Below, piece by piece: positions 1 to 64,000 of a stretch of 64,000 nucleotides of DNA. Position 1 is the stretch's first letter, and the number at the start of each line of letters is the position of its first letter. Under the pieces are notes generated by a model, which saw only the letters and a program-made list of their open reading frames with translations, was not told the origin of the DNA and made no database searches. The stretch comes from Pseudooceanicola sp. HF7 (GTDB taxonomy: Bacteria > Pseudomonadota > Alphaproteobacteria > Rhodobacterales > Rhodobacteraceae). A program made the translations under genes and the position numbers. Location of the stretch: positions 1 through 64,000 of the forward strand of contig NZ_JAATOW010000017.1 of the NCBI RefSeq assembly GCF_011806405.1, given 5' to 3'.

Positions 1-308
1 GGCGCAAGGGTGTGAAAGTGGGCGAGGATGATCAGGGCAATGTCTTCTATCAGACCGCTGACGGCAAACGCCGCTGGGTGATGTTCAGCGGTGAAGTCGA
101 AGCAAGCCGCATCAGCCCCGATTGGCATGGCTGGCTGCACCATACCTTCGACGAGTCTCCGGCGGATCGCCCGCTGGTGCACAAGACCTGGGAAAAGCCG
201 CACCTTGAGAACCTGACAGGGACCGCGCTGGCCTATGCGCCTCCGGGATCGATCCGGCGGCCCGAACCGGCCCCCCGCGACGATTACGAGGCCTGGAGCC
301 CGGAATAA
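1..308 (+). CDS. NDUFA12-family NADH:ubiquinone oxidoreductase subunit, 5' partial
   Basis: The reading frame is open from the left edge to the TAA at 306-308, so the N-terminus lies outside the window. The visible part begins [18 protein letters not shown], the conserved start of the NDUFA12 (17.2 kDa) family. It continues with the aromatic-rich W-x-G-W-L-H-H segment and a proline-rich tail. In mitochondria and alphaproteobacteria this is a small accessory subunit of respiratory complex I at the inner membrane. The GTG at 12 is internal, because homology continues upstream of it. The following mlaD / DUF2155 / aat / accC neighbourhood is a common alphaproteobacterial arrangement. Confidence 0.88.
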
Positions 309-429
309 GACCGGCCCGGAAAAAGCCCAGATCGGAATAAGCTTGGCGCCAGGGGCAGGGTAAGGCCCGACCCAGGGTGCTGTTGCCGCAGGGCGAAGAC
401 CACGGCGTGACCAGAACGGGAACCAAGAC

Positions 430-876
430 ATGGCACAGAACAAGACTGAAGTAATCGTCGGCGCCGGAGTCCTGGCCGTGGCGGTGGGCTTCGTGATCTA
501 TGCCGGCCAGCTTACCGGGCTGAGCGGATCGCGCGGCTATCCGCTGTCCGCCTCCTTCCGCTCTGTCGAAGGTATCAACGTGGGCACGGATGTGCGCCTT
601 GCCGGCGTGAAGGTCGGCAGCGTCACGGGCATCGACCTGGACGCAGAGACCTTCCGCGCACAGACGAAATTCACCGTGCAGGAGGGCGTCGTCGTGCCCG
701 ATGACAGCCAGGTCGTGATCTCTTCCGAAGGGCTGCTGGGCGGCAATTTCGTGGAAATCCTGCCGGGCGGATCGACCTTCAACTACGAGGCCGGCGAAGA
801 GGTCATGGATACCCAGGGCTCTGTCAGCCTGATCTCTCTGCTGCTGAAGTTCGTTGCGGGAGGCGGCTCAGAATGA
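430..876 (+). CDS. mlaD: Outer membrane lipid asymmetry maintenance protein MlaD
   Basis: This 148-aa protein has one N-terminal membrane anchor (about residues 8-27, rich in V, A and G) followed by an MCE domain (about 38-115) with the typical stretch SFRSVEGINVGTDVRLAGVK. MlaD forms the periplasmic hexameric ring of the MlaFEDB complex, which moves phospholipids between the inner and outer membranes. The length and single MCE domain fit MlaD rather than a multi-MCE PqiB/YebT protein. mlaE and mlaF are not adjacent. Its TGA overlaps the ATG of the next gene (ATGA), so the two are probably translationally coupled. Confidence 0.92.
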   Translation: MAQNKTEVIVGAGVLAVAVGFVIYAGQLTGLSGSRGYPLSASFRSVEGINVGTDVRLAGVKVGSVTGIDLDAETFRAQTKFTVQEGVVVPDDSQVVISSEGLLGGNFVEILPGGSTFNYEAGEEVMDTQGSVSLISLLLKFVAGGGSE

Positions 877-1316
877 GCCTGCGGCGTGTCATGGGTGTGG
901 CGGGCACGCTGTGCCTGCTGGCGGGCGGTGTTGCGGCACAAGAGGCCGCGGACCCGGGGACGGGCGCGATCCTGCGCGGGCTGGACCGTATCGATGCGAC
1001 GACCTCTGATATCCGGCTGAGCAACGGCCAGTCGACCAAGTTCGGCGACCTGGACATCACGCTCAAGGAATGCCGCTACCCGGCGGGGAACCCGTCCGGC
1101 GATGCCTTTGCCTATCTGTCGATCCGGCAGAAGGGGCAGGATCTCTTCGACGGCTGGATGATCGCCTCTTCCCCTGCGCTGAACGCGCTGGACCACTTCC
1201 GCTACGATATCTGGGCGCTGCGCTGCACGCTGCCCGGCAACGTGGAGGATCCGGCCCAGCAAGAGGCAGAGCCGCCCGCGCCCGTGGAGCGGGATGAGGA
1301 TGCGCCCGTCGACTGA
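873..1316 (+). CDS. DUF2155 domain-containing secreted protein
   Basis: This 147-aa protein has a signal peptide (about residues 1-22, ending VAAQ). The mature part carries the DUF2155 core: the segment TTSDIRLSNGQSTKFGDLDI and two cysteines (in KECRYPAG and LRCTLPG) that could form a disulfide in the periplasm. An acidic, proline-rich tail follows. The function is unknown. In alphaproteobacteria the family sits beside mlaD and aat, as here, and the ATGA overlap with mlaD suggests co-expression, hinting at an envelope role. Confidence 0.85.
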   Translation: MSLRRVMGVAGTLCLLAGGVAAQEAADPGTGAILRGLDRIDATTSDIRLSNGQSTKFGDLDITLKECRYPAGNPSGDAFAYLSIRQKGQDLFDGWMIASSPALNALDHFRYDIWALRCTLPGNVEDPAQQEAEPPAPVERDEDAPVD

Positions 1317-1354
1317 CCTGACGTGAAGACATCGGGGCAGGGCGCGCTGGCGCC

Positions 1355-2011
1355 CTAGCCCTGCAAGGCCCGGTGACGGGCCAGCAGACCCTCTACATCC
1401 TGATCGATCTCTGCGGCGAAATCCGCGTAGCCCATCAGCGCTTCGGCCAGCTGGGCATGGTAATCCGCGCGCGTAATCTCCTCGGCCCCGAGGGAGGCCA
1501 GGTGTTCGGTCAGGAACTGGGTGTCGAACAGGGTGAAGCCCGCCAGCCGCAGGCGATCCACCAGCCAGGCCAGCGCGATCTTGGAGGCATCCTTGCGGCG
1601 CGAGAACATGCTTTCCCCGAAGAAGGCCCGCCCCAGGGTCACGCCGTAGACGCCCCCGATCAGGGTACCGTCCAGCGCGCGCACCTCAAGCGAATGGGCA
1701 TGGCCCCGCTGGAAAAGCGCGTCGTAAAGTCCGGCAATCTCTTCATTGATCCAGGTCTCAGGCCGGTCGGCACAGCCTTCGATGACGCCCATGAAGTCCT
1801 GGTCGGTGGTGACCCTGTAATCCGGGCGGCGCAGGCGGCGGGCCAGCGAGCGCGAGATGTGGAAGCGATCAAGGGGAAAGACCCCGCGGCGGCGCGGATC
1901 GACCCAGAAAAGCTCTGGATCGTCGCGGCTTTCGGCCATGGGGAAGATGCCGGACATATAGGCCTGGAGAAGGAGTTCCGGCGTGATGCCGTCTTCGTCC
2001 TGGTCCCTCAT
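1355..2011 (-). CDS. aat: Leucyl/phenylalanyl-tRNA--protein transferase
   Basis: Aat transfers Leu or Phe from aminoacyl-tRNA to the N-terminal Arg or Lys of proteins, marking them for ClpAP degradation (N-end rule). The 218-aa product begins MRDQDEDGITPELLLQAYMS and contains the family hallmarks SGIFPMAE, WVDPRRRGVFPL and GGVYGVTLGRAFFGESMF. An upstream in-frame start at 2077 would add 22 residues unlike the family, so the ATG at 2011 is preferred. It lies 76 bp downstream of accC on the same strand and is probably transcribed with accBC. Confidence 0.93.
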   Translation of the reverse strand: MRDQDEDGITPELLLQAYMSGIFPMAESRDDPELFWVDPRRRGVFPLDRFHISRSLARRLRRPDYRVTTDQDFMGVIEGCADRPETWINEEIAGLYDALFQRGHAHSLEVRALDGTLIGGVYGVTLGRAFFGESMFSRRKDASKIALAWLVDRLRLAGFTLFDTQFLTEHLASLGAEEITRADYHAQLAEALMGYADFAAEIDQDVEGLLARHRALQG

Positions 2012-2087
2012 GCGGCCGGCTCCGCAGTGGGCTGGATGCGGGCAGGGGCCTTGGCGCCCGCCCGCATTCGGATCCATTGCAGGAAGA

Positions 2088-3437
2088 TCAGCTTGGGAAC
2101 GTCCGTTCGAGCCATTTTTCCAGCCAGTGAATGTTGTAGTTCCCCGACTGGATATCGGGATCCCGCAGCAGCATGTCGAAGAGCGGCACGGTGTTTTCCA
2201 CGCCGTCCACGATCAGCTCACCCAGGGCCCGGTGCAGCCGCGCCAGCGCCTCTGGCCGGTCGCGGCCATGGACGATGAGCTTGCCGATCAGGCTGTCGTA
2301 GTAGGGCGGGATCTTGTAGCCGTCATAGAGCGCCGAATCCATCCGCACACCCAGCCCGCCGGGGGCGTGGTAGGCGGTGATCGTGCCGGGACGGGGGGCG
2401 AAGCCCGGCACCGTCTCTGCGTTGATCCGCACTTCGATGGCGTGACCGTTGATCGTCAGGTCATCCTGGGTGAAGGACAGCGGCAGGCCTTCGGCCACGC
2501 GGATCTGTTCCCGAACCAGGTCGACGCCGAAGATCGCTTCGGTCACCGGGTGTTCCACCTGCAGGCGGGTGTTCATCTCGATGAAGTAGAACTCGCCGTT
2601 TTCATAGAGGAACTCGATCGTGCCGGCACCGGCATAGCCGATCTTGGCCACCGCGTCGGCGCAGGTCTTGCCGATGGCGGCGCGTTCTTCCGCGGTGATG
2701 GTGGGGCCGGGGGCCTCTTCCAGCACCTTCTGGTGGCGCCGCTGCAGGGAACAGTCGCGTTCACCCAGGTGCACCGCGTTGCCCTTGCCATCGCCGAAGA
2801 CCTGGATCTCGATGTGGCGCGGCGTGGTCAGGTATTTCTCGATGTAGACTTCATCGTTGCCGAAGGCGGCCTTGCCCTCGGACCGGGCGGTGTGGAAGGC
2901 GCGCTCCATCTCGGCGGCATTGTTCGCCACTTTCATGCCGCGCCCGCCGCCGCCGGCGGTGGCCTTGATGATCACCGGGTAGCCGATCTCTTCGCCGATC
3001 CGCTGTGCGGAGGCCAGGTCGGGCACGCCACCATCGGAGCCGGGCACGCAGGGCACGCCAAGTGCCTTCATCGTGTCCTTGGCCGTGATCTTGTCGCCCA
3101 TGATCCGGATGTGTTCGGCGCGCGGGCCGATGAAGGTCAGGGCGTGATCTTCGACGATCTGCACGAAGGTCGCGTTTTCCGAAAGGAAGCCGTAGCCGGG
3201 GTGGATCGCCTGCGCACCGGTCACTTCGGCCGCGGCCATGATGGCCGGGATGGACAGGTAGCTTTCGGTGCCCGAGGGCGGCCCGATGCAGACGCTTTCA
3301 TCGGCCATGCGGACATGCATCGCGTCGCTGTCGGCGGTGGAGTGCACCGCGACGGACTTGATGCCCATCTCGCGCGCGGCGCGGATCACACGCAGGGCGA
3401 TCTCGCCCCGGTTGGCGATCAGGATCTTGTCGAACAT
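2088..3437 (-). CDS. accC: Acetyl-CoA carboxylase biotin carboxylase subunit
   Basis: This 449-aa protein is full length for AccC, which carboxylates the biotin on AccB using ATP and bicarbonate, the first step of fatty-acid synthesis. Visible motifs are the N-terminal [17 protein letters not shown], the glycine-rich ATP loop [12 protein letters not shown], the segment [17 protein letters not shown], and the active-site segment [16 protein letters not shown]. It starts 7 bp after accB, with a GAGG ribosome-binding site overlapping the accB end. Propionyl-CoA carboxylase alpha chains are longer and carry a fused biotinyl domain, which is absent here. Confidence 0.97.
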
Positions 3438-3444
3438 ATGCGCC

Positions 3445-3945
3445 TCACTCGATGATCATAAGGGGAGAGCCGTATTCAACGGCGGCCTTGTCCTCGACCA
3501 GGATGCGCTTGACGGTCCCGGCCTTGGGGGCGGGGATGTGGTTCATGGTTTTCATCGCTTCGATGATCAGCAGCGTATCGCCTTCAGAGACGGTATCGCC
3601 GACCTTGACGAAGGACGGGGCGCTCGGTTCGGGCTGCAGGTAGACCGTGCCGACCATCGGGCAGGTGACTGCACCGGGGTGGTCCGCGGGATCTTCGCTG
3701 GCCGCAACGGCGGCGGGCGCTGCTGCTGCAGGCGCGGGGGCCGCAGCGGGGGCGGCCGGGGCCGGTGCCGGGGCGGGAACCGCGACATTCGCGGTGATTT
3801 CCGCCTTGCGGCTGACTCGGACGCTCAGTTGGTCGTCCTTGCCGTAATCGCGCTTTACTTCAAGTTCCGTCAGATCATTCTCGCGCAGGAGTTCCGCCAG
3901 AGCCTTGATAAAGGTCACGTCTGCGTCATGCGTCTTGTCGCTCAT
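3445..3945 (-). CDS. accB: Acetyl-CoA carboxylase biotin carboxyl carrier protein
   Basis: This 166-aa biotin carrier has an N-terminal helical region (1-50), a long Ala/Pro linker (about 55-82) and a C-terminal biotinyl domain. The biotinylation motif is EAMKTMN with the acceptor Lys132. The protein shuttles carboxybiotin between AccC and the carboxyltransferase. accB comes first in the accB-accC(-aat) operon. No aroQ gene is found immediately upstream, although it often sits there in other bacteria. Confidence 0.96.
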
Positions 3946-4126
3946 TACACCCTCGATCGGATATCAAAGCCCCTCTGTATCGGGGGCCTATCGTGTGATT
4001 GCACCGCTTATAGAGAAAGCCTGTGCCAGAGGAAAGCGGTGCTTGTCCATGGCAACCGGCAATTCGGGAGCCGAAAGGCAAGGCCCGGCCGGCAGGCTTC
4101 GCGCCGCCCCTGGGCAGGATACGGAA

Positions 4127-4154
4127 AGGGCCGCTCCCGCTGGGGAACGGCCCT
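4127..4154 (-). terminator. Stem-loop downstream of PRC-barrel gene
   Basis: Arms AGGGCCG (4127-4133) and CGGCCCT (4148-4154) form a GC-rich hairpin. On the minus strand it is followed by a short T-run, so it could end the transcript of the PRC-barrel gene. The remaining sequence between accB and 4195 shows no gene. Confidence 0.45.
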
Positions 4155-4195
4155 GATCGTTCAGCTGTCCGAGGGAACGGACGGCCCTGCCGGGG

Positions 4196-4879
4196 TTACG
4201 AACGGCCCAGCATCACCGGTTCGTCCTGGCTGATTTCTTCGCCCATCTCGGGGTCGAATTCTGCCATGCCTTCAAGCTCTGCCTTGGAATAGGCTTTTGC
4301 CTGCAGTTCTTCGCCGGACCATTGCAGATCACCCAGGGGCATGGCGACGTCATGTTCGCCCAGACCCAGGAAGCCGCCCACGCCGACGATGGCCATTTCC
4401 TTGCCATCGACCAGGACAACGTTGTCCACTTCGCCGATGGTTTCGCCGTCACTGGATTTCACATCCGTGCCGATCAGCGAACCGGCGGTGATGGTGGAGG
4501 GGATCGAGGACCCCTCGGCTGCCATCTCGTTGGTTTCTTCGACGGCTTCGTCGGTCACCTCGTCAGTTGCCTGAGCGGTGTCCTGGGCGCTGTCTTCGGC
4601 CCATTCCTCTGCGGAGGCGGCGGTGTCGGCGATGAAGTCGCCGGTGGCCTTGGCGCCATTCTCGATGGCTTCGCCGGTGCGGTCAGCGGCATCGGCCAGG
4701 TCATCGCCCAGGGTGGAGTTCACTTCCGTGTCCGCCTGCGCGTTCACCTCTGCGTCGGATTGCGTCGTCTGCACGTTGGTGGTCAGGTCGGTATCGGTGC
4801 TGGCCTCTTGCGCCAGAACCGGCGTTGCGGCGAGGGCGATTGCGGCGACACCGGACATCAGGCTTTTCTTGAAGGTCAT
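4196..4879 (-). CDS. PRC-barrel domain-containing exported protein
   Basis: This 227-aa protein has a clear signal peptide (about 1-23, MTFKKSLMSGVAAIALAATP then VLAQ). A low-complexity acidic, Ala/Thr/Asp-rich middle (about 25-120) follows. The C-terminal PRC-barrel-like domain (about 130-205) contains LIGTDVKSSDGETIGEVDNV and VLVDGKEMAIVGVGGFLGLG. PRC barrels are small beta domains used for protein or RNA contacts. Exported versions of this composition are common and uncharacterised in Rhodobacterales. It is probably monocistronic, and the role is unknown. Confidence 0.75.
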   Translation of the reverse strand: MTFKKSLMSGVAAIALAATPVLAQEASTDTDLTTNVQTTQSDAEVNAQADTEVNSTLGDDLADAADRTGEAIENGAKATGDFIADTAASAEEWAEDSAQDTAQATDEVTDEAVEETNEMAAEGSSIPSTITAGSLIGTDVKSSDGETIGEVDNVVLVDGKEMAIVGVGGFLGLGEHDVAMPLGDLQWSGEELQAKAYSKAELEGMAEFDPEMGEEISQDEPVMLGRS

Positions 4880-4957
4880 GTCGATCTCCTATTCTCTGTT
4901 CTGACCAACCAACACCGCATGGCAGCCACAAGTTCCAAGCCGATCTTGGGACAAGCG

Positions 4958-4990
4958 AAAAACCCCGGTGCCTTGGCGCCCGGGGTTCTT
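4958..4990 (-). terminator. Rho-independent terminator of acs
   Basis: Read on the minus strand, the stem ACCCCGGGCGCC / GGCACCGGGGT is followed by TTTTT. It lies just downstream of the acs stop codon at 5014 and upstream of the PRC-barrel gene. Confidence 0.8.
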
Positions 4991-5013
4991 CAGATCATCG
5001 ATATGACAGGGGC

Positions 5014-6966
<1,953 letters not shown>

Positions 6967-7079
6967 GGCGGGTTCCTCCCCAATTCTCTTTACCATGAGT
7001 TACATAAGGCCGGCAGGCAGGCAGCTGCAACCGACCCTGCAGAGAATGGGCCGGAATTAACTGCTCCGGCCCGGCTGGC

Positions 7080-7835
7080 TCAGATCGCCAGGTACTCTGC
7101 CCTCAGTTCCTCATTACCCAGCACTTCCGCGGCCGCGCCGTCAAAGACGATGGAGCCGGTGTCCAGGATCACGGCCCGGTCGGCCAGTTCCAGCGCCCGC
7201 ACCGCGTTCTGTTCGACGAGGATCGTGGTGATCCCCTGTTCCTTGATGATGCGCAGGGTCTTTTCGATCTCGTCCACGATCACCGGGGCCAGCCCTTCGT
7301 AGGGCTCATCCAGTAGGAGCACCTTGATGTCGCGTGCCAGGGCGCGGGCAATGGCCAGCATCTGCTGTTCGCCGCCCGACAGCGTCACGCCCTCCTGCTT
7401 GCGCCGCTCGCCCAGGCGCGGGAAAAGCTCGTAAAGGCGGTCCAGGGACCAGCCGACGGGTGGGGCGATCTGGGCCAGCTGCAGGTTCTCTTCCACGGTG
7501 AGCCCGGGGATGATGGAGCGATCTTCCGGCACCAGGCCGATCCCGGCCTGCGAGGCCTGATAAGAGGACATCGTGTGCAGCGGCTGGTGATCCAGCCAGA
7601 TCTCTCCATGGGTGACCTGGGGCGAATTCATCCGCGCGATGGAACGCAGGGTCGAGGTCTTGCCCGCCCCGTTGCGCCCCAGCAGCGCCAGGATCTCGCC
7701 CTCGTGGACGTTGAAGCTGATGTTCTGGACGATGTAGCTTTCGCCGTAATAGCTTTCCATGTTCCAGACGGACAGGAAGGCCGGGGCGGTTTCGGCGTAG
7801 TTCTTGCCCTTGGAAAAGTCGGGTTTGACGTTCAT
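7080..7835 (-). CDS. livF: Branched-chain-type ABC transporter ATP-binding protein (LivF)
   Basis: This 251-aa HAAT-family ATPase has Walker A GRNGAGKTS, signature LSGGEQQMLAIARAL, Walker B VLLLDEPYEGLAP and a switch His replaced by the usual Q in ILVEQN. It pairs with LivG to power uptake through LivH/LivM. The N-terminus carries about 20 extra residues (MNVKPDFSKGKNYAETAP) ahead of the ABC fold, typical of the subgroup located next to acs. It starts 12 bp after livG, so it is part of the five-gene operon. Homologues near acs may carry substrates other than Leu/Ile/Val; the substrate here is unknown. Confidence 0.93.
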   Translation of the reverse strand: MNVKPDFSKGKNYAETAPAFLSVWNMESYYGESYIVQNISFNVHEGEILALLGRNGAGKTSTLRSIARMNSPQVTHGEIWLDHQPLHTMSSYQASQAGIGLVPEDRSIIPGLTVEENLQLAQIAPPVGWSLDRLYELFPRLGERRKQEGVTLSGGEQQMLAIARALARDIKVLLLDEPYEGLAPVIVDEIEKTLRIIKEQGITTILVEQNAVRALELADRAVILDTGSIVFDGAAAEVLGNEELRAEYLAI

Positions 7836-7847
7836 CTGATCTGTCCT

Positions 7848-8612
7848 TTATGCCGCCGCCGCGCTTTCGCCCAGGTAGGCTTCGCGCACTTTGGGGTGGC
7901 CCTTGATCTTGTCCGGCGTGTCCTCGACCAGGGGCGTGCCCTGGGCCAGCACCGTGATCCGGTCGGCAAGGCTGAACACCACGTGCATGTCATGTTCGAT
8001 GATGGCGATGGTGATGTCGCGCTCTTCCTTGATCTGCTTGAGCAGGTCGATGGTGTTGTTGGTATCGGCCCGGGCCATGCCGGCGGTGGGTTCGTCCAGC
8101 AGCAGCAGGCGCGGTTCCTGCGCCAGGCACATGCCGATCTCAAGCCGCCGCTTGTCCCCCCGCGACATGGAGGCCGAATGCATGTGCCGCTTTTCCAGCA
8201 TGTTCATGTCCTTCAGCATGGCTTCTGCCTTGTCGCGGATCTCTCCTTCGGAGGTGACGGCCTTGATCCCGTTCAGCTTGAAAGACCCATCCCGGCGCGC
8301 GAAGCAGGGGATCATCATGTTTTCCATCACGGTGAGATCTCCGAAGATCTCCGGGGTCTGGAAGACCCGGGAAATCCCCATCTGGTTGATCTCGTAGGGG
8401 GTGCGGCCCAGCACCGACTGGCCGTCGAACATGACGCTGCCGGTGTCCGGGATCAGCTTGCCCACCAGGCAGTTCAGCAGGGTGGACTTGCCCGCGCCGT
8501 TCGGCCCGATGATCGCGTGGACGGAGTTTTCCGCCACAGAGAGGTTCACATCCCCAAGGGCTTGCAGGCCCCCGAACCGCTTGCCGACGTTCTTGACTTC
8601 GAGAATACCCAT
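7848..8612 (-). CDS. livG: Branched-chain-type ABC transporter ATP-binding protein (LivG)
   Basis: This 254-aa ABC ATPase has Walker A GPNGAGKSTLLN, a divergent signature MSRGDKRRLEIGMCL (the usual LSGGQ is replaced, as in many LivG proteins), Walker B LLLLDEPTAGMA and the switch histidine in IIEHDMHVV. The C-terminal helical extension (VLAQGTPLVEDTPDKIKGHP) is characteristic of LivG. It begins 9 bp after livM and continues into livF. Confidence 0.93.
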   Translation of the reverse strand: MGILEVKNVGKRFGGLQALGDVNLSVAENSVHAIIGPNGAGKSTLLNCLVGKLIPDTGSVMFDGQSVLGRTPYEINQMGISRVFQTPEIFGDLTVMENMMIPCFARRDGSFKLNGIKAVTSEGEIRDKAEAMLKDMNMLEKRHMHSASMSRGDKRRLEIGMCLAQEPRLLLLDEPTAGMARADTNNTIDLLKQIKEERDITIAIIEHDMHVVFSLADRITVLAQGTPLVEDTPDKIKGHPKVREAYLGESAAAA

Positions 8613-8621
8613 TACGGCCTC

Positions 8622-9818
8622 CTATTCGGCAGGGGTGGATTGCGTGGCCTTCTTGCTTTCGCCCCGGCGGCGCACAAGCCGTCCGATGCGCTGGCCGCCT
8701 TCGACAAGGCCGCCGGGCAGGAAGGTGACGACCAGCATGAAGAGCAGGCCAAGGGTCAGGTGCCAGCCGGAGCCGACGAAGTGCTCTGCCACCCAGACCA
8801 GCGGGGTTTCGATCCCGTCGGGCAGGGCGTGGAACCACTGGTGCAGCACGTTCTCGTTGATCTTGGAGAAGATGTTCTCGAAGTACTTGATGAAGCCCGC
8901 GCCCAGGACCGGGCCGATCAGCGTGCCCGCACCACCCAGGATGGTCATCAGCACGACCTCACCCGAGGCGGTCCACTGCATCCGCTCGGCCCCGGCCAGC
9001 GGGTCCATGGAGGCCATCAGGCCACCGGCCAGCCCGGCATACATGCCGGAGATCACGAAGGCGGCCAGGGTATAGGGGCGGGTGTTCAGCCCGGTGTAGT
9101 TCAGTCGCGTCTGGTTCGACTTCACCGCCCGCAGCATCAGCCCGAAGGGCGAGCGGAAGATGCGGATGGAGATATAGAAGGCGATCATCATGATCAGCGC
9201 GCAGAGGTAGTATCCGGCGTTGAACTGGAAGCTCCAGCCGCCCAGGTTCAGCGTTTCCGTCGCGCGCATCTCGAGCCCGAAGAAGTTGGTGACCGGGATG
9301 CCACCGGAGGAGGTGGCGGTCTCGCCCAGCACGCGGGGGTCTTCCAGCGTCAGCTGCAGGCCGGTTTCGCCGTTGGTGATGGGCGTCAGGACCGAATAGG
9401 CCAGGTTGAAGCTCATCTGCGCGAAGGCCAGCGTCAGGATGGAGAAGTAGATGCCGGAGCGGCGCAGGGAGATGAAGCCGATCAGCATTGCAAAGAGGCC
9501 GGAGATGATGACCGCCAGGATGATCGCCGGGATGACATTCATGCTGAGCAGCTTGAACATCCAGACGGCAGAGTAGGAGCCGACCCCCAGGAAGGCCGCA
9601 TGGCCAAAGGACAGGTAGCCGGTCAGGCCGAACAGGATGTTGAAGCCGATGGCGAAGATCCCGAAGATCACGAAGCGCTGCATCAGGTCCGGATAGCCCG
9701 CGTTGAACTGCGCCATGGCGCTGTCGGCGGGGAAGGGGTTCAGGATGAAGGGTGCGAAGATCACCAGGGCGGCGACGACACCCAGAAGGGTCAGGTCTTT
9801 CTTTTTCAGTCCCAGCAT
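8622..9818 (-). CDS. livM: Branched-chain-type ABC transporter permease (LivM)
   Basis: This 398-aa inner-membrane permease has about nine hydrophobic helices and the conserved [20 protein letters not shown] segment of LivM. The loop [17 protein letters not shown] is the cytoplasmic coupling region that contacts LivG/LivF. It starts 3 bp after the livH stop, so it is tightly coupled. An unusually long periplasmic loop (about residues 130-170) sits between the central helices, as in homologues adjacent to acs. Confidence 0.93.
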
Positions 9819-9821
9819 GGA

Positions 9822-10853
9822 TCAGTCCTCCATCACGCCTTTGCGACCCATCAGCCCTCTTGGACGCGCGAGCAGGATGAAGATCGCGGCAAGGTAGATG
9901 ATGATCTGGTCGATCCCCGGAATGAGGGATTTGATTTCGTTCATGGATGCGAAGCTTTCCAGGATCCCCAGCAGGAAGCCGGCCAGCACCGCCCCGGGCA
10001 GGGAGCCCATGCCGCCGACGACGACCACCACGAAGCTCAGGACCAGGAAGTCCATGCCCATGTGGTAGTTGGGCGAATTGATGGGCGCGTACATGACCCC
10101 GGCCATGCCGGCGACGACGGCCGCTAGGGCGAACATGATGGTGAAGCGCTTGTCGATGTTGATGCCCAGCAGGCCCACGGTTTCGCGGTCCGCCATGCCG
10201 GCGCGCACGACCATGCCGAAGGTGGTGAACTGCAGGAAGGCGAAGACACCGCCGATGACCAGGGCGGCGAAGGCAAAGTACACCAGGCGCCAGTAGGGGT
10301 AGATGATCACGTTCGGATCCATACCCAGCATCGCGCCGAAGTCGAAGGAGCCGCGGAAGACATCCGGGGCCGGCGTGGCGATCTGGTTGGCGCCGAAGTA
10401 GTGCTTGATCAGCTCCTGCAGCACGATGGCCAGGCCGAAGGTGACCAGGATCTGGTCCGCATGGGGGCGGCGGTAGAAATGCTTGATCAGCCCGCGCTCC
10501 ATGATGAAGCCCACGGCCAGCATGATCGGAATGCAGAACAGGATCGACAGGGGGACGGACCAGTCGATGATCGACGCCCCCACTTCGGGGCCGAACCAGC
10601 CTTCGACATAGGGGGTCTTGACCACCATGGGGTTGCCAAGGAAATCGGTGCGCGATGGATCCACCGTCTCGAAGGAGAGGTTGAGGATCTTGTTGAGCGT
10701 GACGGCGCAGAAGGCGCCGATCATGAAGAGCGCGCCGTGGGCGAAGTTCACGACGCCGAGCGTGCCGAAGATCAACGTCAGGCCAAGCGCGATCAGCGCA
10801 TAGGCGCTGCCCTTGTCCAGCCCGTTGAGAATTTGAAGGATGATTGCGTCCAT
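9822..10853 (-). CDS. livH: Branched-chain-type ABC transporter permease (LivH)
   Basis: This 343-aa permease has the LivH signature LTLIFGTLGVVNFAHGALFM near the N-terminus and the coupling region FGMVVRAGMADRETVGLLG. A GTG at 10862 could add three residues, but the ATG at 10853 has a better placed purine-rich ribosome-binding site and matches family starts (MDAIILQILNGLDKGSAYAL). It forms the channel with LivM. It is separated by 146 bp from the binding-protein gene upstream; that gap contains no gene. Confidence 0.92.
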   Translation of the reverse strand: MDAIILQILNGLDKGSAYALIALGLTLIFGTLGVVNFAHGALFMIGAFCAVTLNKILNLSFETVDPSRTDFLGNPMVVKTPYVEGWFGPEVGASIIDWSVPLSILFCIPIMLAVGFIMERGLIKHFYRRPHADQILVTFGLAIVLQELIKHYFGANQIATPAPDVFRGSFDFGAMLGMDPNVIIYPYWRLVYFAFAALVIGGVFAFLQFTTFGMVVRAGMADRETVGLLGINIDKRFTIMFALAAVVAGMAGVMYAPINSPNYHMGMDFLVLSFVVVVVGGMGSLPGAVLAGFLLGILESFASMNEIKSLIPGIDQIIIYLAAIFILLARPRGLMGRKGVMED

Positions 10854-11008
10854 TGTCCCCACCTGGGTTCACGTGTGGAAGGGGTGCCTGCCTGGGGCCC
10901 GGCAAGGCTCCGCAGGTCCGGGGAAACCCCGGTCAGGTCCGGTCGGATTGTCCGGGGCGAAGTCGGTGTGCCGCGCGGGGAAGGCCCCCGCGCGACCCGC
11001 CGTGCCGA

Positions 11009-12394
11009 TCAGGCGCCGGCGTTGCAGGAACCGAGGTTGCCGCCGGCGAACATCGGGTTGTCGGGCTCGTACCAGACCTGCTGGACGGGGGTTTGTTCAA
11101 CCACTTCGAGAAGGTCGAACTCGGACGTGGGGTTGTCCTTGCCCTTCACGACCAGAACGTCCTTGAAGCACTGGTGGTCGGCGGCGCGGTACAGCACCTG
11201 GCCGTTGCCCAGACCGTCGAAGAGGTAGCCCTTGTTGGCCGGGCTATCGATGCCCTCGATGGAGCTGTCGCCACCGACAAGCGCCTCACCCACGGCGCAG
11301 GGGTTGAAGGACCCGGCGCGCTGCACGGCATCGGCATAAAGCAGCGTCTGCACGTAGCAGGTATGCGCCGCCTGGGACGGCGGGAAGCCGTACTTGGTGC
11401 CGAAGGATTTCACGAAGGCCTTGGAGCCTTCATCCTGCAGCGACCAGTGCCAGTTGGTGGAGCCGAAGATGCCCTTCACGTTCTCACCGGCACCACGTGC
11501 CATCAGACGGGAATAAAGCGGCACGACGATCTCGAATTGCTTGCCGTTAACCATCTTGTCGCGCAGGCCGAACTGCACGGCGTTGGTGAGCGAGTTCACC
11601 ATGTTGCCACCGTAGTGGTTCAGGATCAGCACATCGGCGTCCGTTTGCAGGATCGGCGTGATGTAGGAGCTGAAGTCCGTGGCCGCCAGCGGGGTGCGGA
11701 CGGTGTTGACCGTTTCCCAGCCCAGGGCCTCTGTCGCGGCCTTGATCGATTCCTCCTGGGTCCAGCCCCAGGTGTAATCGGCGGTCAGGTGATAGGCCTT
11801 GCGGTCGGTCCCGTACTGGGCCGCCAGCACCGGGGCGAGCGCCGCGCCGGACATGTAGGCGTTGAAGAAGTGACGGAAACCGTTGGCCTTCTTGTCCTTG
11901 CCCGTGGTGTCGTTGGAGTGGGTCAGGCCGGCCATGAAGATCACGCCCGCTTCCTGGCAAAGTCCCTGGACGGCCACGGCCACACCGGAAGAGGACCCGC
12001 CGGTGATCATCACCGCGCCGTCCTTTTCGATCATCGACTTGGCAGAGGCCCGCGCCGCGTCGGACTTGGTCTGGGTGTCGCCGGTCACGTATTCGACCTT
12101 CTTGCCCAGGATGCCGTTCCCTTCCAGCGCCTTGGAGCTGAAGGTGTTCAGCATGCCGCCGTCGCCTTCGCCGTTCAGGTGTTCGACCGCCAGCTGGTAG
12201 GCGCGCAGTTCGTCCGCGCCTTCGTCCGCGTAGGGTCCCGATTGCGGCACGTTGAAGCCGAGCGTCACGGTCCCGCCCGCCGGTTCGTTGGTGAACGCAT
12301 TGGCTGCACCGGTGAAGATCGTCGGCACGGCCAGCCCGGCCCCGCCGATGACACCGGTCTTGATAAGGCCGCGGCGTGTCAGGTGTTTAGACAT
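11009..12394 (-). CDS. ABC transporter substrate-binding protein, LivK-like, with Tat-type signal
   Basis: This 461-aa periplasmic binding protein of the type 1 (Leu/Ile/Val/amide) family starts at the ATG at 12394, preceded by GGGAGGAG. Open frame upstream to 12658 lacks homology. The N-terminus MSKHLTRRGLIKTGVIGGAG carries a twin-arginine motif and ends at ANAF. The conserved hinge regions FNVPQSGPYADEGADELRAY and ITGGSSSGVAVAVQGLCQEA define the solute pocket. It is the first gene of the transporter operon, transcribed divergently from the ScfR-type regulator. The ligand is unknown; location suggests a small carboxylate or amide rather than a canonical branched-chain amino acid. Confidence 0.88.
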   Translation of the reverse strand: MSKHLTRRGLIKTGVIGGAGLAVPTIFTGAANAFTNEPAGGTVTLGFNVPQSGPYADEGADELRAYQLAVEHLNGEGDGGMLNTFSSKALEGNGILGKKVEYVTGDTQTKSDAARASAKSMIEKDGAVMITGGSSSGVAVAVQGLCQEAGVIFMAGLTHSNDTTGKDKKANGFRHFFNAYMSGAALAPVLAAQYGTDRKAYHLTADYTWGWTQEESIKAATEALGWETVNTVRTPLAATDFSSYITPILQTDADVLILNHYGGNMVNSLTNAVQFGLRDKMVNGKQFEIVVPLYSRLMARGAGENVKGIFGSTNWHWSLQDEGSKAFVKSFGTKYGFPPSQAAHTCYVQTLLYADAVQRAGSFNPCAVGEALVGGDSSIEGIDSPANKGYLFDGLGNGQVLYRAADHQCFKDVLVVKGKDNPTSEFDLLEVVEQTPVQQVWYEPDNPMFAGGNLGSCNAGA

Positions 12395-12630
12395 GAAGTC
12401 TCCTCCCTTGGATTGGGCGCCATGGTCCTGTCCATGGCGGTTGCGGCAACGCCTCCTCCGCGCGGCCGCTCGCACTTTGTGCAATGGGATCATCGCACCG
12501 AAATCGAAAACCGCGCAACAATCCCTTTTGATTGCTGGATTTTTTTGTAAACAAATCCACAGGTTTTGCGGTACAGTTGTAAAGAAATTCTGTTGCGCCG
12601 CAGAAAACGATTGAAAGAACAGGGAAAAAC
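12395..12630. promoter_or_regulatory. Divergent promoter/operator region between transporter operon and ScfR-type regulator
   Basis: This AT-rich 236-bp region separates two divergent transcription units. It contains an inverted repeat TTTGT-AA-ACAAA at 12544-12555 and further AT-rich half-site-like pieces around 12565-12585. ScfR/RamB regulators commonly bind upstream of their own gene and the genes they control, so this is the most likely operator. The binding itself is inferred. Confidence 0.5.
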
Positions 12631-13959
12631 ATGCCCAGGACGACGCTGACAGGCTCACGCATCCGTGACCGCCGCATGGGGCTTGGAATGCGCCAGGCGG
12701 AACTGGCGCGCCGGGCCGGGATCTCTGCCTCCTATCTCAACCTGATCGAACACAACCGGCGCAGAATCGGCGGCAAGGTTCTTCTCGCTATAGCTGAGGC
12801 GCTGGAGGTTGAGCCCGCCGCGCTTTCCGAAGGCGCAGAGGCCGCGCTGCTGGCCACGCTGCGCCAGGCGGCGGCGGACCAGGTCCCCGCCACGGCAGAG
12901 CTGGACCGGCTGGAAGAATTCACCGGGCGTTTCCCGGGCTGGGCCGACATGATCGCCAGCCAGCATCAGCGCATCGGGGCCCTGGAAGAGGCGGTGACGG
13001 CGCTGACGGACCGGCTGGCCCATGACCCCCACCTTGCGGCCTCCATGCATGAGGTTCTGTCGACCGTGACGGCCATCCATGCCTCGGCAGAGATCCTGGT
13101 GGATGATCCCGGTATCCCGCCGGAATGGCGCGCGCGGTTCCACCGCAACATCGCCGAAGACAGCGCCCGGCTGGCCGAAGGCGCCCGCCGCCTGGTGTCA
13201 GAGCTTGAGGAAGGCGCCAGCAAGGAAACGGTTCTGGCCGCCCCCCAGGACGAGGTGGAAAGCTTCTTCAGCGCCCGCGGTTATTACTTCCCCGAACTGG
13301 AGAGCGCGCCAGAGGCCTCTGCCGTGTCGGACCTGGTCGACGGGGCAGGCAGCGGGCTGGTCTCTGCCGCGGCAAAGCTGCTGGCGCGCCGCGCGCTTGA
13401 GGTCTACGCGCAGGACGCCCGCATCCTGCCTGCCGCCACCCTGGCAGAGGCGCTGCCCGAAGAGGAAAGCCCCGATCCCTCTCAGCTGGCCGCGCGCTTT
13501 GGGCTCGACCCGGGGCGGATGATGCGCCGGCTCGCGGCGTTGCCGGCGGATCTGCTGGCGTCGCGCGGGCAGCGACCCTTCGGGCTGGTTGCCTGCGATG
13601 CCTCCGGCGCGCTGACCTTCCGCAAGCCGCTGTCGGCCTTTCCGCTGCCCCGCTTCGGCGCGGCCTGTCCGCTCTGGCCGCTGTTCCAGTCCCTGAGCCG
13701 CCCGATGATGCCACTGCGCCAGGTGATCCGCCTGGCCGGGCGCACCGACGGGGTCTTTGTCACCCACGCCATTGCCCAGCCCGCCGGCCCGCAGGTGCCC
13801 AACCGCGACCCGATGTTCGAGGCGCATATGCTGATCCAGCCCATGCCCTCTGCCACGGCCCTGAAGGAGATGCCGCGCGTCGGCGTGACCTGCCGCATCT
13901 GCCCCAAGCCCGCCTGCCGGGGGCGGCGCGAACCGGCGATCATGGCAGAGGACGCCTGA
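12631..13959 (+). CDS. ScfR/RamB-type short-chain fatty acyl transcriptional regulator (XRE family)
   Basis: This 442-aa protein has an N-terminal XRE helix-turn-helix (about 8-65: GLGMRQAELARRAGISASYL, then NLIEHNRRRIGG). A central region and a DUF2083/IrrE-like C-terminal portion follow, ending in a cysteine cluster (VTCRICPKPACRGRREP). Relatives such as RamB and ScfR sense acyl-CoA or short-chain acyl status and control acetate and propionate genes. It is divergent from the liv-type operon leading to acs, which is the probable target. The metabolite sensed is inferred, not shown by sequence. Confidence 0.85.
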   Translation: MPRTTLTGSRIRDRRMGLGMRQAELARRAGISASYLNLIEHNRRRIGGKVLLAIAEALEVEPAALSEGAEAALLATLRQAAADQVPATAELDRLEEFTGRFPGWADMIASQHQRIGALEEAVTALTDRLAHDPHLAASMHEVLSTVTAIHASAEILVDDPGIPPEWRARFHRNIAEDSARLAEGARRLVSELEEGASKETVLAAPQDEVESFFSARGYYFPELESAPEASAVSDLVDGAGSGLVSAAAKLLARRALEVYAQDARILPAATLAEALPEEESPDPSQLAARFGLDPGRMMRRLAALPADLLASRGQRPFGLVACDASGALTFRKPLSAFPLPRFGAACPLWPLFQSLSRPMMPLRQVIRLAGRTDGVFVTHAIAQPAGPQVPNRDPMFEAHMLIQPMPSATALKEMPRVGVTCRICPKPACRGRREPAIMAEDA

Positions 13960-14129
13960 TCGGCGCGTGCTGCCCAGCTCAAAATGCCGGGGTCAACAAT
14001 GCTTGGTCCCAAGGCAGGCAACACAGCTTATGCGGGAAATTCCGATCTGCGGCACATGGTGCTTTCCCTCTTCGCGCTGCGCCTGCTAAGACAGGGAAAT
14101 GATTGCTCTGCAAGGGAGGGGAGGACCTT

Positions 14130-14501
14130 ATGGGCAAATCGGTTCTCGTGATCGAGGATGAACCCAATATCATTGAAGCCATCAGCTTTATCCTGTCGCG
14201 GGATGGCTGGCATGTTGCCAGTCATTCCAACGGGATCGACGCGGTAGAGGCGATCCATGCCCGCAAGCCGGACCTGGTCATCCTGGATGTCATGCTTCCG
14301 GGACGGTCGGGCTATGACATCCTGCGCGATCTTCGGGCGGACCATCAGACGGACAGCCTGCCGGTGCTGATGCTGACCGCTCGGGGCCAGAGCAGCGACC
14401 GGACCCTGGCCGAAGAGGTCGGCGCGAGCCGCTTCATGACCAAGCCCTTTTCGAATTCAGAGGTGCTGGCGGCGGTCAACGCGATGATCGTACCCACATG
14501 A
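14130..14501 (+). CDS. Single-domain response regulator (receiver only)
   Basis: This 123-aa protein consists only of a receiver domain: acidic pair E9-D10 in LVIEDEPN, phosphoacceptor D53 in LVILDVMLPG, T83 and K105 in FMTKPFS. There is no output domain. The ATG at 14130 is preceded by GGAGG; an earlier in-frame start at 14103 adds residues not seen in the family. Its stop overlaps the next gene (ATGA), and a symporter-type histidine kinase follows, so it is the probable partner of that kinase, acting as a phosphate relay or protein-protein regulator rather than a DNA-binding factor. Confidence 0.88.
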   Translation: MGKSVLVIEDEPNIIEAISFILSRDGWHVASHSNGIDAVEAIHARKPDLVILDVMLPGRSGYDILRDLRADHQTDSLPVLMLTARGQSSDRTLAEEVGASRFMTKPFSNSEVLAAVNAMIVPT

Positions 14502-14905
14502 GAGGGCCGCGGCCCGGCCCCGTCTTTCTGGCGCGGCGCGGCTATCGCCAGCGTCGGCTGGTGGATGCGGTGCGGCTGCTGCCGGTGCTTGGGGTGATCC
14601 TGCTGGTGGCGGTGCCGCTGCAATGGCCCCAGGACGGGGACTTCTCCATGTCCCGCGCCATTCTCTACATCTTCGGAAGCTGGGCGGCGCTGACGCTGGC
14701 GGCCGCGCTCTGCCTGTGGAAGTTCCGTGATCCTCCGGACCTGGGCCCGGGCGGCTATCCGGCCCTGCCGCATGAAGAGACGCCCTTTCCGCTGCTGACC
14801 GATACCCCGTCCTTCAGGCCGCAGCCCCGGACCGCAAGCGATGGCGCAGAGCCGACGCCCGGCGAACCCTCCGATCCGGGGGCTGAGACGGAGCACCGGT
14901 CATGA
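14498..14905 (+). CDS. Small membrane protein between receiver and symporter-kinase
   Basis: This 135-aa protein has two predicted membrane helices (about 27-44 and 55-72: LLPVLGVILLVAVPL and FGSWAALTLAAALCL) and a proline- and acid-rich cytoplasmic tail. No family is recognised with certainty. It overlaps both neighbours by four bases (ATGA on each side), which strongly suggests stoichiometric co-translation and a role with the downstream kinase. Confidence 0.75.
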   Translation: MRGPRPGPVFLARRGYRQRRLVDAVRLLPVLGVILLVAVPLQWPQDGDFSMSRAILYIFGSWAALTLAAALCLWKFRDPPDLGPGGYPALPHEETPFPLLTDTPSFRPQPRTASDGAEPTPGEPSDPGAETEHRS

Positions 14906-17589
14906 CCTCTCTCAACCTGCTGGTGGGGGTCTGCCTGTGCTATGCCGCCTTCCTGTTCACCATCGCCTTCGCGGCGGAGCGCGCCGCCAAGAAGGGGCGG
15001 TCGAACTGGCTGCGCTCTCCGCTGGTCTACACGCTGTCGCTGTCGGTCTATTGCACGGCCTGGACCTTTTACGGCGCGGTGGGCTATGCGGCGCGCTCGG
15101 GGCTTGAGTACCTGACGATCTACATCGGGCCCTCGCTGGTGATGATCGGCTGGCTCTGGGCGCTGCGCAAGATCGTGCGGATCGGGCGTAGCCAGCGCAT
15201 CACCTCCGTCGCTGACCTGATCTCCTCGCGCTATGGCAAGTCGAACCTGCTGGCCGTGGCCGTGACGCTGGTCGCCGTGATCGGCACCACGCCCTATATC
15301 GCCCTGCAGCTTCAGTCCGTGACGCAAAGCTTCGCCGTCTTCGCCGCTGCCGATCCGGTGGCCTATGGCACGGCGGACAACCGCGCGACGGCGCTTTGGG
15401 TTGCCACGGGGCTGGCGGCCTTCACCGTGCTGTTCGGCACGCGAAACCTGGATGCCAACGAACGCCACCACGGCGTGGTCATCGCCATCGCGGTCGAGGC
15501 GGTCGTCAAGCTCTGCGCGCTTCTGGCCGTGGGCATCTTCACGGTCTGGAGCCTGGGCGGCGGCGTGGCCGAGACCCTGGCGCGGATCGATGCCTCTGCC
15601 AGCCTGGGGCACTGGCGCATGGCCAACGGGCGCTGGACCGGGCTGATCTTCCTTTCTGCCGCGGCCCTGCTGTGCCTGCCGCGCATGTTCCAGGTCATGG
15701 TGGTCGAGAACGAGAACGAGCGCCACCTGCGCACCGCCGCCTGGGCCTTTCCGTCTTACATGATCGCCATGAGCCTCTTCGTGATGCCGATCGCCGTGGC
15801 CGGGCTGACGCTGCTGCCGGCGGGCTCCAACCCTGACATGTTCGTGCTGACCCTGCCGTTGTCCGAAGGGCGCCCGGGGCTGGCGGTGTTTTCCTTCATC
15901 GGCGGCTTTTCCTCGGCCACCTCAATGGTGATCGTCGCGGCCATCGCCCTGTCGACCATGGTGTCGAACCACATCGTCATGCCGATCTGGCTGAAGATGA
16001 GCGGCGAGGGCGCGATGGTCTCGGGCGACATGCGCAACGTGGTGATCCTGGCGCGCCGGGCCTCCATCATCGCGGTGCTTTTCCTGGGCTATGTCTATTA
16101 CAGGCTCTCGGGCGGGGGCGCGGCCCTGGCGGCTATCGGGCTGGTGTCCTTTTCCGGGGTGGCGCAGTTCCTGCCGGCAATGCTGGGCGGGATCTTCTGG
16201 CGCGGGGCCACGCGATCGGGCGCGCTTGCGGGGCTGGCGGTGGGCTTCGGCCTGTGGCTTTGGTGCCTGTTCCTGCCCTCCTTCGGACCGGACGTGATCC
16301 TGCCGCGCAGCGTGCTGGACCAGGGGCCATGGGGCCTGTCCTGGCTGCGCCCCCAGGCGCTGTTCGGGATCGAAGGGGTGGACCCGCTGGTGCATGGCGT
16401 CTTCTGGTCGATCCTGCTGAACAGCGTGATGTTCACGCTGCTGTCGCTGTTTTCCTTCCCCTCGCCGATGGAACGCCTGCAGGGCGCGCAATTCGTCAAT
16501 GTCTTCCAGCATTCCGCCAGCCCCCAGGGGTGGTCTGCCGGGGCCGCCCAGTCAGAGGATCTGCTGATCATGTCGCAGCGCCTGCTGGGCGCCACCCAGG
16601 CGCAGGCGCTGTTCCAGTCCGAGGCCGCGCGCCAGGGCGTTGCGGGCTATCTGCCCGAACCCACGGCGGAATTCCTGCAACACCTGGAACGGGAGCTGTC
16701 CGGCTCTGTCGGGGCGGCCACGGCCCATGCCATGGTGGCGCAGATTGTCGGCGGGGCCGCCGTCTCTGTCGAGGACCTGATGGCAGTGGCGGATGAGACC
16801 GCGCAGATCATGGAATATTCCAGCCAGCTGGAGGCAAAGTCGAGCGAGCTTACCCGCACCGCGCGCCAGTTGCGGCTGGCCAATGAGAAGCTCACCCAGC
16901 TGTCGGTGCAGAAGGATGCCTTCCTGAGCCAGATCAGCCATGAGCTGCGCACGCCCATGACCTCCATCCGGGCCTTTTCCGAGATCCTGCGCGATTCCGG
17001 CGGCATGGCAGAAGAGGACCGCGCCCGCTATGCCCAGATCATCCACGACGAGGGGGTGCGACTGACCCGGCTGCTGGACGATCTGCTGGACCTGTCGGTG
17101 CTGGAACACAGCCAGGTCACCCTGAACATCCGCCGCGTCCGCCTGTCCGAGGTGCTGGACCTGGCGGTCTCTGCCGCCGATCCCGAAGGGGACGGGCTGA
17201 TCCTGCGCCGCACCCCCGCGAAAGAGGATATCTGGCTGGAAACGGATTCCGACCGCCTGGTGCAGGTCTTCATCAACGTCCTGTCCAACGCCCGTAAATA
17301 CTGCGATGCGGCGCAGCCGGAGCTGCGCATCGTCAGCCGGCTGACCAATGGCACGCTGACCGTGGATTTCATCGACAACGGCAGCGGCATCGACTCCATG
17401 CAGCAGAACCTCATCTTCGAAAAATTCGCCCGCATCGGAGAGCAGAAAGCAGGCGGCGCGGGCCTGGGCCTGGCCATCTGCAGAGAGATCATGGCCCGCC
17501 TGGGCGGCGCCATCACCTACCTGCCGGGGCAGGGCGGCGCGGCCTTTCGCGTGACGCTTTCCAGCGGTGTCGCCCTGGCTGCCCGATAA
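14902..17589 (+). CDS. Sodium:solute symporter-fused sensor histidine kinase (CrbS-like)
   Basis: This 895-aa fusion has an N-terminal sodium:solute symporter (SSSF) region of about 12-13 helices (residues 1-540) followed by a linker and a kinase. The H-box is FLSQISHELRTPMTSIRAFS with phosphoacceptor His680. The N-box is VFINVLSNARKY, the G-boxes are DNGSGID and GGAGLGLAI, and the F-box is FEKFAR. Related CrbS/MctS kinases sense acetate or other small carboxylates and control acs or monocarboxylate uptake. Its closeness to acs and the ScfR-type gene supports that role by inference. It is translationally coupled to the two preceding genes. Confidence 0.9.
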   Translation: MTSLNLLVGVCLCYAAFLFTIAFAAERAAKKGRSNWLRSPLVYTLSLSVYCTAWTFYGAVGYAARSGLEYLTIYIGPSLVMIGWLWALRKIVRIGRSQRITSVADLISSRYGKSNLLAVAVTLVAVIGTTPYIALQLQSVTQSFAVFAAADPVAYGTADNRATALWVATGLAAFTVLFGTRNLDANERHHGVVIAIAVEAVVKLCALLAVGIFTVWSLGGGVAETLARIDASASLGHWRMANGRWTGLIFLSAAALLCLPRMFQVMVVENENERHLRTAAWAFPSYMIAMSLFVMPIAVAGLTLLPAGSNPDMFVLTLPLSEGRPGLAVFSFIGGFSSATSMVIVAAIALSTMVSNHIVMPIWLKMSGEGAMVSGDMRNVVILARRASIIAVLFLGYVYYRLSGGGAALAAIGLVSFSGVAQFLPAMLGGIFWRGATRSGALAGLAVGFGLWLWCLFLPSFGPDVILPRSVLDQGPWGLSWLRPQALFGIEGVDPLVHGVFWSILLNSVMFTLLSLFSFPSPMERLQGAQFVNVFQHSASPQGWSAGAAQSEDLLIMSQRLLGATQAQALFQSEAARQGVAGYLPEPTAEFLQHLERELSGSVGAATAHAMVAQIVGGAAVSVEDLMAVADETAQIMEYSSQLEAKSSELTRTARQLRLANEKLTQLSVQKDAFLSQISHELRTPMTSIRAFSEILRDSGGMAEEDRARYAQIIHDEGVRLTRLLDDLLDLSVLEHSQVTLNIRRVRLSEVLDLAVSAADPEGDGLILRRTPAKEDIWLETDSDRLVQVFINVLSNARKYCDAAQPELRIVSRLTNGTLTVDFIDNGSGIDSMQQNLIFEKFARIGEQKAGGAGLGLAICREIMARLGGAITYLPGQGGAAFRVTLSSGVALAAR

Positions 17590-17698
17590 GGCGGCACCGG
17601 GGCAGGTTCCCCTCTGCCCAGCCATTTCTTAAAGCGGATGGTAACCATCTGACCCCTACAAAGTTCTTGATTACCCGCGAGAGGCGGTGGCGGAGAGT

Positions 17699-18955
17699 AT
17701 GGCGAAGGCAAGTTCAAATGCAGTGCTGCGCAGAAAGGCGGTAGCTGCCAGGGAAGTCTATCAGGCACGGGCCATGTCGCCCGAGAAAGCTTTGCGTCTT
17801 GCCTTGGCCAAGAGCGCGGATGAGCTTCTGGACCTGTCCCTGGTCGTGACCTCTCTGAGCTACGATTTCATCCCGGCCAAGGATTTCCTTGAAATGCTGT
17901 CGGATGAGAACCTGTTGCTGCTGCTCGACGGGCCGGTCGGGCTGCGCGGCGCTGCCGTGCTGGACCTGCCCGCGACCACCTCCCTTGTCGAGCAAAGTAC
18001 GATGGGCCGCGTCTCTCCGCTGGAGGTGGAGCAGCGCGCGCTGACCGCCACGGATGCCGCCCTTGTGGCGCCGCTGCTGGATGATGTCTTCCACCGCCTG
18101 GCTGGCTTTCTTGAAGGAGCGCGGGGGACCGATTGGCTCACCGGCTATGCCTTTGGCGTGCGCATTGAGAACAAGCGCCTGCTGGGCCTGGCGCTTGAGG
18201 CGCCGGAATTCCACCTGTTCCGTGTCTCCATGGATCTGGGCGGCATCCGGCAGGGGGAACTCACCCTGGCGCTGCCGCACCGCGCCGATGGCCTGCGGCT
18301 GGAAGAGGGCGATGACGAAGGATCCCGCGTGAACCTGGCGGATGCGGTGATGTCCGCCCCGGCCACCATCGAAGCCGTGCTGCACAGGCTCACCATGCCG
18401 CTGGCGCAGATCAGCGCGCTGAAGGTCGGCGATGTGCTGGCGGTGCCGGAAGAGGCGCTGCAGAAGACCCGGCTGGAGACATCGCGCGGCCAGTGCATCG
18501 GCCGGGTGCGCCTGGGCCAGGTCAATGGCTTCCGCGCGGTGCGCCTGACGATGGAGGAACTGGCAGAGGCGCGCGAGGCGCTTGAGGGCTCTGCCGGAGC
18601 GGCGGGCGACTTCTTCGATGCGGAACCGGCCGGGGACACGCTGGATGCCCCGGACTTCGGCGGGTTCGACGACGGCGACAGCGGCGGTCTGCCGGATCTT
18701 CCGCAGATCGACATGGGGATAGGCGATGACGGCGGGGGCGATCTGCCCGACCTCTCCGACATGCCCGCCATGGGCGACCTTCCGGCGATGGATGATTTGC
18801 CGGCCATGGATGATCTACCCGCAATGGGCGACCTGCCGGCCATGGATGACCTGCCGGACCTCTCCGATCTGCCGGGGCTGGATGGCGATGGCGGCGGGGA
18901 TGATTTCCCCTCCATGGGCATGGCGCTGCCGGATCTGCCCGATATCGAGGATTAG
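17699..18955 (+). CDS. FliM/FliN-like (SpoA domain) protein with acidic hexapeptide repeats
   Basis: This 418-aa protein has a FliM-like middle region and a SpoA (FliN/FliM C-terminal) domain at about 220-285, around LTMPLAQISALKVGDVLAVP and CIGRVRLGQVNGFRAVRL. SpoA domains build the flagellar C-ring switch. The C-terminal 120 residues are highly acidic, with tandem units of the form DLPAMD/DLPAMG (coding about 18750-18875). No other flagellar gene is nearby. A GTG start at 17687 would add four residues; the ATG at 17699 is preferred but uncertain. Confidence 0.8.
   Translation: MAKASSNAVLRRKAVAAREVYQARAMSPEKALRLALAKSADELLDLSLVVTSLSYDFIPAKDFLEMLSDENLLLLLDGPVGLRGAAVLDLPATTSLVEQSTMGRVSPLEVEQRALTATDAALVAPLLDDVFHRLAGFLEGARGTDWLTGYAFGVRIENKRLLGLALEAPEFHLFRVSMDLGGIRQGELTLALPHRADGLRLEEGDDEGSRVNLADAVMSAPATIEAVLHRLTMPLAQISALKVGDVLAVPEEALQKTRLETSRGQCIGRVRLGQVNGFRAVRLTMEELAEAREALEGSAGAAGDFFDAEPAGDTLDAPDFGGFDDGDSGGLPDLPQIDMGIGDDGGGDLPDLSDMPAMGDLPAMDDLPAMDDLPAMGDLPAMDDLPDLSDLPGLDGDGGGDDFPSMGMALPDLPDIED
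18750..18878 (+). repeat. Tandem 18-bp coding repeats (DLPAM[D/G])
   Basis: About seven consecutive 18-bp units inside the SpoA-domain gene encode DMPAMG, DLPAMD, DLPAMD, DLPAMG, DLPAMD, DLPDLS and DLPGLD. Third-position differences between units show the array is not freshly duplicated. Confidence 0.85.
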
Positions 18956-18963
18956 AAACGACA

Positions 18964-18985
18964 AAGGGCAGCCTGAGCTGCCCTT
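18964..18985. terminator. Bidirectional stem-loop terminator
   Basis: AAGGGCAG (18964-18971) and CTGCCCTT (18978-18985) form a perfect 8-bp hairpin between two convergent genes. Confidence 0.75.
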
Positions 18986-19007
18986 CCTGCGCCGTCTGAC
19001 GGTCTTC

Positions 19008-19433
19008 TCAGCCCGCGATTTGTTCCAGACGGGGGCGCAGACCGGACAGGTCGTACCCCGCCTTTGCCACGGTTCCCAGGATCTCATCCACGTTACCACC
19101 GGCGGAGGCCTGGCCAAGGGACCAGATCACCGAACAGCGCGTTCCGGAGGCGCAATAGGCCAGCACCGGCCCTTCGGCGCTTTCCACCGCATCCATCTGC
19201 TTGTCGATGTTGTCCGGCGTCATGGTGTCATGGGTCAGCGGAAGCACCACGAACTCAAGCCCCTCGGCCTCTGCCGCCTGGGCCATGGCCTCGGCCTGCA
19301 TGGGCGGCGGGTTCTCTGAATCCGGGCGGTTGCAAATGATACGGGTGAATCCCGCGGCCTTGATGGCGCCCATGTCTGTGGGGGCGATCTGAGGCGATAC
19401 GGAATAGCTGGGAGAGATCTGACGAATATCCAT
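19008..19433 (-). CDS. TIGR01244-family sulfur transferase / phosphatase-like protein
   Basis: This 141-aa single-domain protein resembles the Blh/TIGR01244 family, whose fold is that of dual-specificity phosphatases. The active-site loop is YCASGTRCS (Cys followed by GTR). The N-terminal MDIRQISPSYSVSPQIAP and the segment GFTRIICNRPDSENP are typical. Family members occur in sulfide or hydrogen sulfide detoxification genes, but no such partner is adjacent here. The ATG at 19433 is preferred over a TTG six bases upstream. Confidence 0.85.
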   Translation of the reverse strand: MDIRQISPSYSVSPQIAPTDMGAIKAAGFTRIICNRPDSENPPPMQAEAMAQAAEAEGLEFVVLPLTHDTMTPDNIDKQMDAVESAEGPVLAYCASGTRCSVIWSLGQASAGGNVDEILGTVAKAGYDLSGLRPRLEQIAG

Positions 19434-19711
19434 GGTCAAAGCTTATGCCTGCCCGCGAACCCTGTCCAGCAGTGGCGGTGCGGCACCGCGCATTTTGACC
19501 CCGCTCGCAGCGCCGGCTCCGGACCTGTCACATCGCCTCAAAGGCGATCTGCCGCAGGGATAATGTTTGGTCGCTCGGACGGCATTGGGTATAGTAGGAC
19601 CGGTCCGGACCGCTTTGGGAGGAGCACCGGGCCTTACCAATAGGCTGGGGACTTGTGAGGACGCGTGGGGTTGCGTCGTCACGTTCCCATTCAGACCAGG
19701 AGGAGGAGCAT

Positions 19712-19936
19712 ATGAACGATATGTCGATGGCTGACCTGCATCAGAAATTTGCCCATGTTTCGGATCTCATTTCAGGCACGCGCCCAGGCAACCGCCACCA
19801 ACACCTCAACAAACTCCATGAACTTGTTGGAGATTTTTCCCGCAAGGGTGTCGTCGTTCCGTCGAAGCTCCGTCAGATGCAGGAAGATCTGACAAACGAA
19901 GCGATCGAATCCCGCTTCGATAACCTGCCGATCTGA
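19712..19936 (+). CDS. Small conserved hypothetical protein
   Basis: This 74-aa, mostly helical protein (MNDMSMADLHQKFAHVSDLI...) has no recognised domain. An exceptionally strong ribosome-binding site (AGGAGGAGGAG) sits 5-10 bases before the ATG at 19712, so this start is preferred over an upstream one at 19655. It is followed by a strong terminator, so it is probably an abundant monocistronic product. Confidence 0.75.
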   Translation: MNDMSMADLHQKFAHVSDLISGTRPGNRHQHLNKLHELVGDFSRKGVVVPSKLRQMQEDLTNEAIESRFDNLPI

Positions 19937-19989
19937 CCAGGCACATCCAACGACCGCGCAGCGCGATCGCCACGGGTCGCAAAGACAGG

Positions 19990-20026
19990 AACCCCCGCCG
20001 CAAGCATCCCTTGCGGCGGGGGTTTT
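19990..20026 (+). terminator. Rho-independent terminator
   Basis: 15-bp arms 19990-20004 and 20010-20024 (AACCCCCGCCGCAAG and its complement) enclose a 5-nt loop and are followed by TTTT. Confidence 0.9.
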
Positions 20027-20201
20027 CATTTGCATGCATAGATTTTCCCGCAATCTATACGTGCAAAACGATTCGGGTAATGCGCGTCATGATCGCAAGG
20101 GCGCCGCGGGGTTTCCGGCGGATATCGGCAATTTTAGCCAGTTTTCCGGGCGGGGAATTGCCGGTTCTTGCCGCGCAGAAGCTGCGTCCCCAGGCCGCGG
20201 C

Positions 20202-20417
20202 TCAGCCCAGCGAAATGCCCAGGATCACGGCCATCAGGCCGAGCACGGACAGGAACAGCCCGCCCATGTTCAGCGGCATGGCCTTGCGGATCTCTTCGCG
20301 CAGGGCGGCATCTTCCAGCTGGGCTTTCTTGGCCCTGGCCACCTTGACGATGGACCAGACCAGAAGGGTCAGCCCGATGACCGAAACCACGGCCCCGATC
20401 CAGATCATCCATTCCAT
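20202..20417 (-). CDS. Small two-helix membrane protein
   Basis: This 71-aa protein begins MEWMIWIGAVVSVIGLTLLV with an AAGGAGG ribosome-binding site before the ATG at 20417. Two hydrophobic helices flank a charged amphipathic segment (KVARAKKAQLEDAALREEIR). No function is assigned. Longer open frame upstream, to 20693, overlaps the gapR start and is not expected to be translated. Confidence 0.7.
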   Translation of the reverse strand: MEWMIWIGAVVSVIGLTLLVWSIVKVARAKKAQLEDAALREEIRKAMPLNMGGLFLSVLGLMAVILGISLG

Positions 20418-20576
20418 GTGCGCCTCCTTGGCAGGTTTTCCTGCGCCTAATCCAGCCGATCTCAGGTTGCAAGCCTTAGAGCGGGCGCTTCCCCCTTGCA
20501 GCACCGTCACCCCGCCGCTAGCAAGGGGTTCCGCCGCCGCCAAGGGCTGGCTGACGTTCCGATCCGAAGGTGAGAC

Positions 20577-20840
20577 ATGGAAGACGAGAGCAACGCAGAT
20601 GCCAATTACCGCGTGACTGCCGGCGAATTGCGGCAGTTCATAGAGCGCTACGAGCGGCTCGAGGCAGAAAAGAAGGATATCGCGGACCAGCAAAAGGAAG
20701 TCATGGCAGAGGCCAAGGGCCGCGGCTATGACACCAAGGTCATGCGCAAGGTCATCGCGCTGCGCAAGCGCGATCAGGACGACATAGCCGAGGAAGAGGC
20801 GGTGCTGGAAATGTACAAGGAAGCGCTGGGCATGAGCTGA
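20577..20840 (+). CDS. gapR: GapR family (DUF2312) DNA-binding protein
   Basis: This 87-aa coiled-coil protein (ELRQFIERYERLEAEKKDIA ... AKGRGYDTKVMRKVIALRKR) matches GapR, the alphaproteobacterial nucleoid protein. In Caulobacter it encircles overtwisted, AT-rich DNA ahead of polymerases and stimulates topoisomerases. Length and the basic DTKVMRKVI motif fit the family. The gene stands alone and is followed by a hairpin terminator. Confidence 0.92.
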   Translation: MEDESNADANYRVTAGELRQFIERYERLEAEKKDIADQQKEVMAEAKGRGYDTKVMRKVIALRKRDQDDIAEEEAVLEMYKEALGMS

Positions 20841-20929
20841 GGCCCTTGGCCCGGTTTCGGGCCGAAGGGGTCAGGCGCAGGTCAGAACAGCTTTCAGCCG
20901 GGGCAGGGGCCCCGCGCCGCAATCAGATC

Positions 20930-20962
20930 AGGCCGGGCAGGGGACATCCTGCCCGGCCTTTT
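20930..20962 (+). terminator. Rho-independent terminator
   Basis: Perfect 12-bp stem AGGCCGGGCAGG (20930-20941) with CCTGCCCGGCCT (20948-20959), followed by TTTT; it lies downstream of gapR and convergent with the next gene. Confidence 0.85.
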
Positions 20963-20994
20963 CCGTGGCCGGGCGCTGACGAAACGTCACTTTT

Positions 20995-21870
20995 TCAGGG
21001 GCGGATGAAGCGCACGCCTTCGATCAGTGCGATCCGCTCCAGGTCCTCTTCGTAGATCCGCGTCAGGGTGTCGACGGTCTCTTGCGTCCATCCGGGCAGG
21101 TGGATCTCTGTCTCCAGGTAGTCGTCCAGGGCATGACGCTCCAGGAAGGCCGCCGTCACCTCGCGCCGCTGCTGATCGGTCAGGGTGCTGTTGCGGGCCA
21201 TGTAGTCGCGCAGCTTCTCAAGGCCATTGGGGTGCATCACCTGGCGCAGGATGGCATATTCACCTTCCAGCGGGATCGGCGTTTCAAGGCCGCAGATCCG
21301 GTGAAGGACCTCTGGCCAGATCAGCGGTGTGTCTTCATGGCACCAGACGGTGATCGGAATATTCGGCGCCGCCGCGCGCATCCGGTAGAGCATCTCTGAC
21401 CAATGCAGGGCTTCGGGATCGCAATCGCGGAACACCTCGTAGATGCCCGCACCGGGGGCGTCGGCCTCCAGCTTTGGCACGAAGATCGCCGGGTTGCACA
21501 GGCCCAGGAAGACCTCGACCTGGTCCTCCTGGAAGAGGTCGCGTGTCGCAGCCAGGCGCATGTCGGCATTCGGGTAGAATCGGTTCCGGGCCAGGGCGCG
21601 GCGCGGAACGCTGAAGTAATTGGGATTGGTCAGCAACAGGCGCGGACAATCGAGCGGCCCGTCCAGCCCGTTCAGAAGCGTTTCGCGCTGGCCGTCCAGG
21701 CGCGACTCGTAGGACATCTTGTCCAATATATGACGCAGTTCACGCCTGTATCTTGAAGGTCCCGGGACAGAGACACCCTTTTCCAGAAGCACATCCCGGT
21801 TGCGCAGGAGGCACTTCGTGAGCTGGTCATCGTCCGTCCCGAAGACACCTGCATGGATCGCAATTTTCAT
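20995..21870 (-). CDS. Conserved hypothetical protein, sulfotransferase-like start
   Basis: This 291-aa soluble protein begins MKIAIHAGVFGTDDDQLTKC. That start resembles the N-terminus of sulfotransferase-like proteins (beta strand, HxG, then helix), but the usual KTGTT phosphate-binding residues are absent. Further conserved-looking pieces are FSVPRRALARNRFYPNADMR and HWSEMLYRMRAAAPNIPITV. No confident function can be given. It is probably a single-gene transcript, divergent from the ABC permease gene. Confidence 0.65.
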   Translation of the reverse strand: MKIAIHAGVFGTDDDQLTKCLLRNRDVLLEKGVSVPGPSRYRRELRHILDKMSYESRLDGQRETLLNGLDGPLDCPRLLLTNPNYFSVPRRALARNRFYPNADMRLAATRDLFQEDQVEVFLGLCNPAIFVPKLEADAPGAGIYEVFRDCDPEALHWSEMLYRMRAAAPNIPITVWCHEDTPLIWPEVLHRICGLETPIPLEGEYAILRQVMHPNGLEKLRDYMARNSTLTDQQRREVTAAFLERHALDDYLETEIHLPGWTQETVDTLTRIYEEDLERIALIEGVRFIRP

Positions 21871-21959
21871 TTCTGCTCCGCGTGGCTGGCCGGAAGAGGT
21901 CCGGTGCCATCTTAGGCTGCGATCTGGACAGACCCAACCGTTTCGGGCAACCCATTTCC

Positions 21960-23624
21960 ATGACTGATGCCCAAGTTACACTCCGCCCGACCCGACGCCG
22001 CCGCCTGCGGGCCCTTCTGGATCCCTGGTCCATCGGCGCGGCGCTGATCGCGGTGATCGTTCTTGCACCGATCCTGTCAGTCTTCTGGAAGGCCCTTTCC
22101 CCAAAGGAACCGATCTGGGCGCATCTGGTTTCTACCACGCTGCCGCGCTACCTGGGCAATTCGCTGATGCTGATGCTCAGCGTCGGGCTGGTGACGGGGA
22201 TCGTGGGCACGGCCACCGCCTGGATGTCGGCGCGTTACGAATTTCCCCTGCGCCGGGCACTGGACACGCTGCTGCTTCTACCGCTAGCGATCCCGGCCTA
22301 TATCGGCGCCTATGCGCTGGTCGATTTCCTGGAATATGCCGGCCCGATCCAGAGCGGGCTGCGCCAGCTCTTCGGCTGGAATGATGCGCGAGACTACTGG
22401 TTCCCCGAGATCCGCTCGATGGGGGCGGCGATCATCGTGCTTTCCGCCGCGCTCTATCCTTACGTCTACCTGCTGTCCCGTGCCGCCTTCCGCGAACAAT
22501 CCGCCAGCGCGGACGAGGTCGCGCGCTCCCTGGGCGCCGGCCCCTTCGCGCGGTTCTGGCGCATCGGCCTGCCCATGGCCCGGCCGGCCATCGCCGCCGC
22601 GATCTCCATCGTGATGATGGAAACGGTGAATGATTTCGGGACGGTGGATTTCTTTGCCGTGCAGACGCTGACCACCGGCATCTTCTCTGTCTGGCTGCAA
22701 AGCTACAATCCCGGCGGGGCGGCCCAGATCGCCTGCGTGATCCTCGCATTGGTCCTGGCGCTGGTGCTGGTGGAGAAGACCTCCCGCCGTCGCCTGCGCT
22801 TCTACGCGCTCTCGCGCCGCCATCGCCCGGTGCCGCGCCGCCAGCTGAGCGGCTGGCGGGCCGGGCTTGCCACGGCGGGCTGCCTGGTGCCCTTCCTGCT
22901 GGGCTTCGTCCTGCCCGGAGGCGTCATCCTTTCCCATGCGCTTTCCGCTGGGGATGGCTGGTTGGATCCCGGCCTGATGGCCGCCCTGCGCCACACGCTG
23001 ACCATCTGCGGAGCGGCGGCCGTGGTCACGCTGCTGGCGGCAATCTTCCTGGTCTACGGCGTGCGGTTGTCCGGCGCGGCGCTGCCCCGGCTGCTGCTGC
23101 CGGTCACCACCATCGGCTATGCCGCCCCCGGCGCCGTGCTGGCGGTGGGGATCCTGATCCCGCTTGCCGCGCTCGACAACCGCGTCGCGGATGGCATCCT
23201 GGCGCTCACGGGCTTCGATCCGGGGCTCATGCTGACGGGCACGGCCTTCGCGGTGGTCCTGGCCTATTGCGTGCGCTTCTTCGCCATCGCCCAGGGCGCG
23301 ACGGACGGGGCCATGGGCCGCGTGCCCCCGGCGCTTGGCATGGCGGCGCGCTCCCTAGGGCGCAGCCGCGCGCAGGTGCTGCGCTCGGTCTATTTCCCGC
23401 TGATCCGCGGCACGCTGGCCTCTGCGCTGCTGCTGGTCTTCGTCGACAGCGTGAAGGAGCTTCCCGCCACGCTTCTGCTGCGGCCTTTCAACTATGACAC
23501 CCTGGCCACGCGGGTCTTCGAAAAGGCCAGCCTGGAGCAATTGGGCCAGGCCGCGCCGGCCGCGCTTCTGGTGATCGGCGTCGGCCTTGCGGCGGTTGCG
23601 CTGCTGGCACGCACAAACCGATGA
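21960..23624 (+). CDS. Iron(III)-type ABC transporter permease (FbpB-like, fused)
   Basis: This 554-aa protein has two tandem binding-protein-dependent permease domains, about six helices each, as in Fe3+ transport permeases (FbpB/SfuB). Coupling loops are visible at AREQSADEVARSLG-like FREQSASADEVARSLGAGPF in the first half and AARSLGRSRAQVLRSVYFPL in the second. The ATG at 21960 is preferred over open frame starting at 21882. No binding protein or ATPase gene is adjacent, so its partners must be encoded elsewhere. The gene ends 45 bp before tRNA-Thr. Confidence 0.9.
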   Translation: MTDAQVTLRPTRRRRLRALLDPWSIGAALIAVIVLAPILSVFWKALSPKEPIWAHLVSTTLPRYLGNSLMLMLSVGLVTGIVGTATAWMSARYEFPLRRALDTLLLLPLAIPAYIGAYALVDFLEYAGPIQSGLRQLFGWNDARDYWFPEIRSMGAAIIVLSAALYPYVYLLSRAAFREQSASADEVARSLGAGPFARFWRIGLPMARPAIAAAISIVMMETVNDFGTVDFFAVQTLTTGIFSVWLQSYNPGGAAQIACVILALVLALVLVEKTSRRRLRFYALSRRHRPVPRRQLSGWRAGLATAGCLVPFLLGFVLPGGVILSHALSAGDGWLDPGLMAALRHTLTICGAAAVVTLLAAIFLVYGVRLSGAALPRLLLPVTTIGYAAPGAVLAVGILIPLAALDNRVADGILALTGFDPGLMLTGTAFAVVLAYCVRFFAIAQGATDGAMGRVPPALGMAARSLGRSRAQVLRSVYFPLIRGTLASALLLVFVDSVKELPATLLLRPFNYDTLATRVFEKASLEQLGQAAPAALLVIGVGLAAVALLARTNR

Positions 23625-23669
23625 AAACCACTTGATCGGCCCCTCGCCAGCAAGTAAACGGCTCCCGAT

Positions 23670-23745
23670 GCCCCTATAGCTCAGCTGGTAGAGCAACTGA
23701 TTTGTAATCAGTAGGTCCGCGGTTCGAGTCCGTGTGGGGGCACCA
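23670..23745 (+). tRNA. tRNA-Thr (TGT)
   Basis: A complete cloverleaf: acceptor GCCCCTA/TGGGGGC, D-arm GCTCAGCTGGTAGAGC, anticodon arm CTGA-TT-TGT-AA-TCAG, T-arm with GGTTCGAGTCC, and an encoded CCA. The anticodon TGT reads Thr ACA. Its 3' end is the integration target of the adjacent islands and is repeated at 30633 and 39526. Confidence 0.97.
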
Positions 23746-23749
23746 GAAA
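23721..23749 (+). repeat. Attachment site (left, within tRNA-Thr 3' end)
   Basis: A 29-bp segment comprising the T-arm, acceptor 3' strand and CCA of tRNA-Thr plus GAAA is repeated exactly at 30633-30661. Its core CCGTGTGGGGGCACCA recurs at 39526-39541. It is the left boundary of element 1 and restores an intact tRNA. Confidence 0.9.
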
Positions 23750-23792
23750 TCATTGAAATTGCTGTACTTTCATGGTGTTAGTGGGAAAACCA

Positions 23793-23810
23793 CTACACAA
23801 ACGCTACACA
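23793..23810 (+). repeat. Paired CTACACA motifs near left end of element 1 (putative integrase arm sites)
   Basis: CTACACA at 23793-23799 and 23804-23810, spaced 11 bp start to start, lie about 50 bp inside the attachment core. The same pair with identical spacing is at 30564 and 30575 near the other end of element 1. Confidence 0.6.
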
Positions 23811-23826
23811 TTGGGGTGTGGCAGGG

Positions 23827-25245
23827 ATGAGAGTCGTCTTGGAAAGAAAGCACCTGAAGCCGCCGACAAAGACGGCAAATGCCAAGTACCGGAGGCGTGT
23901 CCCCGAGGATCTGAGAGATGTCTTTGGACGGTCCGCCGTCGAGTGGTCCCTGAAGTCGAAAGACCCTGAGGTCTATCTCAGGAACTACGATATCGAGCAC
24001 CAGCGGTTTGAGGCCATGGCGGCGCGGAAGACGACAGTTTCCGGCGATCAGATCAAATGGGAGATGGCGCAGAAGGCCGCTATCGAGCACGGCTTGGCGA
24101 AGCCTTCGGACACCCGGATTGGTCCGGTGGACATGGAGGCCGAGCAGGCGCGTTTCCAGGCGTTCACGGAGGCTATCCTGTCGGAGTCGGCTCGGTTGAC
24201 CCCTCAGCAACTGACCGCGAAGCTTGCCAACAGGCCCGCCAAGACGTCTTTCGACCTTCTCCTTGAGGCGCAGGTCTCCGGCATTGAGAAACCAGCAGCG
24301 ACCCTGAAGGATTTCGCGCGGGAGTACCTGAGAGACCGAGAGGGCAGGGCCACCTACAACGATCTTGAGAAACAGGTGAGCCTTGTCGTGCGAGGTGTGG
24401 AGGAGGTGACCGGAAGGGAAGCCCCAACGGTCATCTCACTGACGGAAGAGGATGCATATGCCTTCCGGAACGCCATGCGAGACAAGGGGAATGCGATCTC
24501 GACCATTGAGAAGCGGTTCAACATCCTGAACGCTGTACTGAACCACGGCAAAAAGCGGTTCGGCATGAAGCACTGGGCCAACCCGTTTGAGGATGTCGAG
24601 ATGCCCCAGGACGATGGAACGGCAGGAGAGGCCAAGAGGAAGCCGCTGAGTGCAGAGGAGGTTGCTGCCGTGGTTCAGAAGCTGCGGGCCAGCAATGACG
24701 ACCTCAGGGACATCTGGCTCCTTATGACGTTCTGCGGCGTTGGCCCGAATGAAGCACGGGGAATTCTCCGTCGTGAGGTCTCCACAGACGGGGATGTCGC
24801 GTATTTCGAGGTTAAGGCCAACCGGAAGCGCCGCCTGAAGACCGGAGAGAGGCCCCGGAGCATCCCGCTCGTTGGCGCAGCACGTGCCATGATGCAGAGG
24901 CGATTGGATGCGAAGGGGGATCAGGATGCCCCGATCTTCCCGCGCTATGCAGAACACAGCAGCAGCAACAGCCTATCAGCGGCGCTCGTGAAGCAGATGA
25001 AGGCTGCCGGAGTGTGGGAGAAGACGGTGAAAGTTCCATACTCGCTCAGGCATACCCTGAAGGAGCAGCTGCGCTGGGTCGCGCCGAAGAGTTTCCAGGT
25101 GCGGATCTTCGGGCATGGCTACGGAGAAGGCGGGTCAGCGGATGACTATGGTGAGGATGAGATGCTTGAGCGGCAGGCAGAGTTTATCGAGAATGCACTG
25201 AAACGCGGTGGCCTCTTAGATCTCTTCCAGGCTCCCAAAGAGTGA
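23827..25245 (+). CDS. Tyrosine-type site-specific integrase of element 1, catalytic Arg I replaced
   Basis: This 472-aa integrase lies directly beside the attachment site. An SAM-like core-binding domain (about 160-260) precedes the catalytic domain. Motifs are the beta-hairpin Lys in RRLKTGERPRSIPL, the YSLRHT box, the GHGYGE box and a candidate nucleophile Tyr in ADDYGED. The first catalytic Arg position reads CGVGPNEARG, with Gly306 (codon GGC) where family members, including the second integrase here (GARPSE), have Arg. This predicts impaired strand cleavage. The ATG at 23827 or a GTG at 23818 may be the start. Confidence 0.88.
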   Translation: MRVVLERKHLKPPTKTANAKYRRRVPEDLRDVFGRSAVEWSLKSKDPEVYLRNYDIEHQRFEAMAARKTTVSGDQIKWEMAQKAAIEHGLAKPSDTRIGPVDMEAEQARFQAFTEAILSESARLTPQQLTAKLANRPAKTSFDLLLEAQVSGIEKPAATLKDFAREYLRDREGRATYNDLEKQVSLVVRGVEEVTGREAPTVISLTEEDAYAFRNAMRDKGNAISTIEKRFNILNAVLNHGKKRFGMKHWANPFEDVEMPQDDGTAGEAKRKPLSAEEVAAVVQKLRASNDDLRDIWLLMTFCGVGPNEARGILRREVSTDGDVAYFEVKANRKRRLKTGERPRSIPLVGAARAMMQRRLDAKGDQDAPIFPRYAEHSSSNSLSAALVKQMKAAGVWEKTVKVPYSLRHTLKEQLRWVAPKSFQVRIFGHGYGEGGSADDYGEDEMLERQAEFIENALKRGGLLDLFQAPKE

Positions 25246-25269
25246 ACCGTCCGGGATGATTTTGGGGTC

Positions 25270-25387
25270 AAAAATTCGAGACCCCATATTCGATATGGAC
25301 GCGAGCGGTTTCCCCCCCGGTGCCCTCTGACATCTGCGGGGTATCCGCCAGGTGCTGGTGCGAGCGCGGGAGGTGGGGTCTTTTCGA
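25270..25387 (+). other. Conserved structured noncoding block after integrase 1
   Basis: About 118 bp begins with AAAAATTCGAGACCCCA and ends in GGTGGGGTCTTTT. GACCCCA at the 5' side can pair with TGGGGTC at the 3' side, giving a long-range stem followed by T residues. The same block, with internal differences, follows integrase 2 at 32137-32256. It could be an integrase-transcript terminator, a small RNA or a recombination site. Confidence 0.55.
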
Positions 25388-25520
25388 AAGCCAAGCGATT
25401 GCCCCCTTCAGCTTATGAGAGAAGGGGCTGATCCGTTTTTGTTACAGGCACAACCAACGTTGACATTTGCAACGGCTGGGGAATATGGCTGAAGGCAGGC
25501 CAATTGGGAGACCCTGCATC

Positions 25521-26186
25521 ATGCGTCAGTTCGTCATTTACAAGCGTGTCAGCACCGCAGAGCAGGGGCGGTCCGGGTTGGGCCTCGCGGCGCAGGAGCG
25601 TGACATTGGTATTTTCCTCGATGCCTACGCAGAGGAGCCTTTTGAGGTTCTGGCAGAGTTCACCGAGGTGGAGACCGGCAAAGCCGATGACCGTCCTGAG
25701 CTTTCCAAGGCGCTGGAGATCGTAAGGAAGACAGGTGCTGAACTGCTCGTGGCAAAGCTGGACCGCTTGAGCCGCAAGGTGTCGTTCGTGGCAACCCTGA
25801 TGGATGACAAGCGGGTTCAGCTTCGGGTCGCTGCCATGCCCCACGCCGACAAGTTCCAGCTTCATATCTACGCTGCCCTAGCGGAGCAGGAGCGGGAGTT
25901 CATCTCTCTCAGGACCAAGGCGGCGCTGGGCGAGGCGAAGGCGCGGGGCGTGAAGCTGGGCGGGGAGCGAGATGCCACCAAAGCCCGGAACAAGGCTGTC
26001 AAGGCGCAGGCGCAAAAAGGGGCCGAAAGGGTCGCCGGGATCGTCCTGCCCCTGAGGAGCCAAGGGGCCACCCTCAGAGAGATCGCGGCAACGCTGAACA
26101 GCTCCGGAGTGCCGACCGCGAGGGGCGGGAAATGGCAGGCTTCCCAAGTGAAGCGTGTGATCGAGCGATTGGAGCGTGCCAGCTAG
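25521..26186 (+). CDS. Serine recombinase (resolvase/invertase family), element 1
   Basis: This 221-aa protein has the N-terminal resolvase catalytic domain: nucleophile Ser11 in YKRVST, the helix [20 protein letters not shown] and [18 protein letters not shown]-terminal helix-turn-helix follows ([20 protein letters not shown]). The ATG at 25521 is chosen because the preceding 18 codons lack homology. It probably resolves or inverts element DNA. It differs clearly from the serine recombinase of element 2, although both occupy the same position in their elements. Confidence 0.88.
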
Positions 26187-26331
26187 GAGCGCTACCATGC
26201 AGAGCCCTTCATGCCTTCTATCTGTCTTGTGCCACGATGAAGACAAGCTTCGGACGTGGACGCAGGAGGTGGTTTGAGGGCGGAAGACCAACGAACTGAA
26301 ACTCTTCGACTTCAACAGCAACAACATCCGC

Positions 26332-26637
26332 GTGGTTACCCTGGAGGGTGAGCCGTGGTTCGTGGCGGCTGATGTGTGCCGCGCTCTAGGACTCTCTCAC
26401 ATCACCAACGCCTTGCGTCCTCTGAACACCAAGGAGGTCTCCAACTTTAATCGGATTACGCTTGGCGTGGTCCGCGCAGGGAGGCCGATGAAACTTGTCA
26501 CCGAGAGCGGTCTCTACAAGCTGATCCTGCGGTCGAACAAACCCGAGGCCCGCGCCCTCCAAGAATGGGTGACCAGCACGGTCCTCCCGGCAATCCGCAA
26601 GGATGGCAGCTACATCATGGGTGAGGAGAAGGCTTGA
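26332..26637 (+). CDS. BRO-N domain protein, element 1, with damaged 5' end
   Basis: At least 101 aa match the BRO N-terminal domain found in phage antirepressor-type proteins: VTLEGEPWFVAADVCRALGL, LVTESGLYKLILRSNKPEA and TSTVLPAIRKDGSYIMGEE. Homology extends upstream of the GTG at 26332 as NELKLFDFNSNN in the same frame, but no start codon exists there: the codon expected to be ATG at 26284 reads AAG, and a TGA closes the frame at 26275. The protein is either N-terminally shortened or a decaying gene. Confidence 0.7.
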   Translation: MVTLEGEPWFVAADVCRALGLSHITNALRPLNTKEVSNFNRITLGVVRAGRPMKLVTESGLYKLILRSNKPEARALQEWVTSTVLPAIRKDGSYIMGEEKA

Positions 26638-26667
26638 AGGCCGGTGAGGTTCTGGTAAGTATTTGAA

Positions 26668-26723
26668 GGGAGATGATATTCCCACAAGTGGGACCAACCG
26701 CTCACTGACCGATTTCATCTCCC
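26668..26723 (+). promoter_or_regulatory. Palindromic leader before the 53-aa gene, element 1
   Basis: Outer stem GGGAGATGA (26668-26676) pairs with TCATCTCCC (26715-26723), enclosing a palindrome TCCCACAAGTGGGA (26680-26693). The arrangement is conserved in element 2 at 33747-33802. It could be an operator for the adjacent BRO-N protein or an RNA attenuator. Confidence 0.55.
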
Positions 26724-26755
26724 CCTTCTGACAAGTGACCAAGAAGGGAACGACC

Positions 26756-26917
26756 ATGCTTAAGCACAATTTCGATATCCAGATAGACCCGCGCCTCGAC
26801 GGAGAGCCGCGTTGCTGGGTCATGCGGGCAGACTCCGGGCGCACTGAGGGATGGCATGGCCGGGTCTTGTTCCTCCGTTGGTTCTGGGAGCGCGAGAGCA
26901 AGCCGCTGAGGGGCTAG
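26756..26917 (+). CDS. 53-aa conserved element-core protein, element 1
   Basis: MLKHNFDIQIDPRLDGEPRC... is 53 residues long, and 41 of 53 are identical in the copy at 33836-33997. The ATG at 26756 has AAGGGA seven bases upstream. It contains five tryptophan or phenylalanine pairs such as GWHGRVL and RWF, and ends ERESKPLRG. No known family is recognised. Conservation of protein, leader and position between elements argues it is a real gene with a core function. Confidence 0.72.
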   Translation: MLKHNFDIQIDPRLDGEPRCWVMRADSGRTEGWHGRVLFLRWFWERESKPLRG

Positions 26918-27227
26918 AAAGGGGCCGCTAGCATAGAGGACCCACCGGCACTTGTGCGGGCACTCAGGAGGCTCTCAGCGGCTTCCAGCGGGGCGCTTGG
27001 GTGCCAGTCTTTCGGGGCGCGACAGGTGCTCGGAGCGGAGGCGCAGAGCGGCCTCGGGCTTGAGTTGTACTAGGAGAACCCCATTCGGCCCCCATCAAGG
27101 CTGAAAGTTCGGCTGCCCTTTGTGGGATAAACATATCGCCCTGTGACCCTCATTCCGTGAGGCCAGCGGAGCGAAATGACGCTCTCCATCCGACACGCCA
27201 CCCAGATCAAAATTAAGGAGTCGTCAA
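26918..27227 (+). other. Conserved noncoding block downstream of 53-aa gene, element 1
   Basis: This 310-bp stretch has no gene. It shares pieces with 33998-34350 in element 2: CTTTCGGGGCGCGACAGGTG, an AGAACC...CATTCGG...CCCCAT...GGCTGAAA motif near 27075-27110, and CCAGCGGAGCG before the next gene. GC-rich inverted segments suggest structure. It could be an RNA, an origin or a packaging/transfer site. Confidence 0.5.
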
Positions 27228-27743
27228 TTGGACGATATCACAAAATCGGCCTTGGCCGAAGGAACTTACGTTGCCTACACGGACGGCAGCTGCAAAGGCA
27301 ATCCCGGTCCTGGGGGCGCTGCTTACCGGCTGTATGCTCCCGACGGATCAGACCCCAGCGAGTTTTCCCGCAAGAGCAAACACACCACCAACAACAAGGC
27401 TGAGATGCAGGCAGTAATCGACGCCCTCAAGGCGACCCCAGTGGACGCCTATGTCATGATCTGCCTGGACAGTGAGTACATCAAGAATGGGCTCGAGGAC
27501 TATCTCCCCAAATGGGTCGGCAACGGCTGGAAGACATCCAAAGGCAAGCCAGTGGAGAACCGCGACAGATGGGAGATGATCAAGGCCCTTGTGGATGAGC
27601 GGTTGGTGACCTTCCGCAAGATCAAGGCCCACTCAGGAGACCCGGACAATAACCGCGTGGACCAACTGGCCGGAGAGGCGGCAAATCGAGCGGAGCGGGC
27701 CGCTAAAAAGCACCAGCAGCTGCACAAGGATGCCTCCAAGTGA
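27228..27743 (+). CDS. rnhA: Ribonuclease HI, element 1 cargo (TTG start)
   Basis: This 171-aa RNase HI degrades RNA in RNA:DNA hybrids. The catalytic set is complete: D19 in YTDGSCKGNPGPGG, E59 in NNKAEMQAV, D81 in CLDSEY, H135 in KAHSGD and D145 in NRVDQLA. The start is a TTG at 27228, seven bases after AAGGAG; no ATG is available. Its stop overlaps the GTG start of the next gene, so the two are coupled. A mobile copy, extra to the expected chromosomal one, may act in element replication or in removing R-loops. Confidence 0.93.
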   Translation: MDDITKSALAEGTYVAYTDGSCKGNPGPGGAAYRLYAPDGSDPSEFSRKSKHTTNNKAEMQAVIDALKATPVDAYVMICLDSEYIKNGLEDYLPKWVGNGWKTSKGKPVENRDRWEMIKALVDERLVTFRKIKAHSGDPDNNRVDQLAGEAANRAERAAKKHQQLHKDASK

Positions 27744-28366
27744 GCGCCGCAGAAGTGCCGAGCCAAGATTGCGCAGGGGAGACCCTCTGCGCGACTTGTG
27801 GGGCAGGCTTTGAGAAGACCCGAAAGGACAAGCGGTATTGCTCCAAGGCGTGCGCTCGGGTCGCCAGTAGGAACAATAATCGCGGACCCCGCCAGATCGA
27901 AGACAAGGAGCGGGCAAGGTGGCACTACGGACGGGCTGCATGGCTCCTACATGACTTATATCGGCTACCGAAGCGTGAGCAGCGTCGTATGGGGCAGGCC
28001 ATCCTGGAAGCCGCATCTGGACCCGATCCCGCTCTGAGGAACATCCTCACCGACCCCGCTCTACTCGGGGCACCCTATGGGTCAACAAAGGGCTTGCTGG
28101 AAACAGACCATGGAAAACCAAACATCGCCAAGTTCATGAATACGTTCTGCCGGGAGGAGTACGGAACAAGCATCCGAGATACGATCCTAGATGAGGGCAA
28201 ACCGGCTTGGCGGACGTTCACGACAGGAGAGCCTCTCTGCATTTCGAAAGTCCCTCCGCACATACATGAGAAGACCCCTGAGGTACTTGAGAGGATCACC
28301 ATAGCCGAGCTTCGTCAGCGTTTCCCAATGGGCAGGACGCAGGAACAGAGGCAATACGCTGCCTAG
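27740..28366 (+). CDS. Zinc-ribbon protein coupled to RNase HI, element 1
   Basis: This 208-aa protein begins with a GTG overlapping the RNase HI stop (GTGA). A treble-clef type motif CATCGAGFEKTRKDKRYC followed by SKAC gives four cysteines that could bind zinc (residues about 17-40). The rest is charged, without a recognised domain. Translational coupling suggests it works with RNase HI on nucleic acid. The last 40 codons overlap one copy of a 28-bp direct repeat. Confidence 0.72.
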   Translation: MSAAEVPSQDCAGETLCATCGAGFEKTRKDKRYCSKACARVASRNNNRGPRQIEDKERARWHYGRAAWLLHDLYRLPKREQRRMGQAILEAASGPDPALRNILTDPALLGAPYGSTKGLLETDHGKPNIAKFMNTFCREEYGTSIRDTILDEGKPAWRTFTTGEPLCISKVPPHIHEKTPEVLERITIAELRQRFPMGRTQEQRQYAA

Positions 28367-28396
28367 CGTTCGAAAGTCCCTCCGCACATATATGAG
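28243..28396 (+). repeat. 28-bp direct repeat pair around the zinc-ribbon gene end
   Basis: TTCGAAAGTCCCTCCGCACA plus eight more bases at 28243-28270 recurs at 28369-28396 with one mismatch. The second copy begins two bases after the stop codon. This suggests a local duplication or a boundary where cargo was inserted. Confidence 0.7.
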
Positions 28397-28971
28397 TAAC
28401 CATCAAGGTAGCCCGTGGGGCTGATATAAGACCCTGTATGGTTCCTCTAGGGTGGCCTGTAGGATGATGACTGATCAGATCTATCCATAGATCGTCACCC
28501 CTACGGGTGCCCCTAGGGTATCATAAACAAGGAGAGGGTCTAACTGCTCATTGCAGCATCCGGTCAGTCACCTGGCAGGTGGGCACCTTAAGCATATCCG
28601 CGCTCGGCGCAGCATTGTACCCGGCAGGGTCGGAGAGGGCGGAGAGCTGCCGTTCGCTGCGGGGGGCACAGACGGCAGCAGTGCGCAGATAGCGAGCGGT
28701 CGATTTTTGACTAATTTGCGCAGCACAGCGTCGAAACGGGTGGCTCCGCAGAAGGCCAGAAGGGCCTCTTAGTGTAGGGTGCTGCAAGTTATCTTCACTA
28801 CTCGGGACAGCCCCGATAACGACCAATGGGGCAAAGTCTGCCTCGATGTTCTGACAACCATGTGACTCCTGGGCCCGTCCAGATTTTTGCAAACATGCAT
28901 AAATTTGAGATCTTCGAGCAACTGATAAAGTTTTTCTTCTCAGTGGAGCGAAGCTAGGCGATGATCGTTTC
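28397..28971. other. Noncoding stretch, element 1
   Basis: No convincing gene. It contains small inverted repeats around 28495-28520 (CCCCTACGGGTGCCCCTAGG) and a GC-rich part (28600-28780) that looks like chromosomal intergenic DNA, followed by an abrupt fall in GC before the two-TM gene. Confidence 0.4.
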
Positions 28972-29616
28972 ATGAAAAAAATATTCTTCGTCATAAACCG
29001 CCTCGTTGACGGCTTCGGCTATTGGTATGGGGCGTACCTTTTACTTGCAGGGTCGTCAATTCTCGGGATTCTATCTGCTTACTCATCGAAGGGGGTTGCG
29101 TGGATTGCAAAATTTGGTCTGTTCGGATTGCTTTTCTCAGGATTCGCTGGGGCATTGCTTTTTTCGATTATTTTGATTGCCCTAAGCGGAGTTTACTTTA
29201 TTTGGATCAAGGCCAGTATCGCGCGGGCATACTCTAAAAACATAACGGAATTCAATCCGCTTGACAGAATAATTGACAATAAGAGATTTCGGATTCAGGA
29301 TTTAGTAAGCCCAATTGACAGGAGAATAAATAGGAAAAGGATTTCAAACTGTGAACTTCTTGGGCCGGCGAATATTTACATGCATAAATCGGTTGAATTT
29401 GTTGGAAATGAATTCTTTGAATGCATCTTCATAATGCTTCGTCCTATCGAAGGTGGGATTGTAAACACCGGACACGCCATCATCTTGGATGATGTGGTAA
29501 TTCGCGAATCAAAGATCTATGGAGCTACGATCATGGTTCCGCCGGCACTGGTGCCGATGCTGCTTGAGGCTGGCGCAACTTTTGCCACACTCATCGAAGG
29601 TGATATCCCAAAGTGA
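28972..29616 (+). CDS. Two-TM protein with C-terminal beta-rich domain, cargo of element 1
   Basis: This 214-aa protein is encoded by DNA visibly richer in A+T than the host. Two hydrophobic segments (about 20-40 and 46-76) are followed by a charged linker and a beta-rich C-terminal half (SNCELLGPANIYMHKSVEFV ... ILDDVVIRESKIYGATIMV). No family is recognised. Its place beside the right attachment site matches that of the candidate defence gene in element 2. A membrane-acting defence or exclusion factor is possible but unproven. Confidence 0.65.
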   Translation: MKKIFFVINRLVDGFGYWYGAYLLLAGSSILGILSAYSSKGVAWIAKFGLFGLLFSGFAGALLFSIILIALSGVYFIWIKASIARAYSKNITEFNPLDRIIDNKRFRIQDLVSPIDRRINRKRISNCELLGPANIYMHKSVEFVGNEFFECIFIMLRPIEGGIVNTGHAIILDDVVIRESKIYGATIMVPPALVPMLLEAGATFATLIEGDIPK

Positions 29617-30092
29617 TCTATGTCAAGATTCTATCCGGGCCACATCACCACTCAACCCAACCGGTGAATGCAAGTGATTTCAATTCCCGTTCTGATCCCT
29701 TGCCCTCACCATACTGATCGACAACTGCAATGAGTTTCAGACTTCCAGAACCAAATCTTCAGGGCCATGACCTGCTTCCTTAGGCAATGCTTCCGTCAGT
29801 AGGAATGGGCCACCTCTCGCTCAGGACAAAGCCGTCAGACCTTGACTCATTAGAGAACAGAATGAGCTGAGACCGGTCATCCGCTGCGCCCGGCATGGAG
29901 GTCTGCAAGGGGCCGACTTCGACTTCGCGGCCTATTTTCGGAATCGAGACGCTGGGTGTCAGTGTCGCTCTGTGGAGCAATGAAGGCCAGGACCTGAACT
30001 ACATTTTTCATAGCCCTGTTAATCAATCAATAACCACTACTTGCACAAGCTTTTCGAGGCACGAAGGACCGCCCACTAAACTGATCAAACCA
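29617..30092. other. Noncoding stretch near right end of element 1
   Basis: This 476-bp stretch shows no supported gene; short open frames on either strand lack ribosome-binding sites and recognisable domains. Confidence 0.4.
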
Positions 30093-30218
30093 ATGAAACC
30101 AGCAAATGATAATCAGCCACCCCGGCTTTGGCCGAAGCTGCTCGACGCGGCGATGCTTTTGCTCGGGTGGCTGATATTTCTCGCGCCAGTTTGGTTTGTC
30201 GTGCGGGGCTTTCTGTAA
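30093..30218 (+). CDS. Possible 41-aa single-TM peptide
   Basis: MKPANDNQPPRLWPKLLDAA is followed by one hydrophobic helix (MLLLGWLIFLAPVWFVV) and RGFL. The N-terminal PANDNQPP resembles other tiny alphaproteobacterial proteins, but no good ribosome-binding site is visible. Confidence 0.35.
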   Translation: MKPANDNQPPRLWPKLLDAAMLLLGWLIFLAPVWFVVRGFL

Positions 30219-30632
30219 GTCCTCCCAGCAGGTCTACCAGAAGCGAAATGAGATAGCGCTCTGTAAGATACGCCTCCACATCCAGCCGAACAAAGCGCTT
30301 GATTGATTATCGCCTTGCGCAGTTCAAATGTCTGGAACGGGCCGGAAGCAGCTAGGTTCCGGCGAGACACTGATCGTCCGCTCAGGGCCCGGATAGTCGA
30401 CTGATATAGGGCGAGCGGAGGCTTGGGCTCTGCATTCTCTTCCTGAGGTTTGCTGCCGACCAGCCGCTCCCGGATTTCTGTGCACCTCCTGCAATTTCTT
30501 GCCTCTGCAGTTTGTTCGTCGCTGTTCGCTTCCCAGCGTCTTCTGCCAAGTAAGCCGAAACCACTACACAAGCACTACACATCCATGGTGCGTTGTGGTC
30601 TTAATGCCTTGGAATGTATCGGGAAAAATTGA
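30219..30632. other. Right-end noncoding region of element 1
   Basis: No gene is supported. It carries the paired CTACACA motifs at 30564-30581 and then the attachment repeat. The region is an expected location for integrase binding. Confidence 0.45.
30564..30581 (+). repeat. Paired CTACACA motifs near right end of element 1 (putative arm sites)
   Basis: CTACACA at 30564-30570 and 30575-30581 have the same 11-bp spacing and a similar distance (about 50 bp) from the att core as the left pair at 23793-23810. Confidence 0.6.
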
Positions 30633-30661
30633 GGTTCGAGTCCGTGTGGGGGCACCAGAAA
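30633..30661 (+). repeat. Central attachment site (junction of elements 1 and 2)
   Basis: An exact 29-bp copy of the tRNA-Thr 3' end. It is only a tRNA fragment: the rest of the cloverleaf is missing upstream. It serves as the right end of element 1 and the left end of element 2. Confidence 0.9.
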
Positions 30662-30714
30662 AATCACCTAACACATTGATTTTATTGGTGAGAAGCCCTC
30701 GGGCTTGCCTGTGT

Positions 30715-30735
30715 GTATCCATGTCCGTATCCATG
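30715..30735 (+). repeat. Paired GTATCCATG motifs near left end of element 2 (putative arm sites)
   Basis: GTATCCATG at 30715-30723 and 30727-30735, spaced 12 bp. A further copy is at 39446-39454 near the other end of element 2. The second copy overlaps a possible integrase start codon (ATG at 30733), which would allow autoregulation. Confidence 0.55.
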
Positions 30736-30744
30736 CGGGGACAT

Positions 30745-32106
30745 ATGGACATGCAGAATGTGACAGTGGAATATCTCAAGCAAGACCCCCGAAATGGTCG
30801 CTGGCTCTATCGCCGGGTGGTCCCGAAAGCCCTAAAACCGTGGGTCCAACAGCGCGAGTTTGTGAAAACCCTTGGGAAGACCCGTCAGGAAGCCCTGATC
30901 CAATACGGCCCGTACCATCAGCGCATCGAGCATATGAAATCCCTCGCACAGGCCGGTGTTGCAGGGCTTTCACCAGCGACGCAGCGCGACAAGCTCAAAG
31001 CGATGCTCGAAGTATGGGGTGCAGACCCTCACAGCGCTGGGCGAGATGACAATGAGCGAACATGGCGTGAAGTAGCGGCAGGCGAGATCATCGACCGCTA
31101 TCAGAACCCCGCGACAGGTGAGTATGAGGGGGTGCCGGAGGAAGAAGCGCTTAGAGCCGGGGCGCTCCTGTCCGGTGTGCCAAAGCAGACCCCAGAGCCG
31201 ACAATCACAGACGCCTTCAATTTCTATCTCAAAGAGAATGCGAAGGACACGCCCGAGAAGCGGAAGAAGCAGGAGCAGCGTTTCCGGCGGGTGGAGCGCA
31301 GCCTGATCGCGGTGATTGGTGAAGACAAGCGGGTCTCTGAGATAACCCGAGAAGAGGCCCGCAAATGGCGCGACATGCGGAGCGAGGCAGGCGCAGCACC
31401 CGGAACAATCAAGCGCGAGAAGTCCGACATAAGCACTGTGATCAACACCGCGCGAAGTGAACTGGATGCAGGAGATGCGAACCCCTTCGAGAAGCTGAAA
31501 CTACCCAAGTCGAAAGTCAGCCGCCGCGAGGAGCGGGAAGCGCTGCCCGAAGAAGTCATCCAAGGCGTGTACAGCAGCCTAGAGGGAGGCCGAAACAAGG
31601 TCCTTTTGGCTATCTGGACGCTCATAGACTTTATCGGGGCGCGTCCCAGCGAAATAAGAGAGTTGAACCGAAATGAGGTCATCTTGGATCATGCGATCCC
31701 ACACCTTGTCCTTACGGAGAGGGAGGGGCGCTCCCTGAAAACCGCATGGTCAACACGGAAAGTGCCGCTCGTGGGCAGGGCACTGGATGTTGCCAAAGAA
31801 CTACTAGACGAAGCCACGGACGGCTCAGCGCCGCTTTTCCCCCACTACTGCCGCGAGGGCGGGATGGATAACCTGTCGCAAGCCCTGAACCGGCGTATCA
31901 GGAAGTTTTCGACAAACCGAAAACACGTCACCTACAGCCTGCGGCACAACATGTCCGACCGGTTGCGGCGGGCTGAGGTCCATGACGCGACACAGCGGGC
32001 CATTGAGGGCCACTCCTACGGGCGAGGCGAGGCTGCGTCCTACGGCGGTGATATCCCACTAGAGAAGAAGCGAGACGCGCTTATCAAGGCCCTGGGCTTG
32101 GACTAG
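30745..32106 (+). CDS. Tyrosine-type site-specific integrase of element 2
   Basis: This integrase (about 453 aa from the ATG at 30745; ATGs at 30733 and 30751 are alternatives) has an N-terminal phage-integrase-like domain with DPRNGRWLYRRVVPKALKPW, a core-binding domain (about 150-240) and a catalytic domain. Catalytic residues appear complete: Arg in GARPSEIREL, Lys in LKTAWSTRKVPL, YSLRHN box, GHSYG and Tyr in ASYGGD. It directly follows the central attachment site and should be the active enzyme of the tandem. Confidence 0.92.
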   Translation: MDMQNVTVEYLKQDPRNGRWLYRRVVPKALKPWVQQREFVKTLGKTRQEALIQYGPYHQRIEHMKSLAQAGVAGLSPATQRDKLKAMLEVWGADPHSAGRDDNERTWREVAAGEIIDRYQNPATGEYEGVPEEEALRAGALLSGVPKQTPEPTITDAFNFYLKENAKDTPEKRKKQEQRFRRVERSLIAVIGEDKRVSEITREEARKWRDMRSEAGAAPGTIKREKSDISTVINTARSELDAGDANPFEKLKLPKSKVSRREEREALPEEVIQGVYSSLEGGRNKVLLAIWTLIDFIGARPSEIRELNRNEVILDHAIPHLVLTEREGRSLKTAWSTRKVPLVGRALDVAKELLDEATDGSAPLFPHYCREGGMDNLSQALNRRIRKFSTNRKHVTYSLRHNMSDRLRRAEVHDATQRAIEGHSYGRGEAASYGGDIPLEKKRDALIKALGLD

Positions 32107-32136
32107 CAGCTTCGTAGATCGCCCTGATTTTGGCCC

Positions 32137-32256
32137 AAAAATTCGAGACCCCACATTGGATAAGGGCGCGAGCGGGTTTCCCCCCCGGTGCCCCCTCTGT
32201 CCCTGCGGGATACCCGAGAGGTGCCCGCGCGAGAGCAGGAGGCGGGGGCTTTTCCA
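32137..32256 (+). other. Conserved structured noncoding block after integrase 2
   Basis: Counterpart of 25270-25387: it begins AAAAATTCGAGACCCCA, shares GGGCGCGAGCGG and TTTCCCCCCCGGTGCCC, includes a CGGGATACCCG mini-hairpin and ends GGGGGCTTTT. The conserved ends and variable middle suggest a folded RNA or terminator. Confidence 0.55.
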
Positions 32257-32316
32257 CGAGCAGTGCAGGCACCCCCCACTAGAAACGGACAGGCGGGGGG
32301 GGTCCGAAAGAACATG

Positions 32317-32413
32317 TGTCCGCAAGGGTATACTTAAACGGACATGTGAGAAGGTGCCCGACATGGCGTCCATAAGGGTTGAATGCATCAACGGACACAT
32401 CTATCAACGGACA
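32317..32413 (+). promoter_or_regulatory. Putative res site of the element 2 serine recombinase
   Basis: A 28-bp inverted repeat TGTCCG-N16-CGGACA (32317-32344) with a central TA resembles a resolvase crossover subsite. Two further CGGACA half-sites (32392-32397 and 32408-32413), one with a weaker partner near 32367, follow before the gene at 32442. The layout of one palindrome plus accessory sites is typical of Tn3-type res regions. Confidence 0.6.
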
Positions 32414-32441
32414 TGACCCCTAACGACACCCCGGAGGCAAC

Positions 32442-33077
32442 ATGTCCAAGACCATCCTGTATGCCCGCGTATCAACAGCGGACCAGACCCTAGAGCACCA
32501 GAAGACCCAAGCGGAGGCCGCAGGCTTTGCGGTTGATGCGGTTGTCTCAGATCACGGGGTATCAGGTGTCAGCACCCGCCTGCGGGATCGCCCCGAGGGC
32601 AAAAGGCTGTTCGACATGCTCCGGAGCGGGGATACCCTTGTGGTGCGCTGGGTGGACCGCCTGGGCCGCAACTACCAAGACGTTACCGACACCATCCGCG
32701 AGTTGATGCGACAAGGCGTGGTCATTCGGACAGTGATCAACAACATGACATTCGACGGGGCCACCACGGACCCCATGCAGGAGGCCGTGAGAGACGCGCT
32801 GATCGCCTTCATGGCGGCAACGGCTCAGGCACAGGCAGAAGCCACGAAGGAAGCCCAGAAGGCCGGAATAGAGGCCGCAAGGGCCGACAAGACCCGATAC
32901 CGAGGCAAGAAGCCCAGCTATGACCGCAAAGCCTTCGAGATGGTGCAGAACATGTCAGCGCAGAACGCAGGGACCAGCGAAGTTGCCAAGGCCACGGGCC
33001 TCACCCGCCAAGCCGTGATCCGCATTCGGAAAGACCCAGCAGCAGCAGAGGCAGCATTGACGCGCTGGGGGATGTGA
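32442..33077 (+). CDS. Serine recombinase (TnpR/Hin-type resolvase), element 2
   Basis: This 211-aa protein has catalytic Ser11 in YARVST, the LVVRWVDRLGRNYQDVTDTI active-site helix, a long E-helix (AFMAATAQAQAEATKEAQKA) and a C-terminal helix-turn-helix (GTSEVAKATGLTRQAVIRIR). A GGAGG ribosome-binding site precedes the ATG at 32442, and a probable res site lies just upstream. It is likely to resolve multimers or tandem copies. Confidence 0.92.
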   Translation: MSKTILYARVSTADQTLEHQKTQAEAAGFAVDAVVSDHGVSGVSTRLRDRPEGKRLFDMLRSGDTLVVRWVDRLGRNYQDVTDTIRELMRQGVVIRTVINNMTFDGATTDPMQEAVRDALIAFMAATAQAQAEATKEAQKAGIEAARADKTRYRGKKPSYDRKAFEMVQNMSAQNAGTSEVAKATGLTRQAVIRIRKDPAAAEAALTRWGM

Positions 33078-33104
33078 AGTGAAGGGGCGTTGCGAAATGG
33101 CAAC

Positions 33105-33734
33105 ATGCGCGTCTGCTATCTGTCTTTGCGGCTCATAAGCAGGAAAAGCATCCGCGTGGTTACCCTGGAGGGTGAGCCGTGGTTCGCCGCGAAGGACGCA
33201 TGTGACCTTATGGGGATCGGGAACTCCAGGGAGGCCACCAAGCGCCTGAGTGCCTCTCAGTCCCGTCTCATCAAGAAGTCAGACGTCAGCTCGCTTGACG
33301 TTACCTTTCCGAACCGAGGGCTGGTCTTCGTCAGCGAGAGCGGCCTCTATGCGCTGATCCTGCGCTCCGACAAACCCGAGGCGCTGGACTTCCAAGACTG
33401 GGTAACCCGCACGGTTCTCCCGGCAATCCGCAAGGATGGCAGCTACGTCATGGGCGAGGAGAAGTCTTGCAAGGTACTCGGCCTGAAGAGCGTCTCGACG
33501 TCCCTGAATAATCTCCAAACTTTGGAGGTTAAACGACAGAAGCTGACCACGGGGCGTGGTGCCTCCAGCAAGCTGATCAACGAGAGCGGTCTCTACAAGC
33601 TGATCATGCGCTCCAATAAGTCCGAAGCAGAAGCCTTCCAGAACTGGGTGACCGGCACTGTCCTCCCGGCAATCCGCAAGGATGGCAGCTACGTCATGGG
33701 CGAGGAGAAGTCTTGCAGGGCGCTAGGGCTGTGA
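33105..33734 (+). CDS. BRO-N domain protein with internal duplication, element 2
   Basis: About 209 aa from the ATG at 33105 (a TTG at 33090 and a GTG near 33156 are alternatives). BRO-N motifs are VVTLEGEPWFAAKDACDLMG, VSESGLYALILRSDKPEA and RTVLPAIRKDGSYVMGEEKS. The second half of the domain is repeated (INESGLYKLIMRSNKSEA ... GTVLPAIRKDGSYVMGEEKS), a tandem duplication with a period of about 240 bp. The usual BRO N-terminus is replaced by MRVCYLSLRLISRKS. A 38-bp stretch (33149-33186) is identical to 26325-26362. Confidence 0.75.
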   Translation: MRVCYLSLRLISRKSIRVVTLEGEPWFAAKDACDLMGIGNSREATKRLSASQSRLIKKSDVSSLDVTFPNRGLVFVSESGLYALILRSDKPEALDFQDWVTRTVLPAIRKDGSYVMGEEKSCKVLGLKSVSTSLNNLQTLEVKRQKLTTGRGASSKLINESGLYKLIMRSNKSEAEAFQNWVTGTVLPAIRKDGSYVMGEEKSCRALGL

Positions 33735-33746
33735 TAAGCATCTGAA

Positions 33747-33802
33747 GGGAAATGATATTCCCACTTGTGGGTTCAACCAGTGACCGGCTGACTTCATCTC
33801 CC
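33747..33802 (+). promoter_or_regulatory. Palindromic leader before the 53-aa gene, element 2
   Basis: GGGAAATGA (33747-33755) and TCATCTCCC (33794-33802) flank the palindrome TCCCACTTGTGGG (33759-33771). The inner palindrome keeps its arms relative to element 1 while its two central bases differ, as expected of a protein-binding site. Confidence 0.55.
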
Positions 33803-33835
33803 CCCTTCTGAAAATTGACCAAGAAGGGAAAGACC

Positions 33836-33997
33836 ATGCTCAAGCACAATTTCGATATCCAGGTTGATCCGGGCCTTGCCGGAGAGCCGCGTTTCTGGGC
33901 CATGCGAGTAGACCCCGGACAAACTGACGGGTGGCATGGCCGGGTTTTGTGCTTCCGTTGGTTCTTGGAGCGCGAGAGCAAGCCGCTGAGAGGCTAG
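33836..33997 (+). CDS. 53-aa conserved element-core protein, element 2
   Basis: MLKHNFDIQVDPGLAGEPRF..., same length as the element 1 copy and differing at 12 of 53 positions, many of them conservative. Invariant parts include HNFDIQ, GWHGRVL, RWF and ERESKPLRG. A GAAGGGA ribosome-binding site precedes the ATG at 33836. Function is unknown. Confidence 0.72.
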   Translation: MLKHNFDIQVDPGLAGEPRFWAMRVDPGQTDGWHGRVLCFRWFLERESKPLRG

Positions 33998-34411
33998 AAG
34001 GGGTCGCTAGGGGTCCACAGGGCCACCGGGCACCTTGCGGGAATTCAGGAGGGTTCTCGGGGGCTTCCTGCCGGGTATCGGATGCCCACCTTTCGGGGTG
34101 CGACAGGTGCCCCCGACAGCAGGCGTAGGGCGGTCAAGGGATGGGTTGCTCTAAGAGAACCGACCATGCGGACCCCATGAGGGCTGAAACTGGGTTGCTC
34201 TAAGAGAACCGACCATTCGGACCCCATGTGGGCTGAAACTGGGCTGCTCCAGAAGGACGAACCGGTCCGCCCTGTGGCCCCCATAAACCGTGGCCAGCGG
34301 AGCGCATCGCCGCTCCCCATCCGACACCCTCAAACCAAAGCTAACGGAGCCACCCCCAAGCAAGTGCATGGGGGAGAGTTCTCCGTGCCCTCTGTAAATA
34401 ATGGACTCAAC
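33998..34411 (+). other. Conserved noncoding block with repeats, element 2
   Basis: This 414-bp stretch has no gene. Shared with element 1 are the CTTTCGGGGTGCGACAGGTG segment and the CCAGCGGAGCG piece before the following gene. It contains the 49-bp tandem repeat at 34142-34239. Confidence 0.5.
34142..34239 (+). repeat. 49-bp tandem repeat, two copies plus a degenerate third
   Basis: Units at 34142-34190 and 34191-34239 begin TGGGTTGCTCTAAGAGAACC and differ at two bases. A degenerate third copy starts at 34240 (TGGGCTGCTCCAGAAGGACG). A single related copy exists in element 1 near 27062-27118. Confidence 0.85.
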
Positions 34412-35014
34412 ATGCAGAACATGACCCCCCGCATGGCGGCTGACGCCATCATTTCCACTCGTTTTTACAGCCCCTACGGAGTCTCGACCCTATCCGAATA
34501 CTGGGACTTTGTACTCCGTAGAGCCACGGCACACCTTGCCGAACACCTTGCCCGCAGAGTCGCCGGGACGTCCGGCAAGCAACGTCGAGAAGCCCGGCTG
34601 TTTTTCGATGACGATGACACCCTCTGCATCAGCATTCAGATGACAGACGCGCGTACTGGTGAAGCTGTCGAAGCCGTGACGGAGTTCAGGGTTTTTTTGG
34701 ATATTTTGGAAACCGGCGCAGACGGCGCATGGCAATACGGCAACAAGGAAGGTGATCGAAAAAGGGGGCAAGTCCGCATCGGAGTTCCCATGAGTGAAAG
34801 ATCACGGAAAGTGCCGGTCGGACGAATTATCGCGAACGCCACGAAAGGCCAACAGGCCCGCATGGAGGACGGAAATCCCCTCAACCTGCGCCGGGCGAAC
34901 GTCTACTTGGTCGGCAAGCCCAGAGGCTGCGACACGCGCAGTGAATTACAGGAAAAGGCCCGCTTTCGGGCAGACCTCGCCGGGTCTGAATTCGACTATC
35001 CCGAGCGCGACTGA
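34412..35014 (+). CDS. Degenerate HNH/AP2-like protein, element 2
   Basis: About 200 aa beginning MQNMTPRMAADAIISTRFYS. Near the C-terminus, VGRIIANATKGQQARMEDGN followed by PLNLRRANVYLV matches the phage HNH endonuclease pattern RxIxNAPKGxxVDHxxGNxLDNRRxNLR. The catalytic Asp-His pair is replaced here by Ala-Arg-Met, so nuclease activity is unlikely and DNA binding more plausible. The start is uncertain; an upstream in-frame open region to 34226 includes repeats. It lies 29 bp before the ParB-like gene, probably co-transcribed. Confidence 0.68.
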   Translation: MQNMTPRMAADAIISTRFYSPYGVSTLSEYWDFVLRRATAHLAEHLARRVAGTSGKQRREARLFFDDDDTLCISIQMTDARTGEAVEAVTEFRVFLDILETGADGAWQYGNKEGDRKRGQVRIGVPMSERSRKVPVGRIIANATKGQQARMEDGNPLNLRRANVYLVGKPRGCDTRSELQEKARFRADLAGSEFDYPERD

Positions 35015-35043
35015 GCGTAGAAAACCCCAAAGGAAGCCCAAAC

Positions 35044-35889
35044 ATGACCACGAAACGCACGTGCAAGGAGCGCGGGCGGAAAACCCCCGTTCGCCTTGAC
35101 CAGATCGACCTTGAGAGCGAGGCGGGAACGGCCCGCCCCGGCCCCCTCGACAAGGAGTGGGTCAAAGACCTCGCCCGGACCAAATGCATCGTCGGACAGC
35201 TTGACCCCATCCTGCTGTGGCGCAATCCGCGAGACCCCGAAGGCCTCCTGATCATCCTTGATGGACGCCACAGGGTCGCCGCCTATCGCTCCGAGAAGGG
35301 AGCCAAGAAGATACCCGCAAGGGTCCTGGAATGCTCATTCCGGGATGCCCTCCTTGTCTCTGCCCAAGAGCATACCAATGCCTCACTTCCTTTGACGTCA
35401 AATCAGAGGGCCGACTTCGCTTGGCGGCTGGTCTGGGAAAACCTCGACTATTCCAAGAAGGAGCTTTCGCAGGCCACCGGTGTGTCGCCGCGAACTGTTG
35501 GTTACATGCGGGCTCGCTTCAAGGAGATGCAGGCGGCGGATACCGAGATCACGGGCCGCTGGTGGCAGGACAGAAAGGCAAAGCCCGAAGGAGACGAAGA
35601 GCAGCCAATGATGAGCGATGCAGAGAGGCGAGAGGCCGTAGAAGCCATGTCGAAGGCCCTTCGGGAAGTCACAGACCGACGCGACAACCCGCTGCCTTTC
35701 TGGGACGATGAACTGACGGCGGAAGCTATGGGCATCGCATTCGGAGAACGGAAGCTCCGCTACTTCATGGAGTACTCATTCGGTGGGATGGACGATGAAA
35801 TGGAAGAGTGGGGCGAAAGCAGGGTCGGACAGTATCCCGACGAAGACCCCCATGCAGAGCCCGAAGAGGGGCCATGTGGAGACTTCTGA
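35044..35889 (+). CDS. ParB-like N-terminal domain protein, element 2
   Basis: This 281-aa protein has a ParB/Srx-type N-terminal domain: LDKEWVKDLARTKCIVGQLD, LLIILDGRHRVAAYRSEKGA (the GRHR box corresponds to the CTP/phosphate-binding motif of ParB). A helix-turn-helix follows (YSKKELSQATGVSPRTVGYM). The C-terminal 90 residues are acidic and unfamiliar. No ParA is adjacent, so a DNA-binding regulator or CTP-dependent clamp is more likely than plasmid-style partition. Confidence 0.8.
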   Translation: MTTKRTCKERGRKTPVRLDQIDLESEAGTARPGPLDKEWVKDLARTKCIVGQLDPILLWRNPRDPEGLLIILDGRHRVAAYRSEKGAKKIPARVLECSFRDALLVSAQEHTNASLPLTSNQRADFAWRLVWENLDYSKKELSQATGVSPRTVGYMRARFKEMQAADTEITGRWWQDRKAKPEGDEEQPMMSDAERREAVEAMSKALREVTDRRDNPLPFWDDELTAEAMGIAFGERKLRYFMEYSFGGMDDEMEEWGESRVGQYPDEDPHAEPEEGPCGDF

Positions 35890-36382
35890 GAAGCCCTAGG
35901 GGGTGCAAGCAGTAGACTGTGCAAATTGCACACCCTGAGACACAGGAGGGGGCGGCTGTAGGTCGCCCTTTTCCAACCCGACAGGGCGGAGCTTGCAGGC
36001 ATGGCGTCGAACATGGATGCCTAGAGACCTCGGCGGGGGAGCGCCAGGGGGACGGTGACACCCACCCGGCGCGTCGCGCAGGAACGGCCCGTTGCGGACT
36101 TTCGTGTTAGGCGCTGCGGATGACCCATCCAAAGCGCGAAGCGGTCCTTCTACACAGTCACACCGATGCATCACTTCAGCTTCATGAGGCCTTTCATCTG
36201 ATTGTCCATCTGGCTAGCGCTGGTTTCTCAAGCGAGAGCATACAACCGCTCCGTAGGCACTGCCCACAGAACAGGATGCAAAAGAGGGAACCTAGGGGGC
36301 TATCGTAACACAAAACTTTGCAAAGCCGACTGAAGCGGGCCACTATCTTACCCACAGTGCAGAGAATCGGCGGTTTCAAGAG
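35890..36382. other. Noncoding junction between core-like genes and cargo, element 2
   Basis: This 493-bp stretch holds a terminator-like hairpin near its start and no convincing gene; a 62-codon open frame at 36120-36308 lacks a ribosome-binding site. Base composition drops in G+C towards the cargo gene. Confidence 0.4.
35950..35972 (+). terminator. Probable terminator after ParB-like gene
   Basis: GGGCG (35950-35954) and CGCCC (35964-35968) are followed by TTTT, about 60 bp after the ParB-like stop codon. Confidence 0.6.
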
Positions 36383-39004
36383 ATGAAGAGCGAAAGTGAT
36401 GTCGAGCAGAAAGTCATTCTGCCGCTTCTAAAAGATGCAGCGCCCCAGGGTTTAGGGATTCCAGACAGCTGGATATCAACAAAAGTAAGCATCAAGAGCA
36501 TCACAATAGACAAGGGTAAATCAAAAAAGAACTATTTCCCTGACTTTGTGGTCTCTGTCTATGGCCTCCCCGTCCTAATTGTTGAAGCAAAGGCTCCAGG
36601 TGAAGATCTCGTAGAGGCACTTCGAGAAGCTCGCCTGTATGCGGCTGAAGTCAACGCGGGCTACGGCCCTGATGTTGACCCAGTAAAATTTGTCATAGCC
36701 TGTGACGGAAATAGAATTCTTGCAGGTTGGTCCAACAGCGCCAGTCCAGATTTCGATATAAAGTCAGAGAGGTGGACGCCGACGGATACTGAATATTCAC
36801 TTTTTTCTGAAAAATACTCGTCCGACAAGCTCGCCTCCTGGGCATTGGAGGTCCTGAAGGAACTTCGTCCACGAAGGTACTGGAAACCTCGTAAACTGGT
36901 AGGCGGAATCGCAGCGCAAGAGGAGGAAGTTGGGCTAAACTCTTTTGGAGTAACTATTAAGTCTGATTTTCGCGAGCTTTTCAATCCGGAGACCATAGAT
37001 GAAAGGGATGTTATTGCGCGCGAATGCTACATCCCTTCGCGGCGTCGGGAGAGGTATGTTGATTCCATTGACAGAACATTCAAAGCCATTATTCCACCAT
37101 CCGAGAAGAATGCAAAGGCAATAGATGACACGTCAAGTCCAGATGAGATTATCGAAAAACTCAAGTACGGGCAGAGACTCAAAAATCAAGTTATGCTTCT
37201 TATTGGAGCGGCTGGCGCAGGTAAAACAACGTTCGTTGATCATCTTAGGGTAAAAGCGCTACCGAGCGACCTCCGAGAAGGCACTCACTGGGTTCACATC
37301 AATATGAACGTTGCTCCAGTTGGCCGTGATGAAATTTACCCTTGGCTTCGGAAAGAAATTCAGCGCGGCGCAGAGAGCGCCTTCCCAGATGTAAATTTCA
37401 AGAACATTCGAACGATCAGGAAGATCTTCCGAAGGAAGATATCGGAGTTCAATGAGGGAGTGGGCAGTCTATATCAAGGAAGTGGAGAAAAATATAACGA
37501 GAAGCTTGCTGATTATATTTCTGAGTTCCTAAAGGATGATCACTTTGTCGCTCAATCGTACTGCAGTTATGTCTCGAGCAGAAAGTCCGGATTAGTTGTA
37601 ATAGCCCTAGACAATTGCGATAAGAGATCAATGGATGAGCAGCTATTGATGTTTGAGGCAGCGCAGTGGATTAGAAATGAATTTGACGCCATGGTCTTCT
37701 TACCGCTAAGAGAGGAGACCTACGACAACAACCTAGGCCTTCCGCCGCTCGATACGGCGCTTAAAGATATGTCGTTCAGAATTGAGCCTCCGAGGTTTGA
37801 CCTCATTCTTCGCTCTCGTGTTGATTTGGCGATTTCGAAACTCGAAGAGGACCCTGATCGAAAATTCTCGTATGATCTACCAAACGCGATGAAGGTATCA
37901 TACACATCAGAAGATAAAGCATACTACTTAACGTCCATTTTACGATCTATTTTCGACACTGACGCATCTGTTCGCCGGCTATTGATTGGCCTTTCAGGGC
38001 GAAATATGCGAAGAGCGATGGAGATATTTTTGGATTTCTGCTCAAGTGGGCACATATCTGAAGATGAGATTGTGAAAATCGTTCAATCAAGAGGTGAATA
38101 CGCCCTCCCAATGTCTATGGTTAGCCGAGTCATTCTTCGACCCAAGAAGCGATATTATGATAGCGACACCTCATACGTGGTAAATCTTTTCTCCGCTGAT
38201 ATTGACGATCCTCGACCAAACTTCTTCGTGAGAGTGGGCATATTAAGATACCTGAGAAGCTTGGGGGAAATTGGAAAGGGAAGTCGGCTTTCCAAGTATG
38301 CTCGGGCAATGGATATCTATGATGCGCTTCGGCCAATGGGTCTCGAAGAAAAAGCATTCACGCGAGAGTTGAACTACCTTGTGCGTAGCCATTGTGTTGT
38401 AAGTGAAGACTTCAGAATGTCCGACGTTTCGTTGGATGATCTCGTCACCATCGGACCTGCTGGCCGAACTCATATATATCTTATGGGAAACATTCAGTAT
38501 ATTTCCGCTGTCTCTGAGGACACGTGGTTTCGGGATCAAAGTCTTGCCAGGTCTATATCGGATAGAATTCGAAATCATGCGTCGCAGTTCTCAAATCGTA
38601 CCGTCGTTCAGAATGCTGGTGCAGTTGCCGATTTTCTTCGGGCGCAGTCAGAGGAGGTGTTGGATAGGATAGAGCTTGTTCACAAGGATAGCTCCCTTTC
38701 AGATTTGATATCCACGAGCAACTTGCACGCAGTGGTTGACCGTAAAGAGAGAGAGCACCTTGGCGCATGGGCAGGTGTCGAGGTTAGGTTTTTGGCTGGA
38801 AATGTGTATGACGGCTTAGTGGTAGGCATTAAGAATTTTGGTGTTTTCGTTCAGCTTGAGAATGGCGTTGACGGGATGATTCATGTTTCAAATCTACTGG
38901 GTCGCCCAAGTGACTTTACCAGAGGTGATGTCGTAAGCGTAAAAATTGAGAAAGTTGATGTCTTAGGGAAGAAAATCGACCTGGCACTCCATTCAAATAG
39001 TTGA
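36383..39004 (+). CDS. HsdR-type nuclease / P-loop NTPase / S1 domain fusion, candidate defence protein
   Basis: This 873-aa protein is encoded by DNA clearly richer in A+T than the host. Residues 1-95 form a type I restriction R-subunit-like (PD-(D/E)XK) domain: PD at 53-54, E68-A-K70 in LIVEAKAPG, and a helix ending LYA. Residues 265-450 hold a P-loop NTPase, with Walker A GAAGAGKT (275-282) and Walker B LVVIALDN (404-411), in a STAND/KAP-like context. A long helical middle follows. The C-terminal 80 residues are an S1 RNA-binding domain (VVGIKNFGVFVQLENGVDGM). Single-gene NTPase-nuclease fusions at island ends are typical of abortive-infection systems such as Avs, but the S1 end is unusual. 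Confidence 0.8.
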   Translation: MKSESDVEQKVILPLLKDAAPQGLGIPDSWISTKVSIKSITIDKGKSKKNYFPDFVVSVYGLPVLIVEAKAPGEDLVEALREARLYAAEVNAGYGPDVDPVKFVIACDGNRILAGWSNSASPDFDIKSERWTPTDTEYSLFSEKYSSDKLASWALEVLKELRPRRYWKPRKLVGGIAAQEEEVGLNSFGVTIKSDFRELFNPETIDERDVIARECYIPSRRRERYVDSIDRTFKAIIPPSEKNAKAIDDTSSPDEIIEKLKYGQRLKNQVMLLIGAAGAGKTTFVDHLRVKALPSDLREGTHWVHINMNVAPVGRDEIYPWLRKEIQRGAESAFPDVNFKNIRTIRKIFRRKISEFNEGVGSLYQGSGEKYNEKLADYISEFLKDDHFVAQSYCSYVSSRKSGLVVIALDNCDKRSMDEQLLMFEAAQWIRNEFDAMVFLPLREETYDNNLGLPPLDTALKDMSFRIEPPRFDLILRSRVDLAISKLEEDPDRKFSYDLPNAMKVSYTSEDKAYYLTSILRSIFDTDASVRRLLIGLSGRNMRRAMEIFLDFCSSGHISEDEIVKIVQSRGEYALPMSMVSRVILRPKKRYYDSDTSYVVNLFSADIDDPRPNFFVRVGILRYLRSLGEIGKGSRLSKYARAMDIYDALRPMGLEEKAFTRELNYLVRSHCVVSEDFRMSDVSLDDLVTIGPAGRTHIYLMGNIQYISAVSEDTWFRDQSLARSISDRIRNHASQFSNRTVVQNAGAVADFLRAQSEEVLDRIELVHKDSSLSDLISTSNLHAVVDRKEREHLGAWAGVEVRFLAGNVYDGLVVGIKNFGVFVQLENGVDGMIHVSNLLGRPSDFTRGDVVSVKIEKVDVLGKKIDLALHSNS

Positions 39005-39525
39005 ATCATGGCGCCTATTGCGAGGCACGGCCCCGGTTACCAACCTTCCGCTTTCAGAAGTTGGCTCCAAGTTCATGTTCTCGTTAGTCGTGAATTCGTT
39101 GGATGCCGCACATAAGCTGGGTCGTTTTCGAACGAGTGCCCAAGTTGCGCTGCAGACGTCGAGCCGCTTCGGAGACTAAGGCCGGGGCGCCAGTTCCGAT
39201 CCGTGCCCTGCGGTCGTTCGTCTAAGACGCAGCGAAAGCCCGCTCCCCGCCCTTGGTGTCGATCGAGCGGGCGCCGGTCTTGGTTCTCGTCCGAATGTCC
39301 GCTTCCGTGGTGCGGCTTGGGCGCCTTCGCGACTGCGGCGAAGGACCGCTTCCCGCCCTTCGGCGAACTTGCGGCACGTACCATGCTGGCCATCCGGGTA
39401 TAGGAAGCACGAGCGCTCTCGGACCGATATGTAAGCTTGAGGTTTGTATCCATGTTTCACTACACATTCGGCTGTGTTGGTGGTAATTATCCAAGGAATT
39501 CATTGGGATGTGGATACGCATCACG
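39005..39525. other. Right-end noncoding region of element 2
   Basis: No supported gene. It includes GC-rich, chromosome-like sequence (39180-39400) and then an AT-richer end carrying GTATCCATG (39446-39454) and a single CTACACA (39460-39466), likely integrase binding sites. Confidence 0.45.
39446..39466 (+). repeat. Right-end arm-type motifs of element 2
   Basis: GTATCCATG (39446-39454) matches the pair at the left end of element 2. CTACACA (39460-39466) matches the motif found at both ends of element 1. Both lie about 60-80 bp inside the attachment core. Confidence 0.5.
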
Positions 39526-39541
39526 CCGTGTGGGGGCACCA
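39526..39541 (+). repeat. Right attachment site of the tandem island
   Basis: CCGTGTGGGGGCACCA is identical to the last 16 bases of tRNA-Thr including CCA. It marks the outer boundary with chromosomal DNA. Confidence 0.85.
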
Positions 39542-39738
39542 CTTCCCAAGCTTCACATCCCGATACAGCCAGCGTTGCTGGCGGCGGGTCCTGTCATCTG
39601 GGCCCGGCGCATGACTTATCGAGCGCCCCAGAAACGGGTGCGCAAGACGTGCTCTAATTGCGTGATCTTTGAGAAAAGCTTGCCCTGGCGATGCTCCTCC
39701 GCCTCAGCGAATCCCGCGCTCAGCCAGGCAAGGAAGTC

Positions 39739-39764
39739 GCGAAGGGGCGGGAACGCCCCTTCGC
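39739..39764 (-). terminator. Stem-loop downstream of aldehyde dehydrogenase gene
   Basis: GCGAAGGGGCG (39739-39749) and CGCCCCTTCGC (39754-39764) form a perfect 11-bp stem with a GGAA loop, just after the stop codon at 39774 on the minus strand. Confidence 0.75.
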
Positions 39765-39773
39765 GCAGTCGTA

Positions 39774-41294
39774 TCAGCTCCAGTCGCCGGGCATCAGCTC
39801 GTCGGGCATGTTCTGGTAGCAGACCGGGCGCAGGAAGCGCCGGATCGACAGGGTGCCGACCGAGGTCGCGCCGAAGTTGGTCGAGGCGGGGTAGGGGCCG
39901 CCATGCACCATGGAATCGGCCACTTCCACGCCGGTGGGGAAGCCATTGACCAGAACGCGCCCGGCCTTGCGTTCCAGCACCGGGGCCAGCTTCTGTGCCA
40001 GAGCCGTGTCGCCCTTGTCCATGTGCAGCGTCGCGGTCAGCTGCCCTTCGAAGCCGGCGGCAAGGCCCGGCATCTCTGCGGCATTCGCGACCCGGACCAC
40101 CAGCCCGAGCGGGCCGAAGACCTCTTCGCTCAGCTCGGCGTCTGCCAGGTAGCTTTGCGCATCGGTCTCGTAAAGGTTCGGGCAGGCGCTGCGCCCGTCG
40201 CTTTCGGTTACGACGATGGGCGTCACGCTGCCCTTGTCCTCGATCTGGGCCTTGCCGCTGCGATAGGCATCGGCGATGCCCGGCGTCAGCATGACCTGGC
40301 CAGACACCTCCTTCAGCGCCTCTGCTGCGGCCTGGACGAAGGCATCGCCCTCGGGGCCGGACTGGACCACCGCGATCCCGGGGTTGGTGCAGAACTGGCC
40401 CGCGCCCATGGTCAGCGATCCGGCCCAGGCCGCGCCCAGCTCTGCGCCGCGTGCCTTTGCGGCCTCGGGCAGCAGGAACATCGGGTTGACGGAGCCGAGC
40501 TCCCCGAAGAAGGGGATCGGCTCGGGGCGTTGTGCGCAGAGATCAAACAACGCGCGCCCGCCGCCCAGCGAGCCGGTGAAGCCCACGGCCTTGATCAGCG
40601 GGTGCTGCACAAGGGCCTGGCCCACGTCGCGCTTGCCACCCTGGATCAGGCTGAAGACGCCCTTGGGCATGTCGCAGGACACGATGGCGGCGGCGATGGC
40701 CTCGGCCACGATCTCTCCGGTGCCGGGGTGGGCGCTGTGGCCCTTGACGACGACCGGGCAACCGGCGGCCAGTGCGGCCGCCGTGTCACCGCCCGCAGTG
40801 GAGAAGGCCAGCGGAAAGTTCGACGCACCGAAGACGGCAACCGGGCCGATGGGGCGCTGCATCATCTTCAGGTCCGGACGCGGTGCCGGGGCGCGATCGG
40901 GCAGGGCGGCATCGTGGCGGCGGTCCAGGTAATCGCCCTTCAGGATATGCTCCGCGAAAAGGCGCAGCTGGCCGGTGGTGCGGCCGCGCTCGCCCTGCAG
41001 ACGGGCTTCGGGCAGGCCGGTTTCCTGGGTGCCGATCTCGGTGATCGCCTCGGCGCGGGCTTCGATCTCATCCGCGATGGCGTTCAGGAAGGCCGCGCGA
41101 TCCTTGCGCGAGGAATAGCCGTAAGTGGTAAAGGCCTCTTCGGCGGCTTTCACCGCGCGGTCCACCAGCTCTGGCGTGCCGACGCAATACTCATGCGCGG
41201 GCCCATGGGCGGGATCAGAGGAAAAGGTCTTGTCGGAGGCGACCCATTCGCCGGCGACAAGGTGTTTGCCGTGGGGCGTGAAAGCATCAAGCAC
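39774..41294 (-). CDS. Aldehyde dehydrogenase (NADP+), alpha-ketoglutaric semialdehyde dehydrogenase type
   Basis: This 506-aa member of the ALDH superfamily oxidises 2,5-dioxovalerate to 2-oxoglutarate in sugar-acid or hydroxyproline degradation. Visible: nucleotide region VVKGHSAHPGTGEIVAEAIA and GFTGSLGGGRALFDLCAQRP, general base Glu in FFGELGSVNPMF, nucleophile Cys in GAGQFCTNPG. The C-terminal GFPTGVEVADSMVHGGPYPA is characteristic of this subgroup. The start is a GTG at 41294 with AAAGGAG six bases upstream. No pathway partner is adjacent. Confidence 0.9.
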   Translation of the reverse strand: MLDAFTPHGKHLVAGEWVASDKTFSSDPAHGPAHEYCVGTPELVDRAVKAAEEAFTTYGYSSRKDRAAFLNAIADEIEARAEAITEIGTQETGLPEARLQGERGRTTGQLRLFAEHILKGDYLDRRHDAALPDRAPAPRPDLKMMQRPIGPVAVFGASNFPLAFSTAGGDTAAALAAGCPVVVKGHSAHPGTGEIVAEAIAAAIVSCDMPKGVFSLIQGGKRDVGQALVQHPLIKAVGFTGSLGGGRALFDLCAQRPEPIPFFGELGSVNPMFLLPEAAKARGAELGAAWAGSLTMGAGQFCTNPGIAVVQSGPEGDAFVQAAAEALKEVSGQVMLTPGIADAYRSGKAQIEDKGSVTPIVVTESDGRSACPNLYETDAQSYLADAELSEEVFGPLGLVVRVANAAEMPGLAAGFEGQLTATLHMDKGDTALAQKLAPVLERKAGRVLVNGFPTGVEVADSMVHGGPYPASTNFGATSVGTLSIRRFLRPVCYQNMPDELMPGDWS

Positions 41295-42196
41295 GTGGTG
41301 CTCCTTTCGGTTCAGGAAAAAGGGATGGGAGGGCCCGCAAGCCCACCCGCGCCGGATCTGCGCGATCCACAGGAAGCGCGCGTGTGCCGGTCCTCCCCGC
41401 CGGGGCGGGGGAAGGGGTGAAGTTGTCAGACATGTGGAGTCTCATGGCAGGCATCTCCCAAGCTGGGCAGAGCGGCGCCCAAGGGGCCGATCCGCTGCCC
41501 GGCCGGGGCGCGGACCCGCGCAGGGCGGGCCGTGGCAAGGTCCCGACCTTGCCTGTGGGCCGGGCGCGCGTTGGAATCGAGGTCCAGTTTCACGCCCCGA
41601 TTCCTGACCCTTTCAATCCAGGATAACAAGACCTCTTGGCCGGGACCCGCCTGGAGTGTCCGCCTGCCGCCGGTCAACGGTACCCCGCTGGGGACCGGCA
41701 GAGCGGCGAGACCGTCGCGGGCGGCGAAGGGCTCGTTTGCCGCGAACCCACTGCAAGAAAGCGGAAATCTGTCCCTGCCCAGAGGGCTTTCGGCGCTGGC
41801 GGAAGGCGCGAGCGGGGCACTCAGCTTGCGCAAAGGTGCACGTCGCAGTGTGGGCGCCGTGCGGATGATCATACCATCCGTGCCGGCCAGGGCGCGCGGC
41901 GCTCCGTGTCTCTGAGTGCGCGTCGCCTTCGCGGCGCGGGCCTGTCTTGCCATCATTCGCCAGTCCTCCGGAGGTCCTGCGCCCCTCCTACCTGAGCCCA
42001 AGCGACCCAAAGGCAAAATGTCATCACACAAGTTTGACCTTTTCCCGCCAACAACCACCGGCAAGGGGTAGCCTCGATGTTGCCCCAGGGCCGCCCCTGC
42101 GCCCTGCGTGCCCCTGTCACACCCGGTCTTGCTGCCACGGCTCTGGCGGTCCGGCGCGCTTGGGTGTCTAGTCGCGCCGTTGGCAGGGGGGATATC
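41295..42196. other. 900-bp intergenic region without supported gene
   Basis: High-GC sequence open on both strands for up to 200 codons, but no frame shows a recognisable domain, plausible ribosome-binding site or sensible composition. It probably contains the promoter of the minus-strand dehydrogenase gene and decayed DNA. Confidence 0.4.
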
Positions 42197-43099
42197 GTGC
42201 TTTTCATCACCATATGGCCGCTTTTCGGGCTGATCTGCCTGGGCTTCGTCCTGGCGCGCGCGGGTTTTCCGTCAGCGGGCTTCTGGCCCGCGGCGGAACG
42301 GCTGAACTACTTCCTGCTGTTCCCGGCGCTGCTGGTGGCCAGCCTTGCCGAGGCCCCGGTGCGCGATCCGGCGCTGCTGCGGTTGGGCGGGGCGGCGATC
42401 GTGACGATCCTGATTGCGGCCCTGGCGCTGGTCGCCGTGCGCGCCCTGCGTCCCATGCCCGCCGCCCGCTTCGGCCCGGCCCTGCAGGGGGTGGTGCGCT
42501 TCAACACCTACCTTGGCCTTGCGGTCATCACCAGCCTGGCGGGCCCGGCGGGGATCGAGCGCGCGGCCATCTACCTGGCCGTTTGCGTGCCGCTGGTGAA
42601 CGTGCTGTCGATCCTGGCGCTGACCGAACAGGGGGCGCTGCGCCACCCGATGCGCCTGCTGCGCACGGTGCTGCGCAACCCGCTGATCCTGGCCTGTATC
42701 GCCGGTTTCGCCCTGGCGCTCAGCGGGCTGGGTCTGCCGTTCGGCGCCGGGCGCTTCCTGGACCTCATGGCGCGCGCAAGCCTGCCGCTGGGCCTGCTCT
42801 GCGTCGGCGCGGCGCTGCAGCCGCGCGCCATGAGCCAGCAGATCGGCGCGCTGGCCGCGACCTCGGCCCTGCGGCTGCTGGCCATGCCCGCGCTGGCAAG
42901 CGGCGTGGCGCTGCTCTTTGGGCTGGACGGGACAGAGGCGCTGGTGCTGGTGGTCTTCTCTGCCATCCCCACGGCGCCCACGGCCTATGTGCTGACGCGC
43001 CAGCTGGGCGGGGACGGCACGCTGATGGCCGGGCTGGTCACGGCCCAGACCCTTGCGGCGGTGCTGACCATTCCGCTGGTCCTGATGGTGCTGGCCTGA
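42197..43099 (+). CDS. AEC family transporter
   Basis: This 300-aa membrane protein has about 8-10 helices and resembles auxin-efflux-carrier (AEC) family proteins, which carry malonate, malate or other small anions. Conserved-looking pieces are ERLNYFLLFPALLVASLAEA, VVRFNTYLGLAVITSLAGPA and SAIPTAPTAYVLTRQLGGDG. The GTG at 42197 with AGGGGG upstream is chosen; the 40 codons before it are not homologous. Substrate is unknown. Confidence 0.85.
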   Translation: MLFITIWPLFGLICLGFVLARAGFPSAGFWPAAERLNYFLLFPALLVASLAEAPVRDPALLRLGGAAIVTILIAALALVAVRALRPMPAARFGPALQGVVRFNTYLGLAVITSLAGPAGIERAAIYLAVCVPLVNVLSILALTEQGALRHPMRLLRTVLRNPLILACIAGFALALSGLGLPFGAGRFLDLMARASLPLGLLCVGAALQPRAMSQQIGALAATSALRLLAMPALASGVALLFGLDGTEALVLVVFSAIPTAPTAYVLTRQLGGDGTLMAGLVTAQTLAAVLTIPLVLMVLA

Positions 43100-43282
43100 G
43101 AAGGGGCCACCGGGTCCATGTCACCCGGCAGGCGCGGCGTCTGCCGGTGCACGGGCGGCCACCGCGCGCCCGCCGCGCCGGGGCAGGCCGAGTGCCGGCG
43201 GGCAGGGTGCTTTGGCCTTCCCCCCCCTTGCCTTCCCTGCGCCCCCGCGAAAAGGTGACGCCGAAACAAGCCAGGAGCCCCC

Positions 43283-44446
43283 ATGACCGTCGCCGCCTTC
43301 CTTGCGCAGAAATTCCCCGAACACCGTGCCCTGCGGCGTGACATCCACGCCCACCCGGAGCTGGGCTTTGAAGAGGTCCGCACCGCCGGGCTGGTCGCGC
43401 AACGGCTGCGGGCGGCGGGCTACACGGTGACCGAAGGCATCGCGAAAACCGGCCTGGTCGCCACGCTGACACGCGGCGAGGGTCCCGCCATCGGCCTGCG
43501 CGCGGACATGGACGCCCTGCCGATGGAGGAACGCACAAACCTGCCCCATGCCTCCCGCACCGAGGGGGTCTTTCACGGCTGCGGCCACGACGGCCATACC
43601 ACCAGCCTGCTTGCCACGGCCGAGGCCCTGGCCGCCCATGGAAGCTTCGCCGGCACCGTGCACCTGATCTTCCAGCCCGCCGAAGAGGGCCTCTCCGGTG
43701 GGCTGAGGATGGTCGAAGAAGGACTGTTCGACCGTTTCCCCTGCGATCGCATCTACGGCTTTCACAACATGCCGCTGCTGCCCATGGGCCATGCCGGGGT
43801 GCGCCCCGGTCCGGCCATGGCCTCTTCGGACGGCTTCGTGCTGCGCTTCTCTGGCAAGGGCGGTCACGCGGCCATGCCGCACCTTGGCCAGGACATCGCC
43901 CTGCTGATGTCAGAGATCACCCTGGCCGCGCAAAGTCTGGTCTCGCGCGGGGTGAACCCGCTGCACGCGGCGGTGCTTTCCGTCACCCAGATGCACGTGG
44001 GCACCGCCCATAACGTCATCGCCGGGGAGGGCTGGATGTCAGGCACCATCCGCTGCCTGGACCCTGGGGATCGCGCCACGATCGAAGACCGCTTCCGCGC
44101 GCTGATCACCCACCATGCCCAGGCCCGCGACATCGAGGTGGAAATCGAATGGGTCCGTGGCTACCCGCCGCTGGCCAACGATCCCGCCGCCGCCGCCCAT
44201 GCGCTTTCCGTGCTGTCTTCGGATGCCGCGCCGGTCACCGCCTCCCAGGCCGATCCGCTCATGGCGGCAGAGGATTTTGCCTACATGCTCGATACCGTGC
44301 CGGGCGCCTATTTCTTCTTCGGCATGGCGGTAGAGGGGGAGGACAATCCCATGGTGCACCACCCCGCCTATGATTTCCGCGATGAGCTGATCCCGATCAT
44401 CGCCGAAAGCATGGTGGCCCTAGTGGAAAGCGAACTGCCGGCCTGA
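43283..44446 (+). CDS. M20 family amidohydrolase (hippurate hydrolase type)
   Basis: This 387-aa metallopeptidase-like amidohydrolase cleaves N-acyl amino acids. Metal-ligand motifs are LRADMDALP, HGCGHDGHT, PAEEG and a final His near MVHHPAYDF. The dimerisation domain (about 185-300) begins FSGKGGHAAMPHLGQD. A GGAG ribosome-binding site precedes the ATG. Substrate (hippurate, indole-acetyl or other N-acyl amino acids) cannot be told from sequence. Confidence 0.92.
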   Translation: MTVAAFLAQKFPEHRALRRDIHAHPELGFEEVRTAGLVAQRLRAAGYTVTEGIAKTGLVATLTRGEGPAIGLRADMDALPMEERTNLPHASRTEGVFHGCGHDGHTTSLLATAEALAAHGSFAGTVHLIFQPAEEGLSGGLRMVEEGLFDRFPCDRIYGFHNMPLLPMGHAGVRPGPAMASSDGFVLRFSGKGGHAAMPHLGQDIALLMSEITLAAQSLVSRGVNPLHAAVLSVTQMHVGTAHNVIAGEGWMSGTIRCLDPGDRATIEDRFRALITHHAQARDIEVEIEWVRGYPPLANDPAAAAHALSVLSSDAAPVTASQADPLMAAEDFAYMLDTVPGAYFFFGMAVEGEDNPMVHHPAYDFRDELIPIIAESMVALVESELPA

Positions 44447-44470
44447 CCGAATGATCCGCCGGCGAAGGCC

Positions 44471-45265
44471 TCAGGCGCGGTTCATCTCCTGCACCTTCTC
44501 CAGCGCGGCCCGGATGCCCGCGGCCACGGCGCTGTCGAACCCCTCGGCCTCCATGCGGCGCAGCCCGGCGGCGATGACGCCCTCGTAGTCGATGAAGCTT
44601 TGCACCACCGCCGGGGCCTGGCCGATCCGGCCGGCAAGCTGGGCAGAGGCGGCGCAGACCAGGTTCTCTGCCGCGCCCGCCGCCAGCTCCGGCGCGAGCC
44701 CCGCCTCGACCCCCGCGCGGGTCAGGGCGCGCGCCAGCAGCGCGGCATAGGCCGGCCCGGCGCCCGAAAGCGTGGTCAGCACGTCCAGCGCGGCTTCATC
44801 GGGCACCTCGGCCTCCGTTCCGCTGCCGGTGAAGACATCGCGCGCCAGGGCCTTGTCCTCCTCGGTCACTGCGGGACTTGCCAGCCAGGGGGTGTAGGAG
44901 CTGGCGGTTTCCACCAGCGCGTTGGGCAGGGCACGGATGATCCGGGCAGAGCCTGTGTGCGCCTCAAGCTCCGCCAACAGCACGCCGGCCATGACAGAGA
45001 TGACCAGGGCATCCGGGCAATGAAAGCGGGCGGCGCGGAAATCGGCGGGGCGCACGGAGAGCACCAGCACATCGGGCGGCGGCACATCCGCCAGCGCGCG
45101 GTGCCAGGAAATCCCCCAGCCGGCGTAATCATCTGAGGGACCAGAGCGGTTCAGGGCATGGAAATGCGCGCCGTCCGTGACGCCCGCGCGTAACAGGCCG
45201 GGGCCGATGAACCGGCCAAGCCAGCCGCTTGCGCCGGCAAAGGCGATGGTGGGTGGGCGGGTCAT
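44471..45265 (-). CDS. Pyrroline-5-carboxylate reductase family protein
   Basis: This 264-aa protein has an N-terminal Rossmann-like start (MTRPPTIAFAGASGWLGRFI) and the ProC C-terminal domain with DVLTTLSGAGPAYAALLARA and the AALEKVQEM end. The usual GxGxMG nucleotide motif is replaced by GASGWLG. It may therefore be a divergent paralogue rather than the main proline-biosynthesis enzyme. The ATG at 45265 has GGAGG upstream; a longer frame from 45334 lacks homology. Confidence 0.82.
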   Translation of the reverse strand: MTRPPTIAFAGASGWLGRFIGPGLLRAGVTDGAHFHALNRSGPSDDYAGWGISWHRALADVPPPDVLVLSVRPADFRAARFHCPDALVISVMAGVLLAELEAHTGSARIIRALPNALVETASSYTPWLASPAVTEEDKALARDVFTGSGTEAEVPDEAALDVLTTLSGAGPAYAALLARALTRAGVEAGLAPELAAGAAENLVCAASAQLAGRIGQAPAVVQSFIDYEGVIAAGLRRMEAEGFDSAVAAGIRAALEKVQEMNRA

Positions 45266-45375
45266 GGCGATCCTCCGGCGTTTCTCCACCAGCGTAGGCG
45301 CTTCCCGCCCGACTTGGCAATCACGCAGGGGCAATCGCCCAAGGGGAAGCGGTAGGGGGTATCGGCAGGGGGCGC

Positions 45376-46833
45376 TCAGGTGCGGCAGATCTCAAGCTCT
45401 GCGCGGATGCCATGCCGCCCGTTGACGAAGCCCAGCCCGCCGCCGTGCTGCTCTGCCACGGCGGTGACGATGGTCAGCCCCAGCCCGAAGCCCTCGACCG
45501 AGGCCGCGTTGGCCCCGCGTCGGAAGGGCTGGATCAGCGCGTCAAGCTCCTCGGCCCGGTGGTCGGTGCCCTCGTCCTCCACGGTGATCACCGCGACCTC
45601 TGAATCCGCCAGCAGCCCCACGCGGGCGCGGCGGCCGTATTTCAGCGCATTGTCGATCAGGTTCTCCAGCGCGCGCTGCAGGGCGATGGGGCGCGCCATG
45701 ACCAGCACCGGCCCGTGATCGGGCAGGGCCGTGGCCCGCCGGCCCGCGCCGAAGACCGTGCCGGTGCTTTCCAGCAGCCGCGGCTCCGGCTCGACCAGCT
45801 CCACCGGGCGGGCCATGTCCTGGTAATCGGCCACCACGCTTTCCACCAGAGAGGTCAGGGAGATCCGGCGCGGGGCCTCGTGGCTCAGCTCGGACTGGGT
45901 ATAGGTCAGCACGCTTTCGATCATGCCGGTCATGCGGTCGATATCGGCATCGAACTTCTCGCGCAGCGCCTCGTCTTCAATCAGGGTGGCGCGCAGGCGC
46001 AGCCGGGTGGCCGGAGTGCCCAGGTCATGGCTGACACCCGACAGGACCAGCGCGCGGCGGGCAAGGCGTTCGCGCTCGGCCTCCAGGTAGGCGTTGACGG
46101 CCTCCACGATGGCATCCAGCTCTGCCGGGCCTTCCGCGCTATAGGCCTGCGGGCCGCCCAGCCTGCGCCGCCGGCCCAGGGCCTCGGCGAACATCTGGAA
46201 GCGGGCGGCACTGTCGGCCAGGCGGGTATAGATCGCGGCCAGCGCCAAAAGGGCGATCAGCAGGCCCAGCAGGCGCCAGTCCCTTGGCTGGGCATCGCAG
46301 CCCCAGACCGGCGCGCCCTCGATCCGCTGCCACGGGGCGTCCCCCATCCGCGCGAAAAGCACCGGGTCGCTGCAATAGCCCGCCAGCAGCCGGGTCACAT
46401 GGCCCAGCTTCTCTGGCGCGGTACGGCCCGCACCGGGCACCAGCTTTGACACCTCGTAATGCAGATCCTCGGATACGATGGCCAGGCGCAGCACCACGCC
46501 GCCAAAGTCCTCCAGCTCCGAAACCACGGCGTCCCGGATGGTAATCTGGGTGACATAGGCGGGCTTGGGCAGATCGGGAAGCGCGGCGAAGGCGCCGTCA
46601 CTGGCCCGGCGCTGATCCTCAGGCGCGACCGGCGTGATGGTCACCCCCTGCGGCGCACCGGTGCCCCGCGCCAGGCTGTCGTATAGAGCGACCCCCGCCA
46701 CATAGGCCCGCCCCAGGTGGCCCTCCCAGGCCGCGCGCGAGCCGAACCAGAGCCAACCTGCCAGCGCCCCGGCAAGAAAGGCCGCGCCCACCCAGATCAG
46801 CCCCAGCTGGCGCAGGCTCAGGCGGCGCCTCAT
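45376..46833 (-). CDS. Sensor histidine kinase (two-component)
   Basis: This 485-aa inner-membrane kinase has two helices (about 8-28 and 188-207) around a periplasmic sensor. The DHp domain contains LVLSGVSHDLGTPATRLRLR, and the ATPase domain has ALENLIDNALKYGRRARVG, VEDEGTD and GFGLGLTIVTAVAEQHGG. Its start overlaps the stop of the response-regulator gene upstream (ATGA). Position opposite a sugar ABC transporter suggests it is like the GtrS glucose-responsive kinases. Confidence 0.92.
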   Translation of the reverse strand: MRRRLSLRQLGLIWVGAAFLAGALAGWLWFGSRAAWEGHLGRAYVAGVALYDSLARGTGAPQGVTITPVAPEDQRRASDGAFAALPDLPKPAYVTQITIRDAVVSELEDFGGVVLRLAIVSEDLHYEVSKLVPGAGRTAPEKLGHVTRLLAGYCSDPVLFARMGDAPWQRIEGAPVWGCDAQPRDWRLLGLLIALLALAAIYTRLADSAARFQMFAEALGRRRRLGGPQAYSAEGPAELDAIVEAVNAYLEAERERLARRALVLSGVSHDLGTPATRLRLRATLIEDEALREKFDADIDRMTGMIESVLTYTQSELSHEAPRRISLTSLVESVVADYQDMARPVELVEPEPRLLESTGTVFGAGRRATALPDHGPVLVMARPIALQRALENLIDNALKYGRRARVGLLADSEVAVITVEDEGTDHRAEELDALIQPFRRGANAASVEGFGLGLTIVTAVAEQHGGGLGFVNGRHGIRAELEICRT

Positions 46834-47570
46834 GCCTCTTCGGCCGTGACATCCGTGGCCAGCACGTAGCCCGTGCCGCGCAGGGTCTTCAGCAGGTCAG
46901 GCACCTTGGGATCCCGTTCGATCTTGGAGCGCAGCCGCCCCACCAGCACGTCGATCGCCCGGCCAGATGTCTCTGCCTCCTCCGCGCCGTCCTCTGCATG
47001 CATGTCCAGAGAGGCGGCGATCTCCTCTCTCGTCAGCGGGATATGCGGATTGGCCAGCAGCACCTTCAGAAGCTGGGTCTCGCGCCGCGACAGGGTGACC
47101 TGGAAGCCGGCGGGGCTGGTGACCTCGTCCCGCTTGCCGTCATACAGCCAGCCGCCAAAGCGGTACCGCTCGGTCGAGCGGCGATAGACCAGGGAGGGTG
47201 TGCGCCGTGCGCGTCCCAGCACGGCGCGGACACGGGCCAGCAGCAGCCTGGGGTTGAAGGGCTTGGCGATATAGTCATCCGCGCCCACCTCGTACCCGGC
47301 CATGCGCTGGTGATCGGCCGACAGGGCAGAGACCAGGATGATCGGCATCTCGTGCTCGCGCCGCAGCTCGGCACAGATCTCGACGCCGCTCTCGTCGCCC
47401 AGCATCACGTCCAGCAGGATCAGGTCGATCCGCCCCGCCGTAAGATGCGCGCGGATCTCTGACCGGGTGGCGGCCGGAAGCACGAAGAACCCCGACCGGC
47501 GCAGGAAATCCGTCAGCATGTCCCGCATGTCGGTATCGTCGTCGACCACCAGGAGCCGTGCGATCGTCAT
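46830..47570 (-). CDS. OmpR-family response regulator
   Basis: This 246-aa protein has a receiver domain (DDD at 10-12, phosphoacceptor D54 in LILLDVMLGD, K in YIAKPFNP) and a winged-helix DNA-binding domain (about 145-240: LSRRETQLLKVLLANPHIPL, TLRGTGYVLA). It is divergent from the sugar ABC operon, which it probably regulates together with the kinase that overlaps it (GltR/GtrS-like pair by inference). Confidence 0.93.
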   Translation of the reverse strand: MTIARLLVVDDDTDMRDMLTDFLRRSGFFVLPAATRSEIRAHLTAGRIDLILLDVMLGDESGVEICAELRREHEMPIILVSALSADHQRMAGYEVGADDYIAKPFNPRLLLARVRAVLGRARRTPSLVYRRSTERYRFGGWLYDGKRDEVTSPAGFQVTLSRRETQLLKVLLANPHIPLTREEIAASLDMHAEDGAEEAETSGRAIDVLVGRLRSKIERDPKVPDLLKTLRGTGYVLATDVTAEEA

Positions 47571-47815
47571 CTGGTGAAGCCTCCCCCCGCTTGCCGGGGC
47601 ACATTAGGTGAGCCGGGGACGCAGTGCAATTGATCCCGCGCTGGGCTGGCCCGGCCCCCGCCGCCTCCCCCCGCCTTCGTAACAGCATGTAACAGGAGCC
47701 CGGTAAATCTGGCCCCCGGGCCGACGGTCCTGTTGCTTCAGGGGGGGCTGCTGCGTGAAATGCGCAGGTCCCCGCCGTTTCGCGGGCCGACGGAATTCTT
47801 TGGGAGGAAATCCAG
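47571..47815. promoter_or_regulatory. Divergent promoter region between two-component system and sugar transporter
   Basis: This 245-bp region separates the response regulator gene from the sugar-binding protein gene. It has direct TAACA(G)-type repeats around 47679-47692 (GTAACAGCATGTAACAGG), compatible with OmpR-family half-sites. Promoter assignment is inferred from gene orientation. Confidence 0.5.
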
Positions 47816-49060
47816 ATGAAGATGAAGCACCTATTCGTGGCCACCACCGCGCTGTCGCTCTCTGCGCTGCCGGTCCTGGCAGAACCCCAGGCAGAGGTCC
47901 TGCACTGGTGGACCAGCGGCGGAGAGGCCAAATCCGTGGCCGTGCTGCAGGAAGAATTCGCCGAACGCGGCGGTACCTGGACCGACATGCCCGTCGCGGG
48001 CGGGGGTGGCGATGCGGCCATGACCGCGCTGCGCGCCCGCGTGCTCTCGGGCAATGCGCCCACCGCCGTTCAGCTGAAGGGCCCGGCAATCCAGGAATGG
48101 TACGAAGAGGGCGTGCTGGCCGATATCTCTTCCGTGGCCGAAGCCCAGGGCTGGGCGGACGTGCTGCCCGCGCAGCTGGCAGAGCACATGAAATGCGACG
48201 GCACCTGGTGCGCGGCACCCGTCAACGTCCACCGCGTGAACTGGATCTGGGCCAACAAGGACATCCTTGACCAGAACGGGATCGAGATGCCCACCACCTG
48301 GGAAGAGTTCAACGCGGCAGCCGAAAAGCTGCAGGCCGCCGGCGTCACGCCGCTGGCCCATGGCGGCCAGGCCTGGCAGGACGCCACGATCTTCGAAACC
48401 GTGGTCCTGGGCAAGGGCGCCGATTTCTACCAATCCGCCCTGGTTGATCTGGATCCCGAGGCGCTGGGCTCTGACACCATGGTCGAGGTCTTCGACGAGA
48501 TGCGCACCCTGCGTGGCTATGTCGATGACAACTTCTCGGGCCGGGACTGGAACCTGGCCACCGCGATGGTCATGAACGGCGAAGCCGCCTTCCAGATCAT
48601 GGGCGACTGGGCCAAGGGTGAATTCCTGGCCGCCGGAAAGACCCCGGGCGAGGATTTCCTCTGCGGCGCGACCCCGGGTGACGGCTACCTCTACAACGTC
48701 GACAGCTTCGCCATGTTCGACGTGGGCGGGGATGACGACAAGGTTGCCGGCCAGGAACTGCTGGCAGAGCTGATCGTCGGCCCCTCCTTCCAGGAGACCT
48801 TCAACCTGAACAAGGGCTCCATCCCGGTGCGCTCCGATGTCTCGCTCGACGCTTTCGACATCTGCGCCCAGACCTCGGCGGAGGACATGGCGGCAGATGC
48901 CGAAGCCGGCTCCCTGCTGCCCAGCTATGCCCATGGCATGGCGCTGCGCGGCGAACCGGCGGGCGCGATCACCGATGTGGTCACCGCGCATTTCAACTCC
49001 GACATGTCCTCTCAGGACGCGGTGCAAATGCTGACCGAGGCCGTCGCCAACGCGATGTAA
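47816..49060 (+). CDS. Sugar ABC transporter substrate-binding protein (glucose type)
   Basis: This 414-aa periplasmic protein has a signal peptide (about 1-22, SALPVLAE). The body matches the family 1 glucose/mannose binding proteins (GtsA-like): VLHWWTSGGEAKSVAVLQEE, WCAAPVNVHRVNWIWANKDI and FQIMGDWAKGEFLAAGKTPG. A GGAGGAA ribosome-binding site sits six bases before the ATG. It is first in the operon with two permeases and an ATPase; glucokinase is close by, supporting glucose as substrate. Confidence 0.92.
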   Translation: MKMKHLFVATTALSLSALPVLAEPQAEVLHWWTSGGEAKSVAVLQEEFAERGGTWTDMPVAGGGGDAAMTALRARVLSGNAPTAVQLKGPAIQEWYEEGVLADISSVAEAQGWADVLPAQLAEHMKCDGTWCAAPVNVHRVNWIWANKDILDQNGIEMPTTWEEFNAAAEKLQAAGVTPLAHGGQAWQDATIFETVVLGKGADFYQSALVDLDPEALGSDTMVEVFDEMRTLRGYVDDNFSGRDWNLATAMVMNGEAAFQIMGDWAKGEFLAAGKTPGEDFLCGATPGDGYLYNVDSFAMFDVGGDDDKVAGQELLAELIVGPSFQETFNLNKGSIPVRSDVSLDAFDICAQTSAEDMAADAEAGSLLPSYAHGMALRGEPAGAITDVVTAHFNSDMSSQDAVQMLTEAVANAM

Positions 49061-49077
49061 GCCTTTGACCTGACACG

Positions 49078-49108
49078 GCCGCCCGCCCCGCACCCCGGGG
49101 CGGGCGGC
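49078..49108 (+). terminator. Intra-operon stem-loop after binding-protein gene
   Basis: A 12-bp GC stem (49078-49089 with 49097-49108) lies between the binding protein and permease genes, without a following T-run. It probably protects or partially terminates the message so that binding protein is made in excess. Confidence 0.65.
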
Positions 49109-49129
49109 GCTGAATTGCGGAGCGCCCCC

Positions 49130-50002
49130 ATGTCCAACTGGCTCGAAAAACAGGTCCCCAAAGTGGTCCTGGCCCCGACCTTCGCCGCCATCCTGATCTT
49201 CGTCTACGGTTTCATCGGCTGGACCGCCTGGGTCTCGCTGACCGGCTCCCGCCTGATGCCCCGGTACGAGATCGAGGGTTTCGGCCAATATACCAAGCTG
49301 TTCGCCACGCCCCGCTGGGACACGGCGATGAACAACCTTTTCATCTTCGGCGCGCTCTTCATCATCATCGCCATGGTGCTGGGCCTGCTGCTGGCCATCT
49401 TCCTGGATCAGAAGATCCGCACCGAAGGGGCGATCCGCACCATCTACCTCTACCCGATGGCGCTTTCGATGATCGTCACCGGGACGGCCTGGAAATGGAT
49501 CCTGAACCCCGGTCTGGGGATCGAGGCCACCGTGCGCGGCTGGGGGTTTGAAAACTTCACCTTCGACTGGCTGATCAACCCGGACATGGCGATTTACACG
49601 ATCGTGCTGGCCGGTGTCTGGCAAAGCTCCGGCTTCGTCATGGCGCTCTTCCTCGCGGGCCTGCGCTCCGTTGACGGAGAGATCATCAAGGCCGCCCAGG
49701 TCGATGGCATCCCCACCCACCGGATCTATTCCGCGATCATCATCCCCTCCATGGCGCCGATCTTCCTGTCGGCCTTCATCGTGCTGGCCCACTTGGCGAT
49801 CAAGAGCTTCGACCTGGTCATCGCGCTGACCGGGGGCGGGCCGGGCTATGCCACGGACCTGCCGGCCACCTACATGTACGCCATGGCCTTCTCGCGCGGG
49901 AACCTCGGGCAGGCGGCAAGCTCTGCCATGATCATGATGCTGGTCGTCTTCGCCATCGTCGTTCCCTATCTCTACTCCGAACTGAGGTCGAAACATGACT
50001 GA
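49130..50002 (+). CDS. Sugar ABC transporter permease (MalF/GtsB type)
   Basis: This 290-aa permease begins MSNWLEKQVPKVVLAPTFAA and has six helices. The coupling motif is EIIKAAQVDGIPTHRIYSAI followed by IIPSMAP. An upstream in-frame start at 49115 is less likely. The last codons overlap the next permease by eight bases. Confidence 0.92.
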   Translation: MSNWLEKQVPKVVLAPTFAAILIFVYGFIGWTAWVSLTGSRLMPRYEIEGFGQYTKLFATPRWDTAMNNLFIFGALFIIIAMVLGLLLAIFLDQKIRTEGAIRTIYLYPMALSMIVTGTAWKWILNPGLGIEATVRGWGFENFTFDWLINPDMAIYTIVLAGVWQSSGFVMALFLAGLRSVDGEIIKAAQVDGIPTHRIYSAIIIPSMAPIFLSAFIVLAHLAIKSFDLVIALTGGGPGYATDLPATYMYAMAFSRGNLGQAASSAMIMMLVVFAIVVPYLYSELRSKHD

Positions 50003-50903
50003 TACGACCTATGTCTCTGCCCGCGCGGGCACCCGCAGCACGGGCCAGCGCCTGGGCCGCATCGCCCTGCGCGCCGGGCTCTACGCGGTGCTGATCCTCT
50101 TTGCGCTCTGGTACCTGATGCCGCTCTTCGTGATGCTCACCACATCGCTGAAAAGCCTAGAGGAAATCCGCACCGGGTCGCTCGTGGCCCTGCCGCGCGA
50201 AATCACCTTCGACGCCTGGAAGACCGCCTGGTCCGGGGCCTGCTCGGGCATCAAGTGCGAAGGGCTGCGCCCCTACCTGTGGAACTCCGTGCTGATCGCG
50301 GTGCCCGGCGTGGCGCTCTCGACCCTGATCGGGGCGCTCAACGGCTATGTCTTTGCCCAGTGGAATTTTCGCGGGGCCAACCTGCTCTTCGCCCTGCTGC
50401 TCTTTGGCTGCTTCATTCCCTTCCAGGTGGTTCTGCTGCCCATGGCGCGGATGCTGGGGATCCTTGGCATCGCCGGCACCATCCCGGGGCTGATCCTGGT
50501 GCACACGGTCTATGGCCTGGGCTTCACCACGCTCTTCTTCCGCAACTACTACGTCACCATCCCGCATGAGCTGGTGCGGGCGGCCAAGATCGACGGCGCG
50601 GGCTTCTTCCGCATTTTCTGGTCGATCTTCCTGCCGCTCTCGCTGCCGATCATTGTCGTCACCGTCATCTGGCAGTTCACCCAGATCTGGAACGACTTCC
50701 TGTTTGGGGTCAGCTTCAGCCAGTCCGGCACCCAGCCGGTGACCGTCGCGCTCAACAACATCGTCAACTCGACCACCGGCGTGAAGGAATACAACGTCGA
50801 CATGGCCGCCGCGATCCTCGCCGCCCTGCCGACCCTTCTCGTCTACGTCGTCGCAGGCAAGTACTTCATCCGCGGGCTGACCGCCGGCTCAGTTAAGGGG
50901 TAA
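49995..50903 (+). CDS. Carbohydrate ABC transporter permease (MalG/GtsC type)
   Basis: This 302-aa permease has six helices and a characteristic MalG-type coupling region HELVRAAKIDGAGFFRIFWS. It carries the large loop ACSGIKCEGLRPYLWNSVLI, typical of glucose-type GtsC homologues. It overlaps the upstream permease gene and is followed five bases later by the ATPase gene. Confidence 0.92.
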   Translation: MTDTTYVSARAGTRSTGQRLGRIALRAGLYAVLILFALWYLMPLFVMLTTSLKSLEEIRTGSLVALPREITFDAWKTAWSGACSGIKCEGLRPYLWNSVLIAVPGVALSTLIGALNGYVFAQWNFRGANLLFALLLFGCFIPFQVVLLPMARMLGILGIAGTIPGLILVHTVYGLGFTTLFFRNYYVTIPHELVRAAKIDGAGFFRIFWSIFLPLSLPIIVVTVIWQFTQIWNDFLFGVSFSQSGTQPVTVALNNIVNSTTGVKEYNVDMAAAILAALPTLLVYVVAGKYFIRGLTAGSVKG

Positions 50904-50908
50904 TCCAC

Positions 50909-52006
50909 ATGGCACCCATTCTCGACATCCAGAACCTCCGCAAGAGCTACGGCCAGACCGAGATCCTCAAGGACATCAACGTGGCGATCGAACCGGGCGA
51001 TTTCCTGGTGCTCGTCGGCCCCTCGGGCTGCGGCAAGTCCACGCTGCTGAACTGCATCGCCGGGCTTGAACCGATCACCGCCGGCCGCCTGACCATCGCC
51101 GGCAAGGACATGACGGAGGTCTCGCCCAAGGACCGCGACATCGCCATGGTCTTCCAAAGCTACGCGCTCTACCCGACCATGACCGTGGCCAAGAACATCA
51201 CCTTCGGCATGAAGGTGCGCGGCGTCGACCAGGCCACCCAGGACGCCAAGCTCAAGGAGGTCTCGGAGCTTCTGCAGATCTCCCAGCTGCTCAACCGCAA
51301 GCCTGGGCAGCTTTCGGGCGGTCAGCGCCAGCGGGTCGCCATGGGCCGTGCCCTGGTGCGAGATCCTGCGCTCTTCCTCTTCGATGAGCCTCTGTCGAAC
51401 CTGGACGCCAAGCTGCGCGTGGAGATGCGGACAGAGATCAAGAAGCTGCACCAGACGCTCAATGCCTCCATCGTCTACGTGACCCACGACCAGATCGAGG
51501 CGATGACCCTCGCCACCAAGATCGTGGTGATGAAGGGCGGCGTGATCCAGCAGATCGGCACCCCGGCAGAGATCTACAACACGCCCGCGAACCTCTTCGT
51601 GGCGGATTTCATGGGCTCTCCGGCGATGAACCTGATCCCGGCCCGCGTTCACCGCGACGGCCACGGCCACCGGATCGAGATCACCCGCGCCCGGAGCGAA
51701 CCGCTGGTGCTGGCGGACAACCGCCCGCTGGACCTGCCGCAGGACGTCATCATCGGGCTGCGCCCCGAGGATATCGCCGAAGCGGGCTACCGGTCGGGCG
51801 AGGCGGTGCAGCAGGCCCCCTGCATGGTCGACATGGTCGAACCGGCGGGCGCGGATACCTACGTGGTCTCTGAACTGGGCGGCAAGCCGGTGACGGCGCG
51901 CCTGCACGCGGAAACCTCTGCCATGGCGGGGCAGGAGCTGGACCTGGCCTTCGACCTTGGCAAGGCTTCCTACTTTGCCCCCGAAACCGGTGAGCGGCTG
52001 AACTAG
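50909..52006 (+). CDS. Sugar ABC transporter ATP-binding protein (UgpC/MsmX type)
   Basis: This 365-aa ATPase has Walker A GPSGCGKSTLLN, signature LSGGQRQRVAMGRALVRDPA, Walker B LFLFDEPLSNLDAKLR and the switch His in VYVTHDQIEAMTL. A C-terminal TOBE-type regulatory domain (about 240-365) is present. It powers the transporter encoded by the preceding three genes. Confidence 0.94.
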   Translation: MAPILDIQNLRKSYGQTEILKDINVAIEPGDFLVLVGPSGCGKSTLLNCIAGLEPITAGRLTIAGKDMTEVSPKDRDIAMVFQSYALYPTMTVAKNITFGMKVRGVDQATQDAKLKEVSELLQISQLLNRKPGQLSGGQRQRVAMGRALVRDPALFLFDEPLSNLDAKLRVEMRTEIKKLHQTLNASIVYVTHDQIEAMTLATKIVVMKGGVIQQIGTPAEIYNTPANLFVADFMGSPAMNLIPARVHRDGHGHRIEITRARSEPLVLADNRPLDLPQDVIIGLRPEDIAEAGYRSGEAVQQAPCMVDMVEPAGADTYVVSELGGKPVTARLHAETSAMAGQELDLAFDLGKASYFAPETGERLN

Positions 52007-52045
52007 GCCCCTCCGGGCGGCCCCGGACAGGACAGCAGATCAAGC

Positions 52046-52083
52046 GGGCCGGGGCAGGGATGTCCCGGCCCTTGCGGTTTTTC
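52046..52083 (+). terminator. Terminator of the sugar transporter operon
   Basis: GGGCCGGG (52046-52053) pairs with CCCGGCCC (52064-52071), with a TTTTT run a few bases later. Confidence 0.75.
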
Positions 52084-52156
52084 GGCAGAGAGATGCCGCT
52101 TTTTCCGCAAGACAGGGTGAAATCCATTCAAATGTGCTAGATTGCTCCGTGAGGCA

Positions 52157-53047
52157 GTGAAACAGGGCCCGGACCCGGCAAAGGGCTGGCCCGACAACGG
52201 GGAGGGGCAGAAGATCCTTAGCCTGGGCAGTAAATCCATTCGGACATTCGCGGCGCTCGCCATGGCGGCGGCGCTCACGGCCTGCGGCAGTGGCACGCAG
52301 GTCAACGGGCTCATGAGCCCCAGCCACCTTGACGCGGCGGATTACCGGGCCACCGGCATTCCCTTCGCCTTCGGGGATACCAAGCCCATCGAATGGGAAG
52401 GGCTCACGCCAGAGCTCTACCCCGTGCACGGCATCGACGCCGCGCGCTACCAGGGCCGGATCAACTGGAACCGGGCGCGCGCCTCCGGCGTGAACTTCGC
52501 TTGGCTGAAGGTGACAGAGGGACGCAACCTGCTGGACCCCGGCTTTGCCATCAACGCCCCCGCCGCCCGTGCCGCGGGCGTGCCCGTGGGCGGCTACCAT
52601 TTCTACTACTTCTGCCGCACGGCGGAAGAGCAGGCGGACTGGTTCATCAAGAACGTCCCCCGCGTCGCCGGGGACCTGCCGCCGATGCTGGACATGGAGT
52701 GGAACCACGGCTCCTCCTGCAAGGTCCGCCCCTCCGCGGCAGAAGTGCGCTCCTATATCCTGACCTTCGCGCAGAAGGTCTCGCGCCACTACGGCACGCG
52801 GCCGGTGATCTACACCACGCCGGATTTCTACGAGCATAACGACCTGGGCGCGCTGACGGGATACGAGTTCTTCCTGCGCTCGGTCGCCAGCCACCCCTCC
52901 GAACGCTACCCGGATGAACGCTGGACCTTCTGGCAATACTCCGGGACCGGAGTCGTGCCGGGCATCGGCGGCATCGTGGACATGAACGCCTTTGCCGGCG
53001 ACGCGGCCACCTGGGTCGCCTGGCTCTCCACCCGCCGCCAACGCTGA
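52157..53047 (+). CDS. GH25-family lysozyme-like lipoprotein
   Basis: About 296 aa. A lipoprotein signal ends in AALTAC (lipobox LTAC), and the mature part is a glycoside hydrolase family 25 domain with HGIDAARYQGRINWNRARAS, the catalytic pair in MLDMEWNH, and WTFWQYSGTG. It should cut peptidoglycan from the periplasmic side or act in cell-wall remodelling. No ATG is available: GTG at 52157 or TTG at 52142 are possible starts, so the N-terminus is uncertain. It sits between sugar transport and glucokinase genes. Confidence 0.85.
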   Translation: MKQGPDPAKGWPDNGEGQKILSLGSKSIRTFAALAMAAALTACGSGTQVNGLMSPSHLDAADYRATGIPFAFGDTKPIEWEGLTPELYPVHGIDAARYQGRINWNRARASGVNFAWLKVTEGRNLLDPGFAINAPAARAAGVPVGGYHFYYFCRTAEEQADWFIKNVPRVAGDLPPMLDMEWNHGSSCKVRPSAAEVRSYILTFAQKVSRHYGTRPVIYTTPDFYEHNDLGALTGYEFFLRSVASHPSERYPDERWTFWQYSGTGVVPGIGGIVDMNAFAGDAATWVAWLSTRRQR

Positions 53048-53391
53048 CAGCTGATCTGCCGGCAGAACGGGCGCGGCCCCCATCGAGGGGGCCGCGCCCG
53101 TTGTCGGCCTGCGCCTCCCGTCCCGGCTGAGAGGGCGGGGCGCAAAACCCTTGCCGCAGCGCAGAACCTTAACGGGGCTTAACCCGACCGCGCGCCGCGC
53201 ACCGACGTAATACCGACGGGATGCCGACGTGAAACAGACGTCCCACCGACGCCCCGAAAGCGGGCAGATCCCCCCGTCGCCGCGCTGCAGCGCGCGCCCT
53301 CCGGCAAGGCGGGGCGCGAAAGGATTTGCAGCCGGGGCCTGCTCTGGTACTAGCGCTAACAACAGCGAAATCAGGACCCTCGGGGGATGTC
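53048..53391. other. Intergenic region upstream of glk
   Basis: This 344-bp region carries a strong terminator at its start and no gene afterwards; the glk promoter is expected in the last 150 bp. Confidence 0.45.
53066..53102 (+). terminator. Strong hairpin terminator after GH25 gene
   Basis: 16-bp arms AACGGGCGCGGCCCCC (53066-53081) and its complement (53087-53102) enclose a 5-nt loop. Confidence 0.8.
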
Positions 53392-54285
53392 ATGAAACTT
53401 GTCTCTGATGTCGGCGGCACCAATGTACGCTTCGCCCTTGCGAAGGACGGCCATATCCTGGCCGAGACGATCCGCAGCTTCCGCAATGACGATTACGCGG
53501 CCTTCCTGGATGCCGCCACCCGCTATGTCGCCGAGGCCGGATCGCCCGCGCTGGAGACCATGGCCGTGGCCGTCGCCGGGCCGGTCAACGGCACCCGCGC
53601 CCGGTTGACCAACCGGGACTGGTCCTTTGATACCGCGGTGCTCGACAGCACCTTCGGCGTCACCTCCCGGCTGATCAACGACTTGGAAGCATTGGGATAT
53701 TCCGTGCCCAGCCTGACCGACGACGGGCTGCTTCAGATCACCACCGACTTCGCCGGCAAGGGCGACCAGGCCGTGGTGGCGGGCATCGGCACCGGCTTCA
53801 ACGTCTCTCCCGTGGTGATGAAGCCCGAAGGCCCCATGGTGCCCAAGGCAGAGATGGGGCATGTCCAGCTGGCCTGGCGCGCCCGGGCCAAGGTCAGCGA
53901 ACTGGCGGGCACCGAAGACCACGGCTACGACACCGTCGAACACCTCTATTCCGGGCGCGGCTTTGAAAAGCTCTGGCGGCTCTGGTCCGGCTCCCCCCTT
54001 GGCGCGGCCGAGGCGATGGCAGCCGAAGACCCCGCCATGCAGGGTTTCCTGAACCATTACGGCAGCTTGATGGCCTGGCTGGCGCAGGATCTGACCCTGG
54101 CCTTCCTGCCGGGGCAGGGGGTGTATTTCTCAGGCGGTGTTGCCCGCGCGGTGCTGACCAAGGGCGGGGCCGCAGCCTTCTGCGCCGCCTATGGAGAGCC
54201 GCTGGCGCTCGACACGGCCTCTCATGTGCCGGTCCGCGTCATCCTGGACGACACCGCCGCCCTGGCCGGCTGCGCCGCCGCCTGA
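53392..54285 (+). CDS. glk: Glucokinase
   Basis: This 297-aa protein of the bacterial Glk family phosphorylates glucose with ATP. The phosphate-binding loop SDVGGTNVRFALAKDG opens the protein. Further motifs are AVAGPVNGTRARLTNRDW, LINDLEALGYS (catalytic Asp) and GIGTGFNVSPVV, and a C-terminal FSGGVARAVL. The ATG at 53392 is preferred; upstream codons lack homology. With the nearby ABC transporter it completes uptake and phosphorylation of glucose. Confidence 0.94.
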   Translation: MKLVSDVGGTNVRFALAKDGHILAETIRSFRNDDYAAFLDAATRYVAEAGSPALETMAVAVAGPVNGTRARLTNRDWSFDTAVLDSTFGVTSRLINDLEALGYSVPSLTDDGLLQITTDFAGKGDQAVVAGIGTGFNVSPVVMKPEGPMVPKAEMGHVQLAWRARAKVSELAGTEDHGYDTVEHLYSGRGFEKLWRLWSGSPLGAAEAMAAEDPAMQGFLNHYGSLMAWLAQDLTLAFLPGQGVYFSGGVARAVLTKGGAAAFCAAYGEPLALDTASHVPVRVILDDTAALAGCAAA

Positions 54286-54588
54286 ATCGGGCCCGAACCC
54301 GGCCACCCCGCGGCAGCGCACGCAGGGCTCTCCGCCTGTTAACCCTTACGACCTAACCTGCCGGGCGTGACTCATGCAGTCCGCCCGGCCTCTCACGCTT
54401 CGCGCCTTGCCCTTTGCAGATGTGGCAAGGCCGAGCCCGGCCCGAAAACCAGCGGTCAAATATCTTGTAAGGAAGTAACCCCCGGAACCGCCCCCGGCGG
54501 CGCGCGCAGGGCAGACCCGACAGCCCCCGCGCAAAGCGGTCATCGGCCCGAAGGCTGCTCTGGGATCATCAGGGGAGGGGGAAGAGAA
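54286..54588. other. Intergenic region between glk and tRNA-Glu
   Basis: Just over 300 bp; no gene or clear structure is seen. It would hold the 3' processing region of the minus-strand tRNA-Glu. Confidence 0.4.
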
Positions 54589-54663
54589 TGGCAGCCCGTA
54601 GGGGAATCGAACCCCTCTTTCCAGGTTGAAAACCTGGCGTCCTAACCGATAGACGAACGGGCC
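54589..54663 (-). tRNA. tRNA-Glu (TTC), copy 1
   Basis: A 75-nt cloverleaf on the minus strand with acceptor GGCCCGT/ACGGGCT, anticodon arm CCAGG-TT-TTC-AA-CCTGG, T-arm AGGGGTTCGATTCCCCT and encoded CCA. Anticodon TTC reads GAA/GAG. Confidence 0.96.
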
Positions 54664-54779
54664 ATCTCATTTGCCTGGCGTCTTACCAGATCCCCCAAGA
54701 CAGGCAAGGCCTGAAATGCGCAACATGCTGGTATCCCGAAACATTTTCCGGGTCCGGCCGTGCTGACGCGCGGTGGAAA

Positions 54780-54854
54780 TGGCAGCCCGTAGGGGAATCG
54801 AACCCCTCTTTCCAGGTTGAAAACCTGGCGTCCTAACCGATAGACGAACGGGCC
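54780..54854 (-). tRNA. tRNA-Glu (TTC), copy 2
   Basis: Sequence identical to copy 1 and 191 bp away in the same orientation. Both follow recJ on the minus strand, so they may be processed from one transcript. Confidence 0.96.
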
Positions 54855-54972
54855 GCGCTTGGCGTGAGGCGGGTTCTATGCAAAGCCTTGCTGCCGTGCA
54901 AGAGGATTTTTCGCCCGCGAGACGGATTTTTTCACCCCCGTCCACAGGCCGTTACGTCACGCTGCCAAGGGC

Positions 54973-56718
54973 CTAGCCGTCGCTTGCCGGGGCGGCGTCT
55001 TCCAGCCTCAGCTGAACGTTCCTGCGCCCGCCCCAATCGTTGATTTCCAGCTTGCCGGCCAGGTGGAAGGGCCGCCCGCCGTGGTTCTCAAGCGCCGGTC
55101 CCAGGGGGCCGTCGAAGGCGCCGAACGTGATCGCCTCGACCCGCTTGCCAAGGCCGTCGGTGAAGCTGATCTTCAGGTGGGTATCGCCGATCCGCTTGGC
55201 AAAGCTGATCTTCTGGGAGGGAAAGGCAAAGCGCGGGCCGGGGGCGGAGGCCCCGTAGGGCCCGGCGGCCTCAAGCTGGTCGACCAGCTCGGGCGTGGCG
55301 GCACCGGGCATCAAGAGCCCGTCCAGCTTCAGGTCCGCCGGCCCGGCAGAGCCCGCACCCTGCTTGGCCAGCAGCTCCGTCAGGCGCTCCATCGCCGCCT
55401 CAAGCTTGTCCCGTGCCACGGTCAGCCCGGCGGCCATCTTGTGCCCGCCGCCCTTGATCAGCAGCCCCTCGGCGGCCAGCTTCTGGATGGAGGCGCCAAG
55501 GTCCACGCCGCCGATCGAACGGCCAGAGCCCTTGCCCTCGTTCCCGTCCAGGCCGATCACGATTGCGGGGCGGTTGGTGGCTTCCTTCAGGCGAGAGGCC
55601 ACGATGCCCACGACACCGGGATGCCAGCCCTCTCCGGCGGCCCAGACAAGCGGGGCCTCAAGACCGCGGGCCTCGGCCTGGGCCATGGCGGCGGCGCGCA
55701 CCTCTGCCTCGATCTCGCGGCGCTCGGTGTTCAGCTCGTCCAAGCGTTCGGCCATGGCCTTGGCCTCCAGCGGGTCCACGCTGGCCAGCAACCGCGCGCC
55801 CAGGTCCGCCTGGCCGATCCGCCCGCCCGCGTTGACCCGCGGTCCCAGAAGGAAGCCAAGGTGATAGGCGGCAGGGGCGGACTTCATGCGCGCGGCATCC
55901 GACAGCGCGGTCAGCCCCGGGCGGTCGCGCCGGGCCATGACCTTCAGCCCGGTGCGCACCAGCGCGCGGTTGACCCCGATCAGGGGGGCCACATCGGCCA
56001 CGGTGGCCAGCGCCACAAGGTCCAGCATGGCCATCAGGTCCGGCCCCTTGGCGCCCTCGTCGCGCATCTGGCGGTTGGCCTCCACCAGCATCAGGAAGAC
56101 CACGGCGGCGGCGCATAGATGCGCCAGCTCGCCGCTTTCGTCCTGGCGGTTGGGGTTCACCACCCCCAGGCAATCGGGCAGGGTTTCCGCGCCCAGGTGG
56201 TGATCCAGCACCACCACGTCACAGCCCGCCGCCGCGATCGGCTCATGGCTGAGCGTGCCGCAGTCCACGCAGATGATCAGGTCGTGCTTGGCGCCAAGCG
56301 CGGTCATGGCGGGCACGTTGGGGCCGTAGCCCTCGTCGATCCGGTCGGGGATATAAAGCGTGGCCTGCCGCCCCATCTGGCGCAGCCAGTCGATCAGCAG
56401 CGCGGCAGAGGTGCCGCCATCCACGTCGTAATCGGCAAAGACCGCGATCCGCTCCCGCTGCTTGACGGCCTGCAGGAAGCGGGTGGCGACGCGCTCCATG
56501 TCCAGCAGGCTGCGGGGATCTGGCAGCAGCTCGGACAGCTTGGGGTCAAGAAAGGCGGCGGCTTCGCCCGGTGCCACGCCGCGCCGCGCCAGAATCCGGC
56601 AGAGCGCTTCGGGCAGGTGGTCGCTTTGCACGAGGGCGGCGGCCTGGCGTTCGATATCCCCGGAGGGACCGATCCAGCGGCGTCCGGTCAGCGATTCCTC
56701 AACGTCCAGAAAAGACAT
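54973..56718 (-). CDS. recJ: Single-stranded-DNA-specific exonuclease RecJ
   Basis: This 581-aa protein degrades single-stranded DNA 5' to 3' in recombination and mismatch repair. DHH-family motifs: FADYDVDGGTSAALLIDWL (motif I), VDCGT, VLDHHLGAETLPDC (DHH motif III), GPRVNAGGRIGQADLGARLL, and the DHHA1 motif KGSGRSIGGVDLG with KGGGHKMAAGLT. The C-terminal OB-fold is present. Family members are about 560-600 aa. It follows hom by 130 bp on the same strand. Confidence 0.95.
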   Translation of the reverse strand: MSFLDVEESLTGRRWIGPSGDIERQAAALVQSDHLPEALCRILARRGVAPGEAAAFLDPKLSELLPDPRSLLDMERVATRFLQAVKQRERIAVFADYDVDGGTSAALLIDWLRQMGRQATLYIPDRIDEGYGPNVPAMTALGAKHDLIICVDCGTLSHEPIAAAGCDVVVLDHHLGAETLPDCLGVVNPNRQDESGELAHLCAAAVVFLMLVEANRQMRDEGAKGPDLMAMLDLVALATVADVAPLIGVNRALVRTGLKVMARRDRPGLTALSDAARMKSAPAAYHLGFLLGPRVNAGGRIGQADLGARLLASVDPLEAKAMAERLDELNTERREIEAEVRAAAMAQAEARGLEAPLVWAAGEGWHPGVVGIVASRLKEATNRPAIVIGLDGNEGKGSGRSIGGVDLGASIQKLAAEGLLIKGGGHKMAAGLTVARDKLEAAMERLTELLAKQGAGSAGPADLKLDGLLMPGAATPELVDQLEAAGPYGASAPGPRFAFPSQKISFAKRIGDTHLKISFTDGLGKRVEAITFGAFDGPLGPALENHGGRPFHLAGKLEINDWGGRRNVQLRLEDAAPASDG

Positions 56719-56847
56719 GGCATTTCCCCGAAATCATTCCCGGGACGGCCCGCCCGGCCTGCCAGGGGCGCAGCCCTGGCGGGGCCTGCCGGTGCCGATG
56801 TCCCGAAGTCCCCGCCCAGGCCAAAATGGCGGGCGGAGGCGGTCTGT

Positions 56848-58149
56848 TTAAACGGCTTCGATCCGCAGCGCCACAGGCTCGCCTTCGACCACGCCGGTCG
56901 CGGCCATGCCCTGCAACGCCTTGTCGAGCGCCTTGCGCGGTGTCTTGTGGGTCACGATCAGCACCGGGGCGCGCCCCCCGGTATGGTCGTACTGCCGCAT
57001 CCGGTGTATGGAGACCTCTGCCTCTGCCAGCACGGAGGCGACCTTGGCCAAGGCGCCCGGCTTGTCCTGCAGCGTGAGCCGCACGTAGTAGGGCGCCGGC
57101 GTGGTGGAGACGGCCGGTGTCGCATCGCGCAGGCTGTCGGCCGGCTGGCCGAAGACCGGCAGGCGGAAACCACGGGCGATATCGCAGATGTCACCCAGCA
57201 CGGCGCTGGCCGTGGGGCCTTCGCCCGCACCGGCCCCGCGCAGCACGATCTGGCCCACAGCGTCGCCTTCCAGCACCACCATGTTGGTGCCGCCTTCCAG
57301 CTGGCCCAGCGGGCTGGTGGCGGGCACCAGGCAGGGGGCCATGCGTTGTTCCAGCCCGCGGTCGGTCATCTTGCTGACGCCCAGCAGCTTGATCTTGTAG
57401 CCCATGTCCTCTGCGGCGCGGATGTCGTCGATGGTGATCCGCCCGATGCCTTCCAGCTCCATGTCGTCAAAGGCGACCCGGGTGCCGAAGGCGATGGAGG
57501 CCAGCAGGGCCAGCTTGTGGCCCGCGTCGATCCCGCCCACGTCCAGGTTGGGATCGGCTTCCAGGTAGCCAAGGTCAGAGGCCTCCTGGAAGACGATGTC
57601 ATAGGGCAGGCCAGCGGATTGCATCCGCGTCAGGATGTAGTTGCAGGTGCCGTTCATCACGCCAAGGATACGGGTGACATTGTTGCCCGCCAGCCCTTCG
57701 GTCAGGGCCTTCACCACGGGGATGCCCCCGGCGACGGCGGCCTCGAAGCGGATCACGCGGCCCGCGCCCTCGGCCTGTTCGGCCAGCGCCTGGCCATGGA
57801 CGGCCAGCATCGCCTTGTTGGCGGTGACCACGTCCTTGCCCGCGTTCAGGGCCGCTTCCGTGGCGGCCTTTGCCGGGCCGTCGGAGCCCCCCATCAGTTC
57901 CACGAAGACATCGACGTCATCGCGGGTGGCCAGGGTGACCGGATCGTCTTCCCAGGCGTAGCCGTCCAGGGGCACGCCGCGATCCTTGCCCCGGTTGCGG
58001 GCACAGATGGCGGTAACGGTGATATCGCGCCCGGTGCGGGCGGTGAGCATGGCAGCTTCCTTGCGAAGGATCTTCAACACGCCGATGCCGACGGTGCCGA
58101 GACCTGCAATTCCCAGTCTGAGTGGGGCGGGGCGCAGCGGCTCGCTCAT
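56848..58149 (-). CDS. hom: Homoserine dehydrogenase
   Basis: This 433-aa enzyme reduces aspartate semialdehyde to homoserine for Thr and Met synthesis. Features: Rossmann motif GIAGLGTVGIGVLKIL at the N-terminus, catalytic segment GGIDAGHKLALLASIAFG, and a C-terminal ACT domain (about 350-430: YYVRLTLQDKPGALAKVASV) for feedback control. Full length. It is expected to share a transcript with recJ. Confidence 0.95.
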   Translation of the reverse strand: MSEPLRPAPLRLGIAGLGTVGIGVLKILRKEAAMLTARTGRDITVTAICARNRGKDRGVPLDGYAWEDDPVTLATRDDVDVFVELMGGSDGPAKAATEAALNAGKDVVTANKAMLAVHGQALAEQAEGAGRVIRFEAAVAGGIPVVKALTEGLAGNNVTRILGVMNGTCNYILTRMQSAGLPYDIVFQEASDLGYLEADPNLDVGGIDAGHKLALLASIAFGTRVAFDDMELEGIGRITIDDIRAAEDMGYKIKLLGVSKMTDRGLEQRMAPCLVPATSPLGQLEGGTNMVVLEGDAVGQIVLRGAGAGEGPTASAVLGDICDIARGFRLPVFGQPADSLRDATPAVSTTPAPYYVRLTLQDKPGALAKVASVLAEAEVSIHRMRQYDHTGGRAPVLIVTHKTPRKALDKALQGMAATGVVEGEPVALRIEAV

Positions 58150-58273
58150 TCCGTTTCTCCTGATTTCCGGGTCTGTCCAAGGCAGGGGCCTAGCGCCTTA
58201 CGGCCTGCCTTGCAACGCAGCTTTTGCGGGGAAGGGGCCCGGGGCAGACCCCATCGGGCACAGCCCGGCGTCC

Positions 58274-58573
58274 TCAGCCACCCAGATCCGCATTGCGCAG
58301 CGCGTCGGCGCGCCGCCGCAGGGCCTCGGCGCGGGCCAGCACGTGGCTGTCGTCTTCTTCCTGAAGGCGCGGGGCGCCGGGGATCGCGGCCCGGATCTGG
58401 CCAGAGGGCAGCAGCGCGGGGTAGGGGGCGGCACGGTCCGCCGCGCTCAGCCGGTCATTCAGTCCCGGCGGCGTGGTGCAGCCGCTCAGCGCCAGCAGGG
58501 CCAGGGTTGCAAACCCGGCAGCTTTCAGGCCCGGACGGGCGGATCTGGTTGGAAGATGAGGCAGCGCAAACAT
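58274..58573 (-). CDS. Small lipoprotein
   Basis: This 99-aa protein has an N-terminal signal with lipobox LSGC (Cys32) and a short charged mature part rich in Ala and Arg (VLARAEALRRRADALRNADL). Function is unknown. It lies upstream of and on the same strand as hom, 124 bp away. Confidence 0.7.
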   Translation of the reverse strand: MFALPHLPTRSARPGLKAAGFATLALLALSGCTTPPGLNDRLSAADRAAPYPALLPSGQIRAAIPGAPRLQEEDDSHVLARAEALRRRADALRNADLGG

Positions 58574-58672
58574 GTGCTAGCAATGCCCCGCCTGCAGCGT
58601 CTTGGCAAGCCGGGCCCTCGCTTTTGGCGGGTGGCTGCGCTAAGGGGCGCTGAGAGTTTGTGGGAGGCGATG

Positions 58673-59161
58673 ATGAGCGAAGAGATCCTGGCCCGGATCA
58701 CGGCAAGCCCCGTGCGGCGCTGGTTCGGTGTCTGCGTGCTGCTGGCGCTGGCGCTGGCCGTACTGAGCATCGCCTTCACCCCGGAAGAGGTCGCCCTGAC
58801 CCGCCGCCTGCCACTGACCCTTCTGGGCCTGGCCGTTGCCGGCGCGGGACTGGGGTTGTACCGGGCCACTGCCCTGGCGCTTGAGCTGACCCCGCAGGGG
58901 TTGCGCGACAGCTCGGGCCGGATGATCGCGCCGATGGAGCAGATCCTGGGCGTCGATCGCGGCACCTTCGCCTTCAAGCCCTCCAACGGATTCGTTCTGA
59001 AGCTCGGCGCGAAATACGGGCTGGTGCTGCGGCCGGGTCTTTACTGGCGGATCGGCAAGCGGGCCGGAATCGGCGGGGTCCTGCAAGGCGCGGAGACCAA
59101 GCAGATGGCCGATATCATCGCCGTGATCCTGGCCGAGCGCGCCGCGCAGGACCAGGCCTGA
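58673..59161 (+). CDS. Two-TM membrane protein with PH-like C-terminal region
   Basis: About 162 aa; two helices (about 18-36 and 45-65) are followed by a beta-rich domain LELTPQGLRDSSGRMIAPME, GVDRGTFAFKPSNGFVLKLG, resembling bacterial PH-like domains. GGGAGG precedes the tandem ATGs at 58670 and 58673; the second has better spacing. Function is unknown. Confidence 0.75.
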   Translation: MSEEILARITASPVRRWFGVCVLLALALAVLSIAFTPEEVALTRRLPLTLLGLAVAGAGLGLYRATALALELTPQGLRDSSGRMIAPMEQILGVDRGTFAFKPSNGFVLKLGAKYGLVLRPGLYWRIGKRAGIGGVLQGAETKQMADIIAVILAERAAQDQA

Positions 59162-59400
59162 TCCCCGTCGCGCTGCGATGCGGCGGCGGCGATCCCGTTA
59201 ACCACCTGATGTCCCGTGCCTTTCGGGCGCTGCGGCGTCGCGGCAGCGCGGCGCAATCGCGGTCTTATGCCAGGGAAAGAGGACTCGGGGTTGCCTTTTG
59301 CCCCCGTGGCTGAGCAACCTGCTTAAATCGCGGGCAGATCTTAAGGGATCCCTCATGGATCCGGGTCATTCTCCGTGCGACCGAAATTTGGAGTTTAGGC

Positions 59401-60831
59401 ATGCAACCTGTTCAGGAACCGGGCTTTCGCCAGAGCGTAGAGCTGATGTTCAACCGGGCCGTGGCATTGATGGATCTCAGTCCGGGGCTGGAGGAAAAGA
59501 TCCGTGTCTGCAACGCGACCTATGTCGTCCGGTTCGGGGTGCGCCTGCGCGGGCAGATCCACACCTTCACCGGCTATCGCGCGAACCACTCCGAACACAT
59601 GGAGCCCGTGAAGGGCGGCATCCGCTACGCGCTTTCCGTCAACCAGAACGAGGTCGAGGCACTCGCGGCTCTGATGACCTTCAAATGCGCCCTGGTCGAG
59701 GCCCCCTTCGGCGGCTCCAAGGGCGGGCTGTGCATCGATCCGCGCGAATGGGACGAACATGAGCTGGAACAGATCACCCGCCGCTTCGCCTATGAGCTGA
59801 TCAAGCGCGACATGATCAACCCGGCCCAGAACGTGCCCGCCCCCGACATGGGCACCGGCGAGCGTGAGATGGCCTGGATGGCCGACCAATACGCGCGCAT
59901 GAACACCACCGACATCAACTCCCGCGCCTGCGTGACGGGCAAGCCGCTGAACGCCGGCGGCATCGCCGGCCGGGTCGAGGCGACGGGACGTGGCGTGCAA
60001 TACGCCCTGCGGGAGTTCTTCCGCGAACCCGCCGACGTGGCCAAGGCCAACCTGACAGGCGGGCTGGACGGCAAGCGCGTGATCGTCCAGGGCCTGGGCA
60101 ACGTGGGCTACCACGCGGCGCATTTCCTGCGCACGGAGGACGGCGCGAAGATCACCGGCATCATCGAACGCGACGGCGCGCTCTATTCCGAAGCGGGCCT
60201 GAACGTCGAACATGTCCGCGAATGGATCGCCAGCCACGGTGGCGTGAAGGGCTTCCCCGAAGGGCAATTCGTGGCCGATGGCGCCTCCCTGCTGGAAGAG
60301 GACTGCGATATCCTGATCCCCGCCGCGCTTGAGGGGGTGATCAACCTGGGCAACGCGGACCGCATCAAGGCGCCCCTGATCGTCGAGGCCGCGAACGGCC
60401 CGATCACCGCCGGCGCCGATGAGATCCTGCGCCAGAAGGGCATCGTCTGCATTCCCGATCTCTACGCCAACGCCGGCGGCGTGACGGTCTCCTATTTCGA
60501 ATGGGTGAAGAACCTAGGCCACATCCGCTTTGGCCGCATGGGCCGCCGCCAGGAAGAGGCGCGCCACCAGCTGATCGTGGATGAGCTGGAGCGCCTCTCG
60601 GCCGATACCGGCATCGGCTGGCAGCTCTCTCCCGGCTTCAAGGAGAAATACCTGCGCGGCGCCGGTGAGCTTGAGCTGGTGCGCTCGGGTCTGGACGATA
60701 CCATGCGCACGGCCCTGCAATCGATGCGCGAGGTCTGGCATGGCCGCTCCGACGTGGAGGACCTGCGCACCGCCGGTTACCTCGTTGCGATCGACCGTGT
60801 CGCCTCCAGCTACCGTGCCAAGGGGCTCTGA
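59401..60831 (+). CDS. Glu/Leu/Phe/Val dehydrogenase family, glutamate dehydrogenase
   Basis: This 476-aa enzyme catalyses reversible oxidative deamination of glutamate (or a related amino acid). Hallmarks: PVKGGIRYALSVNQNEVEAL, the catalytic Lys region ALVEAPFGGSKGGLCIDP, PAPDMGTGEREMAWMADQY, and the nucleotide motif VIVQGLGNVGYHAAHFL. Length and an extended C-terminus put it in the class that includes alphaproteobacterial GdhA/GdhB-like enzymes; cofactor preference cannot be assigned. It appears monocistronic. Confidence 0.92.
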   Translation: MQPVQEPGFRQSVELMFNRAVALMDLSPGLEEKIRVCNATYVVRFGVRLRGQIHTFTGYRANHSEHMEPVKGGIRYALSVNQNEVEALAALMTFKCALVEAPFGGSKGGLCIDPREWDEHELEQITRRFAYELIKRDMINPAQNVPAPDMGTGEREMAWMADQYARMNTTDINSRACVTGKPLNAGGIAGRVEATGRGVQYALREFFREPADVAKANLTGGLDGKRVIVQGLGNVGYHAAHFLRTEDGAKITGIIERDGALYSEAGLNVEHVREWIASHGGVKGFPEGQFVADGASLLEEDCDILIPAALEGVINLGNADRIKAPLIVEAANGPITAGADEILRQKGIVCIPDLYANAGGVTVSYFEWVKNLGHIRFGRMGRRQEEARHQLIVDELERLSADTGIGWQLSPGFKEKYLRGAGELELVRSGLDDTMRTALQSMREVWHGRSDVEDLRTAGYLVAIDRVASSYRAKGL

Positions 60832-60990
60832 GGCGGGCCGTTTCGCCGTATCGGTGCCGTGAGTGTCGGGGGCTTGCCCCCGCGCCGTGGTGGGGGCTCG
60901 ATGCCCCCGGCGCGGCGTTCCCTCTTGCCGGCGCAGCGCCTTTGCAAGGAGCCGTTCCCTCGGGTCGGTGACCGGCCCGGGGACCACCCT

Positions 60991-61488
60991 TCAGGCGCTG
61001 TGGCGGTGGCGCAGAACGCAGCGATCCAGGAAGTGATGGATCTTCTCGCCCCAGTTCTCTGTCTCGATCTCCGTCTCGGAGAGGTGTAGCTGGGCGACCG
61101 GATCACGCCCAGTCAGGCGCTCCATCTCCGAAAAGACCTCGTCCGGGAACCGCTCTTCTTCCGAGGTGCACAGGAAGGCGACGCGGGCGGGCAGGCGGGG
61201 CTGGGTTTCCAGCCAGTGGCGCAGCGCCGGCGCGATGTGGCTGCCAAGCGCCGGGGTGCCAAGCACCATCAGGTCGCTCTTGTGCCAGGGCTGATCCGGC
61301 ACGAACAGGTCCGGGCCACGCTTGCGGGTCAAAAGGGTCGAGACACCGCGCCTCAGCGCCGCCCTGCGGCCGGGTGCGGGCTCGGGTGTCGCGATTTCGT
61401 GCAGCTGTGCGCCCAGCTGCCAGGCCAGCTCTTCGCCCACGGTCAGCGTCTCTTCCGCCGAAGCGTCAAGCAGGATACGGCATGTCAT
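60991..61488 (-). CDS. Flavodoxin-like protein
   Basis: This 165-aa protein begins MTCRILLDASAEETLTVGEE. Its helix/strand pattern, DLMVLGTPALGSHIAPALRH and VAFLCTSEEERFPDEVFSEM fit a flavodoxin-like fold, although the usual N-terminal phosphate-binding T/S-rich loop is weak, so FMN binding is unsure. A GGGGAAG ribosome-binding site supports the ATG at 61488. It is convergent with glutamate dehydrogenase. Confidence 0.7.
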   Translation of the reverse strand: MTCRILLDASAEETLTVGEELAWQLGAQLHEIATPEPAPGRRAALRRGVSTLLTRKRGPDLFVPDQPWHKSDLMVLGTPALGSHIAPALRHWLETQPRLPARVAFLCTSEEERFPDEVFSEMERLTGRDPVAQLHLSETEIETENWGEKIHHFLDRCVLRHRHSA

Positions 61489-61687
61489 TGGCTTCCCCCA
61501 TCCTTCAGGAAAGTTCTGCCGTGCCTTCATCGCAATGTCATGAGTCGACTTTGCCGGCGATCTGATTCATGCCCCCTGACGGGCCAATAATCCGTGAGGT
61601 GATCAAAATTTCGGCAATCTCACCGCGATGCATTGCCACTTGGCCGCCTAGTTGCTTTTCTTCCCCGGCAGGCACGAGGGGGTGAAT

Positions 61688-62941
61688 ATGCGGTTTTCCG
61701 GGCTGCGGGTCCTCAGGGAAGGGCTTTCTGGCAACAAGGGCTGGGGGCCGCAATGGCGCGATCCGGCGCCCAAACCGGCCTATGATATCGTGATCATCGG
61801 CGGCGGTGGGCACGGGCTTTCCACGGCCTACTACCTTGCCCGCGAACACGGGCTCAAGAACGTCGCGGTGCTGGAAAAGGGCTACCTGGGCGGCGGCAAC
61901 GTGGGGCGCAACACGACCATCGTGCGTGCCAACTACATCCTGCCCGGCAACTCGGAGTTCTATTCCCATTCGCTTAAGCTCTGGGAGGGGCTTGAGGAAG
62001 AGCTGAATTACAACGTGATGCACAGCCAGCGCGGGCTGATCAACCTGTTCCATTCGGATGGCCAGCGCGATGCCTTCGTGCGGCGCGGCAATGCCATGCG
62101 CAACCAGGGCGATGATGCAGAGCTTCTGGACCGCGATGGCGTGCGCAAGCATCTGCCCTATCTCGATTTCGACCAGGGGCGGTACCCGATCCACGGCGGC
62201 CTGCTGCACCGGCGCGGCGGCACGGCGCGGCATGATGCCGTGGCCTGGGGCTATGCGCGCGGTGCCTCTGACCGGGGCGTCGACCTGATCCAGAACTGCG
62301 AGGTCACCGGCATCGACGTGGAGGGCGGCAAGGTCACCGGCGTGCAGACCAGCCGCGGCGCGATCAAGGCGCGCAAGGTGGCGATCGTCACCGCCGGGCG
62401 CTCGGGCCAGGTGGCGGCCATGGCCGGCATGCGCCTGCCGATCGAAAGCCAAGTGCTGCAGGCCTTCGTGACCGAGGGGCTGAAACCCGTGATCGATCAC
62501 GTGGTCAGCTTCGGCATGGGGCATTTCTATATCAGCCAGTCGGACAAGGGCGGGCTGGTCTTCGGCGGGGACCTCGATTTCTATCCCTCCTACGCGCAGC
62601 GCGGCAACCTGCCCACGGCGGAACACGTGATGGAGGCCGCGATGACCCTGATGCCGGCGATCGGCAAGGCGCGCGTGCTGCGCTCCTGGGGCGGAATCAT
62701 GGACATGACGCCCGATGGCTCTCCGATCATCGACAAGACGGATATCGACGGGCTCTACCTGGATTGCGGCTGGTGCTACGGCGGCTTCAAGGCGGTGCCC
62801 GGGTCAGGCTTCGCGCTGGCGCATCTGATCGCCACGGGCCGGCCCCACGACAGCGCCGCGAAACTGCGGCTTGACCGGTTCCGCGACGGCTACGGTCTGA
62901 TGGACGAGGAAGGCACCGGCGCGCAGCACCACCTTCACTGA
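61688..62941 (+). CDS. soxB: Sarcosine oxidase subunit beta
   Basis: This 417-aa flavoprotein subunit carries the covalent FMN and non-covalent FAD of heterotetrameric sarcosine oxidase, which converts sarcosine to glycine and formaldehyde equivalents (methylene-THF). The dinucleotide-binding motif DIVIIGGGGHGLSTAYYLAR is near the N-terminus, and the C-terminal CGWCYGGFKAVPGSGFALAH is typical. The ATG at 61688 has GGGGGTGAAT upstream. First gene of the soxBDA(G) operon. Confidence 0.96.
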   Translation: MRFSGLRVLREGLSGNKGWGPQWRDPAPKPAYDIVIIGGGGHGLSTAYYLAREHGLKNVAVLEKGYLGGGNVGRNTTIVRANYILPGNSEFYSHSLKLWEGLEEELNYNVMHSQRGLINLFHSDGQRDAFVRRGNAMRNQGDDAELLDRDGVRKHLPYLDFDQGRYPIHGGLLHRRGGTARHDAVAWGYARGASDRGVDLIQNCEVTGIDVEGGKVTGVQTSRGAIKARKVAIVTAGRSGQVAAMAGMRLPIESQVLQAFVTEGLKPVIDHVVSFGMGHFYISQSDKGGLVFGGDLDFYPSYAQRGNLPTAEHVMEAAMTLMPAIGKARVLRSWGGIMDMTPDGSPIIDKTDIDGLYLDCGWCYGGFKAVPGSGFALAHLIATGRPHDSAAKLRLDRFRDGYGLMDEEGTGAQHHLH

Positions 62942-62982
62942 AGGCAAGCCCCGACGCCGGGCAGAAGGAAGAAGGATCGGAC

Positions 62983-63240
62983 ATGCGGCTTACCTGTCCC
63001 CGTTGCGGCTCTCGTGATCTGCGGGAATTCACCTATCGCGGCGCCGCGCTTGCCCGGCCCGACAGCCAGGAGTGGTCCCCAGCCTGGGACGACTACCTGC
63101 ATCTGCGCGACAACCCTGCCGGCCTCTCGACTGAATACTGGTATCACGGGCTGGGCTGTGCCGCCTTCCTGATCGTGCAGCGCGACACCCGCACGCATGA
63201 GGTCCACTCGGTCACCCTGGCAGCGGAGGGACGGACATGA
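62983..63240 (+). CDS. soxD: Sarcosine oxidase subunit delta
   Basis: This 85-aa zinc-binding subunit starts MRLTCPRCGSRDLREFTYRG, whose CPRC pair and the later C and H residues form the zinc site. DYLHLRDNPAGLSTEYWYHG is highly characteristic. Its stop overlaps the soxA ATG (ATGA). Confidence 0.96.
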   Translation: MRLTCPRCGSRDLREFTYRGAALARPDSQEWSPAWDDYLHLRDNPAGLSTEYWYHGLGCAAFLIVQRDTRTHEVHSVTLAAEGRT

Positions 63241-64000
63241 GGCTTCCTTCCGGAGGGCAGATCGACCGCGACACACCTGTCCGTTTCCGCTTTGACGGGC
63301 GCGATTACACGGGCTTCCAGGGCGATACCCTGGCCTCTGCGCTGATGGCCCATGACGTGCGGGTGCTGGCGCGTAGCTTCAAGTATCACCGCCCGCGCGG
63401 CACTTTCAGTGCGGGTAGCGAAGAGCCGAACGCGCTGGTCACGCTTGGCTCTGGCGCAGGTGCTGATCCCAACGTGCGTGCCACCCAGCAGGAGCTTTTC
63501 GACGGGCTTGAGGCTTTTGGCCAGAACGCCTGGCCCTCCGTCGGATTTGACGTGATGGAGGTGAACGACCTGCTCTCGGATTTCCTGGGGGCGGGCTTTT
63601 ACTACAAGACTTTCATGTGGCCGAAGAAGGCCTGGGAACGCCTGTACGAGCCGATCATCCGCCGCGCCGCCGGGCTGGGCAGGCTGTCCGGCAAGGCGGA
63701 TCCGGACCGCAATGAAACCGCCTTTGCCCATTGTGATCTACTGGTGATCGGTGGTGGACCCGCGGGGCTGATGGCGGCCTTGGCGGCAGGGCAGGCCGGG
63801 GCAGACGTGATCCTCTGCGAGGAAGAGGCGCGCCTTGGCGGACGGCTTCTGAGCGAGGTGGAGCAGATAGACGGGGGCCCGGCGCTCGACTGGGTGGCAA
63901 AGGTCAAGCGCAGCCTGAAAGAGCTACCGAATGTCCGCATCATGGCGCGAACCACCGTCACGGGTGTCTACGACTGCGGCACCTACGGGGCGCTGGAACG
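63237..64000 (+). CDS. soxA: Sarcosine oxidase subunit alpha, 3' partial
   Basis: The frame begins MRLPSGGQIDRDTPVRFRFD at the ATG overlapping soxD and stays open to the right edge (about 254 codons of roughly 1000). The N-terminal 2Fe-2S-like/THF-oxidoreductase domain includes FKYHRPRGTFSAGSEEPNAL, and the NAD-binding motif LLVIGGGPAGLMAALAAGQA is followed by ILCEEEARLGGRL. The alpha subunit accepts the methyl group onto tetrahydrofolate. soxG is expected beyond the window. Confidence 0.96.
   Translation, partial: MRLPSGGQIDRDTPVRFRFDGRDYTGFQGDTLASALMAHDVRVLARSFKYHRPRGTFSAGSEEPNALVTLGSGAGADPNVRATQQELFDGLEAFGQNAWPSVGFDVMEVNDLLSDFLGAGFYYKTFMWPKKAWERLYEPIIRRAAGLGRLSGKADPDRNETAFAHCDLLVIGGGPAGLMAALAAGQAGADVILCEEEARLGGRLLSEVEQIDGGPALDWVAKVKRSLKELPNVRIMARTTVTGVYDCGTYGALE

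What the first reader, a model, noticed from the sequence alone, without database searches (positions are those of the whole stretch)
36383..39004. Single-gene fusion of HsdR/PD-(D/E)XK nuclease, P-loop NTPase and S1 RNA-binding domain
Sequence shows PD53-54/E68-x-K70, Walker A 275-282, Walker B 404-411 and a C-terminal S1 domain, in AT-rich cargo beside an attachment site. Nuclease-NTPase fusions in such positions are often abortive-infection sensors (Avs, for example), but an S1 domain as sensor end is unusual and could detect phage RNA or translation factors. Defence function is inference.
Basis: partly seen in the sequence, partly recalled or inferred. Interest (0 to 1): 0.82.

Follow-up and report, generated by a model that had tools for sequence, protein, structure and literature searches.

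The report
Phage-borne nuclease-ATPase with RNA-binding tail
A single gene on a mobile island encodes what looks like a DNA-cutting domain, an ATP-driven switch and an RNA-binding tail, and many of its relatives sit in the spots where bacterial viruses keep genes against rival viruses, so it is probably an unstudied one-gene antiviral system.

Summary
ORF 36383-39004 (+), 873 aa, has an HsdR-type PD-(D/E)XK nuclease domain, a P-loop NTPase with a winged-helix-like end, and a C-terminal S1 domain. The named catalytic residues are invariant in the window protein and all 24 viral-contig homologues (25 of 25). A 17-sequence AlphaFold model is confident (pLDDT 83).

The new evidence is positional. 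Of the 24 IMG/VR contigs, 11 are P2-like with the gene at the gpA-portal (gpQ) hotspot, the published old/tin slot. Five have it directly downstream of a CI-like repressor, where lambda carries rexAB (recalled). One is a Zot-carrying phage with an integrase; another shares its integrase. Each set is one clade, so this means a few captures, not 24. The window copy ends a tRNA-Thr island.

Distant relatives carry cold-shock domains instead of S1, so the OB-fold tail looks exchangeable.

Best reading: one-gene phage exclusion by an NTP-gated nuclease with an RNA/ssDNA-sensing tail. It works like Avs but is not filed as one (no TPR found, no PADLOC Avs match). Function is inferred; my searches found no experimental report.

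The parts
36383..39004 (+). Whole gene: nuclease - NTPase - S1 protein, 873 aa
   Evidence: homologues over most or all of the length
36383..36730 (+). Residues 1-116: PD-(D/E)XK nuclease domain of HsdR type (E4/E8, PD53-54, E68-x-K70, Y86)
   Evidence: Pfam HSDR_N, HsdR structures, invariance
37133..37792 (+). Residues 251-470: P-loop NTPase core, Walker A 275-282, Walker B 404-411, R443
   Evidence: fold neighbours Orc/Cdc6, RFC, RdrA, MalT, NB-ARC
38303..38572 (+). Residues 641-730: winged-helix-like end of the NTPase module with G694 and H697 (the domain call is an inference from the model and the Orc/Cdc6 matches)
38789..38992 (+). Residues 803-870: S1 OB-fold domain
   Evidence: Pfam 1e-11, ribosomal protein S1
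30658..39541 (.). Second tandem integrative element (about 8.9 kb) that carries the gene as its last gene found
   Evidence: tRNA-Thr 3'-end repeats at 30633-30661 and 39526-39541, lower GC
23670..23745 (+). tRNA-Thr(TGT), the integration target
30633..30661 (+). Attachment-site copy between the two elements
   Evidence: 29 of 29 nt identical to 23721-23749
39526..39541 (+). Right attachment-site copy, 16 nt
   Evidence: sequence read
30760..32106 (+). Tyrosine integrase of the element (start codon not settled)
   Evidence: Pfam Phage_integrase, below cut-off (20.6 of 27.1 bits)
32442..33077 (+). Serine resolvase
   Evidence: Pfam Resolvase 2.6e-28
33090..33734 (+). Bro-N antirepressor-like protein
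   Evidence: Pfam Bro-N 3.7e-37, two stretches
34226..35014 (+). 262-aa protein, no family found
35044..35889 (+). ParB-like 281-aa protein (weak)
   Evidence: NCBIfam parB_part, 25.3 bits, below cut-off 58.45

Best explanation
It is a one-gene phage-exclusion (probably abortive-infection) protein that travels on temperate phages, plasmids and integrative islands. Proposed steps: (1) the protein is made in the uninfected carrier, as its slot next to CI in prophages suggests; (2) the C-terminal S1 OB-fold binds RNA or single-stranded DNA that appears or changes during infection; (3) the central Orc/STAND-like NTPase binds ATP and oligomerises; (4) the N-terminal HsdR-type PD-(D/E)XK domain then cuts DNA, stopping the incoming phage, probably with the host. 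Shown here by sequence, model or position: the domains, the invariant catalytic residues, the largely conserved OB surface, and the recurrent location in exclusion-gene slots. Inferred: defence activity, the trigger, ATP-driven assembly, DNA as substrate, cell death.
For: Active-site residues of both enzymes are invariant in 25 of 25. HSDR_N is found in 25 of 25 and S1 in 21 of 25 at E <= 0.01. The nuclease aligns to EcoR124I HsdR at the D...E-x-K residues. The model has mean pLDDT 83.2 and pTM 0.75; its 50 listed PDB neighbours include Orc/Cdc6, RFC, RdrA of the RADAR defence system, MalT and an NB-ARC domain, and ribosomal protein S1 for the tail. Position: 11 of 24 viral contigs are P2-like with the gene at the gpA-portal hotspot (9 have gpA upstream, 10 have the portal downstream, 8 have both) and 5 of 24 have a CI-like repressor 57-493 bp upstream on the same strand. 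In 4 of 4 E. coli loci read (of 109 genomes carrying it among 5,426) it sits in the same P2 hotspot, beside a gene identical in protein to one in L047 that matches the PADLOC candidate PDC-S49. In E. coli this hotspot holds old and tin and other tested antiphage genes (PMC9122126, section 10). The P2 and CI sets are well-separated clades, so at least two kinds of phage hold it in such a slot by separate descent. The S1 domain and the linker before it vary most (mean pairwise identity 32% and 22%, nuclease 53%), as expected of a sensing end.
Against: I found no test of function. The P2 hotspot also holds non-defence cargo (partition genes, a toxin), and of eight further systems cloned there three protected (PMC9122126, section 10). 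8 of 24 viral contigs (L031-L033, L039-L043) are in neither named slot; of these L031 and L032 are of the Zot/integrase type and L039 lies beside an integrase. S1 was not detected in 4 of 25; L041 clearly lacks the tail, so the core may work without it. L002 lies on a Rhizobium sp. R635 contig with ordinary-looking neighbours. Fold matches of the NTPase have low whole-length TM (0.14-0.22) and no STAND Pfam model passes its cut-off in the window protein, so 'STAND' is not proven. Nothing shows RNA binding or that S1 triggers the enzyme. In E. coli 2 of the 40 listed copies are annotated as split in two.
Confidence: 0.55

Rival explanations
1. The S1 domain aims rather than senses: the protein is tethered to transcripts or to transcribed DNA (R-loops, ribosome-bound mRNA) and the PD-(D/E)XK domain cuts RNA or DNA there, so no separate activation signal is needed.
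For: S1 and cold-shock domains are general RNA/ssDNA binders (recalled) and are exchanged on the same core. CoCoNuT systems are predicted to target RNA, in part because of OB-folds (PMC11090510, passages).
Against: The fully conserved NTPase residues and an Orc/STAND-like fold suggest a gated switch. HsdR-type PD-(D/E)XK domains cut DNA (established for type I enzymes; recalled).
Confidence: 0.2
2. A stand-alone restriction enzyme (type IV-like, or an orphan HsdR) that recognises modified or unmodified phage DNA and cuts it without a sensor for infection.
For: HSDR_N passes its Pfam cut-off and the nuclease profile matches solved HsdR. One distant plasmid relative is annotated 'Predicted type IV restriction endonuclease'.
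Against: No helicase family was found in the protein and no modification or specificity family in the element's genes scanned. An S1 tail is not known in such enzymes (recalled).
Confidence: 0.1
3. A maintenance, replication or lysogeny factor of mobile elements (Orc/Cdc6-like ATPase with nucleic-acid-binding tail), not a defence protein.
For: Orc/Cdc6 and RFC are among the best fold matches. On two plasmids it lies near replication or partition genes.
Against: It sits in optional cargo slots of phages that carry their own replication genes, it is rare (a full-length match only in the own genome among 390 genomes of the order and 398 of the phylum), and it keeps an intact nuclease site.
Confidence: 0.07

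Closest known systems
Avs / AVAST (antiviral STAND NTPases with an N-terminal nuclease or other effector)
   Same: One protein with N-terminal PD-(D/E)XK-type effector, central P-loop NTPase and C-terminal recognition-like end; mobile, patchy distribution
   Different: C-terminal S1 OB-fold and no TPR found; HsdR-type nuclease; no PADLOC Avs match for the window protein or three S1-type relatives; STAND Pfam models below cut-off
P2 old/tin and other gpA-gpQ hotspot systems (PMC9122126)
   Same: Same genomic slot in 11 viral contigs and in the 4 E. coli loci read
   Different: No Toprim family (a mark of OLD, recalled) among the Pfam hits. The main text seen (section 10 and passages) does not name this architecture; its supplementary table S5B could not be opened
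Lambda rexAB and BstA (exclusion genes beside the prophage repressor)
   Same: Gene on the same strand just downstream of a CI-like repressor in 5 contigs; the slot comparison is recalled
   Different: No such family appears among the family hits; no direct comparison was made
CoCoNuT / McrBC type IV systems with OB-folds (PMC11090510, passages)
   Same: Nuclease plus NTPase plus OB-fold domains (cold-shock type there)
   Different: One gene; no McrB or McrC family among the hits; different nuclease family and domain order
Ternary conflict systems with S1-like or cold-shock domains (PMC7159879, PMC8195603, passages)
   Same: OB-fold S1/CSD domains used in predicted counter-invader systems
   Different: There they are parts of multi-gene NTPase systems; the passages seen do not describe a fusion to an HsdR-type nuclease and NTPase in one chain

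Membership tests
Avs / AVAST | N-terminal effector domain such as a nuclease | tested here: met
   HSDR_N over cut-off; HsdR structures
Avs / AVAST | STAND-type central NTPase | tested here: inconclusive
   P-loop with Walker A/B and a winged-helix-like end; fold neighbours Orc/Cdc6, RFC, MalT, NB-ARC; STAND Pfam models under cut-off
Avs / AVAST | C-terminal TPR-like sensor | tested here: not met
   Pfam finds S1 at 805-868 and no TPR at E up to 1; the model ends in an OB-fold
Avs / AVAST | Match to an Avs profile | tested here: not met
   PADLOC: window protein has two weak Walker A-region hits, neither Avs; relatives L051, L037, L031 have weak or no hits, none Avs
Type I restriction HsdR | HsdR PD-(D/E)XK domain | tested here: met
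Type I restriction HsdR | SF2 helicase motor and HsdM/HsdS partners | tested here: not met
   No helicase family in the protein; no methylase or specificity family in the six element proteins scanned
P2 hotspot antiphage systems | Between gpA and gpQ of a P2-like phage | tested here: met
   Met for homologues: 8 contigs show both flanking genes, 3 more one of them; not for the window copy itself, which is in a tRNA island
P2 hotspot antiphage systems | Measured protection against phages | not testable with these tools
   Needs plaque assays
CoCoNuT / McrBC | McrB GTPase and McrC nuclease | tested here: not met
   No such family among the Pfam and NCBIfam hits (NCBIfam showed the best 25 of 33)

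The most novel reading that the evidence does not exclude
One nuclease-NTPase core with exchangeable OB-fold tails (S1 in one branch, two cold-shock domains in another, none in a third) forms a family of nucleic-acid-sensing immune switches, in which the tail reads phage RNA or ssDNA as NLR-like proteins read phage proteins.
Probability: 0.35. Interest if true: 0.78.

Novelty: new variant of a known kind. Interest (0 to 1): 0.62.

Why it matters
Known Avs-type proteins recognise phage proteins (large terminase, portal; as summarised in PMC12724215, passages). A one-gene system of similar plan with an RNA-binding end would make a direct test possible of whether bacteria also use NTPase switches that read foreign nucleic acid in the way animal RNA sensors do. 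A homologue is already in 109 of 5,426 complete E. [quoted passage not shown]

Tried and rejected
Avs membership: rejected because the TPR and profile tests were not met. Orphan type I HsdR: not favoured because no helicase and no HsdM/HsdS family was found. A profile search with the full-length alignment A3 over 385 genomes of the class rang in 355, but in the rows listed (the output was cut) all but the own gene cover only the S1 end, in frames of 276-700 codons, which I take to be mostly ribosomal protein S1; it says only that the window gene is the one full-length match listed. The first viral-contig scan with the single protein found no relative; scans with alignments found 24 loci, and a scan with the cold-shock-type alignment A4 found 2 more (L104, L105) that I did not study. 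The phages collection gave only S1-region matches for the window protein and none for two relatives. A megablast of L035 in E. coli found nothing, while a distant search with the P2-type gene found 109 genomes. Empty site: matches to the right flank lay in other places, and no tRNA-Thr was found in the 7 loci read around them (ARAGORN reported one doubtful tmRNA), so no clean empty site was shown. The same tRNA-Thr locus has at least two attachment copies within about 45 kb in 4 of the 17 other same-genus genomes searched (G767, G769, G771, G774; the listing was cut); of the 13 window proteins compared, only the flanking permease is encoded in the 7 pieces fetched there (for the larger intervals only end pieces were read). 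Gifsy GiPD474 was checked in print and is described as a ParA-like ATPase (PMC12724215, passages). [quoted passage not shown] it was not compared.

Novelty searches: in the open PMC library, plus PADLOC, Pfam and NCBIfam. Papers: PMC9122126 section 10 and passages; PMC11090510, PMC8195603, PMC7159879, PMC12839542, PMC12724215 and PMC8713573 passages only; others only as search listings. Table S5B of PMC9122126, which may list the E. coli gene, could not be opened (no supplement look-ups allowed).

Full report
What is there. The ORF at 36383-39004 (+) encodes 873 aa. Pfam finds HSDR_N at residues 47-110 and S1 at 805-868, both over the curated cut-offs; the P-loop region at 268-339 is found only by sub-threshold AAA and STAND models. 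A profile of 17 nuclease domains (A6) hits HsdR of EcoR124I (4beb E 0.001; 2w00 E 0.0016) with D54 and E68-x-K70 on the HsdR D...E-x-K. A profile of the middle part (A5) finds only weak P-loop matches in the PDB by sequence (best E 0.005).

Structure. With 17 sequences (window protein plus 16 search for related loci proteins) AlphaFold2 gives mean pLDDT 83.2 and pTM 0.75; the stretches under 50 are 222-241 and 631-636. Foldseek against the PDB (50 of 1,253 matches listed): Orc/Cdc6 and RFC AAA+ proteins, RdrA (E 1.1e-4), MalT and NRC1 NB-ARC for the NTPase part, all with low whole-length TM (0.14-0.22), and ribosomal protein S1 domains for the tail (rmsd 1.8-2.9 A over 82-87 columns). Among the 50 listed matches in the viral library are S1 proteins and clamp loaders, none of them showing this whole architecture. 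I read this as an Orc/STAND-like NTPase with a winged-helix-like end between a nuclease and an OB-fold; that it is a true STAND is not proven.

Conservation. The nuclease and NTPase residues listed in the observation check are invariant in 17 of 17 and in 25 of 25 (window plus all 24 viral homologues). Pfam finds HSDR_N in 25 of 25 and S1 in 21 of 25 at E <= 0.01 (the call does not name the four without; L041 has no tail). Mean pairwise identity in the 17-row alignment is 53% (nuclease), 48% (NTPase), 32% (S1) and 22% (the linker before S1). The OB surface is largely kept in those 17: position 819 is F/Y in 16, 822 is F in 16, and 834 is H in 10, K/R in 5, Y in 1 and S in 1 (that these match the RNA-binding positions of S1 domains is recalled). 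L043 is the outlier in all three.

Relatives. S1-type relatives outside viruses: Palleronia pontilimi (61%), Rhizobium sp. R635 (45%), a Gemmataceae MAG (36%), a Paraburkholderia megaplasmid (37%) and a Desulfocapsa plasmid (35-36%), all five with S1 by Pfam. A Phaeobacter plasmid protein (26%) has nuclease and NTPase hits but no S1. Among 390 genomes of the order and 398 of the phylum 4 each have any match at E <= 1e-10, the own genome included; the others are 21-27% identical over part of the protein. Eleven more distant relatives (19-26% over the NTPase) include three with two cold-shock domain stretches at the C-terminus (L019, L011, L021) and eight with neither S1 nor CSD found by Pfam (two of these are short). 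The core is thus shared and the OB-fold tail differs between branches.

Viral contigs. Alignment-based scans of IMG/VR found 14 and then 23 loci, 24 different in all (L031-L054). Neighbours were clustered by BLASTP and typed by PHROGs in part. P2-like: 11 of 24 (L034, L045-L054). The upstream gene is gpA-like (phrog_91, checked in L034 and L051), the downstream gene the portal (phrog_68, checked in the same two), with terminase and scaffold in L051; by cluster, gpA is upstream in 9, the portal downstream in 10 and both in 8; L047, L050 and L053 show one of the two, at contig ends. This is the gpA-gpQ hotspot that holds old and tin in P2; of eight further systems cloned from it in E. coli three protected, and a prophage-borne one (AC1) too (PMC9122126, section 10). 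CI side: 5 of 24 (L035-L038, L044) have a CI-like repressor (phrog_4, checked in all 5) upstream on the same strand at 469, 493, 57, 88 and 96 bp, counted to the first start codon; L035 also has antirepressor, O-like replication, NinB, NinG and RecE genes. Lambda keeps rexAB in this slot (recalled). L031 encodes a Zot-like protein and an integrase; L032 shares its integrase and one more gene family, and a Zot was not looked for there. L039 has an integrase 42 bp upstream. The rest (L033, L040-L043) lie in other places: L042 near a tape-measure gene, L043 near a holin, and L040, L041 and L033 near genes I did not place.

Tree. In a tree of 31 proteins the 11 P2 copies form one clade (100/100), the 5 CI-side copies one clade (100/100), and L031/L032 are sister to the P2 clade; the window copy groups with Palleronia (100/100) and then Rhizobium (100/98). 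So the counts above stand for few captures: P2-like and CI-side copies are separate; the Zot/integrase copies may have been exchanged with the P2 line.

E. coli. 109 of 5,426 complete genomes carry a gene 82% identical in DNA to the L051 gene, all on chromosomes and at least 99% identical to the copy of L106. Four loci were read (of 109): the same order each time, replication endonuclease, the gene, a P-loop NTPase gene, portal, then a truncated terminase next to ybjL. This looks like one remnant prophage inherited in a lineage. The viral contig L047 encodes identical proteins for both genes (883 of 883 and 614 of 614), so it is not independent of this lineage. Two of the 40 listed copies are annotated in two pieces. 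The neighbouring NTPase matches PADLOC PDC-S49 at 7e-28 (tested as L047).

Window context. tRNA-Thr (23670-23745) and copies of its 3' end at 30633-30661 and 39526-39541 bound two tandem elements. Each has related integrase and resolvase genes and Bro-N-like sequence, and they share repeats at 61-90% identity, but their cargo differs. The gene is the last one found in the second element. The same tRNA locus has repeated attachment copies in 4 of the 17 other same-genus genomes searched.

Counter-evidence. L002 is in a region of ordinary genes (moaA-like, FGGY kinase, ABC ATPase); a whole-genome integrase search gave three matches in that genome, one below cut-off, and says nothing about this spot. 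The gene is rare in the genomes sampled. Part of the family lacks a detectable S1. I found no measured activity.

Mechanism and verdict. The slots argue strongly for exclusion of rival phages; I put defence of some kind at about 0.85. The specific chain (OB-tail senses nucleic acid, NTPase assembles, nuclease cuts DNA, cell or phage stops) is the best fit, 0.55. It works like Avs but fails two of the features tested, so it is best called a new variant of the nuclease-NTPase kind. In the searches named under Tried and rejected I found no paper on it; the library holds only open papers, and a supplementary table that may list it was out of reach.

Noticed in passing
window 23746-30657 and 30658-39541: Two tandem, related integrative elements at one tRNA-Thr with different cargo; the first carries an RNase H-like protein (27228-27743, family recalled from its sequence), a 208-aa and a 214-aa protein of unknown function, none matching PADLOC at E <= 0.01.
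   Followed up: partly
window 23787-23811, 30558-30582 and 39458-39467: Short repeats (CACTACACA core) beside each attachment copy, possibly integrase or excisionase arm sites.
   Followed up: no
window 34142-34239: Two 49-nt tandem copies, 96% alike, just upstream of and reaching into the 262-aa ORF.
   Followed up: no
L047:12030-13874; E. coli WP_023147874.1 in L106: A second gene beside the homologue in the P2 hotspot matches the phage defence candidate PDC-S49 (7e-28); the pair may be two systems or one.
   Followed up: partly
L019, L011, L021: Relatives of the same core with two cold-shock domain stretches at the C-terminus instead of S1; two viral contigs of this type (L104, L105) were not studied.
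   Followed up: partly
L106-L109 (E. coli): A P2 prophage remnant with a truncated terminase and late gene that has kept the nuclease gene and its neighbour in the four loci read.
   Followed up: partly
tRNA-Thr locus of G767, G769, G771, G774: The same tRNA-Thr is a recurrent insertion site in the genus; the pieces read encode none of this window's element proteins.
   Followed up: partly
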